Source of the DNA: Salinisphaera sp. Q1T1-3
Lineage (GTDB): Bacteria > Pseudomonadota > Gammaproteobacteria > Nevskiales > Salinisphaeraceae
Reading direction: 5' to 3'
DNA length: 64,000 nt
NCBI RefSeq assembly: GCF_003602005.1
Contig: NZ_QZWD01000017.1
Location: 1-64,000 of the forward strand
Part shown: positions 1-64,000 of the stretch, one piece after another
Numbering within the stretch: the first letter of the stretch is position 1
Layout: every line of letters begins with the position of its first letter
Position numbers and translations under genes: made by a program
The notes under the pieces: model-generated
Told to the model about the DNA's origin: nothing
Databases searched by the model: none
What the model saw: the letters and a program-made list of their open reading frames with translations, nothing else

Positions 1-127
1 CGACCAGTTCGGCCAGCTCCGCCCAGAACACTTCCGAGCTCACCCCGGTGCCCGACAGCGCTGTCTCCATCAGCTCGTAAAGCGGCCGGCCGATCGCCAG
101 CCCGGCCTTGTCGATTCGATCCGTCAT
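1..127 (-). CDS. glcB: Malate synthase G, N-terminal 42 residues (runs off the window)
   Basis: The minus strand is open from an ATG at 127 to the window edge. The N-terminus carries a SGTGVSSEVFWAEL segment that matches the PGTGLDxxxFW element near the start of malate synthase G (GlcB), which condenses glyoxylate with acetyl-CoA to malate in the cytosol. Only about 42 of roughly 720 residues are visible, so the call rests on this motif and on context. The gene is divergent from an allantoin-degradation operon whose AllA product releases glyoxylate, so it is the natural sink for that pathway. Sharing the divergent region 128-297 suggests shared control by the neighbouring GntR-type regulator; that part is inference. 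Confidence 0.72.
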   Translation of the reverse strand, partial: MTDRIDKAGLAIGRPLYELMETALSGTGVSSEVFWAELAELV

Positions 128-192
128 GAAATTGCTCCGTGCAGTGGTTCGATCGCGGTCCATCATCGACCGCTCATGGACAGCCTGCACTG

Positions 193-249
193 ATTGAATA
201 CCCCATAACAGTGCATTGGATACTCAACCAAAGTTGAATCGTATCCAAT
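193..249. promoter_or_regulatory. Nested inverted repeat, putative operator of the GntR regulator
   Basis: ATTGGATAC (215-223) and GTATCCAAT (241-249) are exact reverse complements. Inside them TCAAC (224-228) and GTTGA (233-237) also pair around CAAA. A further near-copy of the outer half-site, ATTGAATAC, lies at 193-201. The site is in the 170-bp gap between divergent malate synthase and allE, about 50 bp before allE. Palindromes with a GTATCC-like core fit FCD-type GntR repressors, one of which is encoded in the operon. Binding is inferred, not shown. Confidence 0.5.
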
Positions 250-297
250 TGACGCGGAACCTAGTGTCCTTCACATGACACGAGAGTTTCCGGACTC

Positions 298-1143
298 ATG
301 AGCCAACACACTTATGCCGCCCCTGTCACCGGGCTGCCCGACCAGAGTCAACGCACCGTCGATCGCGCCGTGTTCAAGACGGCCTACGCGGTCATCCCAC
401 GCGGCGTCATGCGGGACATCGTGACCAGCCGATTGCCGCACTGGCGCGACACCCGCGCCTGGATCCTGGCGCGCCCCTTATCCGGTTTCGCCGAGACATT
501 CGCCCAGTACATCGTCGAGGTCGCCCCGGGCGGCGGCAGTGATATGCCCGAACCCGTGGCCGATGCCGAGGCGGTCCTGTTCGTGCTCGAAGGCAGCCCA
601 CGCCTGATCCTCGACGGCCTGGCCCATGACTTGCTTCCGGGCAGTTATGTCTTCATTGGCCCGGAAAGCACATGGCGTCTGGACAACCCGGCACAGACAC
701 CGACGCGCTTCCAGTGGATCCGCAAGCGCTACGCATACGTCGATGGTGTGTCTGCGCCCGCCAGTTTCGTCACGCACGACGATGCGATCACGCCAACGAC
801 GATGCCCGACTGCAACGGCGTCTGGGCGACCAGCCGATTCGTCGATCCGGACGATCTGTCACACGACATGCACGTGACGATCGTGACCTTTCAGCCCGGC
901 GGCGTGATTCCGTTTTCCGAAACTCATGTCATGGAACACGGGCTCTACGTGCTCGAGGGCAAGGCGGTCTATCAGCTCAACGAGGACTGGGTGGAAGTCG
1001 AAGCCGGCGACTTCATGTGGCTGCGCGCATTCTGCCCGCAGGCCTGTTATGCCGCCGGGCCGGGACCGTTTCGCTATCTGCTCTACAAGGACGTCAATCG
1101 TCACCCGGGACTCGATGCAACGGCCCTGCCGGAGGCACGCTGA
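298..1143 (+). CDS. allE: (S)-ureidoglycine aminohydrolase (bicupin)
   Basis: AllE (YlbA) converts (S)-ureidoglycine to (S)-ureidoglycolate and ammonia in the cytosol, late in allantoin degradation. The 281-residue protein is a two-domain cupin of the usual family length. The C-terminal cupin has SETHVMEHG followed later by CPQAC. E208, H210, H214 and Q248 show exactly the +2, +6, +40 spacing of the manganese ligands reported for the E. coli enzyme. The first cupin holds the conserved MRDIVTS segment. The stop overlaps the regulator start (TGATG), so the two are translationally coupled. No allantoate amidohydrolase, which would supply the substrate, is visible in this window. Confidence 0.9.
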   Translation: MSQHTYAAPVTGLPDQSQRTVDRAVFKTAYAVIPRGVMRDIVTSRLPHWRDTRAWILARPLSGFAETFAQYIVEVAPGGGSDMPEPVADAEAVLFVLEGSPRLILDGLAHDLLPGSYVFIGPESTWRLDNPAQTPTRFQWIRKRYAYVDGVSAPASFVTHDDAITPTTMPDCNGVWATSRFVDPDDLSHDMHVTIVTFQPGGVIPFSETHVMEHGLYVLEGKAVYQLNEDWVEVEAGDFMWLRAFCPQACYAAGPGPFRYLLYKDVNRHPGLDATALPEAR

Positions 1144-1922
1144 TGACGGCCCAGGCCACGACCACCGGCGCGCCGGCCGACGAGACTGCCGCCGAGGATC
1201 GGCCAGCATCAGTCGATATCCGCATCGAACAGGACATCGCAGCGGCCATCTTCGAGCAACGCATGCCACCGGGCACGCGCCTGTCCGAGGCCCGTTTGGG
1301 CCAGCTCTACGAGGTGAGCCGAACCGTGGTTCGCAAGGCACTGTTCCGCCTGGCCAGCGATCGTCTCGTGGAGATTCGTCCGAATCGCGGTGCGATCGTG
1401 CCGCGCCCCGACGTGACCGAGGCGCGCAACGTATTCGCCGCGCGCCGTGTGATCGAACCGGCCCTGCTGGCCGACAGCGTGCCGCACCTGGCCGCGGCCG
1501 ATCGCCGTACGCTGGATGCGCTGGTGGTCGCGGATCGACGCGCGCATGAGGCCCGTGATCGTCAGGCGATGATCCGTGCCTCGGGCGATTTTCATCGCGG
1601 TCTGGCACGTATGGCCGGCAACGACGTGCTGTTCGAATTCCTCGAGCAGTTGATCGGTCGCACGTCGCTGATCATCGCGACCTACCAGACCTATGTGCTG
1701 CCGCACTGCGCCGAGCATGTCCACGAGGCACTGGTCGAGACGATCGCCAGCGGCGACGTCGCCGCCGCGCAGCAGGCCATGATCCGCCACCTGCTTGATT
1801 GCGAAGCCCAGCTGCATCTGCAGGACGACGACACCGAAACCGACGACCTGGCCGGCATGCTCGATGCCCATGCCACGGATACGGCCGCCCCCGCCTTCAC
1901 GGATACTCGAAATGCCCGCTGA
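1143..1922 (+). CDS. GntR-family regulator, FadR/FCD subgroup
   Basis: This 259-residue protein has an N-terminal winged helix-turn-helix (about residues 25-90, with the SRTVVRKALFRL recognition helix) and a C-terminal FCD ligand domain (about 95-225). D149/H151, H194 and H215 sit where FCD domains bind a metal. The ATG overlaps the allE stop and its own 3' end overlaps puuE by 11 bases, so it is embedded in the operon it probably controls. The effector is likely an allantoin-pathway intermediate or glyoxylate, by analogy with other catabolic FCD regulators; this is inference. The best operator candidate is the inverted repeat at 215-249. Confidence 0.87.
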   Translation: MTAQATTTGAPADETAAEDRPASVDIRIEQDIAAAIFEQRMPPGTRLSEARLGQLYEVSRTVVRKALFRLASDRLVEIRPNRGAIVPRPDVTEARNVFAARRVIEPALLADSVPHLAAADRRTLDALVVADRRAHEARDRQAMIRASGDFHRGLARMAGNDVLFEFLEQLIGRTSLIIATYQTYVLPHCAEHVHEALVETIASGDVAAAQQAMIRHLLDCEAQLHLQDDDTETDDLAGMLDAHATDTAAPAFTDTRNAR

Positions 1923-2859
1923 AACAGCCAACGCCCCCTATCCCCGCGACATGGTCGGCTACGGCGCCCGGCCGCCGCACGCCCGCTGGCCGGGCGATGC
2001 CCGGATCGCCGTCCAGTTCGTGATCAATTACGAGGAAGGCGCAGAGAACAACGTCCTGCACGGCGATGCCGCCTCTGAGGCCTTTCTGTCGGAAATGGTC
2101 GGTACGGACGCCCGCGAAGGCGTGCGCCACATGAGCATGGAATGGCTCTATGAATACGGCAGTCGTGCCGGTTTCTGGCGGCTGCACCGTCTGTTTACCG
2201 AGCGCGGCCTGTCCGCCACGGTGTTCGGTGTCGGCATGGCGCTGCAGCGCAATCCGGACGCCGTGCAGGCCATGATGGACGCGGGCTTCGAGATCGCCAG
2301 CCACGGCTGGCGCTGGATCGATTATCAGTATGTCGACGAAGCCACCGAGCGCGAGCATATCCGGCTTGCCGTCAAGACGATCGAGCAAATGACCGGACGT
2401 GCGCCGGTCGGCTGGTACACCGGGCGTTGTGGGCCGAACACACGCCGTCTGGTCGCCGAGCACGGCGGGTTCCTCTACGACGCCGATTCCTACGCCGACG
2501 ATCTGCCCTACTGGGAGTCGGTGCCCGGCGTGGCCGAACCACAGCTCATCGTGCCCTACACGCTCGATACCAACGACATGCGCTTCGTCGCGCCGCAGGG
2601 CTTCAATGCCGGCGATCAGTTCTTCACCTATCTCAAGGATGCTTTCGACGTGCTCCATGCCGAAGGCAGAGATCGGCCGAAGATGTTGTCCGTGGGCCTG
2701 CACTGCCGTGTGGCCGGGCGACCCGCCCGGGCGGCCGCCGTCGCCCGTTTTCTCGATTACGTTCAACGCCACGAGGATGCCTGGGTGTGCACGCGCGAGG
2801 CGATCGCCCGGCACTGGCGCGCCGAACATCCGCACGGGGCGCCGAACGACAACGCATAG
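1912..2859 (+). CDS. puuE: Allantoinase, polysaccharide-deacetylase type (PuuE)
   Basis: PuuE hydrolyses (S)-allantoin to allantoate without the dinuclear metal centre of amidohydrolase-type allantoinases. The 315-residue product carries the family signatures YPRDMVGYG near the start, NYEEGAENN, HGDAASEAFLSEM, RHMSMEWLYEYGSR, a NodB-fold SHGWRWIDYQ block and the GWYTGRCGPNTRR block. The start at 1912 is chosen because PuuE proteins begin just before YPRD; it overlaps the regulator by 11 bases. The gene supplies the ring-opening step of the pathway whose last steps are allE and allA in the same operon. Confidence 0.93.
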   Translation: MPAETANAPYPRDMVGYGARPPHARWPGDARIAVQFVINYEEGAENNVLHGDAASEAFLSEMVGTDAREGVRHMSMEWLYEYGSRAGFWRLHRLFTERGLSATVFGVGMALQRNPDAVQAMMDAGFEIASHGWRWIDYQYVDEATEREHIRLAVKTIEQMTGRAPVGWYTGRCGPNTRRLVAEHGGFLYDADSYADDLPYWESVPGVAEPQLIVPYTLDTNDMRFVAPQGFNAGDQFFTYLKDAFDVLHAEGRDRPKMLSVGLHCRVAGRPARAAAVARFLDYVQRHEDAWVCTREAIARHWRAEHPHGAPNDNA

Positions 2860-2901
2860 CCCGACGCAACGGCACACGTCCCCCGCCCTCAGGAGCCACC
2901 T

Positions 2902-3444
2902 ATGGCCAGAGCAGCACAGCGTTCCGCCCCCGTCCGACGACTCGTCGCCGAACCGTTGACAGCCCGCGGTTTTGCGCCGTTCGGGGACGTCATCGCCTCG
3001 AGCGGTCCAGCCGTTGAGATCAATCAGGGCAAGGGGCGCCGTTTTGCGGATCTGGCCTGTCTGGATCTCGATACCGAAGACGGCCGCCCGGCGATCAGTC
3101 GCGTGGCCTGCCGAGCCGAGACCGCTCCGGTTCCGCTTCGGGTGATGGAGCGTCACCCGCTCGGCACGCAGGTCTTCGTACCGCTCGACGGCCAGCATTA
3201 TCTCGTGGTCGTGGCACCGGCCGGTGAGGCACCGGCCGCGGATGCGTTTCGGGCGTTCATCGCGGCCGGTCATCAGGGCATCAACTATCACCGGGGCGTC
3301 TGGCACCACCCGATGATCGCGCTCGACACGGATTGCGAGTTCCTCGAGGTGCACCGCAGCGGTCCGGGGGCAAACTGTGACGAGATCCCCGTGCCTGTTC
3401 CGATCACGGTCGATGTGCCGGCCCCGCACCCGGTGTCGTCATGA
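2902..3444 (+). CDS. allA: Ureidoglycolate lyase
   Basis: AllA splits (S)-ureidoglycolate into glyoxylate and urea. The 180-residue protein shows the family N-terminus (PLTARGFAPFGDVI), the ERHPLGTQVFVPL block, and GINYHRGVWHHPM with the conserved histidines of the cupin-like barrel. A clear ribosome-binding site (CAGGAG) lies 7 bases before the ATG. The stop overlaps the permease start (ATGA). Glyoxylate made here would feed the malate synthase encoded divergently at the window edge. Urease or urea carboxylase genes are not visible. Confidence 0.92.
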   Translation: MARAAQRSAPVRRLVAEPLTARGFAPFGDVIASSGPAVEINQGKGRRFADLACLDLDTEDGRPAISRVACRAETAPVPLRVMERHPLGTQVFVPLDGQHYLVVVAPAGEAPAADAFRAFIAAGHQGINYHRGVWHHPMIALDTDCEFLEVHRSGPGANCDEIPVPVPITVDVPAPHPVSS

Positions 3445-4943
3445 GTGCGGCAATCGAACGCCCCGCCGACGGCGGCCCGCGTACCGCCACGGCCGAGCCG
3501 GTATTTCCAAGCCCGCACCTCTATAACCGGGATCTGGCCCCGGTTTCGGCAGGCAATCGACCCTGGGGTACCTACAGCGTATTCACGCTGTGGGCCAATG
3601 ATGTCCACAGCCTGGGCAACTACACGTTCGCGATCGGCCTGTTCGCGCTGGGCCTCGGGGCCTGGCAGATCCTGCTGACATTTCTGATCGGCGCACTCGT
3701 GCTGTTCGGCATGCTCACCCTGTCCGGCTTCGTTGGTGAACGCACCGGGGTGCCCTTTCCCGTCATCAGTCGGATCGCCTTCGGTATCCGCGGCGGCCGG
3801 CTGCCGGCGATCGCACGCGGCGTCGTCGCGATCGTCTGGTTCGGCATCCAGACCTATCTCGCGGCTTCGGTACTCAGCGTGTTGCTGACCACGCTCTTCC
3901 CGGCACTGGCGGCCCTGGATTCACGCATGTTGCTGGGCCTGTCGCTGCTCGGCTGGCTGTCGTTCATGCTGCTATGGGTCGCTCAGGTCATCATCGTGAG
4001 CTACGGCATGGCAATGGTACGACGCTACGTCGATTTCGCCGGCCCCGTCATTCTCGTGACCATGCTCGGGCTGGCCGGCTGGGTACTGATGCGCGCCGAC
4101 TTCAACGTCGCCTGGTCGATCGCCACGCCGCTGTCCGGCATGGCGATGTGGCTCAAGATTCTGGGCGGGGCCGGCCTGTGGGTGGTCATCTACGGCACGT
4201 TCGCGCTCAATGTCTGTGACTTCACGCGCTGTGCCCGCGATCGACGTGCCATCGTACTCGGCAATCTGCTCGGCATTCCGCTGAACATGCTCGTCTTCGC
4301 CGGCATCGTCATCGTGCTCGCCGGCGCACAGTTTCATATCAACGGTCAGATCATCACCAGTCCCGCGGATATCGTGCGCACGATTCCGGAGGCCGGCTGG
4401 CGGATCGTCGCCTCGCTCGCCCTGATCGTCCTGACCATCGCGGTCAATCTCGTCGCGAATTTCGTCGCGCCCATCTACATGCTCGCCGATCTCGCACCCA
4501 GATACCTCGACTTCAAACGAGCCGGTCTGCTGAGCGCGATCATTGGCGTGGCCATCCTGCCGTGGAATCTCTACAACAGCCCGCTGGTCATCGAATATTT
4601 CCTCAGCGGCCTGGGCGCTGTGCTCGGCCCCTTCTTCGGCTTGATCATGGCCGACTTCTGGATCGTGCGCCGTCAACGTGTTCACATACCGGATCTATAC
4701 AGCGACGCGCCTACCGGCAGCTATCACTACACCCACGGGGTGAACCGCCGCGCTCTGGCCGCGGTCTTTCCCGCAGCCATCGCGGCCGTCGTGGTGAGCC
4801 TCGTCCCGTGGTTCCAAGCACTGGCCGGTTTTTCCTGGTTCATCGGCGCGATCATGGCGGCCGCGATCTATCTGCTGATCACGCCGCGTCAGCCACACGC
4901 ATCCGACGTCTCCGGCGAGCGTATCTCTCGTCCGGCCGTCTGA
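3441..4943 (+). CDS. NCS1-family nucleobase/allantoin:cation symporter
   Basis: A 500-residue inner-membrane transporter with about 12 hydrophobic helices. It contains the NCS1 hallmarks: an N-terminal YNRDLAPV segment, WANDVHSLGNYTFAIGL in helix 1, and GERTGVPFPVISRIAFG in the helix 2-3 region. NCS1 carriers import allantoin, hydantoins, purines or pyrimidines with sodium or protons. Position between allA and an allantoin/hydantoin racemase makes allantoin the likeliest substrate, though ureides or hydantoins cannot be excluded. It is translationally coupled to allA through ATGA, and the racemase begins 20 bases after its stop. Confidence 0.88.
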   Translation: MSAAIERPADGGPRTATAEPVFPSPHLYNRDLAPVSAGNRPWGTYSVFTLWANDVHSLGNYTFAIGLFALGLGAWQILLTFLIGALVLFGMLTLSGFVGERTGVPFPVISRIAFGIRGGRLPAIARGVVAIVWFGIQTYLAASVLSVLLTTLFPALAALDSRMLLGLSLLGWLSFMLLWVAQVIIVSYGMAMVRRYVDFAGPVILVTMLGLAGWVLMRADFNVAWSIATPLSGMAMWLKILGGAGLWVVIYGTFALNVCDFTRCARDRRAIVLGNLLGIPLNMLVFAGIVIVLAGAQFHINGQIITSPADIVRTIPEAGWRIVASLALIVLTIAVNLVANFVAPIYMLADLAPRYLDFKRAGLLSAIIGVAILPWNLYNSPLVIEYFLSGLGAVLGPFFGLIMADFWIVRRQRVHIPDLYSDAPTGSYHYTHGVNRRALAAVFPAAIAAVVVSLVPWFQALAGFSWFIGAIMAAAIYLLITPRQPHASDVSGERISRPAV

Positions 4944-4963
4944 ATTCGATACGAGATTTTTCC

Positions 4964-5689
4964 ATGCGTATTCTGGTCGCCAACGTCAATACCACCGCGT
5001 CGATGACGCACAACATCGCGGCACAGGCTCGCCGCGTGGCCCTGCCCGACACCGAAATCGTCCCCATCACGCCGGATTTCGGCGCGGAATCGGTCGAAGG
5101 CAACTACGAAAGCTACGTCGCGGCCGTGGCGGTGATGGAAACGATCCGCTCGTACACCGGCCTGTACGACGCCATCATTCAGGCCGGCTACGGCGAGCAC
5201 GGGCGCGAGGGCCTGCAGGAATTGTTCGACGTGCCCGTGGTGGACATCACCGAAGCTGCGGCCGCCACCGCCATGTTCGTGGGGCACCGTTATTCGGTCG
5301 TGACGACCCTGGATCGCGCGGTGCCGATGATCGAGGACCGGCTCAAACTGGCCGGGCTCTCGGATCGACTGGCGTCGGTGCATGCCAGCGGTCTGGCCGT
5401 GCTCGACCTCGAGCGCGACCCCGAGGCGGCCATCGAGGCGATCGTGGCCAAGGCCGGCCATGCGGTCGACCATGACCGCGCCGAGGCGATCTGTCTGGGC
5501 TGCGGCGGCATGTCCGGCCTGACCGCCCGTGTCATCGAACGGACGGGCGTGCCTGTCATCGATGGCGTCTCCGCGGCCGTCAAACTCGCCGAGGGCCTCG
5601 TGGCTCAGGGGCTCTCCACGTCCAAGATCCGGACGTATGCCCCGCCACGTCCGAAACACTTCGCCAATTGGCCGCCAACGCGCCGCTGA
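4964..5689 (+). CDS. Asp/Glu/hydantoin racemase family protein, probable allantoin racemase
   Basis: The 241-residue protein starts MRILVANVNTTASMT, the N-terminus of the hydantoin/allantoin racemase (HyuA/HpxA) family. Such enzymes interconvert the stereoisomers of allantoin or hydantoins using two cysteines. The second is present (GCGG, C180). The first, normally in an ACFGDPG context, is G75 here (QAGYGEHGREG). Either this is a variant subfamily with altered chemistry or substrate, or racemisation is lost. It is the last gene of the operon, 20 bases after the permease. Start: the ATG at 4964 gives the conserved N-terminus; longer reading upstream runs into the permease in another frame. 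Confidence 0.75.
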   Translation: MRILVANVNTTASMTHNIAAQARRVALPDTEIVPITPDFGAESVEGNYESYVAAVAVMETIRSYTGLYDAIIQAGYGEHGREGLQELFDVPVVDITEAAAATAMFVGHRYSVVTTLDRAVPMIEDRLKLAGLSDRLASVHASGLAVLDLERDPEAAIEAIVAKAGHAVDHDRAEAICLGCGGMSGLTARVIERTGVPVIDGVSAAVKLAEGLVAQGLSTSKIRTYAPPRPKHFANWPPTRR

Positions 5690-5783
5690 ATGGGCCGCGG
5701 CCGCGTGATCAGATCGTCAATCAATGCATGGCTATCGGGGGCGGCGCCGTCAGCGCGCTGGAAATATGGCGTCGCTATTGGAA

Positions 5784-5813
5784 AGGCGGTGCGCAGAAAT
5801 TTGCGCACCGCCT
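5784..5813. terminator. Strong hairpin after the allantoin operon
   Basis: AGGCGGTGCGC (5784-5794) pairs perfectly with GCGCACCGCCT (5803-5813) around an 8-base AGAAATTT loop, 95 bases after the racemase stop. There is no run of T after either arm, so it may be a Rho-associated 3' stabiliser rather than a classical intrinsic terminator. The rest of 5690-5929 shows nothing recognisable. Confidence 0.4.
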
Positions 5814-5929
5814 CCTGCAAGTCGTTGGCTACTACGGCCGGAAGCATCGCGACCAAATCATGAACCCGGCCTGGTTCAGTTGCGACGTTTCTTTACCGGT
5901 ATGCGCCTCGATACGCGCCTGTATGGGCA

Positions 5930-6271
5930 TCACGGGCCCTGTTCCGTTAGATGTTCCTCAATCAAACGCCGTAATAAATGCGTCGGCACATCGTCGGCAT
6001 CGGACTTGGAATATATCGTGACCAGAAGTATCCGATCCGGCGGACACAGGTAGTACAGACATCTATAGCCGCCGCTTTTGCCGCGACCGGCGTCACGGTT
6101 CTTGATGCGAACCTTGTAGGTGGGATAACCAACGCCCGAAACCCGATCGCCAAGTGTTTCGCCAGTCATGAGTGCCTGAATGATCGGCTCTACATCAGCG
6201 CGAATACGACGATAACGGCGCGATAGCTTGAGCAGATTTTTCTTGAACTCGGTTGAATACTCGACCCGCAT
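5930..6271 (-). CDS. RelE/ParE-superfamily toxin of a type II toxin-antitoxin pair
   Basis: A 113-residue basic protein beginning MRVEYSTEFKKNLLKL, with the RelE/ParE fold pattern: a central YKVRIKNRD strand, GKSGGYRCLYYL, and a C-terminal ILLVTIYSKSD strand. The RGKSGGYR motif resembles the HigB/RelE branch whose members cleave ribosome-bound mRNA; the biochemical target here is unproven. The ATG at 6271 overlaps the antitoxin stop (TGATG), the usual antitoxin-first arrangement. A TTG one codon upstream is also possible but unnecessary. The pair lies in an accessory stretch beside tRNA-Pro. Confidence 0.78.
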   Translation of the reverse strand: MRVEYSTEFKKNLLKLSRRYRRIRADVEPIIQALMTGETLGDRVSGVGYPTYKVRIKNRDAGRGKSGGYRCLYYLCPPDRILLVTIYSKSDADDVPTHLLRRLIEEHLTEQGP

Positions 6272-6492
6272 CAAGCCTGTTCAATCCCATCCCACAGCGA
6301 TTCGATGGCATGCACGCGGCCATCCCGAATATCCGCCAATCCGCGACGAATCGACTCGGCCGGATCAATCGCGTCGTCCACGGCCTCTCGATAAGCATGG
6401 ATAATAGTCAGCAACGCCTCGCGGCGATCCGGCGGGACACGGTCGATTTCCGCGTGCAGGCGCTCGGTTATGTTGTCCCCGGTGCTAGCCAT
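6271..6492 (-). CDS. Antitoxin partner of the RelE/ParE-like toxin
   Basis: A small acidic 73-residue protein starting MASTGDNITERLHAE, predicted to be mostly helical. It sits directly upstream of the toxin and overlaps it by one base. The start at 6492 is favoured over upstream in-frame codons because AGAGGA lies 8 bases before it. No clear DNA-binding motif is recognised, so its antitoxin role rests on size, charge and coupling. It would bind and neutralise the toxin. Confidence 0.65.
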   Translation of the reverse strand: MASTGDNITERLHAEIDRVPPDRREALLTIIHAYREAVDDAIDPAESIRRGLADIRDGRVHAIESLWDGIEQA

Positions 6493-6625
6493 CTCGGTAT
6501 TCCTCTTGACTGTCTGCAGTTTAGCCGATCGCTTGACCCGAGCCAATCAGCCCCACGCTTCGTTTGTCGTGCGCGCGACAAAGTACAAGCGTGTCAAAAC
6601 GCACTCCAGCAACAGATATCGCCTT

Positions 6626-7057
6626 TCAAGCGGCCACATCGTTTTCAGCAATGCGCTTACCCATGACTTCCTGGATCAGACCGAGCAGAAGCCGCCGCCG
6701 CGCGTCGATAAAACCGTGGAAGTCGTTTTCCCGCAAACGCGCCGCCGGGACACAATGGCTGGCCAGAATCGTGTCCATCTCGGCATCGCCCATCTGCACC
6801 TGCGGATCGTTTTGTATCTTTTGCAGATAGTGCGACGGTGCATCGCCACCGATCTTGCGATTCGCCTTGTACGAAATCGGCGTCTTGTTGATTATTATGT
6901 TGTCGTATTGCTTGACCGGAATACCCTGCGTTTCGCACCAGTAACTGGGGAAGATGTGGTGTATGTCCAGCGCGATCTCCTGGGCATCGAGCTCCTGAAT
7001 GCCGGCTTTCCAGAAGAAGTCTTGGGCCCCCTCGCGCAGCACCAACACGTTTCCGCG
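6626..7057 (-). pseudogene. C-terminal remnant of a GmrSD/DUF262-like HNH nuclease
   Basis: The readable protein (LVLREGAQDFFWKAG, then DIHHIFPSYWC, then YKANRKIGGDAPSHYL) matches the C-terminal HNH-type region of DUF262/DUF1524 proteins, the family of the GmrSD modification-dependent restriction enzymes. The catalytic HHIFP motif is intact, but the N-terminal NTPase-like half is missing. Reading upstream from the only possible start (GTG at 7048) meets a TAG three codons earlier, inside the CTAG bordering the MITE at 7062. The N-terminal half is not recognisable on the far side of the MITE, so the locus suffered deletion as well as insertion. About 135 bases separate it from the antitoxin gene. 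Confidence 0.65.
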
Positions 7058-7061
7058 CTAG

Positions 7062-7367
7062 GGCCGGTTGATGTTTCGTGCGAGTCCGCGCCAAGTGCGC
7101 CCTGAAATTGACGATGGGCGGCAAGACGAGGCCTAGCACGCATAGCGTGTCATTCTGCGCCAGGGTGCTAGAACGCTGTATTGCCGTCGTGTTCTTGATT
7201 TCGGGGCGCTTGTCCCGAAGGGTTGGGTCGCCCATGAAAAATCGACGATGGGCGCCCGGCGGCGTTGCGAGTCTGGATCGTGGCACGCCACGATCGGCGA
7301 CTCGCGCCTTGCCGGACACACGGCGGTCTCTCGACGAAAAGGCGCTCGAACGAAACATCAACAGGCC
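7062..7367 (+). mobile_element. MITE-like element, copy 1 (full length, 306 bp)
   Basis: The ends form an inverted repeat of about 23 bp with two mismatches; the shared core is GTTGATGTTTCGT next to GGCC termini. Flanking tetranucleotides CTAG (7058-7061) and TTAG (7368-7371) look like a 4-bp target duplication with one change. The interior holds a large nested hairpin (GATCGTGGC/GCCACGATC within GCGAGTC/GACTCGC) but no convincing gene. The same element occurs at 18165-18471, inverted at 43707-44012, and internally deleted at 39765-39906. Size, inverted ends and lack of a transposase define it as a MITE; CTAG-like targets suggest mobilisation by an IS5-type transposase (inference). Confidence 0.85.
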
Positions 7368-7607
7368 TTAGTCCAGTCTTGTCACGGCCCGTTGTCTTAT
7401 CGCCTCTCATGAACGACCTGGCCAGGCCCGGCCATCACGACCGTATCTGACATTGATCGGCAACGCCCGGTTTTGTCGTCACATCAAACGGCTGACACCG
7501 CGGCTCACCCGGGTGATGTCCTATGCCTGGAGAAAGCGCGCGGCCGACCGGCGTTGCAATCCGGTGACTTCACGGATTGCCGGTGGCGCTGTTTGACGCT
7601 AAGGAAA
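7368..7607. other. Non-coding gap downstream of tRNA-Pro with one hairpin
   Basis: No credible gene is seen. GCAATCCG (7556-7563) pairs perfectly with CGGATTGC (7573-7580), 28 bases past the 3' end of tRNA-Pro on the minus strand. No T-run follows, so a terminator role is uncertain. No repeat of the tRNA 3' end, which an integrated element would leave, was found near 5690-5930. Confidence 0.35.
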
Positions 7608-7684
7608 TGGTCGGGGTAGCAGGATTTGAACCTACGACCTTCTGCACCCCATGCAGACGCGCTACCAAACTGCGCCATACCCCG
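7608..7684 (-). tRNA. tRNA-Pro (GGG anticodon)
   Basis: The 77-base cloverleaf on the minus strand has a CGGGGTA/TACCCCG acceptor stem, discriminator A, an encoded CCA, and an anticodon stem TCTGC/GCAGA enclosing ATGGGGT, which gives anticodon GGG. It follows the merR gene of the pheST-ihfA cluster, the same position as in pseudomonads, which supports vertical inheritance of this side. Confidence 0.95.
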
Positions 7685-7728
7685 ACTGAGCGCGTTATTC
7701 TATCAAACCCCGGCGCGTTGTCACTCGA

Positions 7729-8109
7729 TTATTCGTCCATCAGATCACGAATTCTTTCCAGATCGCATCGGATGGCGACGAGCTGTTCACCGAGGCCCGG
7801 CGCCGGTACGGACGATGACGGCGTATCGCCGTTCAGGCGTGCTTTCGCGCCGGCGATCGTGAAGCCCTCGTCGTAGAGCAGCCCGCGAATCGCTCGTGCC
7901 GTCTCGATATCGGCTACGCGATAATACCGGCGGTTGCCGCGCCGTTTCGGCGGGTCGAGTTGTGGAAACTCCTGTTCCCAGTAACGCAGTACATGCGGCT
8001 TGACCCCACAAAGCGCGCTGGCTTCGCCGATGGCGAAGTAGCGCTTGTCGGGTATCGGCGGCAGCGAGGCGTCACTCGTCGTCGACAACCTGCAACTCGA
8101 CACGCGCAC
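7729..8109 (-). CDS. MerR-family transcriptional regulator next to ihfA
   Basis: Up to 126 residues. The N-terminal MerR winged helix reads [30 protein letters not shown] followed by RRGNRRYYR, nearly identical in pattern to the small MerR protein found after ihfA in Pseudomonas and relatives (described as family knowledge). The C-terminus is short and lacks metal-binding cysteines of CueR/MerR sensors, so the inducer is unknown. The start is uncertain: GTG at 8109 or 8103, or TTG at 8088, all overlap the end of ihfA. It is the last gene of the cluster before tRNA-Pro. Confidence 0.85.
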
Positions 8110-8371
8110 GCATCTTCTGCCCCGGCTTGAAACTCACGACTCGACGCGCGGAAATGGGTATTTCCTCGCCGGTCTTCGGGTTCCGGCCCGGTCGCTCGTT
8201 CTTGTCACGCAACTCGAAGTTGCCGAAGCCGGACAGTTTGACGTAATCACCGTCTTCGAGCGTTGTACGTAGCTCCTCGAAGAACAAGTCGACGAATTCC
8301 TTCGACTCGCGCTTGTTGAAGCCCAGCTGCTCGGCCAGCCCTTCCGTGATATCCGCTTTGGTCAGCGCCAC
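8072..8371 (-). CDS. ihfA: Integration host factor alpha subunit
   Basis: IHF-alpha pairs with IHF-beta to bend DNA sharply at specific sites in recombination and transcription. The 99-residue product has the HU/IHF fold: [11 protein letters not shown] at the start, [12 protein letters not shown], and [14 protein letters not shown], the beta-arm region. A GTG start at 8371 is chosen because all IHF-alpha proteins begin at this point and GGGGGGAG precedes it by about 8 bases; longer reading would overlap pheT. Only 4 bases separate it from the pheT stop, so it is cotranscribed with pheST. Confidence 0.95.
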
Positions 8372-8375
8372 TGAT

Positions 8376-10760
8376 TCACTCCCCCCTGAGACGCGCCCCT
8401 GCGTCACAGCGTAATGCCGCGACGATCGCCGTTGTCATTTCTTCAACCGATTCATCACTGAGCGTGCTCTCTTTATCTTGGAAAATCAAGCTCAAGGCGA
8501 TGCTCTTGTGATCTTCTTCGAGCCCTTGACCGCGAAAGACATCAAATACTTCCACGGAGCGCAGAACCGGTGCTTCGACCCCGGAGATGATCGTCCTGAG
8601 TTGTCCCACGGTCACCGACTCCGGAACCACCAAAGCCAGATCACGTCTGACCTGGGGCTGATCCGAGGGCGTATCAAAGCGGATGGCCACATCCTGCGGC
8701 AACGCCGAAACGAAAATCTCGAAAAGATACGGCAGCGTCTGGTTCTTGTAGCGCCGGGCGAACGTGGGCGCAAGCTGCCCGACCCAGCCGACTGGTGTTT
8801 CGTCCAGATGGATGCGGGCACAGCGGCCGGGATGCAGCGCCGGATGGCGTGCGGCGGTGAATGTCAGCCGCGGCGCGAGCCGCCCGAACAGGGCTTCGAC
8901 GTCGCCGCGGATATCGAAGAAATCGACCGGGCGTTCGATCTCACCCCAGTGCGTGGGCGCCGCACTGCCGGCCAGCAGACCGGCGATCATGGCCTGCTGG
9001 TCGTAGCCGATCGGCTGGGTTGCATCCGGCACGAAGGACAGTCCTTCCTCGTAGAGCCGCACGCGCGTCTGCTGGCGCCGCGTGTTGTAGGCCCAGGCTT
9101 CCAGCAGCCCGGCCCAGAGCGTGCGACGCATGGTCACCATCTGGTCGGAGATGGGATTGTCCAGCCGACCGGCCGGCGCGCTGCCGGTCAGCTCGTCATG
9201 CAGCCCCGGCGCCACGAAGCTGTAGGTGATCGCCTCGCTGTAACCGCGTTGCCGCAGAACCTGGCCGGCATCGAAACCGGCCTGGCGGGCATCGGCTGCG
9301 GAGATGGGCGGCATGCGCACGCCGGCTCGCTCGGTTTCCAATCTGTCGTAACCGTAGACGCGCGCAATCTCCTCGACGAGATCGGCCTCGATGGCCAGAT
9401 CGTAGCGCCAGCTGGGCGGGGTGACACGCCATTGACCCGCCCCTTCGGTCTCGACACGACAGCCGATGCCGTCGAGCACGCGCGCGATGGTGTCGTTGTC
9501 GATGGCCTGACCGAGCAGACGCGTCACCCGCGCCCCGGCCAGATCGATGCGACGATCCGTGATGCCTACCGGCACGCCCTCGGCGATCGTGGCCGGTCCA
9601 CAGGCGCCGCCGGCCAGATCCATGAGCAGCCCGCTGGCACGCGCTAGCGCACGCGCCGGCAATGCCGGATCGACGCCGCGCTCGAACCGATGCAGGGAAT
9701 CCGTGTGTATCTTGTATCGACGCCCACGGCCGACCACCGCCGCCGGCACGAAACAGGCCGACTCGAACAATACACGACGCGTGTCATCACCCACGGCCGT
9801 GCGCGCCCCGCCGATCATGCCGGCCATGGCCACGGGGCCATGGTCGTCGGCGATCACCAGCGTATCGTCGTCGAGGGTCACGGTCTCGTTGTCGAGCGTC
9901 TCGATCTGCTCGCCCGCGCGGGATAGCCGAACGCGGATCGTGCCGACAAGCTTGTCGGCATCGAAGGCATGCATCGGCTGGCCATACTCGAGCATGACGT
10001 AGTTGCCGATATCCACCGGCAGACTGATCACGCGCACGCCGGCCCGACGTAGACGCTCGGCCATCCAGAGCGGCGTCGAAGCCTGGCGATCGATGTCCTC
10101 GATGTACTGAGCGCCATACGCCGCGCAATGATCCGGCGCCTCGATCACGGCCTTCATGGTGCTCGCCGCCGTGGCACGCGGCGCGACCGGCGCGCGTTCG
10201 TCGAAGACGCCGTCCAGCCCGATCGCGACTTCGCGCGCGATGCCGCGCATCGACAGACAGTCTCCGCGGTTCGGCGTGAGATCGACATCGAGCACGGTAT
10301 CCGGCAGGCCCAGGTAATCGACCAGCGGCGTACCGACCGGCGCCGTTGCCGGCAACAGCCAGAGCCCGTCGCCCTCGCCGGATATGCCGAGCTCTGCCGC
10401 GCTGCACAGCATGCCGCGGGACTCGACGCCACGCAGCTTGGCTTTCTTGATCTTCATACCGCCTGGCATGTGTGTCCCGACGGTGGCCACGGGCACATGA
10501 ATGCCGGCGGCCACATTGGGCGCGCCGCAGACGATCTGTGCGGTCTCGTCGCCGGTATCCACCGTGCAGACCGAGAGCTTGTCGGCGTCCGGATGCGGCT
10601 CGCATGTCGCCACACGCCCGATCACGACGCCTGCCGTGGCGCCGGGTACGGCATCGATGGAATCGACTTCCAGACCCAGCATGGTCAATCGATCGGCGAT
10701 CGTTTCGAGATCGGCCGTGGTATCGACCCATTCACGCAGCCACTGCTCGCTGACTTTCAT
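8376..10760 (-). CDS. pheT: Phenylalanyl-tRNA synthetase beta subunit
   Basis: PheT forms the alpha2-beta2 enzyme with PheS and supplies tRNA binding and B3/B4 editing of mischarged tyrosine. The 794-residue length is normal. The N-terminus [12 protein letters not shown] is followed by the EMAP-like tRNA-binding domain (about 40-150, with [11 protein letters not shown] and CGAPN), then B3/B4 and B5 domains, and a C-terminal ferredoxin-fold anticodon-binding domain ([10 protein letters not shown] onward). It starts 9 bases after pheS. Confidence 0.97.
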
Positions 10761-10769
10761 GAATGCTCC

Positions 10770-11850
<1,081 letters not shown>

Positions 11851-11902
11851 CATCGATCGCTCATTATCGCGCCGGTTTGTGTGGCACCGGCCGCGCAGCG
11901 AT

Positions 11903-12259
11903 TCAGCCCAGGGCCGACTTGGCCGTGGAAACGACGCTGGCAAAGGCTGCCTTGTCGCGAACGGCCAGGTCGGCGAGGATCTTGCGATCCAGTTCGACGC
12001 CGGCCACCTTGAGACCGTTCATCAGCTTGCTGTACGACAGGCCCTGCGCCTTCGCGCCGGCACTGATGCGCGTAATCCAGAGCGAACGGAAATCGCGCTT
12101 GCGGTTGCGACGGTCTCGATAGGCATACTGCCCGGCCTTGAATACGGCCTGGCGTGCCACTCGGTACGTCCGGCTCCGCGCGCCGTAGTAACCCTTCGCC
12201 TGCTTGAGTACTTTCTTGTGACGGGCCTTGGCCGTCACGCCGCGACTGACTCGTGCCAT
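11903..12259 (-). CDS. rplT: Ribosomal protein bL20
   Basis: A 118-residue, very basic 50S protein needed early in large-subunit assembly. The sequence begins [18 protein letters not shown] and includes [14 protein letters not shown] and [13 protein letters not shown], typical of bL20. In E. coli L20 also represses its own operon by binding the infC-rpmI mRNA; the same gene order here makes that plausible. It lies 111 bases after rpmI. Confidence 0.98.
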
Positions 12260-12370
12260 CTTGGGCGTCCCTGTTTAAAGTTGAATGATCGAGCCGCTCA
12301 TCGGGGCCGGCTCATGGGCCGCTGATACGCCAGGACGCGCATCCGCAGGCCGGTGTCGTGATCCGCCTGT

Positions 12371-12568
12371 CTACTTGTAGGGGATCAGTCGATCCATCGC
12401 CGGCTGGTCGGCCTTGGCGACAAGCGTGCCCTTGGCCAGACGCTGCTTACGATCCGGCGACTTCTTGGTCAGGATGTGGTTCTTGAACGCACGGGCCCGC
12501 TTGAGCTTGCCGCTGCCGGTGCGCTTCAGGCGCTTCGCAGCACCTCGGTTGGTCTTGATCTTCGGCAT
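12371..12568 (-). CDS. rpmI: Ribosomal protein bL35
   Basis: A 65-residue basic protein of the 50S subunit, starting [21 protein letters not shown] and ending LIPYK, exactly as expected for bL35. The ATG at 12568 is preceded by an AGAAGG sequence only a few bases away. It follows infC by 34 bases in the conserved infC-rpmI-rplT operon. Confidence 0.98.
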
Positions 12569-12602
12569 AACCTTCTCGACTTGGTTGACTCGTACCGTGT
12601 CG

Positions 12603-13139
12603 CTACTTCTTGCTGTGCTTCGACACACCGCGGAGCGGCGACATCACCATGGTCATCAAGCGCCCCTGCATTTCCGGGCGCTGTTCGACCTGTGCCCACT
12701 CCTCTAGGTCGCCCTGGACATGTTCCATGAGCTCCATGCCGAGCTCCTGGTGTGCCATTTCGCGACCACGGAAGCGCAGCGTGATCTTGATCTTGTCGCC
12801 GTCTTCCAGGAATTCCTTGAGCTTGCGCAGCTTGATGTTGTAGTCGCCCTTGTCGGTACCCGGGCGGAACTTCACTTCCTTGAGCTGCGTCTGCTTCTGT
12901 TTCTGCTTGCCGGCCTGCTGTGTCTTCTTCTTCTCGAAGACATGCTTGCCGTAATCCATGATGCGCGTGACCGGCGGCGTGGCGTTCGGTGAGACCTCGA
13001 CGAGATCAAGGCCGAATTCACCCGCCTTGGCGAGCGCGTCATCAATCGACATGATGCCGACTTGTTCACCCTCGGGATCGATGACTCGCACTTCCCGGGC
13101 CGTGATCGCGTCGTTGCGGCGATCCTTTTGTGCAGCGAT
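12603..13139 (-). CDS. infC: Translation initiation factor IF-3, AUC start codon
   Basis: IF-3 binds the 30S subunit and rejects initiation at non-canonical codons. The 178-residue protein reads through [57 protein letters not shown] and [14 protein letters not shown], all standard IF-3. There is no ATG, GTG or TTG giving a full N-terminus: the only GTG (13091) would drop the conserved N-terminal segment ([13 protein letters not shown]). An ATC at 13139-13137 lies 8 bases after a perfect AGGAGG (13153-13148) and restores it. Non-AUG starts let IF-3 repress its own synthesis in E. coli (AUU), so AUC here fits the same autoregulation. Confidence 0.95.
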
Positions 13140-13153
13140 TTCGGTATCCTCCT
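13137..13153 (-). promoter_or_regulatory. Shine-Dalgarno and AUC initiation site of infC
   Basis: AGGAGG (minus strand, 13153-13148), an 8-base spacer and ATC (13139-13137) form the initiation region. A strong SD with a poor start codon is the hallmark of IF-3 self-control: high IF-3 discriminates against AUC, low IF-3 permits it. The site is read directly; its regulatory behaviour is by analogy with E. coli infC. Confidence 0.85.
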
Positions 13154-13167
13154 TGCTCAGCCGGCGG

Positions 13168-13209
13168 CTGATGAGTCAGCGCTGACTCATCAGCGAGCGC
13201 GCGATTATA
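13168..13209 (-). promoter_or_regulatory. Perfect 26-bp palindrome and TATAAT box upstream of infC
   Basis: CTGATGAGTCAGC (13168-13180) is followed directly by its exact reverse complement (13181-13193), about 15 bases before the infC SD. Just upstream on the minus strand TATAAT (13209-13204) could be a -10 box; no good -35 is seen at 17 bases. The palindrome would therefore lie at the start of an infC transcript, as a DNA operator or an RNA hairpin hiding the leader. Which of these applies cannot be told from sequence alone. Confidence 0.5.
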
Positions 13210-13243
13210 TACGAACGACGCGCGCCGGGCCACCGACCTGTGG

Positions 13244-15151
13244 TCAATTTCGCTCCGCGATCTGCTGTTTTGCCCGTTCGATGAATTCGGGCAGCGTCAA
13301 ACTGCCCAGATCCTCGCCTTCTCGCGTTCGGACGGCGACAGCACCTGCCTCCCGCTCGCGATCCCCGACCACAAGCAGATATGGCACGCGAAGCATCGTG
13401 TGCTCCCTGATCTTGTAGCCGATCTTTTCGTTTCTCAAGTCCGTGTCGACGCGAATTCCAGCGTTCCGGAGTTTTTCGACGACTTCACGCGCGTAGTCGG
13501 CCTGTGCATCGGTGATATTGAGCACCATCACCTGCAGCGGCGACAGCCACAGCGGCATCGAACCCGCGTAGTGCTCGATCAGGATGCCGATGAAACGCTC
13601 GAGCGAGCCAAGAATCGCCCGATGCAGCATCACGGGCACGCGCCGATCGCCGTTCTCATCGACGTATTCCGCGCCCAGACGCTCGGGCATCGAGAAATCG
13701 AGCTGCATGGTGCCGAGCTGCCAGACCCGGTTCAGGCAATCCCGCAGCGAGAATTCGATCTTCGGCCCATAGAAGGCCCCCTCGCCCGGCTGCAGGTCGA
13801 AGGCGAGATTCTTATCCTCGAGACAGGCCTGCAACGCCGCTTCCGACTTGTCCCAGATCTCGTCGGAGCCGACCCGCTGCTCGGGTCGCGTCGAGAGCTT
13901 GATGAGCACATCGGTGAAGCCGAAGTCCGCGTAGACCTCATAGAGCAGGTCGATGAACTTGGCGACCTCCGCACCGATCTGGCGCTCGGTACAGAAGATA
14001 TGTGCATCGTCCTGGGTGAAACCGCGTACCCGCATCAGGCCATGCAGCGTGCCGGAGGCCTCGTTGCGATGACAGGAGCCGAATTCGGCCATGCGCAGCG
14101 GCAGATCACGATAACTCTTCAGGCCGCGATTGTAGATCTGCACGTGGGCCGGACAGTTCATCGGCTTGACCGCGAACTGACGATCCTCCGAGCCGGTCAT
14201 GAACATGTCGTCGGAGAACTTGGCCGCATGGCCGGATTTCTCCCAGAGCGACAGATCGATCAGCGACGGGGTATGGACTTCCTGATAGCCCTCGCGGTCC
14301 AGACGGCCACGGATGTGATCGGTGATCTGCAGATAGATCTGCCAGCCGCGATCGTGCCAGAAGATCATGCCCGGCGACTCTTCCTGGATATGGAAGAGAT
14401 CCTGCTTGCGCGCGATCAGACGATGATCCCGCTTCTTGGCTTCCTCGAGGAAGGCCAGATGGGCCTTGAGATCCTTCTCGCTCGCCCAGGCCGTGCCGTA
14501 GATGCGCGTGAGCATCTCGTTGTCCGAATCCCCGCGCCAGTAGGCGCCGGCCAGACTCATCAGCTTGAAATGGCGCAGGTGACGAGAATTGGGCACATGC
14601 GGGCCCTTGCACATGTCCACGTAGTCTTCGTGGTGGTACAGGGCAATGGTCTCGCCGGCCGGAATATCCCGTACGATCGCCTGCTTGTAGGGCTCGTTGC
14701 GCGCCTCGAACGTGGCTCGTGCCTTTTCCGGCGTGACGACCTCGCGGATCACCTCGTGGTCGCGCTTGGCCAACTCGTGCATCCGGGCCTCGATCGTCTC
14801 GAGATCCTCGGGCGTCAGCGTGCGCCCGATGTTGATGTCGTAATAGAAACCGTCGTCGATGACCGGGCCGATCGCCATCTGGACATCCGGATACAACGTC
14901 TTGAGCGCCTGGCCCAGCAGGTGCGCGCAGGAATGCCGGATGATGTCGAGCCCTTCCGCGTCGCGCGCGGTGATCAGGGCGACCTGGGCATCCTGCTCGA
15001 TCGGTACACAGGCATCGGCTAGCTCACCATCGATGCGCGCGGCCAGCGTCGCCTTGGCGAGGCCGGCGCCGATCGATTCGGCGACCTGCATGCCCGTCAC
15101 GGGATGATCGAAGGACTTGATGGAGCCGTCGGGAAGCGTAATGGCAGGCAT
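13244..15151 (-). CDS. thrS: Threonyl-tRNA synthetase
   Basis: Charges tRNA-Thr. The 635-residue class II enzyme has an N-terminal TGS domain ([14 protein letters not shown]), the second additional editing domain ([17 protein letters not shown] with its catalytic histidines, plus [15 protein letters not shown]), a catalytic core with [16 protein letters not shown] and [14 protein letters not shown], and a C-terminal anticodon-binding domain ([14 protein letters not shown]). The start at 15151 gives the standard N-terminus and follows AAGGA by 8 bases; 20 further in-frame codons upstream are not needed. It lies upstream of infC, as in most gammaproteobacteria, with a 104-base gap holding a separate possible promoter. 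Confidence 0.97.
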
Positions 15152-15234
15152 GCTGCTTTCCTTTTCAGTGGCGGCCGATACCAGGGGCCGCGTGTGTATT
15201 GACGATATCATCGGCCGCGATACATACGACCGAC

Positions 15235-15270
15235 AAAGAAAAAGCCGCCCGGGCGAACCGCAGCGGCTTT
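15235..15270 (-). terminator. Intrinsic terminator of tRNA-Val
   Basis: On the minus strand AAAGCCGC (15270-15263) pairs perfectly with GCGGCTTT (15248-15241) around a 14-base loop, and the second arm runs into TTTCTTTG. It lies 12 bases past the tRNA-Val 3' end and separates it from thrS. Confidence 0.75.
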
Positions 15271-15281
15271 CTCGAAGGCTT

Positions 15282-15358
<77 letters not shown>

Positions 15359-15536
15359 TCCGAGGTGCGAAACAATAACGGCACCCCCCGGTTTAGGCAA
15401 CCCTCGGACGAAAAAAATTTCGTTCCCGCGGCGAACGGACTACCCTGCACGAATCGCATCTTCACTTGCGCGTCGCGTCATGGCGCCGCTGGCGCCGGCT
15501 GACTGTGCTGCGACAACGTGCCGGTGACAATCCGGT

Positions 15537-17555
15537 TCAGCCGGCCTTCGCCGGCAGCTCAAGGGCGTGCTCGCGAATCTTGCCGATCTGATCGCGAATC
15601 TTGCCCGCCTCCTCGAACTCGAGATTCTCGGCGTGCTTGAACATCTGTTTCTCGAGCTTTTCGATCTCCTTGGCCAGCTGCGTCGCCGACATCTTCGCGT
15701 AGTCGGCGCCGACCTCGGCGACCTTCTTCTTCTCCTTGACCTCGCTGTAGTCCTCGTACCCGTGGCGCATCACATCCGCGACCTTCTTCTGAATGGTCTG
15801 CGGCGTGATGCCGTGCGTCTCGTTGTGGGCCAGCTGCTTGGCCCGGCGCCGCTCGGTTTCGTCGAGCGCCTTGCGCATCGAGCCGGTCGTCTGGTTGGCA
15901 TACAGGATCGCCCGACCCTCGACGTTGCGCGCCGCGCGCCCGATGGTCTGGATCAACGAGCGCTCGCCACGCAGAAAACCCTCCTTGTCGGCATCCAGAA
16001 TGGCGACCAGCCCCACCTCGGGGATATCCAGCCCCTCCCGCAGCAGATTGATCCCGACCAGCACATCGAATTCCCCGAGCCGCAGATCACGAATGATCTC
16101 GCTGCGCTCGACGGTATCGATATCCGAATGCAGATACCGCACCGCCACACCGGCCTCGTGCAGATACTCGGTCAGATCCTCCGCCATGCGCTTGGTCAGC
16201 GTGGTCACGAGCGTGCGCTGGCCCTTGGCGATGACCTCGCGGATCTCCGACAACACATCGTCGACCTGGGTATCGGCCCCGCGCACCTCGACCGCGGGAT
16301 CGACCAGACCGGTCGGTCGCACCACCTGTTCGACCGTGTTGTCGGCGCGCTCGATCTCGTATGCCCCTGGTGTGGCCGAGACATAGATCCGCTGTGGCGC
16401 GATGTTCTCGAACTCCTCGAACTTCAGGGGCCGGTTGTCCAAGGCCGACGGCAGACGGAAACCGTATTCGACCAGCGTCTCCTTGCGTGCCCGGTCGCCC
16501 TTGTACATCCCGCCGATCTGCGGAACGGTGACGTGCGACTCGTCGAGCACCATCAGCGCATCATCGGGCAGATAATCGAGTAGACACGGCGGCGGCTCAC
16601 CCGGGGCCCGGCCCGACAGGTAGCGTGAATAGTTCTCGATACCGGAACAGAACCCGATCTCGTTGATCATCTCGAGATCGAACATGGTGCGCTGCTCGAT
16701 GCGCTGGGCCTCGATCAGCTTGTTCTGCGATTCGAAATACTTGACCCGTTCACGCATCTCCTCCTTGATCTGATCCATCGCATCGAGAATGCGATTACGC
16801 GGCGTCACATAGTGCGTCTTGGGGTAGATCGTCAGCCGCGGCACCTTCTGGCTGACCGTGCCGGTCAACGGATCGAAATAGGACAGCCGCTCGATCTCGT
16901 CGTCGAACAGCTCGATGCGCACGGCCTCCTCATCGGATTCGGCCGGGAACACATCGATGATCTCGCCACGCACACGATAGGTCCCGCGCTCCAGCGTCAT
17001 GTCGTTACGGGTGTACTGCAACTCGGTCAGACGTTTGACGATATCGCGCTGGCCGATCTGCTCACCCTGGTCCAGGTGCAGCATCATCGCGAAATACGAA
17101 CTCGGATCACCGAGACCGTAGATCGCCGAGACCGAGGCCACGACGATCGTGTCCCGACGTTCGATCAGCGCCTTGGTCGCCGACAGCCGCATCTGCTCGA
17201 TGTGTTCGTTCATCGACGAATCCTTCTCGATGAAGGTATCCGACGACGGCACGTAGGCCTCCGGCTGATAATAGTCGTAATAGGAGACGAAATATTCCAC
17301 CGCGTTATCCGGGAAAAATTCCTTCATCTCGCCGTAGAGCTGGGCAGCCAATGTCTTGTTCGGCGCCATGATCAGCATGGGCCGATTGGCTTTCATGGCC
17401 ACATTGGCCATCGTGAACGTCTTGCCGGAACCGGTCACACCGAGAAGTACCTGATGCGCCAGGCCGTCGCCGAGCCCTTCGACCAGCCCCTCGATCGCGG
17501 TGGGCTGGTCGCCGGCCGGCGACCAGTCGGCTTTGAGCTGCAGTGTCTTATCCAT
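15537..17555 (-). CDS. uvrB: Excinuclease ABC subunit B
   Basis: UvrB is the damage-verifying helicase of nucleotide excision repair, loaded by UvrA and partnered with UvrC. The 672-residue protein is full length. It has Walker A GVTGSGKT, the [12 protein letters not shown] damage-probing beta-hairpin, helicase motifs [10 protein letters not shown] and QTIGRAARN, and a C-terminal UVR motif ([20 protein letters not shown]) that binds UvrC. The start at 17555 (MDKTLQL) is chosen because homologues begin here. It is divergent from tRNA-Asn. No LexA box was identified in the upstream region. Confidence 0.97.
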
Positions 17556-17682
17556 ACCGTTCAACCTTGGCGCGCGCGCGCCGAATACAAGCCCGGGATC
17601 CGTCCAGCACTGGAATCCCTTCCGACTACGCCCAACCCGGGCGACCCGACGCACCGTCGACAAGTCGCTTTCAAATCAAGGG

Positions 17683-17711
17683 TTGCCAAGTCCGAATCCT
17701 TGCCCTAGGAT
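17683..17711 (+). promoter_or_regulatory. Sigma-70-type promoter of tRNA-Asn
   Basis: TTGCCA (17683-17688) and TAGGAT (17706-17711) are separated by exactly 17 bases and lie 44 bases before the tRNA. Both hexamers match the consensus at four of six positions. Confidence 0.55.
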
Positions 17712-17754
17712 ACGCGGCCTTCGTTAGGGAAACGACGAAGACGACACAAACAGT

Positions 17755-17830
17755 TCCCCGGTAGCTCAGTTGGTAGAGCGGGTGACTGTTAATCACTAGG
17801 TCGGCGGTTCGAGCCCGTCCCGGGGAGCCA
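17755..17830 (+). tRNA. tRNA-Asn (GTT anticodon)
   Basis: A 76-base cloverleaf with TCCCCGG/CCGGGGA acceptor stem, discriminator G and encoded CCA. The anticodon stem GTGA/TCAC region encloses CTGTTAA, giving anticodon GTT. It is a single transcription unit with the promoter at 17683 and the terminator at 17877. Confidence 0.96.
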
Positions 17831-17876
17831 TCCAAAGGCTCTTTTTATGACAACTGTTTGCGTCGAAGACTCAATG

Positions 17877-17899
17877 ACCGGCCGCGCGCCGGTTTTTTT
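17877..17899 (+). terminator. Intrinsic terminator of tRNA-Asn
   Basis: ACCGGC (17877-17882) pairs with GCCGGT (17888-17893) around CGCGC and is followed by six more T. It lies 47 bases past the tRNA. From 17900 to 18160 nothing recognisable is seen. Confidence 0.8.
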
Positions 17900-18164
17900 G
17901 TGCCCGATCGATGTAGCGCCCCCACGGCCTGTCAACGCTGTTCGCGCGGGTCGTCTTGCTGCCCCAAATGGTGATCCGGCAAGGCGCATCGCGCCGGCCT
18001 TGGTCATGCCAGGGCCAAATTGCGCCATCTGAAGAGCCCGGGGTCGTCCTGCAATCCGACGTTGCCGCGCGCTTACGCGGTCGGGCCAGCCATGCTCACC
18101 ATGCCCTGTCTTGTCGCCGCCTGGCCGCGGTTGCCACGGTCTATCTCGTGACGATGCGCTCTAG

Positions 18165-18471
18165 GGCCGGTTGATGTTTCGTGCGAGTCCGCGCCAAGCG
18201 CGCCCTGACATTGACGATGGGCGGCAAGACGAGGCGTAGTGCGCGCCGTGCAGTCATTCTGCACCCGCGGGCGACAACGCTGTATTGCCGTCGTGTTCTT
18301 GATTTTGGGGCGCTTGTCCCGAAGGGTTGGGTCGCCCATGAAAAATCGACGATGGGCGCCCGGCGGCGTTGCGAGCCTGGATCGCGGCACACCACGATCG
18401 GCGACTCGCGCCTTGCCGGACACACGGCGGCCTCTCGACGAAAAGGCGCTCGAACGAAATCTCAACAGGCC
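18165..18471 (+). mobile_element. MITE-like element, copy 2 (full length, 307 bp)
   Basis: Same orientation as the copy at 7062 and strongly similar to it except for a divergent stretch around 18230-18285. It is flanked by a perfect CTAG duplication (18161-18164 and 18472-18475). The right-hand CTAG supplies the TAG stop of the DUF2845 gene on the minus strand, so the insertion landed exactly at that stop codon. Frames open in the other full copies are shifted here, which argues against a protein product. Confidence 0.87.
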
Positions 18472-19065
18472 CTAGCGATCGAAGCCACGCTTGCCGCGCG
18501 CCACATCCGTCACCCGGGCATTGTCCATCGTCACATACCGGATGAATCGGTTGTCACCGAAGTTGTAAGTCCAGCGCTCGCGGAAGACCAGCGGACCGCG
18601 GCGCCCGGATCGATGAATGCGATACCCCAGGCCGTCCAGACGCGATGAGAGGACATACCATCCGGTATTCGAGATCGGCGGCCCGCAGGCATTGAGCAGT
18701 CGATACTTGCTCAACCCCGGGTGGATCAGCCCCGGCTCGCAGGAACCGCTGGGCGGAAACCGCCCGTCTGTATTGAAACCGTAGCCACCCGTACCGATGT
18801 CGACGACTCGATCGCCGCGAAACAGGATGACCTGGATGAGCTGCTGCGGCCCACTGTTGTAGGTCCACTCCATGAGCGGTGGCCCGAGTGCGCCGTTGCC
18901 GATCCACGGATCGCGAAAATCCGGCGCACCGCAGATATGCGCGACGCGCGCCGTGCTGTCGCCTAACGTCACGAGCTGACGGCCACAGCGCAAGGTCTGG
19001 CTCGTCGCCGACATGCTTGCGACCGCAATCAACAAGCCGACGCCGATAACGACGATGCATCGCAT
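18472..19065 (-). CDS. DUF2845 periplasmic protein downstream of gspB
   Basis: The 197-residue protein has a signal peptide (about 1-23, hydrophobic VVIGVGLLIAVASM) and two tandem DUF2845 units. Each has an ICGAP/NACGPP-type Cys-Gly-Pro element, then a W-T-Y-N-x-G strand (EWTYNSGP and RWTYNFGD) and a V-x-D-(I/V) strand ending in a glycine-rich turn. DUF2845 proteins are exported and of unknown function. It starts 3 bases after the gspB stop, so it is cotranscribed with gspAB and may assist secretion or envelope assembly (inference). Its stop codon sits in the CTAG bordering a MITE. Confidence 0.7.
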   Translation of the reverse strand: MRCIVVIGVGLLIAVASMSATSQTLRCGRQLVTLGDSTARVAHICGAPDFRDPWIGNGALGPPLMEWTYNSGPQQLIQVILFRGDRVVDIGTGGYGFNTDGRFPPSGSCEPGLIHPGLSKYRLLNACGPPISNTGWYVLSSRLDGLGYRIHRSGRRGPLVFRERWTYNFGDNRFIRYVTMDNARVTDVARGKRGFDR

Positions 19066-19068
19066 GGT

Positions 19069-19833
19069 TCAACCCGGGCCCGCAACCCGATAACGCTGTC
19101 CCTGAAAATTGAGAATGGCCCCACTCGGTTCGATCTGTTCGACCGCCGGGCCGGCCTTCAATCGCTCTCCCTCGTGATAACGGCGACCGTCGACGAGAAT
19201 GAAACTGCGTCCGGGCACCGAACTGTAGAGCTGACCGTTGATCCGGACGGCCGGCACGGAGACATCGGCCTGCATCGGCACGGAATCATCGTCCGAGGCA
19301 GCCGAGTAATCCGCGTCGGGCGCCGCCGTCGCGGCAGCGGCCGTCTCGGCGGGCGGGGCCGCATCACCGGTCAATGGAACACGTGAGTAGCGCACCGACC
19401 CGTCACCATCTGACGCGGGCTGGGCCGACGTGGCGCCCGACGTCGAGGTGCTGTTCCGTCCGGATAGCGGCGCCGATCGTGTCACCGACATGGCAGCGGC
19501 GTCCGGCGCATCGTGCGACTCGGGTGCCACGCGGTCGCGTGGCTGCAACGCTGCCTGTGCCAGGGCCATGGTGTCTGCATCATTGTGCCTGGCCTGTGCC
19601 TGAGCCGGCGCGGCCGTCGCAGAGGACGCCGCTTCACCGGCCGGTTGCGGCCGCAGTGCATAGACCACCAGCCCGACGTTGCTGGCCACGAGGGCCGCGA
19701 TCAGCCAGCGCCATGCCCCGCTCGTGCCGCGCCGTCCGTATGTCGCCGCGGTCGCGGCCCGATGCAGATCGCCGGCCTGACCGGCATGACGCTCGCGCTC
19801 GGCTTTTTTCAGTGCATCAACGAGGTAGGACAC
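19069..19833 (-). CDS. gspB: Type II secretion accessory protein GspB
   Basis: GspB works with the ATPase GspA to pass the secretin GspD through the peptidoglycan. The 254-residue protein has the diagnostic N-terminus SYLVDALKKAERER, one membrane helix (about 40-60, WRWLIAALVASNVGLVVYAL), a long Ala/Ser/Thr-rich periplasmic linker and a C-terminal GspB domain (PAVRINGQLYSSVPGRSFILV, then GQRYRV). A GTG start at 19833 is chosen because AGGGGG precedes it by 5 bases and homologues start here. A 234-base gap without a gene separates it from gspA. Confidence 0.88.
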   Translation of the reverse strand: MSYLVDALKKAERERHAGQAGDLHRAATAATYGRRGTSGAWRWLIAALVASNVGLVVYALRPQPAGEAASSATAAPAQAQARHNDADTMALAQAALQPRDRVAPESHDAPDAAAMSVTRSAPLSGRNSTSTSGATSAQPASDGDGSVRYSRVPLTGDAAPPAETAAAATAAPDADYSAASDDDSVPMQADVSVPAVRINGQLYSSVPGRSFILVDGRRYHEGERLKAGPAVEQIEPSGAILNFQGQRYRVAGPG

Positions 19834-20067
19834 CGAACCCCCTGTGCTCGCAACGCCACGCCATCGGCACGCAGCAAGAATCGATCCCGGTCCTCCGGCC
19901 TGTGCCGTTCTGCCCCGGGCGGACGCCCGGCGACCGCGGCGCGACACGCCTCGACCGGGCCGCCGGGCTTCGGTATCCGCGCCGGTGGCCCCGACTCGCC
20001 GGACGGGCATGCATCATCGGCGAAACGCGGCGCGGCAACAACACAGCGTCCGACACGCCTTGATGTT

Positions 20068-21948
20068 TCATCGATCATTCGCAGCGCGCGGAACCCCGAG
20101 CTGCGGTGTTCCAGGCGAGCGCATTGCGCCGTTGAGCATCATCTGGGTCCGTGGCCCGGCGATACCGTCGGGATCGAGACCACGCGTCCGCTGGAACGCC
20201 TTGAGCCGATCGCCGAGCGCGGCGTCATAGATTGGCGATGGCTTGCCGGCGCGATTGTCCGAATTCTCACCGTCGATCGCATCGAGACGCTGCCGCAGCC
20301 ATACCACGGCCTGGCCGACGGATCCCGGTTGGATGAGCCGAACGCCGGCATCCGCACGCCAGATCACGCGGAACCGGCCATCCCATTGTTGCTCCAGCGT
20401 GGCGAGCGACACGTCACGCGTGCCGTTGGCGCCGACGAGCGTGGCTTTCCGATCATCGAGCGCGGTCAGCAGCAACGAGCGTTTTTCCCCGTCGGTCTCG
20501 AATTCGAGCAGGGCCGGGCGATTGTAGCGCCGCACCACGTCCAGGGTGTCCTTGTCGGCAAGACAGCGCAGATCGCCCACCCGCAAGACCTGACAGCCGG
20601 CGTGCACCTGAGAACCGAACACGCCCCACAGACGCAGCATCTGGTTCATGTCGGCATTGCCGCCGGGCAGCGTCGCGCTCAGCGCCGTCTGGCTGCCATT
20701 GCGGCTGCGCGTGATATCGGTCGCATTCCTTGCCGTATTCCCGTCGCGATCGACTTCGGTCGGCGCCTGTGCGTCAGTGGCGTTCTTGTCACCATCATCG
20801 GCGCCGCCACTGTCTCCGGCGGCGGTCTGGATCTTCGGCGTGTCGAAATCACCAGCGGTTGCAGTACGCTCATGACCGCCGAGCAATCCGGCCAGCAGAT
20901 CGCGGCTCGACTCGACAATCGGCTTGTCCGAATCGGTTTTCCTTTCCGGCGCCGAGGCCTCCGGGGTCTTTTCGGCCGCTCCCGTTTGTTCGCTTTGCTC
21001 GCCGCTGGGCGTGCCTTCAGCCGCGTTCGTCAACGGGATGTCCGGCAGCCAGGCGAGTGCGACGACGACTGCGGCAGCTGCCATCGCCCCGGTCGGCAGT
21101 GCCAGCCGCCACCAGCGCCACGGACGGGGCATGGCATATCGCGGCAGGCTCTCCGCGGCAGCGCGCAGCACCGTCCAGGTGCCGACGTGCGAACGACCAT
21201 AGGCATACGCCCCCATGAGCGCGCGCTCGCAGACCATGTTGATCAGCCGCGGCACGCCGCCAGTCACCAGCCGCAACGCAGTGGTCGCCCCACGGGAGAA
21301 CAGATGCTGCGGTCCGTTGGCACACTCCAGGCGGTGCTGGACATAGGCCCGCGTCTCGGCCTGCCCCAGCGGACGCAGCACGAATCGCGCGGTAATGCGC
21401 TGGGCGAGCTGACGCAGGTCGTGTCGCGCGAGCAGCGTCCCCAGTTCCGGCTGGCCGACAAGGATGATCCGCAGTAACTTGTGTTTGTGCGTCTCCAGGT
21501 TGGTCAGCAGGCGCAGCTGCTCAAGCACGTCGCGCGACAGATTTTGTGCCTCGTCGACGATGAGCACCGTGCGTCGGTTGTTGGCATGCGTGGCCAGCAG
21601 ATGCGCGTTGAGTCGGTCGACCAGCGATTTCAGACTGGTATCGACATCCCGTTTGGGCTCGACACCCAGCTCGTCACAGATCGTGGCCACGAACTCGCGG
21701 ACCTCGAGCTGTGGATTCCAGCACAGCGCAATGTCGAGATCGGCCGGATCGCTGTCGGCCACCGCCCGGATGAGCGTCGTCTTGCCGGTGCCGACTTCGC
21801 CGATCAGCGAGACGAAACCGCCGTCCTCCCCCGCGCCGTAGAGCAGATGCGCAAGCGCCTCGCGATGGCTCGCGCTCAGATACAGGAACGCCGGATCGGG
21901 CGTGACAGCGAAGGGATGACTTTCGAAGCCGAAATACCGCAGATACAT
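20068..21948 (-). CDS. gspA: Type II secretion ATPase GspA (ExeA-like)
   Basis: The 626-residue protein starts MYLRYFGFESHPFAVTPDP, the ExeA N-terminus. It has an AAA ATPase domain (Walker A GEVGTGKTT near residue 50, Walker B VLIVDEAQNL), one transmembrane helix near 290-310, a low-complexity linker, and a C-terminal periplasmic region with a peptidoglycan-binding fold (AFQRTRGLDPDGIAGPRTQ). Such proteins bind peptidoglycan and make room for secretin assembly. It is divergent from gspC, with about 130 bases between the two starts. The 69-nt longer N-terminal reading is rejected because it lacks family support. Confidence 0.9.
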   Translation of the reverse strand: MYLRYFGFESHPFAVTPDPAFLYLSASHREALAHLLYGAGEDGGFVSLIGEVGTGKTTLIRAVADSDPADLDIALCWNPQLEVREFVATICDELGVEPKRDVDTSLKSLVDRLNAHLLATHANNRRTVLIVDEAQNLSRDVLEQLRLLTNLETHKHKLLRIILVGQPELGTLLARHDLRQLAQRITARFVLRPLGQAETRAYVQHRLECANGPQHLFSRGATTALRLVTGGVPRLINMVCERALMGAYAYGRSHVGTWTVLRAAAESLPRYAMPRPWRWWRLALPTGAMAAAAVVVALAWLPDIPLTNAAEGTPSGEQSEQTGAAEKTPEASAPERKTDSDKPIVESSRDLLAGLLGGHERTATAGDFDTPKIQTAAGDSGGADDGDKNATDAQAPTEVDRDGNTARNATDITRSRNGSQTALSATLPGGNADMNQMLRLWGVFGSQVHAGCQVLRVGDLRCLADKDTLDVVRRYNRPALLEFETDGEKRSLLLTALDDRKATLVGANGTRDVSLATLEQQWDGRFRVIWRADAGVRLIQPGSVGQAVVWLRQRLDAIDGENSDNRAGKPSPIYDAALGDRLKAFQRTRGLDPDGIAGPRTQMMLNGAMRSPGTPQLGVPRAANDR

Positions 21949-22080
21949 CCGGTCTAGATTGGCGCCGATATTCGCGCGTAGTCTACGCGCCCCTTGGAGC
22001 GCGGCAAACACGACCATCGATGCGGCTTGCCACTTTCGGATACATCCTAATGAAGCATGAGGTTAGGTAGACTCCCCCCC

Positions 22081-23010
22081 ATGTCGATCGAATTGTCTCC
22101 GCAAGCCCAGCGCTGGCTCGCGCGCTTGCCCGATATCGCCAACGTAGTGCTGATCGCATTGCTGGCGTTGTCACTCGCGCACCTGTTCTGGCTGGTGTGG
22201 CCGCAAAGCGTGCCGGAAGCCATCGCACCGGCGGATGCCAGCAGCAATTCGCGGGCAGCCAACGAAAACAAGATCGATGTCGAGGCGATCGCGAGCGCTC
22301 ATATCTTCGGCGAACAGAAGATCGTCGACGTGGATCTGGAAAAACAGAAGGAACGCAACGCCCCGGAAACCCATCTGAATCTGACGCTCACCGGCATCAT
22401 CGCCGACAGTCAGGGAAACCAGTCGCGCGCGTTGATCAAGAATCCGCAGAACGAGCAGGACGGGTACCGGGTCGGTCAATCCATCGTCTCCGGAGTGGAA
22501 CTGCATGCCATCTATCCGGCCAAGGTGATCCTCGACCGGAACGGCCGCTTCGAGACATTGACGCTGGAAAGCGTGAAAAAAGCCCAGTCGCTGACGGGAC
22601 TGCAGCGCCAGGCCAGTCCGAGCGCGACCGCCCGGTCTTCCCGGGGCCAGGCAGACACCGCGTCGGCCGGTGGCTCGCCGTCCTCGAACGGCGATCTGGG
22701 CTCGCAGTTATCGGACGTGCGACGCAAGATCATGGCCGACCCGTCCAGCGCACAGCGTTACATCCGCTTGCAGCCGGAACGGCAAGACGGCAATCTCGTG
22801 GGTTACCGGATCTTTCCGGGACAAGATAAGTCCTTGTTTGACAAGGCAGGGTTAAAAAGTGGGGAACTCGTGACCGCGATCAACGGCCAGTCGCTGGACA
22901 ACCCGGCGGCGTCGCTCAAGATGCTCGGCAACCTGGCGCACGCCAGCAGTGCCACCATCACTGTCCAGGACGGCGGACAGTCCCGCACGGTTCGCGTGGA
23001 TTTCCAATGA
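22081..23010 (+). CDS. gspC: Type II secretion inner-membrane protein GspC
   Basis: GspC links the inner-membrane platform to the secretin. The 309-residue protein has one N-terminal membrane helix (about 20-42, ending AHLFWLVWP), an HR domain (about 65-165, with the IFGE element and LTGIIAD), a Ser/Gly-rich linker and a C-terminal PDZ domain (GYRIFPGQDKSLFDKAGLKSGE, then INGQSL). The start at 22081 places a short basic-aromatic segment before the helix. An ATG at 22057 is in frame but lacks a better SD. It opens the gspC-N operon and overlaps gspD by ATGA. Confidence 0.93.
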   Translation: MSIELSPQAQRWLARLPDIANVVLIALLALSLAHLFWLVWPQSVPEAIAPADASSNSRAANENKIDVEAIASAHIFGEQKIVDVDLEKQKERNAPETHLNLTLTGIIADSQGNQSRALIKNPQNEQDGYRVGQSIVSGVELHAIYPAKVILDRNGRFETLTLESVKKAQSLTGLQRQASPSATARSSRGQADTASAGGSPSSNGDLGSQLSDVRRKIMADPSSAQRYIRLQPERQDGNLVGYRIFPGQDKSLFDKAGLKSGELVTAINGQSLDNPAASLKMLGNLAHASSATITVQDGGQSRTVRVDFQ

Positions 23011-25214
23011 GACGACTGAGCCGTCATATCGCGCCATTCGGTGTTGCAGCCGTATTGGCCGTGTCCTCCCCGCTCCTTCTGGCGCAGACCGGTATATCGA
23101 ATACGCCGACCGGCGTCAGCAGCGCCGGCGACGATACGTTCACACTCAACCTCAAGAACGCGGACATCACGACGCTGATCGCCACGGTCAGCGAGGTCAC
23201 CGGGCGCAATTTCGTCGTCGACCCGCGGGTCAAGGGCGATGTGACCGTACTGTCCAACCAGCCGATGACGCCGGCCGAGCTCTACCAGACGTTCCTGTCG
23301 GTACTCGACGTTCACGGCTTTGCGGCCGTGCCCTCGGGCGAAGTCACCAAGATCATTCCGCAGATCAATGCCAAGCAGGACGGCGGCTTTGGCGGGGCCA
23401 GCCCGATCACCAATGAGAATGTGGTCACCAAGGTCATCCACGTCGACAACGTGCCGGCCGATCAACTGGTGCCGATTCTGCGCCCCCTGGTGCCGCAGTA
23501 CGGGCATCTGGCGGCGTACTCGGCCTCGAACTCACTGGTCATCTCCGATCGCGAGGCCAACGTCAGCCGCCTGACCCAGATCGTGCACCGGATCGACGCC
23601 AACGGCACGTCCAGCGTCGATCAGGTTCATCTCGACAATGCCAACGCCGACGATGTCGCCGAAGCCATCGGCAAGCTTTCCGGTGGCGACCAGAAGAACG
23701 GCGCCAGCAGCGTGGTCGCGCTGAACCGCACGAACAGCGTGCTCATCTCCGGCAGCGCCCGCGAACGCGCCAAGCTGCGCCGAGTGATCCAGAACATGGA
23801 CACCAAATCGCAGGATGCCGGCGATACCGCGGTCATCTATCTCAACTATGCCGATGCCGAAACGCTGGCCCCGGTGCTACAGGCCTATGCCACCGGCCAG
23901 AGCTATTCGTCGGGCAGTTCGCGCAACCGCGGCCTGAGCAGCACGGGCGGCGGCTTCGGCAATAGCGACAACAACAGCGGTTTCGGCAACGGCGGCAGCA
24001 GCTCCTTCGGCAACAGTGGCCGCATCAACCGCGGCTCGTCCAACGCCGGCGGCAGTGTGCAGGGCATCTCCAGCGGCGGCGGCAGCGACAGCGATGTCGC
24101 CGTCATCGCCGAGGCCGGCGCCAATGCGCTGATCATCCATGCCCCAGCGGACAAGATGGGCAAGATCAAGCACATCATTTCCAAGCTGGATATCCGGCGC
24201 GGTCAGGTGCTGGTCGAGGGCATCATCGCCGAAATCGGCATCCAGCAGTCCAAACAGCTGGGCGTGAACATCGCCGCGCTCAAGGATGGCGGGCCGGCTG
24301 CCGCCAGTATTCTCAACTCCGAGACCCTGAGTTCGATCGGTCAGGCCGCCGCCGACGGCACGCCGCTCAACCTCATCCAGCAGGGGCTGAACGTGGCGCT
24401 CGGCAGCACCAACGGCGAGGTCAATTTCGCGCTGCTGATCAACGCCCTGTCGAACAACGTGGATACCAACGTGCTGTCGACGCCGTCGCTGATCACGCGC
24501 GACAACGAAGAAGCCCAGATCAAGGTCGGCCAGAAGGTGCCGTTCGTGACCGGCAGCTATACCACCGGCACCAGTGGCGGCGACGGCACCAACCCGTTCC
24601 AGACCATCGACCGCGAGGATGTGGGCCTGCAACTGGCCTTCATCCCGCAGATCAGCGCCGGCGATACGATCCAGCTGACCATCGATGAAGAAGTCTCCTC
24701 GATCGCACCGAGTGCCCAGCAGACGAGCAATGCCGGCCTGATCACCAACAGCCGCTCGCTTCAGACCGCGGTCGAGGTCCAGAACGGCCAGATCCTGGTG
24801 TTGGGCGGGCTGATCGACAACAACCTGCAGGTTACCCACAACCAGGTGCCGGTGCTGGGCGATATCCCGATCCTCGGTGCACTCTTCCGCTATAACGGCG
24901 TCGATCGCACGAAACGCAACCTGTTGAATTTCATACGGCCGACCATCCTGCGCGGCGACGGCGAATCGAGCCGCTACAGCGCCGAAAAGTACAAGTACCT
25001 GCGCGCGTTGCAGATGGAGCAGTCCCGAAAACGACTGCCGCTCATGAGTAATGAGAAACGGCCGCAACTGCCCCCCATGGAGAACTTCGACAGCGGGGCC
25101 AACGCCTCCGCCCGCTTCAATAACAGCGGCGACAACGACCTCGGCCAGCCCCAGCAGTCACTGCCGGCGGGTTCGGATGCATCCAGCGACAAGCGTCGGG
25201 GCGATCAATACTGA
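23007..25214 (+). CDS. gspD: Type II secretion secretin GspD
   Basis: GspD forms the outer-membrane channel. The 735-residue protein has a signal peptide (about 1-27), an N0 domain (TFTLNLKNADITTLIATVSEVTG), N1-N3 repeats (HVDNVPADQLVPILRPL; VHLDNANADDVAEAI; IYLNYADAETLAPVL) and the C-terminal secretin barrel with VPVLGDIPILGALFR near residue 610. N3 carries a Gly/Ser/Asn-rich insertion of about 65 residues (about 293-357, with repeated FGN units), a constriction-loop region that varies in length among secretins. The C-terminal tail (about 660-735) is polar, where a pilotin could bind; no pilotin gene is seen here. Confidence 0.96.
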   Translation: MRRLSRHIAPFGVAAVLAVSSPLLLAQTGISNTPTGVSSAGDDTFTLNLKNADITTLIATVSEVTGRNFVVDPRVKGDVTVLSNQPMTPAELYQTFLSVLDVHGFAAVPSGEVTKIIPQINAKQDGGFGGASPITNENVVTKVIHVDNVPADQLVPILRPLVPQYGHLAAYSASNSLVISDREANVSRLTQIVHRIDANGTSSVDQVHLDNANADDVAEAIGKLSGGDQKNGASSVVALNRTNSVLISGSARERAKLRRVIQNMDTKSQDAGDTAVIYLNYADAETLAPVLQAYATGQSYSSGSSRNRGLSSTGGGFGNSDNNSGFGNGGSSSFGNSGRINRGSSNAGGSVQGISSGGGSDSDVAVIAEAGANALIIHAPADKMGKIKHIISKLDIRRGQVLVEGIIAEIGIQQSKQLGVNIAALKDGGPAAASILNSETLSSIGQAAADGTPLNLIQQGLNVALGSTNGEVNFALLINALSNNVDTNVLSTPSLITRDNEEAQIKVGQKVPFVTGSYTTGTSGGDGTNPFQTIDREDVGLQLAFIPQISAGDTIQLTIDEEVSSIAPSAQQTSNAGLITNSRSLQTAVEVQNGQILVLGGLIDNNLQVTHNQVPVLGDIPILGALFRYNGVDRTKRNLLNFIRPTILRGDGESSRYSAEKYKYLRALQMEQSRKRLPLMSNEKRPQLPPMENFDSGANASARFNNSGDNDLGQPQQSLPAGSDASSDKRRGDQY

Positions 25215-25250
25215 GCACGGCGATCGAGGCCGATCGCAGGAGAGTCGAGC

Positions 25251-26819
25251 ATGAGTGAGAATGCCGAAGAGCTGACGCTCGAGCCGATCGCGCAACCGGC
25301 GGCGCCGCTCGAAACGCCGCCGGCGCACGCTGCCGAAGAGTCCCCGACGCGACTGGAACGCCTGTCCTTTGCCTTCGCCAAGCGCTACGGCGTGATGCTC
25401 GGCGACTGGGACGACGCCTCGGTGCGTGTGATCGCTCGCGAGCCGGTCAACGCCTCTGCCCTGCTCGAGGTGCGACGCCACACCCGCCGCCAGCTTCAGG
25501 TGGAAACGGTCTCGGCCGCGGCGTTCGAGGCGATACTCCAGAACGACTACGAGAATCGCGACAACGAATCGAGCCAGATCGTCGAGGGCATGGACGACGA
25601 TCTGGACCTGTCGGATGCCGCCCGTGCTCTCGCCGAGCCGGCCGATCTGCTCGAATCCTCGGACGATGCGCCGATCATCCGGCTGATCAACGCCCTGCTG
25701 ACCGAGGCCATCAAGGAAAACGCCTCGGACATCCACATCGAGCCGTTCGAGTCACGCCTGACCGTGCGGTTTCGCGTCGACGGCGTACTGCGCGAAGTGC
25801 TCAGCCCGCCGCGCCAGCTCGCCCCGCGCCTGATCTCCCGCGTCAAGGTCATGGCCAAGCTGGACATCGCGGAAAAACGCATCCCGCAGGACGGTCGCAT
25901 CTCGGTCCGGATCGCCGGCCGCCCGGTGGACGTACGTGTCTCGACCATTCCCTCGGGCACCGGCGAGCGCGTCGTGATGCGTCTGCTGGACAAGCAGGCC
26001 GGCCGGCTGGATCTGCCGCAGCTCGGCATGCCGGGCGACACGCTGCAGGCCATAGACGAGCTCGTGCACAAGCCACACGGCATCATCCTTGTCACCGGGC
26101 CGACCGGCTCGGGCAAGACGACCACGCTCTATGCCGGCATCACGCGCATCAACGATCGCACGCGCAACATCATGACCGTCGAAGACCCGATCGAGTACTA
26201 TCTGGACGGGATCGGCCAGACGCAAGTCAATTCGAAGGTCGACATGAGTTTCGCGCGTGGCCTGCGTGCGATCCTGCGCCAGGATCCTGACGTGGTCATG
26301 ATCGGCGAGATCCGTGATCTGGAAACCGCCGAGATCGCGGTCCAGGCATCGCTGACCGGGCATCTCGTACTCTCTACCCTGCACACCAACACGGCCGTGG
26401 GCGCGATCGCCCGGCTGCGCGACATGGGCGTGGAGCCGTTTCTGTTGTCGTCCTCGGTGATCGGCATCATGGCCCAGCGCCTGGTGCGCACCCTGTGTCC
26501 CGAGTGCAAGATGCCCTATACCGCGGATCGTCGCGAATGCGAGCTGCTCAAGGCCGACCCGGACAATCCGCCGACCCTGCATCGGCCGGGCGGCTGCGAG
26601 GGCTGCAATCACAGCGGCTTCCGCGGGCGTACAGGCATCTATGAGCTGGTCGTCGTCGATGACGAACTGCGCAACATGATCCACGAACAGGCCGCCGAAC
26701 ACGCCCTGGAGGCCCAGGCCCGCAAGTCGACGCCCAGCATCCGTGCCGACGGCCGCGCCAACGTGCTTGCCGGCAAGACGACGCTCGAGGAAGTTCTGCG
26801 CGTCACGCGCGAGGGTTAG
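25251..26819 (+). CDS. gspE: Type II secretion ATPase GspE
   Basis: GspE is the cytoplasmic hexameric ATPase that powers pseudopilus growth. The 522-residue protein has the N1E domain that binds GspL, an N2E domain, Walker A GPTGSGKTTTLY near residue 281, the Asp box (TVEDPIEYYLDG), Walker B RQDPDVVMIGEIRD, the His box (LTGHLVLSTLHTN) and an intact tetracysteine zinc module (CPECK and CEGCNH). AGGAGAG precedes the ATG by 6 bases. It lies 36 bases after gspD. Confidence 0.97.
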   Translation: MSENAEELTLEPIAQPAAPLETPPAHAAEESPTRLERLSFAFAKRYGVMLGDWDDASVRVIAREPVNASALLEVRRHTRRQLQVETVSAAAFEAILQNDYENRDNESSQIVEGMDDDLDLSDAARALAEPADLLESSDDAPIIRLINALLTEAIKENASDIHIEPFESRLTVRFRVDGVLREVLSPPRQLAPRLISRVKVMAKLDIAEKRIPQDGRISVRIAGRPVDVRVSTIPSGTGERVVMRLLDKQAGRLDLPQLGMPGDTLQAIDELVHKPHGIILVTGPTGSGKTTTLYAGITRINDRTRNIMTVEDPIEYYLDGIGQTQVNSKVDMSFARGLRAILRQDPDVVMIGEIRDLETAEIAVQASLTGHLVLSTLHTNTAVGAIARLRDMGVEPFLLSSSVIGIMAQRLVRTLCPECKMPYTADRRECELLKADPDNPPTLHRPGGCEGCNHSGFRGRTGIYELVVVDDELRNMIHEQAAEHALEAQARKSTPSIRADGRANVLAGKTTLEEVLRVTREG

Positions 26820-26890
26820 CCACGATGCTGATACCGCCTGCGCATCATTGGCCTGTCTCGTCTTGCATCGCGTCGCTCGGGCCCTGATTC

Positions 26891-28111
26891 ATGGCCGCAT
26901 TCGAATACACCGCACTCGATGCCCGGGGCCGTCAGAAGAAAGGCGTGCTGGAAGGCGATGCCCCGCGCGTCGTTCGTGCGCAGCTGCGCGAACGCGGGCT
27001 GACGCCGATCGAGGTTGTCGAGGTCTCGGATCGTCGTACGCCGGGCGTCAAGAAATCGCCGTTCGCCTTCAATCGCGGCATGAAGGTCATCGAGCTCGCC
27101 CTTTTCACCCGGCAGCTCGCCACGCTGGCACACGCAGGCATGCCGATGGAGGAAGCGCTCAAGGCGGTCGCCGAACAGACCGAAAACGATCGGGTGCGTC
27201 GCATCATCGCCGGAGTGCGATCGCAGGTCGTCGAAGGCAATACCTTCGCCGATGCGCTCGCCGACTTTCCCAACAGCTTCGATCAGCTCTATCGCGCCAC
27301 CGCAGCGGCCGGCGAACAGTCCGGCCATCTCGATGAAGTCCTCAACGGCCTGGCCGACTACGTCGAGGAACAACAGGCGCTGCGCCAGAAGATTCTGGCC
27401 GCACTGATCTATCCGGCGTTTCTCGTGGTCGTCTCGATCGGCATCGTGATCGCGCTGTTGTCGACGGTGGTGCCGAAGCTGGTCCATACCTTCAACAGCG
27501 TTCACGCCAAGCTCCCGACGCTCACGGTCGCGCTGATCTCGATGAGCGATTTTCTACGGGACTGGGGCTGGCTACTCGCGATCGGACTGGCTGCCGCCAT
27601 AGCGGCCTTCGCATACGGCATGCGTCGACCGGGCTTCAAGCGTCGGTTTCATCATCTGGTCCTGCGACTGCCTCTGATCGGCCGCTTCGCCCGGGGGGTC
27701 AATACCGCCCGCTTCACCCGGACGCTGGCCATCCTCACGCGAAGCGGCGTACCGGCCCTGGATGCCATGACGATCGGCGCCGAGGTCGTGACCAACATCC
27801 CGATGCGCGAGGCCATCTCGCGGGCAGCCACGCGCGTTCGCGAAGGCGATGCCATTCACCGCGCGCTCGGGCGTGAGGATCTGTTCCCACCGATCACCCT
27901 GCACATGATCGCCAACGGTGAGCTGTCCGGCGCACTCGATATGATGCTCGGCCGGGCGGCTGACCACCAGGATCGCGAAGTCGAAACCCTGCGCGAAGGC
28001 GTGATGGGCATACTCGGCCCGGCCGTCATTCTGGCGATGGGCGGCGTCGTACTGATGATCGTCCTCGCCATTCTCCTGCCTGTTTTCAATCTCAACCAGT
28101 TGGTCCAGTGA
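26891..28111 (+). CDS. gspF: Type II secretion platform protein GspF
   Basis: GspF is the polytopic inner-membrane platform protein coupling GspE to the pseudopilus. The 406-residue protein starts [18 protein letters not shown], with two repeated cytoplasmic four-helix domains (about 65-170 and 270-370, each starting [14 protein letters not shown] or [14 protein letters not shown]) and three membrane helices near 170-195, 220-240 and 375-400. A 71-base gap after gspE is unusual in this tightly packed operon; the SD before the ATG is weak. Confidence 0.96.
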
Positions 28112-28131
28112 CCCGATCCGGAGGCTGCCTC

Positions 28132-28596
28132 ATGGCCCGCAGACAACAATCGATTTCCCGCCCGGCCCAGCGCGGCTTCACGCTCATCGAGATCATGGTC
28201 GTGGTGGTGATCCTGGGCATTCTGGCGGCCATCGTGGTGCCCAACATCATCGACCGCCCGGACGCTGCACGCGAAGCCAAGGCGCGCCAGGACATCAAGG
28301 CCGTGGACTCTGCGCTCAAGCTCTACCGGCTGGACAACTATCGCTATCCCACGACCGAGCAGGGCCTGGCTGCCCTGGTCAACAAACCGACGAGCCAGCC
28401 AGAGCCCCGCAACTGGAAATCCGGCGGCTATCTGGACCAGATCCCGACGGATCCGTGGGGTAATGTCTATCATTACCGCAATCCCGGCCAGCACGGCCCG
28501 ATCGATATCTATACGCTCGGCCGCGACAATCAGGAAGGCGGCAGCGGTCCGGATGCCGATATCGGCAACTGGACAATCGACAGCGACTCGCAGTAG
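28132..28596 (+). CDS. gspG: Major pseudopilin GspG
   Basis: GspG is the main subunit of the type II pseudopilus. The 154-residue prepilin has a short basic leader and a G-FTLIE cleavage site followed by the hydrophobic helix [17 protein letters not shown]. The C-terminal calcium-binding region ([17 protein letters not shown] and [13 protein letters not shown]) matches GspG. ATG at 28132 is preferred to the GTG at 28108 because GGAGG sits 7 bases before it. Maturation needs a GspO/PilD peptidase, which is not encoded in this window. Confidence 0.96.
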
Positions 28597-28610
28597 GCCG
28601 CGTCGGTTTC

Positions 28611-29246
28611 GTGCGGAGCGGTTCATCCCGGGCATCGTCTCGATCGACGGCAGGCTTCACGCTGATCGAGATCCTGGTGGTTCTGGTGATCGTCGGCGTC
28701 GCGCTCTCCTTCGCCACGCTCTCGATCAACCCGACCGGCGCCGACGACCGTCTGAACGACGAATCCCAGCGCCTGAGCGCGCTCGTGCAGACCGCCGCCG
28801 ATGAAGCGATTCTGTCAGGCCATACCATCGGCCTGGAAATCGGGCGCGACGGGTATCGCTTCGTCGAGCTCAACGAGGCCGGCTGGAAAACCATTACCGG
28901 ACCGGATTCACCGCTACGCCCGCGACGTCTGGGCGACGGTATCCATCTGGACCGGTTGAGCCTGGACGGCCAGAACGAATCAGGCCGGCAGGCCAATCGC
29001 CAGAGCGGGACGCTGACGCTACCGCCCTCGCCCGTGCCGCCGACGCCGGGCGAGGCGCGGGAACAGGCAGAACAACGCGCCGAGGCACGTCAGGACGACC
29101 ACCCGCCGTTGCCAGCGGCCCTGTTCTTGTCCAGCGGCGAACTGTTGCCATTCCGGCTCGAACTCTCGGCCGATGACGTCGACCATCGTTTCGATATCGA
29201 CGGCGCGCCGAACGGCGACATCACCATGCAGCGGATCGAGCGATGA
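28611..29246 (+). CDS. gspH: Minor pseudopilin GspH
   Basis: A 211-residue minor pseudopilin with a G-FTLIE cleavage site near residue 15 and the helix ILVVLVIVGVALSFATLSI. The C-terminal beta-sheet domain shows GHTIGLEIGRDGYRFVEL and LFLSSGELLPFRLEL, as in GspH. It is longer than usual owing to a Pro/Glu/Arg-rich insertion of about 35 residues (about 135-170). The GTG start at 28611 has no obvious SD and may be reached by coupling from gspG 14 bases upstream. Its end overlaps gspI by ATGA. Confidence 0.9.
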   Translation: MRSGSSRASSRSTAGFTLIEILVVLVIVGVALSFATLSINPTGADDRLNDESQRLSALVQTAADEAILSGHTIGLEIGRDGYRFVELNEAGWKTITGPDSPLRPRRLGDGIHLDRLSLDGQNESGRQANRQSGTLTLPPSPVPPTPGEAREQAEQRAEARQDDHPPLPAALFLSSGELLPFRLELSADDVDHRFDIDGAPNGDITMQRIER

Positions 29247-29698
29247 AATCGGCGGCACGCGGGTTCACGCTGATCGAGGTGCTGATCGCGCTGGCCGTGC
29301 TGGCGATTGCGCTCGTGGCTTTCGTGTCCGCTGGCGCCCAGAACGCCGACTACGCCACGTATATCCGCGATCGCACGATCGCCCAATGGGTCGCCCGCAA
29401 CCAGCTCGTGACCTACCAGATCGCCGCGGACTGGCCACGCGTCGGGACCCAGGCCGACGATGTCCGCATGGCCGACCAGACCTGGCACTGGGTCGCCACG
29501 ATCCAGGCCTCACCGGACCCGCAGGTGCGCCGCGTGGACATCCGTGTCTACACGGTCGATCCCGAAACCGGCCAGCCCGCCGACGATGCCGTCATGTTGT
29601 TGAGCGGCTTCCTCACGCAACATCCGAAGGCCGCGTCCAATGAGGATCGTGCCGGCCGCGCCGATAACAACGGCGGCGTCGCGGGGAGCAGGAATTGA
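29243..29698 (+). CDS. gspI: Minor pseudopilin GspI
   Basis: A 151-residue prepilin with MKSAARG-FTLIEVLIALAVLAIAL and then the GspI pattern IAQWVARNQLVTYQI and TWHWVATIQASPDPQVRRVDIRVY. GspI nucleates the pseudopilus tip with GspJ and GspK. The C-terminal roughly 20 residues are a polar tail. It overlaps both gspH (ATGA) and gspJ (TTGA). Confidence 0.94.
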   Translation: MKSAARGFTLIEVLIALAVLAIALVAFVSAGAQNADYATYIRDRTIAQWVARNQLVTYQIAADWPRVGTQADDVRMADQTWHWVATIQASPDPQVRRVDIRVYTVDPETGQPADDAVMLLSGFLTQHPKAASNEDRAGRADNNGGVAGSRN

Positions 29699-30369
29699 GC
29701 GCATCGTCTGCATCGCAGCGCGGGTTCACGCTGATCGAACTGCTGATCGCGATCGCGGTCTTCGCCGTCATGGCAGCGATCGCCTACGGCGGGCTGTCCT
29801 CGGTCATTGCCAGTCGAGAATCCGTCGATGCAGCGCTGGATCGGTCCAAGCATCTGCAGATGGCGCTCTGGCGGCTGCAGCAGGATATCGAACAGACGGT
29901 CGACCGGCCCGTACGAGACCGCTACGGCGATGTGCAACCCGCCGTGCTCGGCAGCCCGCAAACCGGGCTTTACGTGACGCGCGCCGGCTGGCCGAACCCG
30001 CTAGGCGAAGCCCGCAGTACGCTGCAACGCGTGCACTACCAGCTCGACGCAGGCGGCCATCTGGTACGCCAATATTTTCGGGTGCTCGACCAGTCCCAGG
30101 ACAGCGTGCCCGTGTCGAACAACCTGCTGGACGGCGTCAATCAGCTGGAATGGCGCTACCTGGACGACAACGGCCAGTGGCAGGATCGCTGGCCGCCGGA
30201 CGACCGCCAGAGAAATCCATCGCTCGATGCGGCAAGCGATGACGGAAACAGCGCTCCGGCCGCCAATGCCCGGGCGCTGAAACCACCGGTTGCCATCGAG
30301 CTGACGCTGGATACTGCCCAGTGGGGGCGGCTGCGCATGCGCTACATGATCGCCGGGTCCCGACCGTGA
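29695..30369 (+). CDS. gspJ: Minor pseudopilin GspJ
   Basis: A 224-residue prepilin ([30 protein letters not shown]) with the GspJ body: LQMALWRLQQDIEQTVDRPVRD, then LQRVHYQLD, and VNQLEWRYLDDNGQW. The start codon is TTG, overlapping the gspI stop, so it is probably translated by coupling. It forms the tip complex with GspI and GspK. Confidence 0.94.
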   Translation: MSASSASQRGFTLIELLIAIAVFAVMAAIAYGGLSSVIASRESVDAALDRSKHLQMALWRLQQDIEQTVDRPVRDRYGDVQPAVLGSPQTGLYVTRAGWPNPLGEARSTLQRVHYQLDAGGHLVRQYFRVLDQSQDSVPVSNNLLDGVNQLEWRYLDDNGQWQDRWPPDDRQRNPSLDAASDDGNSAPAANARALKPPVAIELTLDTAQWGRLRMRYMIAGSRP

Positions 30370-31307
30370 ACGGCGCCCGACAACGACAATACGGCGTCGC
30401 CCTGCTGACGGCCATGCTGATCATGGCCCTGACCGCCATCATCACGACCCGCATGATTGCCGACATGAATCTGGCGCTCCAGCGTTCGGGTAACATCTGG
30501 AACGCTCAGCAGGACTGGTGGTACGGCATCGGCATCGAGAACTGGCTCGGCGCCAAGCTCCGCGAGGACGCCCTGCATACGGAAATCGATTCGTTGAACG
30601 AGCAATGGGCCCAGCCCGTCGACTATCTTCCGATCGATGGCGGGTCGATCTCGGGACGCATCATCGATCTGCAGGGACGATTCAATCTCAACGATCTGGT
30701 CCTTGGCGATGCCGAGGCCACGATGGCCTATTTCAAGCGCTTGATCGTCACCGTGACCGATACCGACCCGGTCACGGCCCAGACGATCGCCCAGTCGACC
30801 CGGGACTGGATCGACTCGGATATCCAGGCGACGCGTCCCTACGGTGCCGAAGACAATTATTATCTCGGCCTCGATCCGGCCTATCGCACCGGCAACACGC
30901 TGATGACCTCGCCGAGCGAGCTCAGTGCCGTGCGCGGGGTCACGCCGGCAATCTATCGTGCCCTGCTGCCCTATATCGCCACGCTGCCCACGCAGACCGC
31001 GATCAACGTCAACACCGCACCGGCGCCCGTCCTGCAGGCCCTGACCGAAAACATGCCACAGAACGCCGGCGCGGATCTCGTCGACGAACGCGCAAAGCGC
31101 CCCTGGAAGACGGTCGACGAATTCGACCAGGCCGGGCCGATGGCCGGTCAGCAGCCGGAAGGCATCAATCTGGACATTCGCACGCACTATTTTCTGGTCG
31201 CCGGACGAATCACGGTCGGCAACAGCCAGACCCGGTTCTACAGCGTGCTCAACCGCGCCGACAACGGGGCCGTGCACGTCGTTCGTCATGCCACCGATGC
31301 GTACTGA
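30366..31307 (+). CDS. gspK: Minor pseudopilin GspK
   Basis: A 313-residue tip pseudopilin. After a short leader, the cleavage site precedes VALLTAMLIMALTAII. As in other GspK proteins, the Glu at +5 of mature pilins is absent (Thr here). The large alpha domain contains GGSISGRIIDLQGRFNLNDL and DWIDSD, followed by SPSELSAVRGVTP and INVNTAPAPVLQAL. The GTG start overlaps the gspJ stop (GTGA). A 172-base gap without a gene follows before gspL. Confidence 0.94.
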   Translation: MNGARQRQYGVALLTAMLIMALTAIITTRMIADMNLALQRSGNIWNAQQDWWYGIGIENWLGAKLREDALHTEIDSLNEQWAQPVDYLPIDGGSISGRIIDLQGRFNLNDLVLGDAEATMAYFKRLIVTVTDTDPVTAQTIAQSTRDWIDSDIQATRPYGAEDNYYLGLDPAYRTGNTLMTSPSELSAVRGVTPAIYRALLPYIATLPTQTAINVNTAPAPVLQALTENMPQNAGADLVDERAKRPWKTVDEFDQAGPMAGQQPEGINLDIRTHYFLVAGRITVGNSQTRFYSVLNRADNGAVHVVRHATDAY

Positions 31308-31479
31308 GCCGGGCGATCCGGCAACCGGTCACACCGGTGCGTGCCCCGATCACGGCGCGGCCCGCCGACGCCTGCAAACAGATCCGGCCCGTCGCATGGC
31401 CCGGACGATCAGTTGCGATAGACTCGACGCCATACCCAAACGCATGGCGCCCAACCGCTCGAACAGGGAGAGATGACGC

Positions 31480-32688
31480 GTGGCCCAACGGCGGACACTC
31501 TATTACGACGGCGAAACCGCGATCTGGCGCGATCCGATGCACGGCATCGTGCGCGGCACGCTCGAAGAGGCCGGGACAGCGTTCGTCGACAACGAAGCCG
31601 TGGTGCTCGTCCCGGGCGAAGAAACCCTGCTCACCCGCGTCGCCCTGCCCCCGATCCGACAGCCCAAACGACGGCTGGCCGCAGCGCGCTTCGCCCTGGA
31701 GGACCGGTTGGCCGGCCGCATCGAGGCGCTTCATTTTGCCCCGGGCACCGCCGCCAGCGGTCAGGAAACGCCGGTGGCGGTCGTGGACGCGACACGCATG
31801 CAGGCCTGGTGCGACGCGTTTGAAACGGCCGGGCTCGATGTCGTACGCGTGCTACCGGATGCCCTGACCCTGCCAGCGCCCGGACCCGAGGCGTGGCAAC
31901 TCGCGCTGTTCGACGATCGCGTGCTCGTGCGGACCGGTCCGGCGGATGCATTCGCCTGCGAGCGCGATCTCTGGCCGATGCTCGCCGGTGCGCTCGCCCC
32001 GCCGGCGACCATCCATATCCATGCCCGTTCGGCCGATGCCATCAACGCCCTGCAGGGCTTCGACGCCATCGAGCCGAAGCCGGAACTGACGCCGCATGCC
32101 CATGCCGGTGCCGACGCACTGATCGGGGTTCTACTCGACAATGGCGAGGCTCATCGACATCCCATCAACCTGCGCCAGGGGGATTTCGCACGACAGTCGC
32201 AGTTCGAGTCGCGTTGGCGGCCCTTCGTGCTCACTGGCGCGCTGGCCGCGACATGGCTGGTCGTGGCGATCGCCGGCCGGGCCATCGAGACCTGGCAACT
32301 CGACAACCGTATCGAGGCCCTGCACCAACAGACGCTGGCGGCCTTTCACGGTGCGTTCCCGGACGTACAGAACATCAACGATCTGCGTGTTCAGGCCGAA
32401 CAGGGCATACGCAGCCTGCGCGGCGCCGGTGGGGGTGGCGGGCTGTTCGCCATGCTGCAGGCCACGGCGTCCGTAACAGGCGCCACCGATGCCCTGCAGG
32501 TCCAGGCCATGCAGTACCGCAATGGCGAGCTCGATCTGTCGATCAACGGCGATAACGTGCAGTCGGTCGAAACGCTGCGGGCCGGTTTCGCCCAGCAACA
32601 GGATATCCAGCTCTCGGTACAGAGCGCCGATGCCAGCGCATCCGGCGTGCAGATCCGGGCCTCGCTCACCCAGGGACAGAACTCATGA
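31480..32688 (+). CDS. gspL: Type II secretion protein GspL
   Basis: GspL recruits GspE to the membrane. The 402-residue protein has an actin-like cytoplasmic domain (about 1-240), one membrane helix near 248-270 (PFVLTGALAATWLVVAIAG) and a periplasmic ferredoxin-like domain that meets GspM. The GTG start at 31480 is preceded by GGGAGAG; no longer in-frame start exists. It overlaps gspM by ATGA. Confidence 0.9.
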   Translation: MAQRRTLYYDGETAIWRDPMHGIVRGTLEEAGTAFVDNEAVVLVPGEETLLTRVALPPIRQPKRRLAAARFALEDRLAGRIEALHFAPGTAASGQETPVAVVDATRMQAWCDAFETAGLDVVRVLPDALTLPAPGPEAWQLALFDDRVLVRTGPADAFACERDLWPMLAGALAPPATIHIHARSADAINALQGFDAIEPKPELTPHAHAGADALIGVLLDNGEAHRHPINLRQGDFARQSQFESRWRPFVLTGALAATWLVVAIAGRAIETWQLDNRIEALHQQTLAAFHGAFPDVQNINDLRVQAEQGIRSLRGAGGGGGLFAMLQATASVTGATDALQVQAMQYRNGELDLSINGDNVQSVETLRAGFAQQQDIQLSVQSADASASGVQIRASLTQGQNS

Positions 32689-33188
32689 ACGCGTTCAGAG
32701 ACTGGTTCAACGGGCTCGCCCCGCGCGAGCGCGTGATGGTGTCGGCGGCGGCTGTCGTGGTGCTTCTGGCCCTGTTCTACTACGCGCTGTGGTCGCCGCT
32801 GAATACCGCCCTCGAAAACGCTCGCACCGGCGTGACCGCCGAGGCCAACCAGGCACGGTGGATGCTCGGGATTCGCAATGAGGCCGAACTGCTGCGCTCG
32901 TCCGGCGCCAACACCCGGCCGGCCGGCGCGAACGACTCGCTGTTGTCGATCATCGATGCCAGCAGCCGTGCCAACCAGCTCGGCACCGCCGTCACGCATA
33001 TCCAGCCGCAGAATGACGACAAGGCCGTGGTCAGCCTGCAGCAGGCCGGATTCGACCAGATGGTCTTCTGGCTGCAGTCGCTGCAGACCCAGTACGGCAT
33101 CACCGTTTCGCAAGCCACCATCTCGCGAGAGAGTGACACGCCGGGCCAGGTCGAAGCCCGCCTGACGCTGGTTCGGGGGGCAGCATGA
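32685..33188 (+). CDS. gspM: Type II secretion protein GspM
   Basis: A 167-residue bitopic protein with one N-terminal membrane helix (about 18-38, VMVSAAAVVVLLALFYYALW) after FNGLAPRERV, a short coiled coil and a periplasmic ferredoxin-like fold (SLQQAGFDQMVFWLQSLQTQYGI is characteristic). It stabilises GspL in the platform. Overlaps gspL and gspN by ATGA. Confidence 0.92.
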   Translation: MNAFRDWFNGLAPRERVMVSAAAVVVLLALFYYALWSPLNTALENARTGVTAEANQARWMLGIRNEAELLRSSGANTRPAGANDSLLSIIDASSRANQLGTAVTHIQPQNDDKAVVSLQQAGFDQMVFWLQSLQTQYGITVSQATISRESDTPGQVEARLTLVRGAA

Positions 33189-33943
33189 AAGACAGACGCA
33201 TTCTCTACGGCGTCATTGGGCTCGTCTTCTTTCTGATCGGCATCGTCGCCTATCTGCCGGCAGCCGTGGTCACCGGCTGGCTGGCCGGCGCCACGCCACT
33301 GCGCTTCAACGGCGTGACCGGTACCGTATTCAACGGTGAGGCCGCCTATGTCTCGTTGCCCGACGGCGGCATCGATAACGTGAGCTGGCGTATACGGCCG
33401 GCCAGCCTGCTGCTCGGACGCGTCACGTCCGATATCAAACTCAGCACCGATCTGGGCAACCTGTCGGCCACTTATACACGGACGCTGCTCGGCTATAATC
33501 GAATCGCCGATCTATCGGGCGAGGCAACGCTCGGCTGGGCCGCCCGGCTCGGCGGTTATACCTTCGTGCCGACCTCCGGCCGCCTCGCCGCCGATATCGA
33601 CCGACTCGACTTCGACGACGACCTGGACATCACGACACTGGCCGGGCACGTGAACATCACCAACACCCGTTACGAGCTGCTCAATCCCGCGCTCGCGCTC
33701 GGCCGGTTCGATGTCGATCTGGCCAGCATGGACGATAACGGCATACGGGCGACCATCACCGACAGCCGCGGCCCCCTGGCGCTGACCGGACACGCCGACG
33801 TGACGGCCAATCAGCGATATCAACTGGACGTGCGTCTACGGGCGCGCGCCGGCGCCGACGACCGGCTCAAGCGCGTTCTTTCGCAGCTCGGCAAGCCAGG
33901 GCCCGACGGCTGGTATGACATCAACGAGCGGGGTCGACTGTGA
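33185..33943 (+). CDS. gspN: Type II secretion protein GspN
   Basis: A 252-residue protein with an N-terminal membrane helix (about 6-26, ILYGVIGLVFFLIGIVAYLPA) and the GspN pattern LAGATPLRFNGVTGTVFNGEA and WRIRPASLLLGRV, ending LSQLGKPGPDGWYDINERGRL. GspN is present only in some type II systems and its role is unsettled. It closes the gsp genes and overlaps the following transporter by GTGA. Confidence 0.9.
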   Translation: MKDRRILYGVIGLVFFLIGIVAYLPAAVVTGWLAGATPLRFNGVTGTVFNGEAAYVSLPDGGIDNVSWRIRPASLLLGRVTSDIKLSTDLGNLSATYTRTLLGYNRIADLSGEATLGWAARLGGYTFVPTSGRLAADIDRLDFDDDLDITTLAGHVNITNTRYELLNPALALGRFDVDLASMDDNGIRATITDSRGPLALTGHADVTANQRYQLDVRLRARAGADDRLKRVLSQLGKPGPDGWYDINERGRL

Positions 33944-35379
33944 CCGCCAAGTTCCTCACGCTGCACGTGCTGCCATGGGCCCTGCTGCTTGTCTATGCTG
34001 TCGTGATTCTCCTGGTCACGAGGCGACGGGCCGGGCCGACCGGTTTCTTCGTCGGCCAGTCCCGCAGCGGTGAAGCGCCGGGCATCATCCTGCTCGGCGC
34101 ATCCGCGGCCATCTCCTGGGTCATGGCCAAGAGCGTCAACAACGCCATGAACCTGACAGCCGATTTCGGTTGGTTGGGTGGCGTAGCCTACGCCAGCTAC
34201 TGGCTCGCATTCGTGGTGGTCGGCATGGCCGTCTACTTCATGCGCACGCGCGGCGGCTTCAGTTCGCTGCCCTCGTTTCTGAAAACGAAATACGGCGCAC
34301 GCGCCGCGCATCTGTTCCTGATCGTGATCGCGATCCGGCTGTTCAACGAGGTGTGGTCCAACACCAAGGTTGCGGCGCTGTATTTCGGCGCGGAAGGCAG
34401 CGAGGGCTACTGGATCGCCGCGGTCGGCCTGACTCTGTTGACGCTCTATTACAGCCTGCGCGGCGGGCTGCGCAGCTCGATCGTGACCGACGGGCTGCAG
34501 ATGATCATGCTGCTCGTCCTGCTCGTGGTCACGCTGGCCGTGCTCGCGCCCGACGTACTGCAGATCGGGGTACCCAGCGTGGCCAATGGCGCCGTTTCAT
34601 CCACCATGCGCGCCGGTGGCCTGACATTTCTCGCCCTGGCACTCGTACAAACCCTGTCGTACGGATTTCACGACCCGGTGCTCACCGATCGTGCCTTCGT
34701 CAATCGACCGGCGGCGATGCTCATCAGCTTCGTGATCGCGGCGTTGCTCGGCGGTCTGTGCATCGTCGGCTTCTCGACCGCGGGACTCTATGCGCTGGCG
34801 CACCAGATCGCCCCGACGCCCTCGGTGGCCGTGGCCGTACCAGCAGCCGTCGGTCTGGGCATGATGTTGCTCTTCAATGCGGTGATGCTGGCCAGTGCCG
34901 GTTCCACGCTGGATTCGGTGATGACGTCCACGGCGAAATTCAGCGCCCGCGACTGGCCGATGGCCGAGGGCGCACCGACGATCTACCAGCAGGCCGCCGG
35001 CCGACGGGCGATGTGGGTCATCGCGATCATCGGCAACCTGCCCCTGCTGGCCATCTATATCAATGGCGTCGGCCCAGCCGTCATCGCCGCGACCACGATC
35101 AGCGGCACGGCGATCATGGGGCTGGCGCCGATCTTCCTGCTCGGCTGGCTCAAGCCCGCCGGCAAGCTGTCGTTCCATCTCGCGCTCTGGCCGGGCGTGG
35201 CCATCGGCGTGCTGCTGGCACTGCAGGACATCGTGCAATTACCGACGATTCCGGGATTCGTGGCCATCGGCACCGGCGCATATGCACAGACACTCGGCAT
35301 CAACGTCTACGGCGTGATCCTGTGCAGCGTGCTTTTCGTTGCCGGGGCATTCATCAAACCGCGCCGCGGCCTGCTGTAA
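33940..35379 (+). CDS. Sodium:solute symporter (SSS/SLC5 family)
   Basis: A 479-residue membrane protein with about 13 helices. It shows the SSS fold: LHVLPWALLLVYAVVILL as helix 1, GFFVGQSRSGEAPG, ASAAISWVMAKSVNNAMN in the sodium-site region, GLQMIMLLVLLVVTLAVL, and QTLSYGFHDPVLTDRAF. The substrate cannot be told from sequence; the family covers proline, pantothenate, sugars and carboxylates. The GTG start overlaps the gspN stop, so it is translated with the secretion operon, which is an odd partnership. Confidence 0.85.
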   Translation: MTAKFLTLHVLPWALLLVYAVVILLVTRRRAGPTGFFVGQSRSGEAPGIILLGASAAISWVMAKSVNNAMNLTADFGWLGGVAYASYWLAFVVVGMAVYFMRTRGGFSSLPSFLKTKYGARAAHLFLIVIAIRLFNEVWSNTKVAALYFGAEGSEGYWIAAVGLTLLTLYYSLRGGLRSSIVTDGLQMIMLLVLLVVTLAVLAPDVLQIGVPSVANGAVSSTMRAGGLTFLALALVQTLSYGFHDPVLTDRAFVNRPAAMLISFVIAALLGGLCIVGFSTAGLYALAHQIAPTPSVAVAVPAAVGLGMMLLFNAVMLASAGSTLDSVMTSTAKFSARDWPMAEGAPTIYQQAAGRRAMWVIAIIGNLPLLAIYINGVGPAVIAATTISGTAIMGLAPIFLLGWLKPAGKLSFHLALWPGVAIGVLLALQDIVQLPTIPGFVAIGTGAYAQTLGINVYGVILCSVLFVAGAFIKPRRGLL

Positions 35380-35466
35380 AAGGCACGGCGCCCCCGCGGC
35401 ATTCGGCATCATGGCCGCGCGCCACGCCGCCACGTCGGTCGAAAACGCCGCCGATCCGTGATCGGG

Positions 35467-36096
35467 TCAGGGGCTGGCGAAGGTGAAGAAACACATCGGC
35501 AGATCGCCGTCGCAGGCCTCGGCCTGCACGTATCGCCCGCCCGTGAGTTCGGCGATCGCCCGTTGCCAGAACGCCTGCGCCGGTCGGTTTTCGTGCATCA
35601 CCCGAATCTGCCAGCGCCCGGGATGACGAGCCAGACACCCCGCGAGTGCCTGCCTGCCCACGCCCAGACCACGATATCCGCGTAATACGAAAAACTGTTC
35701 GATATCGAAGATCGACGGAGATGGTGGATAACGCCTGACCAGAACGAAGCCGGCTATCGCGCGGCCATACCGGATGAAATAAGCCGTGCCACCGGCCGCC
35801 CTGAAGTATTGATCCAGCGTGTCGCCATCGAAGACAAACCGCCCTGAGGTGTCGAGTTCCAACGAAACGAAGGCCGACATGTCGTGCAGGTAGAGTTGAT
35901 ACAGATTCGCCAGCGTGCCTCGCTGTCCGGGCACGATAGCCGTCAGCGTGATCGAACCGCGCGGATCAGCGATCACGACGCGATACCCAGGCCTGTCCCG
36001 TCTATCGATTGCCACACCACAAACACGCCCCCCGGCCAATACGCCGCAACCGTGATATGCCGCGGCACGACACGCGATGTCCCGCAGCCATCCCAT
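35467..36096 (-). CDS. GNAT-family N-acetyltransferase
   Basis: Up to 209 residues. The GNAT fold occupies the C-terminal two thirds: ANLYQLYLHDMSAF as the first helix, then IAGFVLVRR, FDIEQFFVLRGYRGLGVGRQAL (the acetyl-CoA-binding RGxGVG loop), RWQIRVMHENRPAQAFWQRAI. The acceptor is unknown. The first 40-50 residues are Cys/Arg-rich and unlike the family, so the true start may be a GTG inside, near the VVIADPRG segment. It is convergent with the transporter. Confidence 0.75.
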   Translation of the reverse strand: MGWLRDIACRAAAYHGCGVLAGGRVCGVAIDRRDRPGYRVVIADPRGSITLTAIVPGQRGTLANLYQLYLHDMSAFVSLELDTSGRFVFDGDTLDQYFRAAGGTAYFIRYGRAIAGFVLVRRYPPSPSIFDIEQFFVLRGYRGLGVGRQALAGCLARHPGRWQIRVMHENRPAQAFWQRAIAELTGGRYVQAEACDGDLPMCFFTFASP

Positions 36097-36410
36097 CGCT
36101 CACACCAGACGCGCTGACACCCGACGGTAACCGCATATCACGGAAAATTTCGAATAATGCAGCATACAACACATTACACGATGTATAGCGCAGGTCGCAT
36201 GCAATTCAAGTGTATTCGCCCTGGCGCAACGCGAGAAATGCCCGGCGACAACAATTGCGATATTCGACGCTTCATCTCGTGTCACGGTCCTGCAATTCGT
36301 TCCGAGCCCGTTTACGGAAACGAAAAAGATTGACAGGAATTTCTTAACAGTCCACGAATTTCGATAGATGATCGACGCACAAGCGCAATAACAGCTGCTC
36401 AGGGACGGCC
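36097..36410. other. Divergent intergenic region, AT-richer than its surroundings
   Basis: No gene is seen. The 314 bases separate the minus-strand acetyltransferase from the plus-strand GGDEF/EAL gene, so promoters for both should lie here. TTGACA at 36330-36335 is a perfect -35 hexamer, but no matching -10 lies 16-18 bases on. Confidence 0.4.
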
Positions 36411-38738
36411 ATGGTCGCGATGTCGGACAACAGAGAGCCTGACCTCGGCACGACATCATCGTGGCGAACCGGCGAGGCCGATATCGTTCGTGGCCGCCAG
36501 ATTCACGCGGCCGAGCACAACGTGGAGCGTGGCCTGTTCAGTTTCATGTTCGCGGCCACCATGACCACCCTGTTCTTCTATTCGGACTGGGGCGCGACCA
36601 TCCTGACCTGGTACGTCCTGGTCATCGCGGTCTGCGTGATACGGGTCGTGGTGGCGCGACGCAACACGCGCCAGCCTCCGGTTCCGGCACCGATGACAGC
36701 CGTCGTGCCGTTCATCGCATGGAGCATCCTCACCGCGGCGATTCTGACCAGCTTTCCTGTCTGGGTCACCATGGAGACGGACGGATTTCCATTCGCCTAC
36801 ATGATCGTATTGTTTCTGGGCACCTTCTGGGCGGCATCCTTCGTTCATGCACCGGTATTGTTGACGGCCATTGCCTTCATGTTCACGCAGCTCGGCGTGG
36901 CGGTTGCAGCCGCTGTCCTGGCCGGTATCGACTGGGAGCGTGCGGCGCTCACCGCGCTGTACACAGTCGGCGTCGGAGCCGGGTTACACATCATTCGTCA
37001 GCATTCAGCAATCTTTCGGCAGTCGATTCGTCAGCAGCTCGAGCTGGAGCAGAAGAACGAGACGATCGGCCTCATCCTGAAGGAACACGAAGACCAATCG
37101 AGCGACTGGCTCTGGCAGACCGACACCGCCCTGCGGATCGTGGATCCCTCGATCCGTTTTGCCGATGCGCTCGATGTGTCGAAACAGACACTGAGCGGTC
37201 GCCCCATCGCGGAGACGCTCACGGATGCCGGTATGGACGGCAACACCGAAACACTCGCCCAGATCGACGATCATTTCGCGGCACGCGAGTCGTTCCGCGA
37301 TATCGTCGTACCGCTTGGCATCAATGAACAGACCTGCTGGTTCTCGCTATCCGGACGCCCGATTTACGACCGGGCCGGCGCGTTCTCCGGATATCGCGGC
37401 GTGATGGCCGATATCACCGTCGCCCGCCGGGCCCAGGCACGTGCCGCGCATCTGACGCATCACGACACCTTGACCGACCTGCCCAACCGCACCCAATTCA
37501 ATGCGTTGATCCGTCGTGCGCTGACTCGGGGGCGCGCTTTCACTTTGTTGAGCATCGACCTCGACGGTTTCAAGGCCGTCAACGAGGGCTTCGGGCATCA
37601 CGCCGGCGACCGACTGCTCGTGGAGATCGCGCGCCGACTCCAGGACAACGTCGAGGCCAACGAATTCGTCGCGCGTCTGGGCGATGACGAGTTCGTCGTG
37701 CAGACGTGGCGTCTGGCGACCGATTCGATCGAGTCGCTATGTCGTGACCTGATCGCCGCCGCCAGCCGGCCGATCACGATCGACGGCATTTCGCTCACGG
37801 TCGGCGCGAGCATCGGCGTGGCCTTTGCGCCGGCCGACGGCGATACAACCGACGAGATTCTCAAGAATGCCGACTCCGCCCTGTATCGCGCCAAGACCGA
37901 GGGCCGCGGCAGCTTTCGTTTCTTTTCCGCAACGATGGATCGCAAGCTCCAGGTGCGCCAGCGCCTGATCCAGGATCTGCGCTCGGCGCTCGACCGCGAT
38001 GAACTATTTTTGCATTACCAGCCGTTCATCGATGCCGCCAGCGGGGCGATCACGGGCTGTGAAGCTCTCATCCGCTGGCAGCACGCCGAACGCGGGATGA
38101 TCTCGCCCGCCGAATTCATCCCGCTGGCCGAGGAAAACGGCCTGATCGTGCCGATCGGCAGCTGGGTGATCGAACAGGCCTGTCGCGAAGCCGCGACGTG
38201 GGACAACAACCGCCGTGTCGCGGTCAATGTCTCACCGGCGCAGTTTCGCGACCAGGGCCTGCACGAGCGTATCCGCTCGATTCTGAAGACCACACGGCTC
38301 GCCCCGCGGCGGCTGGAAATCGAGGTCACCGAGACGGTACTGGTGACCAACCCACAGGCCGCACTCGAAACCCTGCGTCGTATTCGCGCGCTCGGCGTAC
38401 GGGTTGCCCTGGACGATTTCGGCACCGGCTACTCCTCGCTGAGTTATCTGCGTCTGTTCCCGTTCGACAAGATCAAACTCGATCGAGCCTTCATCCAGGA
38501 TCTGGAAACACGACAGGATAGCCAGGTCATCGTCCATGCCGTGCTCGACATTGCCAAGGGTCTCGGCATGACGCTGACCGCCGAGGGTATCGAGACCAGC
38601 GGCCAGGCTGACTACTTGCGTGGCATCGGCTGTCACGAGTTCCAAGGGTTTCTCTTCGCACGTCCGGCACCGGCAAGCGAGCTGGCGAACCTGATGTTGC
38701 GGCGGCCGCCTCCGCCCCCGGCTTTCGACGTCGGCTGA
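36411..38738 (+). CDS. Membrane-bound GGDEF-EAL protein, probable c-di-GMP phosphodiesterase
   Basis: A 775-residue protein with an N-terminal membrane module of about 5-6 helices (about 40-200), a PAS-like region (about 225-335), a GGDEF domain (about 345-500) and an EAL domain (about 510-760). The cyclase signature reads GDDEF, with the second Gly replaced by Asp, and no RxxD inhibitory site precedes it, so synthesis is doubtful. The EAL side keeps EALIRW, NVSPAQF, EVTETVLV, DDFGTGYSSLSYL, KLDRAF and AEGIET, so it should hydrolyse c-di-GMP. The GDDEF domain may serve as a GTP sensor (inference). Confidence 0.88.
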   Translation: MVAMSDNREPDLGTTSSWRTGEADIVRGRQIHAAEHNVERGLFSFMFAATMTTLFFYSDWGATILTWYVLVIAVCVIRVVVARRNTRQPPVPAPMTAVVPFIAWSILTAAILTSFPVWVTMETDGFPFAYMIVLFLGTFWAASFVHAPVLLTAIAFMFTQLGVAVAAAVLAGIDWERAALTALYTVGVGAGLHIIRQHSAIFRQSIRQQLELEQKNETIGLILKEHEDQSSDWLWQTDTALRIVDPSIRFADALDVSKQTLSGRPIAETLTDAGMDGNTETLAQIDDHFAARESFRDIVVPLGINEQTCWFSLSGRPIYDRAGAFSGYRGVMADITVARRAQARAAHLTHHDTLTDLPNRTQFNALIRRALTRGRAFTLLSIDLDGFKAVNEGFGHHAGDRLLVEIARRLQDNVEANEFVARLGDDEFVVQTWRLATDSIESLCRDLIAAASRPITIDGISLTVGASIGVAFAPADGDTTDEILKNADSALYRAKTEGRGSFRFFSATMDRKLQVRQRLIQDLRSALDRDELFLHYQPFIDAASGAITGCEALIRWQHAERGMISPAEFIPLAEENGLIVPIGSWVIEQACREAATWDNNRRVAVNVSPAQFRDQGLHERIRSILKTTRLAPRRLEIEVTETVLVTNPQAALETLRRIRALGVRVALDDFGTGYSSLSYLRLFPFDKIKLDRAFIQDLETRQDSQVIVHAVLDIAKGLGMTLTAEGIETSGQADYLRGIGCHEFQGFLFARPAPASELANLMLRRPPPPPAFDVG

Positions 38739-39560
38739 CCGGCGACCGCAACGGACCAGCGCGCCCGACCAGGGCCGGCTGTGTCTGTACCCCGATATCG
38801 GTACACGTGGCCAGAAAAGTGTTGTGCCCGACGTTCGAAAGCAGAACCAATCCGGCGCGTGGCCGGTGATGTGCCAGAAACATGGCATTGCTTGCCGCAG
38901 TCATGGCGTCGTCGACGCTGCGGCCACGATCTCGACCGGTATCGTGATGGCTTGCAAGGTTGACGGCAGAAAGGCCCGGCCGAGCACCGGCGCGACCACG
39001 AATGCGGCTCGGACGCGCCCACTCCGATGCGACGTCGCCGCCCGTGCCAGCGCTTCGGCAAAGGCCTGATCCACTTCGTCCATGGCCACCACGGCGTCGT
39101 GCAACCCCGAAAACTCCGGCCGATCAGCACCGATCGCATCGCGCCGGCGGGTTTGGGCAGAAGATCTGTAAGCGAGCCGGCGTTGCGATCCCGCCGCCTA
39201 TCGTCCGCATGGTCCGGCCCCCCAGAGAGAAGCTCGCCGCGGCTGGTCGCCTACCCCACCACGCCATCATCAGCGACGATCCACCCGTGCCGTGCGAAAG
39301 CAGGACCAGCGGCCGCCGGTCCGTGTCCGTTGCCAAAGCGGGCGTTCGGCCGCCCGGCCGGCCGCGACGAACGGCTGGCCGGGCGAGCTGATCCATTGCG
39401 CCTGCATCACGGCCCCATTCCCCGCCGGATACCCGACGTGCGTCAGCGGGCCGTACCGTGGCGATGCCCGCGAGCGAGACGGCTCGGCGGGCGTGATGAA
39501 GCGCGTCGCCCCGTACCGACCGCATATGTTCGCCCGGCCGCCGTCTCATTCCTCGCCCCT
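38735..39560 (-). pseudogene. Decayed predicted dienelactone hydrolase (alpha/beta hydrolase)
   Basis: Pieces of one protein appear in different minus-strand frames in the right order. PLVLLSHGTGGSSLMMAWWG (near 39312-39253) is the oxyanion-strand region of COG4188-type hydrolases. DEVDQAFAEALARAA then IRAAF-like VRAAFVVAPVLGRAFLPSTL with ITIPVEIV follows at 39104-38906. ASNAMFLAHHRPRAGLVLL with NVGHNTFLATCTDIG, the C-terminal His region, follows from 38895. Frameshifts separate the pieces, and the GxSxG nucleophile elbow is not found. The gene is therefore inactive. Confidence 0.65.
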
Positions 39561-39764
39561 ATGCCGGCCGCGCATTGCCTCCAGGCAGGATCATCGAGAT
39601 GAGCTTGGTCGCAGCCGACGCGCCGACGAGTCGTCACAATCCATAGCCGACTTTCGACAATTCGCGTCAGTTCGGCGCCGCCGTTCGCGGTTTTCGCGAG
39701 ATGCACAAGCGCCGCGCTGCCCCGCCGCATCCCCCCGTCGCTGCACGGGTGATGATCGATCCAG

Positions 39765-39906
39765 GGCCTGTTGATGTGTTGTCGTGCAAGTCCGCGCCCT
39801 GCGGCGTTGCCAGTCTGGATCGTGGCACGCCACGATCGGCGACTCGCGCCCTGCAGGAGGCCCGGCGGACTCTCGACGAAAGCGCTCGCACGACAATCAG
39901 AAGGCC
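39765..39906 (+). mobile_element. MITE-like element, copy 4 (internally deleted, 142 bp)
   Basis: Keeps the left end (GGCCTGTTGATG, then a diverged GTTGTCGTGCAAG), jumps to the interior hairpin (GATCGTGGC/GCCACGATC) and the right third, and ends AGAAGGCC. Relative to the full copies about 160 bp are missing and both ends have drifted. Flanks are CCAG and CGGG, with no clear duplication. It lies between the decayed hydrolase and the next sensor gene; the rest of 39561-39764 and 39907-40174 shows no gene. Confidence 0.75.
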
Positions 39907-40174
39907 CGGGCACAGGCGTGCGCCCACGATGGATGATGCTCGATCGTGGATTGGTCTTGTGCATCCGTGAGACGTCATCTGCGTATCATGAATCGCCTTT
40001 TGTGCATCGTCGTTTCTCGCAAGAGGAACATACGCCGGCCTTGTGGCTGACAGGACCGGGCTGCGCAGCAGAACTCAACGCGGCCCGACATCGCGATGAT
40101 GCGGCGAGATAACCAAACAAGCCCGCCTAGATCGGGCAACCAACCAGAAATGATGAACAAGAACGAGGGGAGCA

Positions 40175-42466
40175 ATGAGCGCTGTTGAACCCGATGTGGT
40201 CCTGTTTGGCGCGCTGGCCCGCGATCAGCGCCGCCGGCAGCTCGCACCGCTCGTGCACAGCGCCGCCCATGCCATCGAGAGCCGGCTGGCGGTGTTGTTC
40301 ATCGTCTCCGATTGCGGGCACTGGCTGCAGGCCGAGGCCGCCCTGGGCTTGACCGCCCGTTGCGATGATATGGCGGTGCCCGATCAGTGGCAGCGCGAGG
40401 CACCACGCGACCCCGTCGATCTGCTTGAAGCGCTGAATACGCGGACGGATCATGACTGGGTGCTACCGGCGTTACCAACGCAGATCGCCCGTGCCGACGT
40501 CGAATATGCCGTGCTGGTTCCCATAGCCGACAACGGCCGGGATCTGCAGGGCGCGCTTTTGCTCGCCGACAATTGGGCCGAGCCCGACAAAAAGACACTG
40601 ACGCCGGCCCAGCGCTACGTGCTCAAGACCCATGCCGCTCAGATCGGCGCTCTGCTCTCGAGCCATGTGTCTGCCTCGACGCAATTGACAACGAACGTGC
40701 GCGAGCGACTTCGGTTGCTCGAATCCGTGGTCATCCACGCCAACGATGCCGTGCTGATCACCGAAGCCGAGCCGATCGATATGCCCGGCCCACGCATTGT
40801 CTATTGCAATGCGGCATTCACACGGACCACCGGCTATGCCCTGGATGAAGTCGTGGGGCTGACACCTCGCATCCTACAGCGCGAGGATACGGACCGGGCC
40901 GCGCTGGATACGCTGCGTCGTGCCCTGTCGCGCTGGAAACCCGTGGAAGTCGAGCTGATCAACCAGCACAAGAACGGCACACCGTTCTGGGTGGAGTTGA
41001 GCATCGTCCCGGTGGCCAACGAATCGGGCTGGTTCACGCACTGGATTTCCGTCCAGCGCGACATTTCCCAACGCAAGGAAACCGAGCAGGTTGCCGATCA
41101 GGCACGTGCCGTGGAGGCGGAAAAGATCGCACTCGAGGCCAAACTCGAGGAGCGCAAGCGCATCGAGCGCCAGCTCGCGCATGCGGCCTATCACGATGAT
41201 CTGACGGGCCTGCGCAACCGGGCTCATGTGATGCAACTGCTCTCCGCCCGGCTCGGGCCACCCGAGGCGCAGTCGGGTTTTCTGTTGTTCATGGATCTGG
41301 ATCGATTCAAGCTCGTCAACGACAGCCTCGGCCATCGCGCCGGCGATCTGTTGCTCGTGGATGTCGCGCGACGTCTCGAAGACTGTCTGGGCGAACACGA
41401 CACGCTGGCTCGGGTCAGCGGCGATGAATTCGTCATCCTGCATGCCGACGGCGAGACCGTGGACCGCGCAATGGCCCTGGCAGCCCGGGTGGTTCGCGAG
41501 CTGGAGCGCGCGTTCCGGATTTACGGCCACGATCTGTTCGTTTCCACCAGCATCGGCATCGTCGACATCGCCCTGGGCTATGACACCGTCGAGGACCTGA
41601 TGCGCGATGCCGACACCGCCATGTATGCAGCCAAGACCCAGGGGCCGGGCCGCTACAGCCTGTTCACCGAATCGATGCGGGCCGATGTCGTCGCGGAACT
41701 GGCCATCCAGACCGAGTTGAAGCAGGCACTGGCACGAGAGGAATTCGAACTCTATTACCAGCCCGTCTATGACCTGGCCGGCGCCGAGGTCCGCGGCGTC
41801 GAAGCCCTGCTGCGCTGGCATCATCCGACCCGGGGGATGCTCCTGCCGGGCACGTTCATCGGCATCGCCGAAGACATCGGCGTGATCGAGTCGATCGGGC
41901 GCTGGGTACTCTATTCGGGCTGTCGACAGGTCGCCGCCTGGAACCGGGCCCGGCGCGCGACCGGGCGCGATCCGCTGCAACTGTTCGTCAATGTCTCGAG
42001 CCACGAACTGCGCCAGCACGATTTCTCCGAGCGCCTGACCCAGGCACTCGACGAGACCGGCCTGCCCCCAACGGCCGTGCAACTGGAAATCACGGAGCGG
42101 CTGTTCCTGCAGAATCCGGAACAGGTCAGCGAGCTGCTCGAAGCACTCAGGGCGCGCGGCGTGCATATCGCGCTCGATGATTTCGGCACCGGCTATTCGT
42201 CCCTCGCCTATCTCGATCGGTATGCCTTCGACACGCTCAAGATCGATCGCAGCTTCATCCAGCGCATGAGCGAGGCACCCCGTACGCTGGCGATCATCGA
42301 AATGATCGTCGCACTCGGCCAGCGCCTCGGGCTGGAAATCATTGCCGAGGGCATCGAGACCGCCGTGCAGATGGATACGGTCCGCTCACTCGGCTGCCCG
42401 CTGGCGCAGGGTTTTCATCTCGCCCGGCCGATGGCGGCAGCCGACTGTGCCGCTGTGGTGATCTGA
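40175..42466 (+). CDS. GAF-PAS(LOV-like)-GGDEF-EAL signalling protein
   Basis: A 763-residue cytoplasmic protein. The N-terminal region (about 15-170) resembles GAF. A PAS domain (about 185-305) closely follows the LOV pattern (NAAFTRTTGYALDEVVG, LQREDTD, ELINQHKNGTPFW, ISVQRDIS), but the flavin-adduct cysteine of the NCRFLQ motif is absent (TPRILQ). A coiled linker leads to GGDEF (about 340-500) reading SGDEF, with no RxxD site, and an EAL domain (about 515-760) with EALLRW, NVSSHEL, EITERLF, DDFGTGYSSLAYL, KIDRSF and AEGIET intact. Phosphodiesterase activity is likely; SGDEF cyclase activity is possible. GAGGGGAG precedes the ATG. Confidence 0.9.
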   Translation: MSAVEPDVVLFGALARDQRRRQLAPLVHSAAHAIESRLAVLFIVSDCGHWLQAEAALGLTARCDDMAVPDQWQREAPRDPVDLLEALNTRTDHDWVLPALPTQIARADVEYAVLVPIADNGRDLQGALLLADNWAEPDKKTLTPAQRYVLKTHAAQIGALLSSHVSASTQLTTNVRERLRLLESVVIHANDAVLITEAEPIDMPGPRIVYCNAAFTRTTGYALDEVVGLTPRILQREDTDRAALDTLRRALSRWKPVEVELINQHKNGTPFWVELSIVPVANESGWFTHWISVQRDISQRKETEQVADQARAVEAEKIALEAKLEERKRIERQLAHAAYHDDLTGLRNRAHVMQLLSARLGPPEAQSGFLLFMDLDRFKLVNDSLGHRAGDLLLVDVARRLEDCLGEHDTLARVSGDEFVILHADGETVDRAMALAARVVRELERAFRIYGHDLFVSTSIGIVDIALGYDTVEDLMRDADTAMYAAKTQGPGRYSLFTESMRADVVAELAIQTELKQALAREEFELYYQPVYDLAGAEVRGVEALLRWHHPTRGMLLPGTFIGIAEDIGVIESIGRWVLYSGCRQVAAWNRARRATGRDPLQLFVNVSSHELRQHDFSERLTQALDETGLPPTAVQLEITERLFLQNPEQVSELLEALRARGVHIALDDFGTGYSSLAYLDRYAFDTLKIDRSFIQRMSEAPRTLAIIEMIVALGQRLGLEIIAEGIETAVQMDTVRSLGCPLAQGFHLARPMAAADCAAVVI

Positions 42467-42620
42467 ACCGATCGCCCGGCCCGAGACAGCCCGGCAACGC
42501 GCACGCCACCGACGCGTGCGACTACAGCACAGCGCGCCATTGCGAATCGGCTGCCGCGGGTGCGGTGGCGACGCCGGCCAGGCCCTGTCGCGTTCCGCAT
42601 AGACGCCGCGACCGCCCCGC

Positions 42621-43070
42621 TCAGCACGACATATCGAACCCGTCGTCATCGGTATCCGATGCCGAGGCCGCCTTGGCAGCGCGCCGGCGCTGGCGTGCCT
42701 GCCAGCGCGGCTCGCTCGGATCGGCCGGATCGGCCGGCCAGCCTTCCCGCTGACGGCTGCGATCGCCGTCGACGCTGTCGGTCTGATCGTGCCAGAGCGC
42801 AACACGGGTCTCATAGGGCATATCGATACCGGCGTCGTCGAGGGCGTACTTGATCGCACGCAGCACCTGCGCCCGGACTCGGACGACATCGGCGCGACGT
42901 CTGTCGGTCCACCAGCGCACCCGGATCGTCACCCAGCTCGCCGCCAGATCCCAGACGAAGGCTTCCGGTGCCGGCGCGACCTCGACGTCGGCGATATCGG
43001 CCAGCGCGCAAACGATATGGCCTGGTTCATGCACCGCATGGCGCATCCATCGTACCCGAGCGTTTCTTGC
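42621..43070 (-). pseudogene. C-terminal fragment of an MscS-type mechanosensitive channel
   Basis: The frame reads IADVEVAPAPEAFVWDLAASW, then VTIRVRWWTDRRRADVVRVRAQVL, IKYALDDAGIDMPYETRV and WHDQTDSVDGDRSRQREGWPA. This is the cytoplasmic C-terminus of MscS-family channels. The pore helix and N-terminal membrane part are missing: within about 20 codons upstream the reading runs into the start of the divergent YitT-family gene at 43073. The channel gene was truncated, probably by deletion or rearrangement. Confidence 0.72.
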
Positions 43071-43072
43071 CC

Positions 43073-43693
43073 ATGCCCGATACCTCACGGACCGCCGTAC
43101 CGCGTCACGCCCGCTGGGAAGATGCACTGGCCATGCTGCTTGGCGTCGCCGTGGCCTCGCTCGGCCTGTTCTTCTATGCCCAGGCCCAGCTGCTGATCGG
43201 CAGTACCGCCGGCATGGCGCTTCTGATCTGTTACGTCACCGGCTGGAGCTTCGGCCCGGTGTTCTTCGTCATTAATCTGCCGTTCTACGGTCTGGCATAT
43301 CGCCGCATGGGCTGGCCGTTCACGATCAAGACCTTCCTCGCGGTGGCCGGCCTCTCTGCACTCACCTGGTGCATGCCACACTGGGTCGATATCGACACCA
43401 TCAACCTGATCTATGCGGCACTGGCCGGCGGCGCCCTGATCGGGCTCGGCATCCTGCTGTTATTCCGTCATCGCGCCAGCCTTGGCGGCGTGAATATCCT
43501 GGCGCTCTACATCCAGGATCGTTACGACCTGCGTGCCGGCCATGTCCAGCTCGTGGTCGATGCGGCCATCATGGTCGTGGCGTTTTTCGTTCTCCCCTGG
43601 GACCGGGTCGTGCTATCGGTGGTCGGCGCTGTCGTGCTGAATATGATCGTCGCGATCAATCATCGAGCGGATCGCTACCTCGGTCAGAGCTGA
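43073..43693 (+). CDS. YitT-family membrane protein
   Basis: A 206-residue inner-membrane protein with about five helices (GVAVASLGLFFYAQAQLL, GMALLICYVTGWSFGPVFFVI, YAALAGGALIGLGILLLF, VVDAAIMVVAFFVLPW). It matches the YitT/DUF161 core (LGGVNILALYIQ) but lacks the C-terminal DUF2179 domain of Bacillus members. The transported substrate is unknown. The start at 43073 fits the family; an upstream reading would overlap the MscS remnant. Its stop is 13 bases before a MITE. Confidence 0.8.
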   Translation: MPDTSRTAVPRHARWEDALAMLLGVAVASLGLFFYAQAQLLIGSTAGMALLICYVTGWSFGPVFFVINLPFYGLAYRRMGWPFTIKTFLAVAGLSALTWCMPHWVDIDTINLIYAALAGGALIGLGILLLFRHRASLGGVNILALYIQDRYDLRAGHVQLVVDAAIMVVAFFVLPWDRVVLSVVGAVVLNMIVAINHRADRYLGQS

Positions 43694-43706
43694 CAAGCGC
43701 TTCCAG

Positions 43707-44012
43707 GGCCTGTTGATGTTTCGTTCGAGCGCCTTTTCGTCGAGAGACCGCCGTGTGTCCGGCAAGGCGCGCGTTGCCGATCGTGGCGTGCCACGATCCA
43801 GAATCGCAAAGCCGCCGGGCGCCCATCGTCGATTTTTCATGGGCGGCCCAACCCTTCGGGACAAGTGCCCCAAAATCAAGAACACGACGGCAATACAGCG
43901 TTCTAGCAGGCTGGCGCAGAATGACACGCTATGCCTGCGACGCCTCGTCTTGCCGCCCATCGTCAATTTCAGGGCGCACTCGGCGCGGACTCGCACGAAA
44001 CATCAACAGGCC
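43707..44012 (-). mobile_element. MITE-like element, copy 3 (full length, inverted, 306 bp)
   Basis: The reverse complement of the element at 7062. Left end GGCCTGTTGATGTTTCGTTC and right end GAAACATCAACAGGCC match its termini. Flanks are CCAG and CTAT, so no perfect duplication remains. It sits between the YitT gene and the FliA promoter of the chemoreceptor. Confidence 0.86.
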
Positions 44013-44117
44013 CTATAACGACACGCCAAAACACAAATCTTGCCTGTCCGGCGCGCGCCACTGGCCGAGGCATCACCTCTTGGTCGCGAGCGGTATCATT
44101 TTTCTGCGCGATAAGTC

Positions 44118-44144
44118 TCATCTTTCCACGCGAGACGCCGATAT
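44118..44144 (+). promoter_or_regulatory. FliA (sigma-28) promoter of the chemoreceptor gene
   Basis: TCATCTTT (44118-44125), an 11-base spacer and GCCGATAT (44137-44144) match the FliA pattern TCAAGTTT-N11-GCCGATAA at six and seven of eight positions. The site lies 38 bases before the chemoreceptor start. It implies control by the flagellar cascade, and hence a motile cell. Confidence 0.65.
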
Positions 44145-44182
44145 ACCGGATTCAATAACGAAAATCCGGGGAGATCGGGGCC

Positions 44183-46138
44183 ATGCACCGGCTGAAATCA
44201 TTGCAGGTTCGATACGCACTCATTGCCGTCGCTTTTTTCGCCGTGCTGATCGCGGCAACCGTCGTCGTCATCAATCTGTACATTGCCCCGGCACTGCGCA
44301 GTCAGTCCGAGGCACTGGTCGAACAGCGTCTGGCCACCATCGGCGAGACGATCGAACGACGCCTGACACGCGTCAATGCGCAGATGCGCACGATCACGGA
44401 GACGATCGGCCAGGTAGACAACGATCGGATCGACGCCCTGCTGCCTCTCCTGGTCAATCAGTACGGGGATACCAGCATTTCCGGGGGCGGGATATGGCCG
44501 TTGCCCTACAAGCGCGACCCGTCGCGCATGCGCGACAGCACGTTCGTCAACCGCGACAATAACGACGAACTACAGCGCAACACCTACTGGAACACGCCGG
44601 ACTCGAAAAAATACTTCGAACAATCCTGGTACAAACACGGCCTCGCCGCACCGCGCGGCGAATGCGCCTGGGCCAAGGCCTACAAGGACGACGCCAGTCC
44701 GGAACCGCGCACCAATTGCGCGATGAGCATCTTCCGTGACAACCAACGCTGGAGCGTGGCGACCATCGACGTCACACTCGGCTTCTTCAATACGCTCGTC
44801 GCCCGCATGGAGAAGCAGACGGGCGGCGAAATATTCATCGTCGAACGCGACGGTACGCTGGTCAGCAACAGCACACGCCTTGACCGGCCGGTCCTGTTGA
44901 AGAACGTCGATGCCGTCGCCGACGACTCGCCGATGGCACGCGCCGTTGGCGAGATCCTGAAACAACCGAGCCTCGAGACGATCCCCCGCCATTTCGACGC
45001 CGACGGGGCCGACCAGACACTCATAGTGCAACCGATCGACAACACGCCGTGGGTGGTCGCGAGCGCCATTCCCACCGACCAGCTCATGGCGAGCAGCGAC
45101 GCCGTGCTCTCGCGGCTCGGCTGGACACAGATCCCGATGGCCCTGCTCTTTCTCGGCCTGGTGGTGCTCGGGCTGCGGCTGATCATGGCGCGCGTGGCGC
45201 GACTGCGCGGCGGCATCGAGGATCTCGCCTCGGGCGATGCCGATCTGACACGACGCCTGCCGGTCGACGGCGGCCTGGAATTCGAGGCCGTCTCGCAGAG
45301 TTTCAATCGCTTCGTCGAGCGCCTGCAATCGATGCTGCGGGAAATCGCCCGTGCCAGCGGTGAGATCACCGGTGCGGCGCGCCAGATCGCCGACGGCAAC
45401 ATGGATCTGTCTCAACGCACCGAAAGCCAGGCCAGCGCCGTTCAGGAAACCGCGGCGTCCATGGAAGAACTGACCACGACCGTGGCCCACAACGCCGAGC
45501 GGGCCGATCAGGGCAACGCCGCTGCCGATCGCACCGCCGCCCGCGCCAACGACGCCAATGCCGTGGTCGGCGATGTCGTGACCACCATGGACGACATCAA
45601 CCAGTCGTCACGCCAGGTCGCCGAAATTCTCACCACCATCGACGGTATCGCCTTCCAGACGAATATCCTGGCGCTCAATGCCTCGGTCGAAGCCGCGCGG
45701 GCCGGCGAGCACGGCCGCGGGTTCTCCGTCGTGGCCGAGGAAGTGCGGATCCTGGCCAAACGCTCGGGCGACGCCGCCACGCAGATTCGCGATCTCATCG
45801 AGCGCTCCAACGGCAAGGCCGAACACGGCACCGAACTGGCCGGCCGCGCGAGTAAACACATGCATGATGTCGTCAGCGAAGTCGAGCGGGCTCACCAACT
45901 CATGCAAGAGATTCGTGATGCCAGCGAAGAGCAGCGTCGCGGCATCGAACAGGTCAACCAGGCAGTTACGGATCTGGATTCCAATACCCAGCAGAACAGT
46001 GCGCTGGTCGAAGAGGCCGCGGCGGCCGCCGAGTCCCTTCACGAACAGACCGATCGCCTTCAGGCGTTGCTGTCGGGGTTCCGTCTGGGCACCGGTGATG
46101 CCGCGGAGGCCCCGTCAGCGCCGCCGGACCGGATATGA
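44183..46138 (+). CDS. Methyl-accepting chemotaxis protein with periplasmic sensor domain
   Basis: A 651-residue chemoreceptor: first membrane helix about 11-32, a large periplasmic ligand-binding region (about 33-300, dCache-like, with WKPYKR-type [11 protein letters not shown] and [10 protein letters not shown] segments), second helix about 315-335, HAMP about 335-390, and the signalling domain with the conserved tip [26 protein letters not shown] near residue 490. The ligand is unknown. No C-terminal CheR pentapeptide is seen (ends PPDRI). It is preceded by a FliA-type promoter. Confidence 0.93.
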
Positions 46139-46821
46139 CATCGCGGATCGCAATTGCGCCCGGCGATGCCGGTCGCAATCGGCCGGTCTGGCACGTCTTA
46201 TGCTTCGACATAGCTGGGGCGCCCCCGCCCCGGCCTGCGGAGATCCTCGTGCGCTCTATCGATTGGCAGGGATGTCGGATGCGATGCATGGAGACCGCGC
46301 TTGCCGCGCGGCAACGTCGGATACAGGCCGCAGAGGCTGCCGATGCCGAGCTCGCACCATATGACATATCGTTCCGGGTCGCGGCCCGTCAACCGGTCAT
46401 GGCCCCGCCGATGCCGAGCACCGGCATGTTGATCGAAAAGCCAGACGGTACGCGCTGAACACGCGCGACAAGTCCCTGGCGTCGCATCGCCAGCCCCAGC
46501 GTTGCCGACTCTGAACGGCGAGCGCGTGCCCCGATCAATACCACGATGGCCGACGTACGGGCGGCGGCACGGACCGCCAGGTCCGAGGATCTTCCTGGCG
46601 ACCGCGATTCAATCCGACACGATGGCCTGGTCAATCGGATCGGCGACATCTCTGAGGCAATATGCCTGAAGCGACAAGCATGACGGCGCGGTCGAAATGG
46701 CGAGAGCGGCCCCACGCACTGTGCTTTGATCAGGCTTCGCAGATACGCGATATTACCGGTAACGAACCGGTCCATCGCCCACGATCCCCGGATATCTCGC
46801 TCGCCCATCAAGGAGCCCGCT
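46139..46821. other. 683-base stretch without a recognisable gene
   Basis: Short frames are open on both strands (for example minus 46389-46862), but none has a ribosome-binding site, a known motif or a coherent protein pattern. It may hold decayed sequence. No repeat or RNA gene was recognised. Confidence 0.4.
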
Positions 46822-47247
46822 GTGCTTACGACAGCCACCCGACCACGCCCCGGTGGCATCAATCCGCTGCACGGATTATTGCTTTCCGGTGTCTTCCCCC
46901 TGTTTCTCGGCGCGGCACTGAGCGACTATGCCTACGCCGTGTCGTATCACGTCCAGTGGGGCACCTTCGCCTCCTGGCTGATCGCCGGCGCCCTCGTGTT
47001 CAACGGTTTCGCCCTGCTATGCGCGGTCATCGGTCTGTTTCGCACCGATCGTCGCGGTACGGGATTTCTCTATTTCGGCCTGCTTGTACTGACCGGCGTG
47101 ATCGGTTTCCTCAATGCGCTGATCCATTCACGGGACGCCTGGGCGATGATGCCTACCGGCCTCATCCTCTCGATCATCGTGGCCGTGCTCGCGCTTGTCG
47201 CGACGTTGTTCGGATTCTCTCGTCGCCGCACCGGAGGCGCGCTATGA
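46822..47247 (+). CDS. DUF2231-type membrane protein
   Basis: A 141-residue protein with four membrane helices: INPLHGLLLSGVFPLFLGAAL, FASWLIAGALVFNGFALLCAVIG, GFLYFGLLVLTGVIGFLNALI and IIVAVLALVATLFGF, with the INPLHG and FASWLI elements typical of DUF2231. The GTG start at 46822 follows AAGGAG by 6 bases. It overlaps the sorbosone-dehydrogenase-like gene (ATGA). DUF2231 proteins often accompany such PQQ enzymes and may serve as a membrane electron-transfer partner (inference). Confidence 0.82.
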   Translation: MLTTATRPRPGGINPLHGLLLSGVFPLFLGAALSDYAYAVSYHVQWGTFASWLIAGALVFNGFALLCAVIGLFRTDRRGTGFLYFGLLVLTGVIGFLNALIHSRDAWAMMPTGLILSIIVAVLALVATLFGFSRRRTGGAL

Positions 47248-48587
47248 AGACACGCATCCTGTTTCGGGCCACCACGCTTTCGGCCCTGCTGCTCGCCGGC
47301 ACGTCTGTGGCCGCAGTACAGCAGCAGTACGGGCCGACCCCCGACCTGCCCGCGCCGCAGCGGGGCCTGCTGCCGAACATGACCATTCCCAAGCCGGCCG
47401 ACTGGGGCGATCAGAAACCGAACGTCCCCGACGGCTATCGCATCACCGCGATCGCCACCGATCTGCAGGTGCCGCGCCAGACGCTGGTGCTGCCCAATGG
47501 CGATATTCTCGTGGCCGAGGGCAAGGGCGGCGGCAATGCCCCGAAGATGAAGCCCAAGGATCTCATCGCGAGCGTGATCAAGTCGCGCGGCACGACCTCG
47601 GTCAAGAGCGGAGACCGACTGACCCTGCTACGGGATGCCGACGGCGACGGGCGCTACGAGACCCGCACGGTCTTCGCCGACCACTTGAACGCGCCCTATG
47701 GGCTGGCCCTGATCGGCAACAAACTCTACGTCGCCAATCAGGATGCGCTCGTTCGCTTCGATTACCAGCCTGGCCAGTTGCGCGCCGCGGGCGCGCCGCA
47801 GCCGGTGACCGACCTGCCGTCCAAGATCAACCATCACTGGACCAAGTCGCTCACGGCCGGTCCCAACGGCGATTATCTGTATGTCGGCATCGGCTCGAAC
47901 AGCAACATCACCGAGCGCGGCATGGACGCCGAGGTCGATCGCGCCGAGATCTGGCAGATCGATCCGTCGACCGGCGCCCATCGAACCTATGCGAGCGGCC
48001 TGCGCAACCCGACCGCGCTGACCTTTCAGCCGGACAGCGATCGGCTCTGGGCGGTCGTCAACGAACGCGACGAACTCGGTCCGAATCTGGTGCCCGATTA
48101 TCTCACGCACGTGCAGGACGGCGGCTTCTACGGCTGGCCGTACAGCTACTGGGGCCAGCATGTGGACTCGCGCGTCAAACCGGCGAATCCGGCCAAGGTG
48201 CAGACCGCGATCTCGCCAGATTACAGCCTGGGTTCACACCGCGCGCCGCTCGGCGTGGCGTTCTCCAACCCGGCTGTCGGTGGGCGATTCACAGACGGTG
48301 TCTTCGTCGGGGAACACGGCAGCTGGAACCGCGCCGACCCGGCCGGCTACAAGGTCGTTTTCATCCCGTTCGAGAACGGCCGACCGACCGGTGACCCGGT
48401 GGATTTCGTCTCGGGCTTTCTCACCGGCGACAACAAGACCCGTGGCCGCCCGGTCGGCGTGAGCGTGGCTCCGGATGGTGCCGTGATCATCGCCGACGAC
48501 CTGACCAACGCGGTCTGGCGCGTCACGCGAGACAGCGCAGCCACGGCCCCGAATACGAATCGCCAGACCCTGGATACGGCATCGTAA
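47244..48587 (+). CDS. PQQ-dependent sugar dehydrogenase, L-sorbosone dehydrogenase family
   Basis: A 447-residue periplasmic enzyme. The signal peptide (about 1-24) is followed by a six-bladed propeller of the soluble PQQ sugar-dehydrogenase type. Diagnostic segments are DLQVPRQTLVLPNGDILVAEG, LNAPYGLALIGNKLYVANQDALVRF, INHHWTKSLTAGPNG, GLRNPTALTFQP, VNERDELG and GGFYGWPYSYWGQHVD, then FVGEHGSWNR. The family oxidises aldehydes or sugars such as sorbosone with PQQ; the true substrate here is unknown. It is coupled to the DUF2231 gene and convergent with a lactonase gene that could take its product. Confidence 0.88.
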   Translation: MKTRILFRATTLSALLLAGTSVAAVQQQYGPTPDLPAPQRGLLPNMTIPKPADWGDQKPNVPDGYRITAIATDLQVPRQTLVLPNGDILVAEGKGGGNAPKMKPKDLIASVIKSRGTTSVKSGDRLTLLRDADGDGRYETRTVFADHLNAPYGLALIGNKLYVANQDALVRFDYQPGQLRAAGAPQPVTDLPSKINHHWTKSLTAGPNGDYLYVGIGSNSNITERGMDAEVDRAEIWQIDPSTGAHRTYASGLRNPTALTFQPDSDRLWAVVNERDELGPNLVPDYLTHVQDGGFYGWPYSYWGQHVDSRVKPANPAKVQTAISPDYSLGSHRAPLGVAFSNPAVGGRFTDGVFVGEHGSWNRADPAGYKVVFIPFENGRPTGDPVDFVSGFLTGDNKTRGRPVGVSVAPDGAVIIADDLTNAVWRVTRDSAATAPNTNRQTLDTAS

Positions 48588-48615
48588 GCTGGCATCCGAC
48601 CGCCGCTCTCCCGCT

Positions 48616-48635
48616 CCCGACCGGCCAAGGTCGGG
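48616..48635. terminator. Hairpin between convergent dehydrogenase and lactonase genes
   Basis: CCCGACC (48616-48622) pairs with GGTCGGG (48629-48635) around GGCCAA. It lies 28 bases after the dehydrogenase stop. No T-run follows, so termination is only suggested by position. Confidence 0.35.
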
Positions 48636-48757
48636 GAGACGATCAATGATTGATATGTTTCCCGCCGGGGCTGCCGCGAGACACCCGACGATCGTCAGCC
48701 CGGATGGCGGCAGGTGCCAGGCGCCGGGTCGCGAGATCGCCCCGGCGCCTGATCGGC

Positions 48758-49762
48758 TCATTCGACGGTATCGCTCGATGCCGGCGATGTGCTGCGGTCT
48801 TCGGTATCGGCCGCGCCCTGCATGACCACGCTCGGCGCACCGGCCACCGCCATGGGCAGTGTGAACACGGAATGGCTGGCCGTGATGAACAGCGTGCGGT
48901 GATCCGACCCGGCGAAGGTGACGTTACCCGTCCATTCCTCGTCGATCGGGATATGGCCGATGCGCTTGCCGTCTCGATTGAAGATCGTCACCCCATCGCC
49001 CGTCAGATAGACGTTGCCCTGATCATCCAGCGTCATGCCGTCAGAGCGCATCGGCGTGAACAACTGCTTCCCGGACAGGCGACCATCGGCACCGATGGTG
49101 TAACGCCATGTCTTCTCGCCACCGAAATCGGAAACATAGAGTGTCTTGCCGTCCGGCGTCCCGATGATGCCGTTCGGCTTGATCATATCGTCGACTACCT
49201 TGATCGGCTTGTCGGTTTCCGGCCCGAGATAATAGACATCCTCACCCGGCTGATCCTTGGACTGACGCAGCCAGTAGTCGCGCTGATAGTACGGATCGGT
49301 GAAATAGATGCCGCCATTGGGCGCAATCCACAGATCGTTCGGCCCGTTCATCTGATGGTCTTCCATGTGATCAAGAACGACATGAACCTGGCCATCCGGC
49401 GCAATCGACCACAGCTGCCCGTGCGCATCCGCGGCCGCGATCAGATTGCGCTTCGCATCGAAATACAGACCGTTCGCTCGGCCGGCCTCTTTCATGAAGA
49501 TCGATAGATTGCCGTCGGTACCGTATTTCCAGATCTTGTTGTTCGGTTGATCGGTAAAATACACGTTGCCCGCGGCATCGGCCGCCGGCCCTTCCGTAAA
49601 CTCGAATCGATCCGAGATACGGGTGAGCTTCGCGTTCTTGGCAACCACGGGTGCCCAGCGCGATGGTGTGTCCGAATCGGGCGCGGCGTTCGCACTCATC
49701 GCGAAACTCAGCATCCATCCGAGGGCGACCACCGCGCCGAGCCGCCGATTTCTTGTCCCCAT
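48758..49762 (-). CDS. SMP-30/gluconolactonase family protein, secreted
   Basis: A 334-residue protein with a signal peptide (about 1-27, ending MSANAAP) and a six-bladed propeller. Metal-ligand positions of SMP-30 lactonases are visible: the Glu in FTEGPAAD, the Asn in MNGPNDLWIAP and the Asp in SDGMTLDDQG. GVT and YVSDFGGEKTWRY segments fit the family. Such enzymes hydrolyse aldonolactones to aldonic acids. The start at 49762 has GAGGAGG 8 bases upstream. Paired with the PQQ dehydrogenase, it suggests a periplasmic oxidise-then-hydrolyse route. Confidence 0.85.
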   Translation of the reverse strand: MGTRNRRLGAVVALGWMLSFAMSANAAPDSDTPSRWAPVVAKNAKLTRISDRFEFTEGPAADAAGNVYFTDQPNNKIWKYGTDGNLSIFMKEAGRANGLYFDAKRNLIAAADAHGQLWSIAPDGQVHVVLDHMEDHQMNGPNDLWIAPNGGIYFTDPYYQRDYWLRQSKDQPGEDVYYLGPETDKPIKVVDDMIKPNGIIGTPDGKTLYVSDFGGEKTWRYTIGADGRLSGKQLFTPMRSDGMTLDDQGNVYLTGDGVTIFNRDGKRIGHIPIDEEWTGNVTFAGSDHRTLFITASHSVFTLPMAVAGAPSVVMQGAADTEDRSTSPASSDTVE

Positions 49763-49937
49763 GCGTTCATCCTCCTCAATTTGTATCGATTCGCCGCCGT
49801 TTCCAACCGACGCCGACAAACAAGAATAGGCGAAACGAGGACAATTCCGACACTCGAGACATGAAAACCCGTCATTGATCGGCCCGAGGCGGCAATCAGC
49901 CAACGGAAGTCCGCGCGCCGCCGCACCGGCCGATGAC

Positions 49938-50780
49938 TTATGACGCCAGCGTCCGGGACGAGGCCGTTCGGGGAACCACGTCGACCACGATGCCCCACGG
50001 ATCCAAATACCGCGTCCGGTCCTCGACGGGCGCGTACTCGCCGTCGCTTGTTGCTTCGAGCGTCATCGCGGCCAGCCCGGTGGTTGCGTTCGTACGCCCG
50101 CCGGCGCCTGCACTGTGCCAGGTGTTGGTTGCGATGTGATGGTGGTAGCCACCGCTGGCGAAAAAACGCGCACCGGGCCGATGGTGCGTGGTCGCCAGCC
50201 CAAGCCGGTCCCGGTAGAACGCCTCGGCCGTGTCGATATCGCCGACCTGAAGATGCACGTGCCCGATACGAGTCGCCTCCGGCACGCCTTGCCAGCGCGG
50301 GCGTGCGGCGCGGAGCAGATCGTCAACATCCAGCGGCATCGTGCTCATCTCGACCGCCGCCCCGACCCATCGCCATTGCGCACGGGGGCGGTCGGTATAG
50401 ATTTCGATGCCATTGCCTTCCGGATCGGCCAGATACAGTGCCTCACTGACCGCGTGGTCGGAGGCGCCCGACAGCCGAGCCCGATCCGCGGCCAGTGCGT
50501 GGTGCAACCAAGCACCGAGATCGGCCCGGTTCGGCATCAGGAACGCGGTATGGAATAGCCCGGCGGCATGTCGGTCGGCGAGTCGGGCCTGCGGATCGGC
50601 CCGCAGGCGCAGCAGCGGCTGCCCGCCGGCACCGAGCACGTGTTCGGTGCGATCGGTGGCCAATGGCTGCAGACCGATCATGCGCTGGTAAAACGTGCTC
50701 ACCCTGGCCAGGTCGCGGACCACGAGCGAGACATCGGCCACCGACAGCGGTGCCGGCACAATATCATTCGGTTTCGTCAC
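49938..50780 (-). CDS. Two-domain VOC protein (catechol-2,3-dioxygenase-like)
   Basis: A 280-residue protein of two vicinal-oxygen-chelate modules. The first (SVADVSLVVRDLARVSTFY, about 13-130) resembles the structural half of CatE-type proteins. The second (RIGHVHLQVGDIDTAEAFYRD, about 170-270) carries candidate metal ligands H174/H176, H213-215 and E242. The GTG start at 50780 follows GGAG by 6 bases; the upstream reading lacks family support. It is cotranscribed with doxX and divergent from a LysR gene. It may be a ring-cleavage or glyoxalase-type enzyme; the substrate is not inferable. Confidence 0.82.
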   Translation of the reverse strand: MTKPNDIVPAPLSVADVSLVVRDLARVSTFYQRMIGLQPLATDRTEHVLGAGGQPLLRLRADPQARLADRHAAGLFHTAFLMPNRADLGAWLHHALAADRARLSGASDHAVSEALYLADPEGNGIEIYTDRPRAQWRWVGAAVEMSTMPLDVDDLLRAARPRWQGVPEATRIGHVHLQVGDIDTAEAFYRDRLGLATTHHRPGARFFASGGYHHHIATNTWHSAGAGGRTNATTGLAAMTLEATSDGEYAPVEDRTRYLDPWGIVVDVVPRTASSRTLAS

Positions 50781-50835
50781 GATAATCTCCGAAAGATCGC
50801 CCGTTATCGAAACAGGCGGAATAAAGAGGCACGCG

Positions 50836-51243
50836 TCACGGGCGGCTCTCACGCTTCGTGGTGCCGAGCCGTGTCGAACGGATCAACACAAAACGTGCGT
50901 CGCCGGACAAGGCGAGCGCGAACGCCGCGACAGCCAGAAACACCGGGTATTGCCAGCCGCCGCCACTGTTGGTGAACATCAACAGGCCCCAGCGCGTCTG
51001 TACGCCCAGAACGAGCAATAGACCGCCTACCAGTTCGACGAACATCACCGGATAGGCCAGCCATCCGGCAAACCCGGCCGAGGCGAAAAACTGCGCGGTG
51101 TCGGGCAGCGTCCAGACCAGCAACTTGGTGAGCCCGTGGGCGACGAACATGACGCCCAGGCCGATCCGTAGCAGCAGCAGGCCCGGCGCGGCCGTCGCGT
51201 CCCCAGTCCGGACATGACCGATAACGGGTGCCTTTTCCGACAT
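50836..51243 (-). CDS. DoxX-family membrane protein with an internal deletion
   Basis: A 135-residue protein with GLLLLRIGLGVMFVAHGLTKL, FAGWLAYPVMFVELVGGLLLVLG and GGGWQYPVFLAVAAFALALSGD, all typical of DoxX. Homologues have about 20-25 residues, including a membrane helix, between the QTRW and the FTN-GGGW segments; here only GLLM joins them in frame, so one helix appears lost. The ATG at 51243 follows AGGAG by 7 bases. Function may be impaired. The junction carries a 15-base match to the MITE end. Confidence 0.72.
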   Translation of the reverse strand: MSEKAPVIGHVRTGDATAAPGLLLLRIGLGVMFVAHGLTKLLVWTLPDTAQFFASAGFAGWLAYPVMFVELVGGLLLVLGVQTRWGLLMFTNSGGGWQYPVFLAVAAFALALSGDARFVLIRSTRLGTTKRESRP

Positions 51244-51344
51244 GACAATTCTCCTGTAGCAAACCGCAAGGTATATGCGCAGCGATGGGCGTCAGCTTCT
51301 ACTGGTTCGCCCTGCGGGATAAACGTGCGATCATCGAAATCACT

Positions 51345-51361
51345 GTTTCCAATTTGGAAAC
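51345..51361. promoter_or_regulatory. Inverted repeat between doxX and lysR, putative LysR operator
   Basis: GTTTCCAA (51345-51352) and TTGGAAAC (51354-51361) are exact reverse complements around one T. The site lies in the 136-base divergent region, 18 bases before the lysR ATG. It has the size and placement of a LysR-type binding site. Confidence 0.55.
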
Positions 51362-51379
51362 AATAGGAGTCGGGACATC

Positions 51380-52311
51380 ATGGATACGTTGTCGGCCATG
51401 CGGGTCTTCGTTGAAGTCGCCCAGCGCCAGAGCTTCACGGCCGCGGCGGACCATCTGCGGATGTCTCGCTCGTCGGTGAGTAACACGTGGCTTTTCTCGA
51501 GCAGCATTTCGCAACGCGCCTGCTCCAGCGCACCACACGGCGGCTGAGCCTGACCGAGGCCGGGCGCGACATGCACACGCGGGCCGAGAGCCTTCTCGAC
51601 CAGTTCGATCAGCTCGACCATGTCTTTCATCACGCCGAGCAGCGGCCTCAGGGCCGTATTCGTCTCAATGCGCCCTATGCCTTCGGCACCGCCTATCTCG
51701 GCACCGTACTCGCCGGCTATCGGGCGCGTTATCCGTCAGTCGAACTGGATGTGGTGCTCGCCGACCGACGCGTCGGCCTCATCGAGGAAGGCTACGATCT
51801 GGCGCTGCGCATCGGCGAACTCGAGGATTCAAGCCTGGTCGCGCGACGACTGGGGCGCCTTGGCATGCATGTTGTCGCCTCGCCCGACTACATCGCGCAG
51901 CACGGTGAGCCACGCCATCCGCACGACCTGACCGATCACCACTGCCTGACCTACAGCCACCCCCGTCACGGCCTGGAATGGCCGTTCTGGGACGGCGACC
52001 GATGGCTTCGCGTGCGAACACGGCCCGGCTTGCGGGCGAACAACGGCAACGTCCTGTGCGATATCGCCGTCGCCGGTGGCGGTATCACGATGCAGCCGGA
52101 TTTCATCGTCGGCCCAGCACTCGAAGACAAAAGACTGATCAGGTTGCTGACCGATTATCGTCCGCCCGACCTATCCCTGAACGCCGTCTATCCCGAACGC
52201 ACGCTCATGCCGGCCCGGCTGCGCGGCATGCTGGATCATCTGGCCGAGACATTCGCGTTATTGCGCGACGAGGAAACCGGCCTGATCCGTCGGCCCCGCC
52301 AGCGATCCTAA
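51380..52311 (+). pseudogene. LysR-family regulator broken by a one-base deletion
   Basis: The frame from the ATG at 51380 reads MDTLSAMRVFVEVAQRQSF and the helix-turn-helix through SRSSVS, then derails. From 51484 the next frame continues HVAFLEQHFATRLLQRTTRRL-type sequence into a full ligand-binding domain. Adding one A to the AA at 51482-51483 would give Lys-His-Val and a normal 310-residue LysR protein (DNA-binding domain about 1-62, substrate domain 90-300). It would regulate the divergent doxX-VOC pair. The lesion is a recent mutation or a sequencing error. Confidence 0.87.
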
Positions 52312-52508
52312 ATGGCCCGGGCTCGAACATGCCCCCAATCGTGTTCTGGCCCGCGGGTTCGTGAAAAAGACGTCGTTTGGCCCCGTGCATCGACACGACG
52401 ATCGCAACAGAACGTGCCGATCGCCACCGTGGCCGAGCAGAGCGATCGCCGGCAGCGCAAACCGGGCCGGTTTGGTTAGGATGGACCCAGGCGCAGTATG
52501 TTTTTAGT

Positions 52509-52541
52509 GGTGTGTCGCCGGACCATATCCGGCGACACACC
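52509..52541 (+). promoter_or_regulatory. Perfect 14-bp stem hairpin before the PAS-GGDEF gene
   Basis: GGTGTGTCGCCGGA (52509-52522) pairs fully with TCCGGCGACACACC (52528-52541) around CCATA. It lies 34 bases before the start. TTGGTT at 52471 and TATGTT near 52496 could form a weak promoter just upstream, which would put the hairpin at the transcript's 5' end. No T-run follows on either strand, so it is not an ordinary terminator. Confidence 0.5.
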
Positions 52542-52575
52542 CGCGATCTCGTCCAGTCATGGATATTCTGCATCG

Positions 52576-55392
52576 ATGACGACCGCACTCGACATTCTTG
52601 AGCAGCACGCGCAGGCCGGTACATGGCGGTTTGACCCGGAGACCGAAGAGCTCTGGTGGTCTCCGGGCGTTTATCGGCTCCACGGTCTCGATCCGGAAAC
52701 CGATCGTGCCTCGATCGAGTCAGCCCTGTCATTCTACGAGCCGGATTCTCGCGCACGACTCGAGGCGGCACTTGCCCATGCCCAGTCCAGCGGCGAAGGC
52801 TGGAATCTCACGCTGACGATCCGGCGTGCCGATGGCGTACTGCGCCAGACACAGGGCATCGGCGAAGTACGCCCCCGCCCCGGCCGACCGCCGCTGTTGG
52901 CCGGGGCGTTTTTCGACATCCACGAAGCCGCGGAGGCGCGTGATCGACAGCAAGCCATCGAGCGAGCACTCGCCGAGCAGGCGCATCGCTGGCAGACGGC
53001 CGGCGAGCACGCCGGTCTCGGACTGATGGAAATCGATATCACCGCCGATCGATATCGGATCTCCGGCGCCTTCGTGCAACGCAACGGGCTCGGCGATTGT
53101 GCCGAGCTCACCCTGGCCGGTACCGATTGGCAACATCTGATCGATGAACGCGATCGCGCCGGCCGAAATCGGCGTCTGAACGATCACTTGGCCGGGCGCA
53201 CCGAAGCCTTCGAGAGCGAGTTCCGCCTGCGTGTACACGGTCGGGTGCCGATCTGGGTTCGTGAAACCGGGCGGGCGGTTCGCGCCGACGACGCGCCGAC
53301 GCGCATCGTCGGCACGCTGGCCGATATCGATGCGCGAAAACGGACCGAACACGCGCTTCAGCAGTCCCAGCGGCGCTTGCGCCAGACATTGCACCACGCC
53401 CCGATCGGCATCGCGCTGGTCGCACCGGAAGGCCGCTGGATTTCAGTGAATCACGCGCTGTGCGAGATGATCGGCTACGACGAGGCCGAGCTCGGCGCGC
53501 TCACTTTTCAGGACATCACCCATCCGGATGATCTTGAAGCGGATATGGTCCTGGTAAGCGATCTTCTGACCGGCCGCAAACTCAACTATCGGTTGGAAAA
53601 GCGTTATTTCCATAAAGACGGCCATACCGTCGATATACAGCTCGATGTATCGCTACTGCGCGACGAGGCCGGCGAACCACTTTATTTCATCGCCCAGATC
53701 CAGGACATCACGGAACGCAAGCGCCAACACCGGGCCTTGTTCGAAGCACGCGAACTTGCGGAGATCACCTTCGAGGCCATCGGCGAGGGCGTCATCCGGC
53801 TCGATCGGTACGGCACGATCACACAGGTCAATTCGGCGGCCTGTGCCCTGCTCGATCGCAGCGCCGACTCGCTTATCCAGCACGCATTCACCGAATGCGT
53901 GACCTTCTACCACGCGGATTTCGATCAGATCCTGCCCAATCCCTTGTCTTCGGTTCTCATCGACGGCGGCCGCGCGGCGGTCCCGCTGTTCACGCGCATC
54001 ATGCGACACGACGGCAGCATGATCGCCATCACGGACTCGCTATCGGCCATCTATCACGACGACGGCCGGGTCGGTGGCGCGGTGTTCGTCTTTCAGGACA
54101 TCACCGAAGCGCGCCAGCGCACCATGGAACTCTCCCATCAGGCCAGCCACGACACGCTGACGGGCCTGGCCAACCGTCGAGGATTCCAGCGCGATCTTGC
54201 CGCGACCTGGCGGCGTGCCCGCAACGGTATGCTGCAGGCGTTCGTGATGTATCTCGATCTGGATCATTTCAAGGCCGTCAACGACAGCTGCGGACACGCC
54301 GCCGGCGACGATCTGCTGCGCCTCGTCGCCGAGCGTCTGCGGGCCGTGTTGCGCGATAGCGACGTGCTCGCGCGGCTGGGCGGCGATGAATTCGCAGCCA
54401 TTGTCCATGCCAACGACGCCGACGGCGCCCGGGTGGTCGCCGAAAAGTTTCTTCGCTCGATACGCGCCCTCCACTTCGTGCGCGGCGAGCGCACATACCG
54501 GCTCGGTCTGAGCCTCGGCATCGCTGCGCTGGACACCACCCTTGAAGGACCGGAGGCCTCGCTCGCCCACGCCGACGACGCGTTGTATCGGGCCAAGGCC
54601 GCCGGACGCAACGATTATCGCTTTCACGAGCCGGCCAATGCCGCGACCACGCCACGCCGCCGTCTGTCGCTGCACCTGGCGCCGATCGTCGACCAGGGGT
54701 CTCATGTCGTCGCTCAGGAACTCACCCTGCGGGCACCGGACGTCGCGCGCCACGGGCCGATGTCGAGCGGTGTCGCCACAGCCGGCGAGACCGTCACGCC
54801 ATCATCGACACGCATCGATCAATCCACGCTGGACATGGCCATCGAACTGCTCGAAGACGCCAGCGAAGCCGATGCGCTCGGCAGCGGCCCGCTGTGTATC
54901 AGCCTCAATGCAATCGAGCTGGCCGATCCGGCGTTCCAGAACCGGCTGTTCAAGCGGCTGGGCGACAGGCCGCATCTGGCGCCGCGCCTGATCTTCCAGC
55001 TGGCTGAACACAATGCGCTGTTCGACAGCGACCTGCCGCCGCTGGTCGCGCGCATACGCGGCTGCGGAGCTGCCGTGTGGCTCGTCGAGTTCGGCAGCGG
55101 TTACGACGGCTTCGAACTGCTCAAGCGCTATGTCTTCGACGGCGTGAAGATCGCCGCCGATTTCGCGCGATCGCTCACCGCAACGACCATCAATCGCGCA
55201 GTGCTTCGCGCCATCATGGACGTCGCCAAACGCCAACGGCTGAGTGTGGTGGCCGACGGCGTCGAGGACGACGCCGTATTTGCCCTGCTTTCCAAAGCCG
55301 GTATTCAGCGTTTCCAGGGGCGCCTGTATGCCCCGGCGCGCGCGGGATCGCGAGCCGAGACACATTCGGCGCATACCGACTCGCCAGACTGA
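52576..55392 (+). CDS. Multi-PAS diguanylate cyclase with degenerate EAL domain
   Basis: A 938-residue soluble protein with four PAS-like regions (about 10-120, 135-265, 270-395 and 400-530; the first contains WWSPGVYRLHGLDP of PAS_3 type), GGDEF (about 535-700) and an EAL-like domain (about 705-920). The GGDEF signature is intact (ARLGGDEF), and an RxxD inhibitory site (RDSD) lies five residues before it, so feedback-regulated c-di-GMP synthesis is expected. The EAL part has lost its motif (QELTLR) and DDFGTG is EFGSGY, so it should not hydrolyse. The ATG at 52576 begins where the PAS fold does; 26 upstream codons would include the hairpin. Confidence 0.9.
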   Translation: MTTALDILEQHAQAGTWRFDPETEELWWSPGVYRLHGLDPETDRASIESALSFYEPDSRARLEAALAHAQSSGEGWNLTLTIRRADGVLRQTQGIGEVRPRPGRPPLLAGAFFDIHEAAEARDRQQAIERALAEQAHRWQTAGEHAGLGLMEIDITADRYRISGAFVQRNGLGDCAELTLAGTDWQHLIDERDRAGRNRRLNDHLAGRTEAFESEFRLRVHGRVPIWVRETGRAVRADDAPTRIVGTLADIDARKRTEHALQQSQRRLRQTLHHAPIGIALVAPEGRWISVNHALCEMIGYDEAELGALTFQDITHPDDLEADMVLVSDLLTGRKLNYRLEKRYFHKDGHTVDIQLDVSLLRDEAGEPLYFIAQIQDITERKRQHRALFEARELAEITFEAIGEGVIRLDRYGTITQVNSAACALLDRSADSLIQHAFTECVTFYHADFDQILPNPLSSVLIDGGRAAVPLFTRIMRHDGSMIAITDSLSAIYHDDGRVGGAVFVFQDITEARQRTMELSHQASHDTLTGLANRRGFQRDLAATWRRARNGMLQAFVMYLDLDHFKAVNDSCGHAAGDDLLRLVAERLRAVLRDSDVLARLGGDEFAAIVHANDADGARVVAEKFLRSIRALHFVRGERTYRLGLSLGIAALDTTLEGPEASLAHADDALYRAKAAGRNDYRFHEPANAATTPRRRLSLHLAPIVDQGSHVVAQELTLRAPDVARHGPMSSGVATAGETVTPSSTRIDQSTLDMAIELLEDASEADALGSGPLCISLNAIELADPAFQNRLFKRLGDRPHLAPRLIFQLAEHNALFDSDLPPLVARIRGCGAAVWLVEFGSGYDGFELLKRYVFDGVKIAADFARSLTATTINRAVLRAIMDVAKRQRLSVVADGVEDDAVFALLSKAGIQRFQGRLYAPARAGSRAETHSAHTDSPD

Positions 55393-55701
55393 TCGCGCGA
55401 GGCCGGTGGCACCGACCGACAACAGCCCACCAAGATCCGTGGCGTTGTATCAGGCGGCCGTCGTGTCTGTCTTCGCTCTCGGCAGATCGCCTGCCGACTC
55501 CCCTCGATGCGTATTGCAGACGGCGCCCCCGCACGCCGTAACCCAGGACGCCGTGCGGGTATCCCTGCCCCGCTCTGCCGAGAGGTCGGCCTGGCGGTAT
55601 CGGACCGTGTCGATACAGGCACCGGCCGGGCAATGGTTGCGGCATAATATCGGCCGATTCAAGCGACCGGCCCGTGCCGGGCCTCGCATTCGGGGACATT
55701 C
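55393..55701. other. 309-base gap without a recognisable gene
   Basis: No supported gene, repeat or RNA is seen between the cyclase and the following secreted protein. It presumably holds the promoter of the gene at 55702. Confidence 0.4.
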
Positions 55702-57498
55702 ATGAAAACCGCTCTGGCCATGCCGATCAGCCTGCTGTGTCTCCTGCTGACCGCAGCGGCCCACGCCGAGACGCGCGCCCTGAACAAGGACCTCGAACGC
55801 ACCGATGAAACCCCGGCCTACCGGCTTCACTGGCCCCTGAAAAAAACGGATTCAGGCTGGGAGGCGATCGTCGATCGGCCGGATGGCACGCCTTATTTGC
55901 GATGCCGGATCGTCGATCCGAACGCCCGGCCTATGCTGGCGGATGACAATCGCCGTGGGCCGGTCACCTTCTATTACGACAACGGACAGGTCCGACAGAC
56001 CGGCCAGTACGGCGACGGCGGGCGACTGATCGGCAAGGCCCGCACGTATCGTAACGACGGCAGTCTCCGGGACGTCCGTCGTTACACGCCTGCGGGTTAT
56101 CGCCTCATCAAGGCTTTTAACGCCGACGGCAGCGTCGCCCTCGAAAGCCTGCCCGACAAGGGCGTACGCACCGAACGGCAGAAACGCTATCGCGAAGACG
56201 GTTCGCTGATGCGACAGACCCACGTCGAGCCGGATGACAACGGCGATCCGATGGAAGTCGCGCGCCGCTACGACAGGCAAGGCGAGCTCACCGAGCGTCA
56301 GGAGATCCACAAGACCGTCCAGTTCACCGAGACGCTGACGGACGGCCATGTCGTGGAACGCCAGACCTTCAGTCGGCCCGAGGCCTGGTCGATAACCGAA
56401 CGCTTCGACGAAAACGGCCGATTGATCAAGCGCGATCGGCGTCTCCTGCCCGATTTCGTCGAGGACGGCGAGCAGATCTTTACGACCCGCGACGGCGTAC
56501 GTCGCGTATCCCACTACCGACAGGGCAAGAAGCACGGCCTCGAGACCGGCAAACGCGGCGGAACCTGGCTGCACCGAATCCGTTATCGCAACGATCATCC
56601 GGTCGGGCTTGGATTCGACGTGGACCCAGAAAGCGGCGAGGTGACGTTCACACGCTACGACGACACCGGAAAATATCTGAGCCGCTATGACGTCGAGGCC
56701 GACCTGATCACCCATGACGCCGACGGCAAGCCAAGCCTGCCCGATGCATGGGCCACGGTCAGACGAACCCTGCCCGCTCCGGGCACGACATGGCTTTACC
56801 AGTTCAACGACCGTCATCCGGTCCGTCTGCGGTTGCAGACGGTCAAAAACGGCGTGGCCCGTTACGACGTCGCCGATGGCCAGAGCGTGCGCGAGGAGAG
56901 CGTGGCCCGTTACCAGCCGATGGATGCGGCCGGCGGCCCGATGCTGCGTTTTCCGCTGCATCCCGGCGATCGATGGGAGTACGAAACCGAGCGGGTCATC
57001 CACGTACCAGCCGATGACGGCGCCCGGTGGCAGTATCGTTATCGCACGCACGTGGTCAGCCGTGTGACGGCCGTCGAGACGATCCGAGTCGGCGCCGGCA
57101 CCTTCAAGGCATTGCGCATCAGGCGTGGCATCAGCTGGTTCAAGGATCGTCCCAGCGGCGAAGGCGCCCGGTTCGATCGAATCGAAAAAAACGACGACGG
57201 CACTGTCAAGGGCTTCACGCAAGAGCTGCTCTGGTACGCGCCGAAGGCCGGACGTGTGGTGCTCAAGACACATGTGGCGTCCGGTTTGGCCAACGTGCTG
57301 GACCGTCCCGCCGCCGACCAGCTGACCAATGTCGCAACCTGGTTCACTGAGCTGGTCGGCCTGGCCGGCCCGGGCGAGTCGCCGTCGCCGGCCAGTCCAC
57401 AATACGCACGCGCCCCGCAGGCCCGCTGGATCGGGTTTCCGATGCAGCGCAACAACACCTGGGAATATCTGATGCAATCCCATTCGCCTTCGGAATAG
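55702..57498 (+). CDS. Secreted protein with MORN-like repeats
   Basis: A 598-residue protein with a signal peptide (about 1-23, ending AAHAE). Residues about 85-340 contain repeated G-x-(L/V)-x-x-x-x-x-(Y/F) strands such as FYYDNGQVRQTGQYGDGGRL, TYRNDGSLRDVRRY, RYREDGSLMRQT, RYDRQGELTERQ and RFDENGRLIKRD, the pattern of MORN-variant (YwqK-like) repeats. The C-terminal half (about 355-560) has PLHPGDRWEYE and VGAGTFKALRIRRG segments, which recall DUF3108-like beta-barrel folds. No enzyme motif is seen. A periplasmic scaffold or envelope role is possible. It is convergent with the helicase gene. Confidence 0.6.
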   Translation: MKTALAMPISLLCLLLTAAAHAETRALNKDLERTDETPAYRLHWPLKKTDSGWEAIVDRPDGTPYLRCRIVDPNARPMLADDNRRGPVTFYYDNGQVRQTGQYGDGGRLIGKARTYRNDGSLRDVRRYTPAGYRLIKAFNADGSVALESLPDKGVRTERQKRYREDGSLMRQTHVEPDDNGDPMEVARRYDRQGELTERQEIHKTVQFTETLTDGHVVERQTFSRPEAWSITERFDENGRLIKRDRRLLPDFVEDGEQIFTTRDGVRRVSHYRQGKKHGLETGKRGGTWLHRIRYRNDHPVGLGFDVDPESGEVTFTRYDDTGKYLSRYDVEADLITHDADGKPSLPDAWATVRRTLPAPGTTWLYQFNDRHPVRLRLQTVKNGVARYDVADGQSVREESVARYQPMDAAGGPMLRFPLHPGDRWEYETERVIHVPADDGARWQYRYRTHVVSRVTAVETIRVGAGTFKALRIRRGISWFKDRPSGEGARFDRIEKNDDGTVKGFTQELLWYAPKAGRVVLKTHVASGLANVLDRPAADQLTNVATWFTELVGLAGPGESPSPASPQYARAPQARWIGFPMQRNNTWEYLMQSHSPSE

Positions 57499-57562
57499 AG
57501 CACGGCGTCTCGGTTGGCCGCGGTGAGGCCGGCCGACGATGCCAACGCCGGCGGCACATCAT

Positions 57563-60500
57563 TCATCCACGGATGCGAGCGTTGAGCGCGTCCAGCTGAA
57601 TGCGGGTTTCCTCGGTCAGATTGCCGCTGTAGAGCATGGACGTTTCCATGTTCTTGAAGCGGCCTTCGCGGGCGGCGCTCGCCCAGTTGTACGAGCCGAC
57701 ACATAAAAAGCGATCATCGGCCATGATCAGCTTGCTGTGCACCTGCGTCACGACGTTTACCGTCAGGCCCATTGCCGTTAGGGCGGCACAGCACTTTTCG
57801 AACCGTGCGGTCCGATCGGCATCCGGCTGGGTCGCCTGCGTGGTATTGAAGTGATGATCGGTATAGATCGTGATCGCGACGTGGCGATCGGCCGCCTGTC
57901 GCAAGGCATCGGCGAGCCCGGTCTCCTCGAGTCGGTCCAGCGAAATCCAGGGCGAGACCAGAGCGACCCAACGGCGCGCGCCTTCGAGCAGCTCCCGGAT
58001 GCAACGATCGTGCGCTTCGGCATCGTTGATGAGACGCGGCGTTTCGCACAGCGCCAGCAAATCCGGTCGGGCCGCGCTCGCCGCGAACGGCAAGGCATTA
58101 TTCGGTTCGCTAAACAGATACCGGCCGAGCAGATGTCGCGGGCTGCCCCGCGCGGCGCTGCCGATCACGTCCATGTCGCCGAAAACCAGAAACGAATCGC
58201 GGGCGCGGGAGACCGCCACATTCAGCATCGCCGGATCGTCATCGATGAACCGGCCATTCGTGTGTCGCGAATAGACGCCCGAAAACAGCACGACATCGCG
58301 TTCGGCCCCCTGAAGCGCGTGCACGGTGCCGATCGTCATATCACCGGCCTGCGTACCGACGCTGATATCCCGCGCGCGACAGGCCTGTGCGATCAGGCGG
58401 GCCTGAGCCTTGAACGGCGTGACCACCCCGACGATCTGTGCCAACGGCTTGCCGTGAGTCTTTTCGAGCCGGGTGCGCTGATCAGCCAGCCATTCCGCGA
58501 TCGTGATTGCCTCCAGCCGGTTCACGCGGCTGCCCGACGCCGGTGTCTCGGCACAGCCATCCACGTGGACATAACCCAGCGGCGGCAGCGCCGGATCGAT
58601 GGCCGGCGTATCGCGCAACGGCTGCAGCAATCCGCGATAACAAAGCGCATTGCAGTAGGCAATGATGGCATCCAGACACCGTCGATGCGCACGTAGAAAC
58701 ATGCCGGCCTCGGCATCATCGAGATAGCGCACCCGGCTGGCGGCCTGCGCGATGCGCATCACGCTGCCATCGACCACGGTCCGCCCGCCTTCGCGCAGCG
58801 TGTCGTAGGCATCCCGATTCGCCAGAAGGCCCTGATGGGCCAGATTGCCGACATCGATGCTCGGCGACTGCGTCGCGACCGGCTTGATCTGATGGATATC
58901 GCCGATCGCCAGCAGGCGACGCGCCAGTGCCGTCGATGCGCCGGCCACGTCGGGGGCGACCTGCCCGGCTTCATCGACGATCAACAGATCGATCTCGTTG
59001 GTGAGATAATCCTCGCGGTATCGATCCTGGCCCTCAAAGACGCGATGCGTCATGTGCGAGGGCAGAGAATGCAGCGTCGAGACGATACAGGGCGTCAGCA
59101 TCATGCGACGCCGCCAGCGCGGACGGACTTTTTTCCGCCCCGGTTTTTCGCGCCCTCGGGCGGTCTGCTCGGTCAGTTCCTCGGCGCGTGCCGCACAGTC
59201 GGCGAGCCAGCGCGCTTCCCAGTAGTGGACCGCCCGTTGGAACAACGTGAAACGCAGCGATGTATCCAGCGTCTGATCGAACACATCGAACGAGTCTGGC
59301 ACGGCCGCGAAACCGAGCTTTCGATAGGCGTTATCCAATGCGGCATGCGCCGTGTCCAGCGCCTGAAGACAGGCCCGGCCGGTCTCCAGAAACGCATCCG
59401 CCTGCGCGACCGCCTGCCGCCGGTCGGCCAGAGCCTCGCGCAGCACGGATTCGGGGTCGCTGCCCGCCGGTGCGGCCTCGATTCGCTGGCGTGCGTCTGC
59501 ACTCAGCGACGTGGCGATGAAAAGCGCACGCCGGGCTCGACGTTTCCGGGCGACGGGCGGTACGAATGCGAACAGCGACAGCCACACGGGTTCCTCGGCG
59601 CACAGCCGTTGCCACTGTTGCAGATCGGCCAGATGCGCCTCTGCCTCGGCCTGTAGCCCATCACGTCGTTGCTGCGCTTGGGCCAGTCGTTGTTCGGGGG
59701 CATCGCCCAGCCGTTCGACGAGTTCTGCATGACGCGCGGCGCGATCCGCCCAGCGGCGCTGCAGGGCCTGCAATCGGCCCCGCGTGCGCTCGAGCTCTTG
59801 ATGGAGCCGTTCACGAACCGTGTCGACATCGTCCAGCGTGTCGTCTTCGAATGCCCGTCGTGCGTGGCCAAGGAATGCGGCCTCGGCCGTATCCAGATAT
59901 ACCGGCGATTCGAGACGACGATAGAAAGCCGGGGTCTGATAATGGCGAGCGGCATCGTCTTCCCGGCTGCGCGCCGGATAATAGCCGCCGTAGCTGTCGA
60001 TACCGGGCAGCCAGCGCCCGCCGAAGGGGTCGTCGGTCTCTTCGAAACCGTCGGCGAAGGCTTCCAGGATGTTCGTTACCGCCTGATTGTTGGAGGACGC
60101 CGCCACGATCAACGGCGGTTCGGTCTGGTCGAGCGCTGCCTTGACCCATTGCGAGGCCACCACTGACAGCACGAACGTGGTCTTGCCGGTGCCCGGCGGC
60201 CCGTTGACCGCCAGCAGTTCGCCCTCCCCCAAAGCCATGCTCTGCGCCAGCGCGTCGCGTTGCGCAATCGCCAACGGATACCGTGTATTGGCATGGCCGA
60301 GGCGATCCATCGCGCCTGTCCCCGCGGCAACACAAGGCCGATGCGATTCGACGTGACGCTGCGCATAGCCCTCGACGAGCGGCAGTGGTTGATCGGCGAC
60401 AGAAAGCCAGTCGTACAGTTTGATGATGTGATGCGCCGCGCCCAACTGGTCGTCGACTTTCGCAAGCCGTGCCTCATCTGCGCTGACGAACGCCGTGTCG

Positions 60501-61084
60501 AGGAACGCTCGCGGGCAGAGGTCGTTGAAAAGTGACCGCGAGAGATCGTAATAAGCCTTCCAGGGCACGTCGCCGGCATCGTCATCGAGCAGCGCGAGCG
60601 CTTCGCTTGCCGACCAGACCGCGGGTTCGGCCCGACTCAGCACACGATCCTGATCGGCGACATGCGCGAGCGTGAATCGATCGTCGGCCTGGGGCTGCAA
60701 GAGATCACGTGGAATGACCGGGGGCTCGGCGGGAATGAACCGACCGTCGCGGGCAACCCACAGGCCACAGAGCAGCGGCGTGACGACATCCGGATACAGC
60801 GCCTGTTTCTTCTGGCCGTGTGCCTGCAATACCTTGAAGACCGCCGGGCGCAACACCACCCGCACCAAGCGTGTCGTTGCCGGCTCATCCGCGAAAAGCG
60901 CGGCCAGGGCTGGGTGGTCTGACGGCAGACGCCCGTCGCGATAGAACGACGCCGCCAGGCTGGCCGTGCCGCGCAACGCGCTCTCACTCAGCGCGCCGCG
61001 CCCGCTTTGTGAATCAGCCAGCGAATGACGCCAGTAACGCAGCCAGGCCCGCGTCGTCGAGGTCATCGTCTCGTCGTGGCTCAT
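57563..61084 (-). CDS. SF1 helicase fused to a C-terminal PLD-type nuclease (Mokosh type II-like)
   Basis: A 1173-residue protein. The N-terminal region (about 1-280) is unassigned. An SF1/DNA2-NAM7 (COG1112-type) helicase follows, with Walker A GPPGTGKTT near 297, Walker B LLIVDEAGQV near 700, and later motifs GDIHQIKPVA, GVVTPFKAQARLI, GTVHALQGAERDVVLFSG and NVAVSRARDSFLVFGD. A long insertion between Walker A and B (about 400-560) contains a coiled coil. The last 170 residues are a phospholipase-D-like nuclease with one HKD motif (HSKLIMADD, near 1115). This architecture matches the single-protein Mokosh type II anti-phage system (MkoC). The start at 61084 is one of several. Confidence 0.82.
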   Translation of the reverse strand: MSHDETMTSTTRAWLRYWRHSLADSQSGRGALSESALRGTASLAASFYRDGRLPSDHPALAALFADEPATTRLVRVVLRPAVFKVLQAHGQKKQALYPDVVTPLLCGLWVARDGRFIPAEPPVIPRDLLQPQADDRFTLAHVADQDRVLSRAEPAVWSASEALALLDDDAGDVPWKAYYDLSRSLFNDLCPRAFLDTAFVSADEARLAKVDDQLGAAHHIIKLYDWLSVADQPLPLVEGYAQRHVESHRPCVAAGTGAMDRLGHANTRYPLAIAQRDALAQSMALGEGELLAVNGPPGTGKTTFVLSVVASQWVKAALDQTEPPLIVAASSNNQAVTNILEAFADGFEETDDPFGGRWLPGIDSYGGYYPARSREDDAARHYQTPAFYRRLESPVYLDTAEAAFLGHARRAFEDDTLDDVDTVRERLHQELERTRGRLQALQRRWADRAARHAELVERLGDAPEQRLAQAQQRRDGLQAEAEAHLADLQQWQRLCAEEPVWLSLFAFVPPVARKRRARRALFIATSLSADARQRIEAAPAGSDPESVLREALADRRQAVAQADAFLETGRACLQALDTAHAALDNAYRKLGFAAVPDSFDVFDQTLDTSLRFTLFQRAVHYWEARWLADCAARAEELTEQTARGREKPGRKKVRPRWRRRMMLTPCIVSTLHSLPSHMTHRVFEGQDRYREDYLTNEIDLLIVDEAGQVAPDVAGASTALARRLLAIGDIHQIKPVATQSPSIDVGNLAHQGLLANRDAYDTLREGGRTVVDGSVMRIAQAASRVRYLDDAEAGMFLRAHRRCLDAIIAYCNALCYRGLLQPLRDTPAIDPALPPLGYVHVDGCAETPASGSRVNRLEAITIAEWLADQRTRLEKTHGKPLAQIVGVVTPFKAQARLIAQACRARDISVGTQAGDMTIGTVHALQGAERDVVLFSGVYSRHTNGRFIDDDPAMLNVAVSRARDSFLVFGDMDVIGSAARGSPRHLLGRYLFSEPNNALPFAASAARPDLLALCETPRLINDAEAHDRCIRELLEGARRWVALVSPWISLDRLEETGLADALRQAADRHVAITIYTDHHFNTTQATQPDADRTARFEKCCAALTAMGLTVNVVTQVHSKLIMADDRFLCVGSYNWASAAREGRFKNMETSMLYSGNLTEETRIQLDALNARIRG

Positions 61085-61264
61085 GTGGCCGCTTTCTCCC
61101 CTGAATGCCGTCATCACGCGGGATCGCCCCGGTCAAAACGATCGATACCCGAACATCGCGCGAGCGCGCTGCAGTACCAGCGCTGATTGCGGCCGCCGAC
61201 CGAGACACTCGCCTGACGTCGTTGTTCAATACCGGGACCGATGGCGTGCGATCCGCGCCGGACG

Positions 61265-62179
61265 CTACCAGAGCACGCCCTTTTCCGGTTCGATCGGCGC
61301 TGGCGCAGGCTGCTCGATGGATTCCATCAGATCGATTTCGATGGTCGTACACATGGCGCTCAAGGGCAGATCGTGTGCCGTATTGGCGAACGGATCAACC
61401 AGCTCGTCCCCGATCCGCAGGGCAGCCAGAAACATGAGCGCGATCAACGATGAACCGATCGGCGTGAAGATCCCGAGATACGGGGCGATGCCCACCGGCA
61501 GCAGAATGCAGAACAGACGCACGAACAGCTGCGGGAACAGACGATACTGCATCGGCAGCGGTGTCTTCTTGATCCGCTCCATGCCACCCTGCGCGTTGGC
61601 GATGTCGATATTCACGGCTTCCATGCGCGATTGCTGGATCGTGTCGATATAACCCTCGGCCCGGGCCCGGGCGATCAGCCGGCCATTCTCGTTGAGCAGG
61701 GCATTGGCCGCGTTGGTCCTGTCGAGCATGCGCTCGGCATCGGTCGGCCGCAGGAGCCGATTCGCCGGCCCTGCCCGATCGGTTCCGCGAAGCTGGCAGC
61801 TCAGAATATGCACGTACGCGGCCTGGTTCGTGACGATGGCATCGCGTAGTTCTCTTGCACGGGCATCGGCGGTGCCGATGAACGACAACGCACAGCGCGA
61901 GATATTGCGCGATGCGTTGATCATCAGCCCCCACAGCACCCGCCCTTCCCACCAGCGGGCATAGGCCGCGTTGGAACGAAAACCGAGGAACAACACCAAC
62001 ACCGTGCCGAACAACGTCAATGTCGTGCGCGACAGCGCCGAGGACTGAAAATCGGTATAGCGCTCGGGCTGGGCGAAATAGACGAACGTCACGATCACGT
62101 CCCAGATGAACGTGAGCAGCAACGGGCGCCAGATCTCATTGAAGATATGGCGAAAACGGGGAACGGTCGTCACGATCAT
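61265..62179 (-). CDS. Bestrophin-like channel protein (UPF0187/YneE family)
   Basis: A 304-residue membrane protein. It has the bestrophin N-terminus (FNEIWRPLLLTFIWDVIVTFVYF), the first-helix FLGFRSNAAYARWWEGRVLWG motif, and C-terminal RIGDELVDPFANTAHDLPLSAM, the region that forms the cytoplasmic channel wall. Bacterial homologues are pentameric ion channels, and KpBest is cation-selective. The physiological role is unknown. It lies 180 bases upstream of the helicase gene on the same strand; cotranscription is uncertain. Confidence 0.87.
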   Translation of the reverse strand: MIVTTVPRFRHIFNEIWRPLLLTFIWDVIVTFVYFAQPERYTDFQSSALSRTTLTLFGTVLVLFLGFRSNAAYARWWEGRVLWGLMINASRNISRCALSFIGTADARARELRDAIVTNQAAYVHILSCQLRGTDRAGPANRLLRPTDAERMLDRTNAANALLNENGRLIARARAEGYIDTIQQSRMEAVNIDIANAQGGMERIKKTPLPMQYRLFPQLFVRLFCILLPVGIAPYLGIFTPIGSSLIALMFLAALRIGDELVDPFANTAHDLPLSAMCTTIEIDLMESIEQPAPAPIEPEKGVLW

Positions 62180-62324
62180 GAGGATGCGATCCGATGCGAT
62201 GAATACGGGAAACAGCCGGTAACGACAACAAGCCGGCCCGTCTCGTGGACCTGCTCCTCTTGCCTCGGCACGGTTTGCGCACTTCAGGCATCGCCCTCGA
62301 ATCGAAGGCCCGAAGATTGCCGAT

Positions 62325-62351
62325 ATTTTACTATGAATCAGTCATTTGCAA
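62325..62351 (-). promoter_or_regulatory. Possible promoter of the bestrophin-like gene
   Basis: On the minus strand TTGCAA (62351-62346) and TAAAAT (62330-62325) are 15 bases apart, about 145 bases before the start codon, in an AT-rich patch. Spacing is short, so confidence is low. Nothing else is recognisable in 62180-62483. Confidence 0.3.
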
Positions 62352-62483
62352 TCTTTTACCCACCCGTCAGCAGCCTGATATGACAGCCGCTTCAAGACAG
62401 AATGAAACCCGCCGGCGCACAGAAAAGTCGCGATGCCCGGTGCGACCGGTCCAGCGCATCAGTGTGTTCGTGCGTGACATGTC

Positions 62484-63518
62484 TCAGGACGCGGCCTTGA
62501 TCAACGCCCGCACGATCCCGGCCTGGCGGGTGAAGTACGTGCCGCTGGACGGCGGCGTCGGGTCGGAGGTCATCACCACGGTCATACGCCGGGCCGGCAC
62601 CACGAACAATACCTGGCCACCATAGCCCCGCCCGTAGTGGGCGCTCACGCCGGCCAGTTCGGTGGTGAACCAGCCGTAGCCGTAGGCATCACCGGTGTAG
62701 ACCGATCGGGTGCGCGGCTGCCAGCTGGCGGCAATCCATTCCGGCGAGATGACGGTTTCGCCGTTGACGCGCCCGTCGCGACGAATCATTTCGCCGAAGG
62801 CAAGCAGCGCTTTCGGTGTCAGTCCCATTTCGTTGCCACCGAAGTAGATGCCCTGCGGATCACGGGTCCACGGTGGAATATTGATCCCGAGCGGCGCCCC
62901 CAGCCAGTCGCGCATGAGCGCCAGCGTGCTGCGGCCGGTGGTCTCGGTCAGCGCGGCCGAGAGCAGATGCGTGTTGCCGGTTGAATAGCGCATGCGACCG
63001 CCCGGCGCCCCCACGAATGGCCGTTGGAGCGCATCGGCTATCCAGTTGCGGCTCGCGACCCAGGCGCCATAATTCTGCCCGGAGGTTCGCTCGAGACCGG
63101 CCTGCATGGACAACAACTGGCCGACGATGATGTCGCGGACACGCGGATCGATATCCGTCGGTACCCGGTCGCCGAGCAGTGCGACGATCGGCTGGTCCAC
63201 ACCGTCGAACACACCGCGGTCAATCGCAGCGCCGACCAGCGTGGCCATGACGGTTTTCGACAACGACTTGATATTGGCGGTCTCGTCCGTCGCATGGCCG
63301 CGAAAGCCACGATCGACAACGATCTCGCCGTCGACGGCGACCAGCAGCGTATGCGTACGCGGCAACGCGCCGGCCCGCGCGGCAATGTCGTCCAGCCGCG
63401 CGCGCTCGGCCGCATCCGCGACCTGGGCCCAGCCGGCCAGCATCAACCACAAGCCGATCGCACAATAACAACACCGCGAGGCCAATCGACGTCGCATGGC
63501 CTGTCTCGACAGATTCAT
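62484..63518 (-). CDS. Periplasmic serine hydrolase (beta-lactamase class C/DD-peptidase fold)
   Basis: A 344-residue protein with an N-terminal signal segment (about 10-36). Catalytic motifs are S85-x-x-K88 (SLSK), Y178-S-T-G-N and a C-terminal YGRGYGGQ in place of the KTG triad. The fold elements LGINIPPWTRDPQGIYFGGNEM and PEWIAASWQP fit the serine hydrolase family (COG1680), which covers esterases and amidases as well as beta-lactamases; a resistance role cannot be inferred. The start may be ATG 63518 or 63497. Confidence 0.85.
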   Translation of the reverse strand: MNLSRQAMRRRLASRCCYCAIGLWLMLAGWAQVADAAERARLDDIAARAGALPRTHTLLVAVDGEIVVDRGFRGHATDETANIKSLSKTVMATLVGAAIDRGVFDGVDQPIVALLGDRVPTDIDPRVRDIIVGQLLSMQAGLERTSGQNYGAWVASRNWIADALQRPFVGAPGGRMRYSTGNTHLLSAALTETTGRSTLALMRDWLGAPLGINIPPWTRDPQGIYFGGNEMGLTPKALLAFGEMIRRDGRVNGETVISPEWIAASWQPRTRSVYTGDAYGYGWFTTELAGVSAHYGRGYGGQVLFVVPARRMTVVMTSDPTPPSSGTYFTRQAGIVRALIKAAS

Positions 63519-64000
63519 GGCAGCAGCCTAACCGGTCGTCCATTCTGCTCGATGAACAACCAACGAAGCGCCGCTCCCGCCAGACGCACGTTGGATCAGC
63601 CGCTTGCCCACGGGCGACCCCAAACGATCGAACGCGCCATCACCGTCATCAGCGTTCGCAATGACAGATATACCGCCATTTCGCGATTGCCCTCTCCTTG
63701 ACCGACGAGCGAGCGTCATGCGATCAGCGCCGTCGCCGCTAACGATCGCCCCAAGGGCAGACGAAGACGACGTGCACCTGCGGCCGGGCGACAAACAGAC
63801 AGGCGCCGTCTGTCATCGTCTTCCAGACGCCTATCCCTGGCCGGCAGATCCATCCATCGCACTGAGCACGAGCGTGTCGACGGTGTGTCCGGTCTCCAGT
63901 CATCAAGGACGGTCGCCCCGGGGCAATTCGCTGCGCGCGCCGCCTCGGATCCTGGGATCCGCCGGACTGACGGCCGTCGCCGATACACGCACACGGATAT
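63519..64000. other. Terminal 482 bases without a recognisable gene
   Basis: Frames are open on both strands but none shows a motif, a signal peptide or a convincing ribosome-binding site. A gene crossing the window edge cannot be excluded. Confidence 0.35.

Follow-up and report, generated by a model that had tools for sequence, protein, structure and literature searches.

An intact full-length MkoC protein, probably a single-gene Mokosh type II anti-phage system, in Salinisphaera sp. Q1T1-3

In the literature, the helicase and the PLD protein of Mokosh type I are described as products of different genes, kinase and NERD parts being present as well, and a passage of PMC11291487 describes domain homology between type I and the animal piRNA pathway. 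In Mokosh type II, a single protein, MkoC, joins an SF1 helicase, for which the COG1112 label is taken from the literature, to a C-terminal PLD domain. A sequence-only reading had recognised this second architecture in Salinisphaera sp. Q1T1-3, in a stretch of 64,000 nucleotides (contig NZ_QZWD01000017.1, positions 1 to 64,000), hereafter the window.

The mkoC frame was found where that reading had placed it, and its strand, which had not been given, is the minus strand: it runs from an ATG at 61084 to a stop at 57563 and encodes 1173 aa (Table 1). The plus strand of 57563-61084 is interrupted by stops. An alternative GTG start at 61117 would add 11 residues, and a ribosome-site-like AGGGGAG, read by eye, is located at 61102-61096, ahead of the ATG. 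In comparisons with three relatives, third codon positions differed at 0.52-0.57 of sites and first and second positions at 0.19-0.23, the third position being the most divergent in all three protein parts. Because third positions differ most, these sequence comparisons indicate that the frame is under constraint in all its parts and is not a product of chance. Promoter and terminator scans returned about as many hits as scans of shuffled sequences.

Table 1. Coordinates of mkoC, its protein parts and its neighbours in the window.
Feature	Position	Strand	Evidence
mkoC, helicase-PLD fusion, 1173 aa, stop codon included	57563..61084	-	one open frame; PADLOC MkoC 1191.8 bits, model 1-1134/1136
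N-terminal region, residues 1-272, family-wide	60269..61084	-	conserved in relatives; residues 1-265 alone: no significant PDB match
Helicase motif I (Walker A) GPPGTGKT, residues 295-302	60179..60202	-	motif match; invariant in 19/19 aligned rows
Long helical insertion between motifs I and II, residues 372-663	59096..59971	-	predicted secondary structure; also in relatives
Helicase motif II DEAGQ, residues 704-708	58961..58975	-	D704, E705, G707, Q708 invariant in 19 aligned rows
Second RecA domain (AAA_12), residues 792-971, with motifs V and VI	58172..58711	-	Pfam 71.8 bits; motif match
PLD nuclease domain, residues 1021-1170	57575..58024	-	PLDc_2 at 1033-1140; MkoC model to 1134; MkoB and DrmC matches
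Single HKD motif, residues 1116-1131	57692..57739	-	H1116, K1118, D1123, G1130, S1131 invariant in 15/15 aligned PLD-bearing proteins
MORN_2-like protein, convergent neighbour, not considered part of system	55702..57498	+	MORN_2 27.6 bits, just below 29.6 cut-off
Bestrophin-family channel, same-strand neighbour, not considered part of system	61265..62179	-	PF25539, 223 bits

The MkoC profile search that the earlier reading had proposed was run with PADLOC and returned MkoC at 1191.8 bits, with residues 7-1169 aligned to positions 1-1134 of the 1136 of the model; this full-length match, which includes the PLD part, bears out the Mokosh type II architecture. The next PADLOC family was MkoA, with 113 bits. 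Pfam identified AAA_11 and AAA_12 for the helicase and PLDc_2 (residues 1033-1140, 34.3 bits against a cut-off of 27), all above the gathering cut-offs. Helicase motifs I, II, III, V and VI are intact, the further motifs being GDIHQ (728-732), QGAE (925-928) and SRA (959-961), while the pattern HxKx4Dx6GS occurs exactly once, at residues 1116-1131. Pfam and motifs thus agree with the proposed union, in one protein, of an SF1 helicase with a C-terminal PLD domain that bears one HKD motif. Taken as a whole, sequence and predicted model make it highly probable that the locus encodes an intact full-length MkoC, acting as a single-gene Mokosh type II anti-phage system. The window mkoC is a well-preserved, ordinary member of an already described defence family; it adds one more intact Mokosh type II enzyme to a kind that is itself already known. 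PLDc_2 has 10 matches in the same genome, of which mkoC is one.

The N-terminal 280 residues and the long insertion had been singled out as unassigned and perhaps distinctive. The insertion is real, since residues 385-663 are almost entirely helix in a confident predicted model of the full-length protein (mean pLDDT 85.8); we take its position to be that of domain 1C of the Upf1-type helicases. As regards fold, the N-terminal region does stay unassigned: residues 1-265 alone gave a best VIA Z of 4.8 over 53 residues and no Foldseek match at 0.001. Because the full-length structure matches to Upf1-type helicases begin near residue 8, a stalk and 1B barrel of that type are possible in this part of the model. 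The suggestion of distinctiveness does not hold for either region, as both are present in the family model and in 14 aligned full-length relatives; by these alignments, they are features of the MkoC family and not of the window copy alone.

In the PADLOC MkoC profile it is the helicase that carries the score, and proteins without a PLD domain therefore come out as MkoC, which bears on published system counts. Four PLD-less Bacteroidota MkoC-like proteins that were scanned reached 908-967 bits, and for this reason the profile score alone is no proof of Mokosh type II; PLD coverage decides. The PLD domain is fused in the window protein and 14 relatives, absent in 12 Bacteroidota MkoC-like loci, and encoded in Mixta theicola by a separate small gene directly 3' of the helicase gene. 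One MkoC-like protein without PLD (L094) adjoins the PADLOC candidate-defence gene PDC-S42, and the downstream gene order is common to all nine Tenacibaculum MkoC-like loci, as in core genes. A tentative and rather unlikely reading of these forms takes the helicase part of MkoC, N-terminal region and helical insertion included, as a self-sufficient sensor that can swap its cutter for another or do without one, and that in Tenacibaculum has possibly become part of the core genome. Mokosh type II would on this reading represent a single branch of a broader helicase family that has several outputs. Calls of "mkoC with PLD effector" published for Tenacibaculum need checking, and the fused, split and PLD-less forms constitute natural separation experiments on how helicase and nuclease divide the labour.

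The core-like appearance of the PLD-less Tenacibaculum genes (9/9 loci) also suggests that some members of the wider family may serve housekeeping functions. On a rival reading, the window mkoC would be a PLD-bearing RNA or DNA helicase with housekeeping duties and no part in defence. We consider this very improbable and rejected it because of the profile scores and the patchy distribution. The scores from housekeeping models fall far short of their cut-offs, and the better housekeeping match that would have spoken against the sequence-only reading was not found: the IGHMBP2-family model TIGR00376 gave 68.5 bits against a curated cut-off of 348.9. Nor was conserved synteny in relatives seen, since among 41 genomes, from genus to order, the full-length gene is present in the window genome and in none of the other 40, which include 13 genomes of the genus. 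At class level, 271 of 274 genomes had no match at 1e-80 and two had partial matches, in a search that scored, for each genome, only the best first-look candidates. The relatives of mkoC are found near restriction operons, on plasmids (of the 685 matching plasmid records, 41 contain a region that covers at least 80% of mkoC) and in an integrase island, the E. coli homologue (38% identical) being located after an integrase at tRNA-Phe.

The nearest relatives, 65-71% identical, come mostly from Halomonas-group genomes, and in a tree of 29 rows four Halomonas/Alloalcanivorax proteins form a group with that of the window at 100/100 support. The gene would have been acquired horizontally, from the Halomonas-group pool or by way of it; in place of gain, there may have been loss in all the sampled genus mates. 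Composition gave no sign of recent gain (GC3 of 0.743 for mkoC against 0.741-0.845 in 14 other window genes). An empty insertion site, sought through the bestrophin neighbour and a 14-kb DNA query, was not definable in the genus because the surrounding gene order is not kept there. Flanking repeats were rejected as insertion borders, as only short imperfect pairs were present.

The two neighbours are as the earlier reading had described them, a MORN_2-like protein and a bestrophin (scores in Table 1), and both were rejected as partners: the MORN_2-like gene is beside none of the 34 mkoC relatives at 1e-10, and the bestrophin gene likewise beside none of the 34. Within 14 genus genomes, the MORN_2-like gene is full-length in its own genome only, with two short pieces in one other (G003), and the bestrophin is present in six, its own included, the other five having no full-length mkoC. 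Among the queries sought in the 34 relatives (MORN_2-like, bestrophin and the restriction genes of locus L035), no obligate partner was found. Profile searches of 56 other ORFs, selected from the window and from the adjoining 20 kb on its right, gave no strong match to a defence gene; the only hits at 1e-10 or better were weak ones to PbeA and NYN. The window mkoC stands alone, without a defence island.

This isolation differs from the situation at four of the 34 relative loci (L035, L037, L046 and L048), which hold homologues of L035 hsdR and hsdM plus an hsdS-like stretch, partial in L046. These type I restriction genes end 0.6-0.8 kb upstream of mkoC, and three of the four loci also have an AAA/AbiLi- and RloB/AbiLii-like pair. 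In the Halomonas-group pool, mkoC would thus be able to accompany type I restriction operons. The window copy, which has no such genes and whose closest relatives include those four, could be the remnant of a restriction-Mokosh island that has since been lost, with no remaining importance for defence in this genome; the copies in L036, L046, L051 and L052 are interrupted or split into several frames. We judge this improbable, as the window copy has an unbroken frame of 1173 codons and retains all catalytic motifs, the codon-position differences indicate constraint in all three protein parts, and action as a single gene is what Mokosh type II predicts.

As an anti-phage enzyme, MkoC would load on and travel along nucleic acid produced by infection, most likely phage RNA or a structure containing phage RNA, and its movement would bring in or unleash the PLD domain, which would cut that nucleic acid. 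A PLD active site requires two HKD motifs, and given one per MkoC chain, the cutter should be a dimer. The best PDB matches of the full-length model are Upf1-type helicases, in a VIA list that spans residues 7-1004 and so stops short of the PLD domain: IGHMBP2 4b3g (Z 22.9, 473 residues, 4.0 A), UPF1 6ej5 (Z 22.5, 474 residues, 3.8 A), Sen1 8rao (Z 22.3, 543 residues, 5.5 A) and Dna2 5ean (Z 21.1, 459 residues, 3.6 A), rows within Z 1 of each other counting as tied. The closest structures thus comprise RNA helicases and the DNA helicase-nuclease Dna2, and do not single out RNA as the substrate. A serious if less favoured alternative is that MkoC acts on DNA, as a Dna2-like helicase-nuclease resecting or cutting phage replication intermediates. 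Dna2 matches nearly as well as UPF1, the PLD part also matches the nuclease NucT and DISARM DrmC models, below their cut-offs, and the restriction genes near four of the 34 relatives target DNA. Moreover, a table in PMC10286901 places Mokosh with the systems associated with alterations of functional proteins of the phage, e.g., DNA polymerase, single-strand-binding protein, helicase and terminase. Against action on DNA, the top structure rows, with the ties noted, are RNA helicases (IGHMBP2, UPF1, Sen1, senataxin), and a passage of PMC11291487 that contains no test of its own states that Mokosh degrades viral transcripts.

Compared with known systems, the likeness of MkoC to the animal piRNA pathway would be functional only, a helicase and a PLD nuclease acting against foreign genetic elements; the counterparts are presumably a MOV10L1-like helicase and the PLD protein Zucchini, and no Argonaute gene appeared among the genes identified here. 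With the DISARM DrmC and NucT nucleases it shares a PLD domain with an HKD motif, but it scores far below their NCBIfam cut-offs, DrmC (NF038319) being ruled out at 33.3 bits against a curated cut-off of 133, and these nucleases are, to our knowledge, not fused to a helicase. The Upf1-type SF1 helicases (IGHMBP2, UPF1, Sen1, senataxin and Dna2) resemble it in the helicase core and in the general order of the parts (Z 21-23) and differ in that residues 1-265 of MkoC alone have no significant match to a solved fold; we know of no PLD domain in them. Mokosh type I is approached through partial matches to the MkoA helicase (113 bits, with the best stretch at residues 697-976) and the MkoB PLD protein (54.9 bits over 1017-1139), and was ruled out, since these match in part only and the window has one fused protein in place of separate helicase and PLD genes. 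Nothing was found that sets the window copy apart from Mokosh type II, with which it shares the whole architecture, the length, the full-length PADLOC match, the single HKD motif and the single-gene organisation.

Based on domain searches of the window protein, the helicase-PLD fusion proposed in the sequence-only reading exists as one uninterrupted gene, mkoC, whose product carries the helicase domains AAA_11 and AAA_12 and the nuclease domain PLDc_2, all above the Pfam cut-offs. The product has intact helicase motifs I, II, III, V and VI, and the HxKx4Dx6GS (HKD) motif is present in exactly one copy. Relative to three related genes, third codon positions of mkoC differ at 0.52-0.57 of sites, and first and second positions at 0.19-0.23; third positions are also the most divergent in the N-terminal, helicase and PLD parts taken separately (0.51-0.57, the others up to 0.30). 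Judging from its codons, mkoC is a maintained gene.

Coordinates of mkoC, of the motifs of its product and of related or neighbouring features
Feature	Sequence	Position	Strand	Length
mkoC, single open frame (ATG 61084, stop 57563)	window	57563-61084	-	1173 residues
PLDc_2 domain	window protein	residues 1033-1140
HxKx4Dx6GS motif	window protein	residues 1116-1131
MORN_2-like gene	window	55702-57498	+
PAS-GGDEF-EAL-type protein	window	52498-55392	+
PLD-less MkoC-like genes	L054-L062, L064, L067	near 10001-13000
PLD-less MkoC-like gene	L063	near 1380-4313
Helicase and PLD genes	L050 (Mixta theicola)	10010-13548		997 and 172 aa
PLD-less MkoC-like helicase	L094 (genome G143)	243-4301		992 aa
Helicase with DUF2726 and HTH_40	L066 (distant Bacteroidales)	9188-12718
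Frame upstream of full-length gene	L045	9971-10300		109 aa
Type I restriction genes upstream of mkoC	L035, L037, L046, L048	about 1500-9300

An AlphaFold2 model of the window protein (19 aligned sequences; mean pLDDT 85.8, pTM 0.73) found its closest solved structures among Upf1-type SF1 helicases, i.e., IGHMBP2 (4b3g, Z 22.9), UPF1 (6ej5, Z 22.5), Sen1 (8rao, Z 22.3) and Dna2 (5ean, Z 21.1), with Z differences too small to tell RNA helicases from DNA helicases. A nearly all-helical stretch lies between helicase motifs I and II of the model (about residues 385-663), an insertion that occupies the site of domain 1C, or 'prong', of Upf1-type helicases. Residues 1-265, folded alone with a mean pLDDT of 77.6, gave no significant solved fold (best Z 4.8 over 53 residues) and no Foldseek match at 0.001; this region could possibly represent a diverged stalk and 1B barrel. 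It had been suggested that the N-terminal region and the insertion may be distinctive. In 15 full-length proteins, including that of the window, the helicase core is better conserved than either of them; nevertheless, the 196 invariant window residues, among them H1116, K1118, D1123, G1130 and S1131, are spread over all parts, and the two regions are therefore family features.

In the mechanism that we consider most likely, the Upf1-type motor would recognise nucleic acid made during infection and move along it, bringing to it the PLD domain, which would act as the cutter. PLD enzymes with one HKD motif per chain are generally expected to be active as pairs; since the window protein has one such motif, its cutter should pair up. 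RNA would be the favoured substrate, because Mokosh is described as RNA-directed (PMC11291487). Nevertheless, the fold of Dna2 matches almost equally well, the mechanism of Mokosh is entered as unknown in a review table (PMC12926258), and in another table Mokosh is associated with alterations of functional phage proteins, e.g., DNA polymerase or helicase (PMC10286901). Among the titles and abstract openings listed from the open-licence literature searched, we found no paper on the biochemical mechanism of MkoC.

The distribution of the gene is patchy in searches that were capped in the number of candidates scored for each genome. At 1e-3, 18 of the 41 genomes searched at levels from genus to order have some match to MkoC, the PADLOC profile for Mokosh type II; in 17 of them it covers at most 266 of the 1136 model positions, the only full-length mkoC being that of the window's genome, and the 13 genus mates searched yielded none. 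Across the class (274 genomes), three match at 1e-80: the window's genome, G064, with a fragment near a contig start (model positions 506-1133), and G143, covering only positions 5-964. A scan of genome contigs identified 34 loci encoding relatives, which are no census, since the scan was seeded with six peptides of the window protein. The helicase-PLD frame is intact in 14 of them (L035, L037-L045, L047-L049 and L053), interrupted or split into several frames in four (L036, L046, L051 and L052), cut by a contig end in L068 and divided between two adjacent genes, helicase and PLD, in L050; 12 lack the PLD part (L054-L064 and L067), and L065 and L066 are distant relatives. The frame directly upstream of the full-length gene at L045 is similar to the PLD end of that gene (48% identity to residues 1088-1171), as if it were the remnant of a second copy. 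In a tree of the helicase parts (29 rows, without the interrupted copies), the window protein clusters with those of L035, L037, L038 and L048, from Halomonas and Alloalcanivorax, with support 100/100. With this grouping, and no full-length copy in the genus mates searched, horizontal transfer of mkoC is the simplest reading.

Some relatives stand in a defence context. Type I restriction genes end 0.6-0.8 kb upstream of mkoC in four of the 34 loci (L035, L037, L046 and L048), whose proteins share 65-71% identity with that of the window; the copy in L046 is interrupted. All four have hsdR and hsdM upstream and an hsdS-like stretch, partial in L046 and 40% identical in L037. An AAA/AbiLi and RloB/AbiLii-like pair is inserted in three of these restriction regions. 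Since only homologues of the gene set of L035 were sought around the 34 loci, other defence genes near them are under-counted; at 1e-20 or better, PADLOC also gave SoFic, methyltransferases and others in 92 ORFs of 10 loci (of 149 ORFs prepared from 14 loci). Around the window gene, 56 other ORFs (window plus 20 kb to the right) yielded nothing beyond weak matches to PbeA and NYN at a looser threshold of 1e-10. Neither the MORN-like nor the bestrophin gene flanking mkoC had a match next to any of the 34 relatives, and both were rejected as partners, in agreement with the initial view that they are not known defence partners. Of 14 genomes of the genus, the window's own is the only one with the MORN_2-like gene matched over its full length, and two short pieces were matched in genome G003. 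In the PAS-GGDEF-EAL-type protein, GGDEF is intact and the EAL signature seems, by eye, to be ELT, which may leave the phosphodiesterase half inactive.

All 685 matching plasmid records are less than 60% identical to the window protein, and 41 have a stretch that covers 80% or more of it; 19 of the 30 plasmid matches listed are from Agrobacterium tumefaciens, and most of these 19 plasmids have the same size. Seven records of a phage collection match, one covering at least 80%. Additionally, 854 of 5,426 E. coli genomes have DNA similar to part of mkoC, and none to 80% of the gene; the one locus examined encodes a homologue of 1171 residues (38% identity) that has the HKD motif and adjoins an integrase at tRNA-Phe.

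The 12 PLD-less loci are all from Bacteroidota; their proteins end after the helicase, and no PLD-like frame of at least 80 codons was found in their flanking DNA (less than 5 kb at L063). The same gene series, with a class-III aminotransferase first, follows the MkoC-like gene in all nine Tenacibaculum loci, a conserved downstream order like that of a core gene. Two observations speak against this reading: the upstream side differs among the nine, and the order is not shared by the loci of Cellulophaga, Sphingobacterium and Flavobacteriaceae. Tenacibaculum mkoC is described as Mokosh type II with a PLD nuclease effector in PMC10013915 and PMC11672841; for the nine loci compared here, this is not the case. 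Other arrangements were also observed. In L050, the system is present as two genes, the helicase gene being followed after ~27 bp by that of the PLD protein. In L094, of the same class as the window, a gene matching the PADLOC candidate PDC-S42 (369 bits) follows the helicase, with no homologue at 0.01 in the other loci compared. In L066, DUF2726 and HTH_40 stand behind the helicase where others have PLD, possibly as another exchanged cutter.

The window copy itself is of low interest, and the PLD-less and split relatives are of moderate interest. The four PLD-less Bacteroidota proteins that were scanned scored 908-967 bits on the PADLOC MkoC model, ending at position 963-969 of 1136; a high MkoC score thus needs qualifying, coverage of the PLD part being the stricter test. 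The window protein passes it, because its match (1191.8 bits) runs from residue 7 to 1169 on model positions 1-1134, through the PLD part. The next PADLOC families were two partial MkoA models (113 and 82 bits) and MkoB (54.9 bits, PLD part only), both of Mokosh type I, then PDC-S37 (27.3 bits) and DrmC (26.8 or less). NCBIfam scores were far under the cut-offs (e.g., PLuB helicase, 90 vs 999; IGHMBP2 family, 68.5 vs 348.9; DrmC, 33.3 vs 133). These comparisons support the original assignment of the window protein to an already known kind, Mokosh type II.
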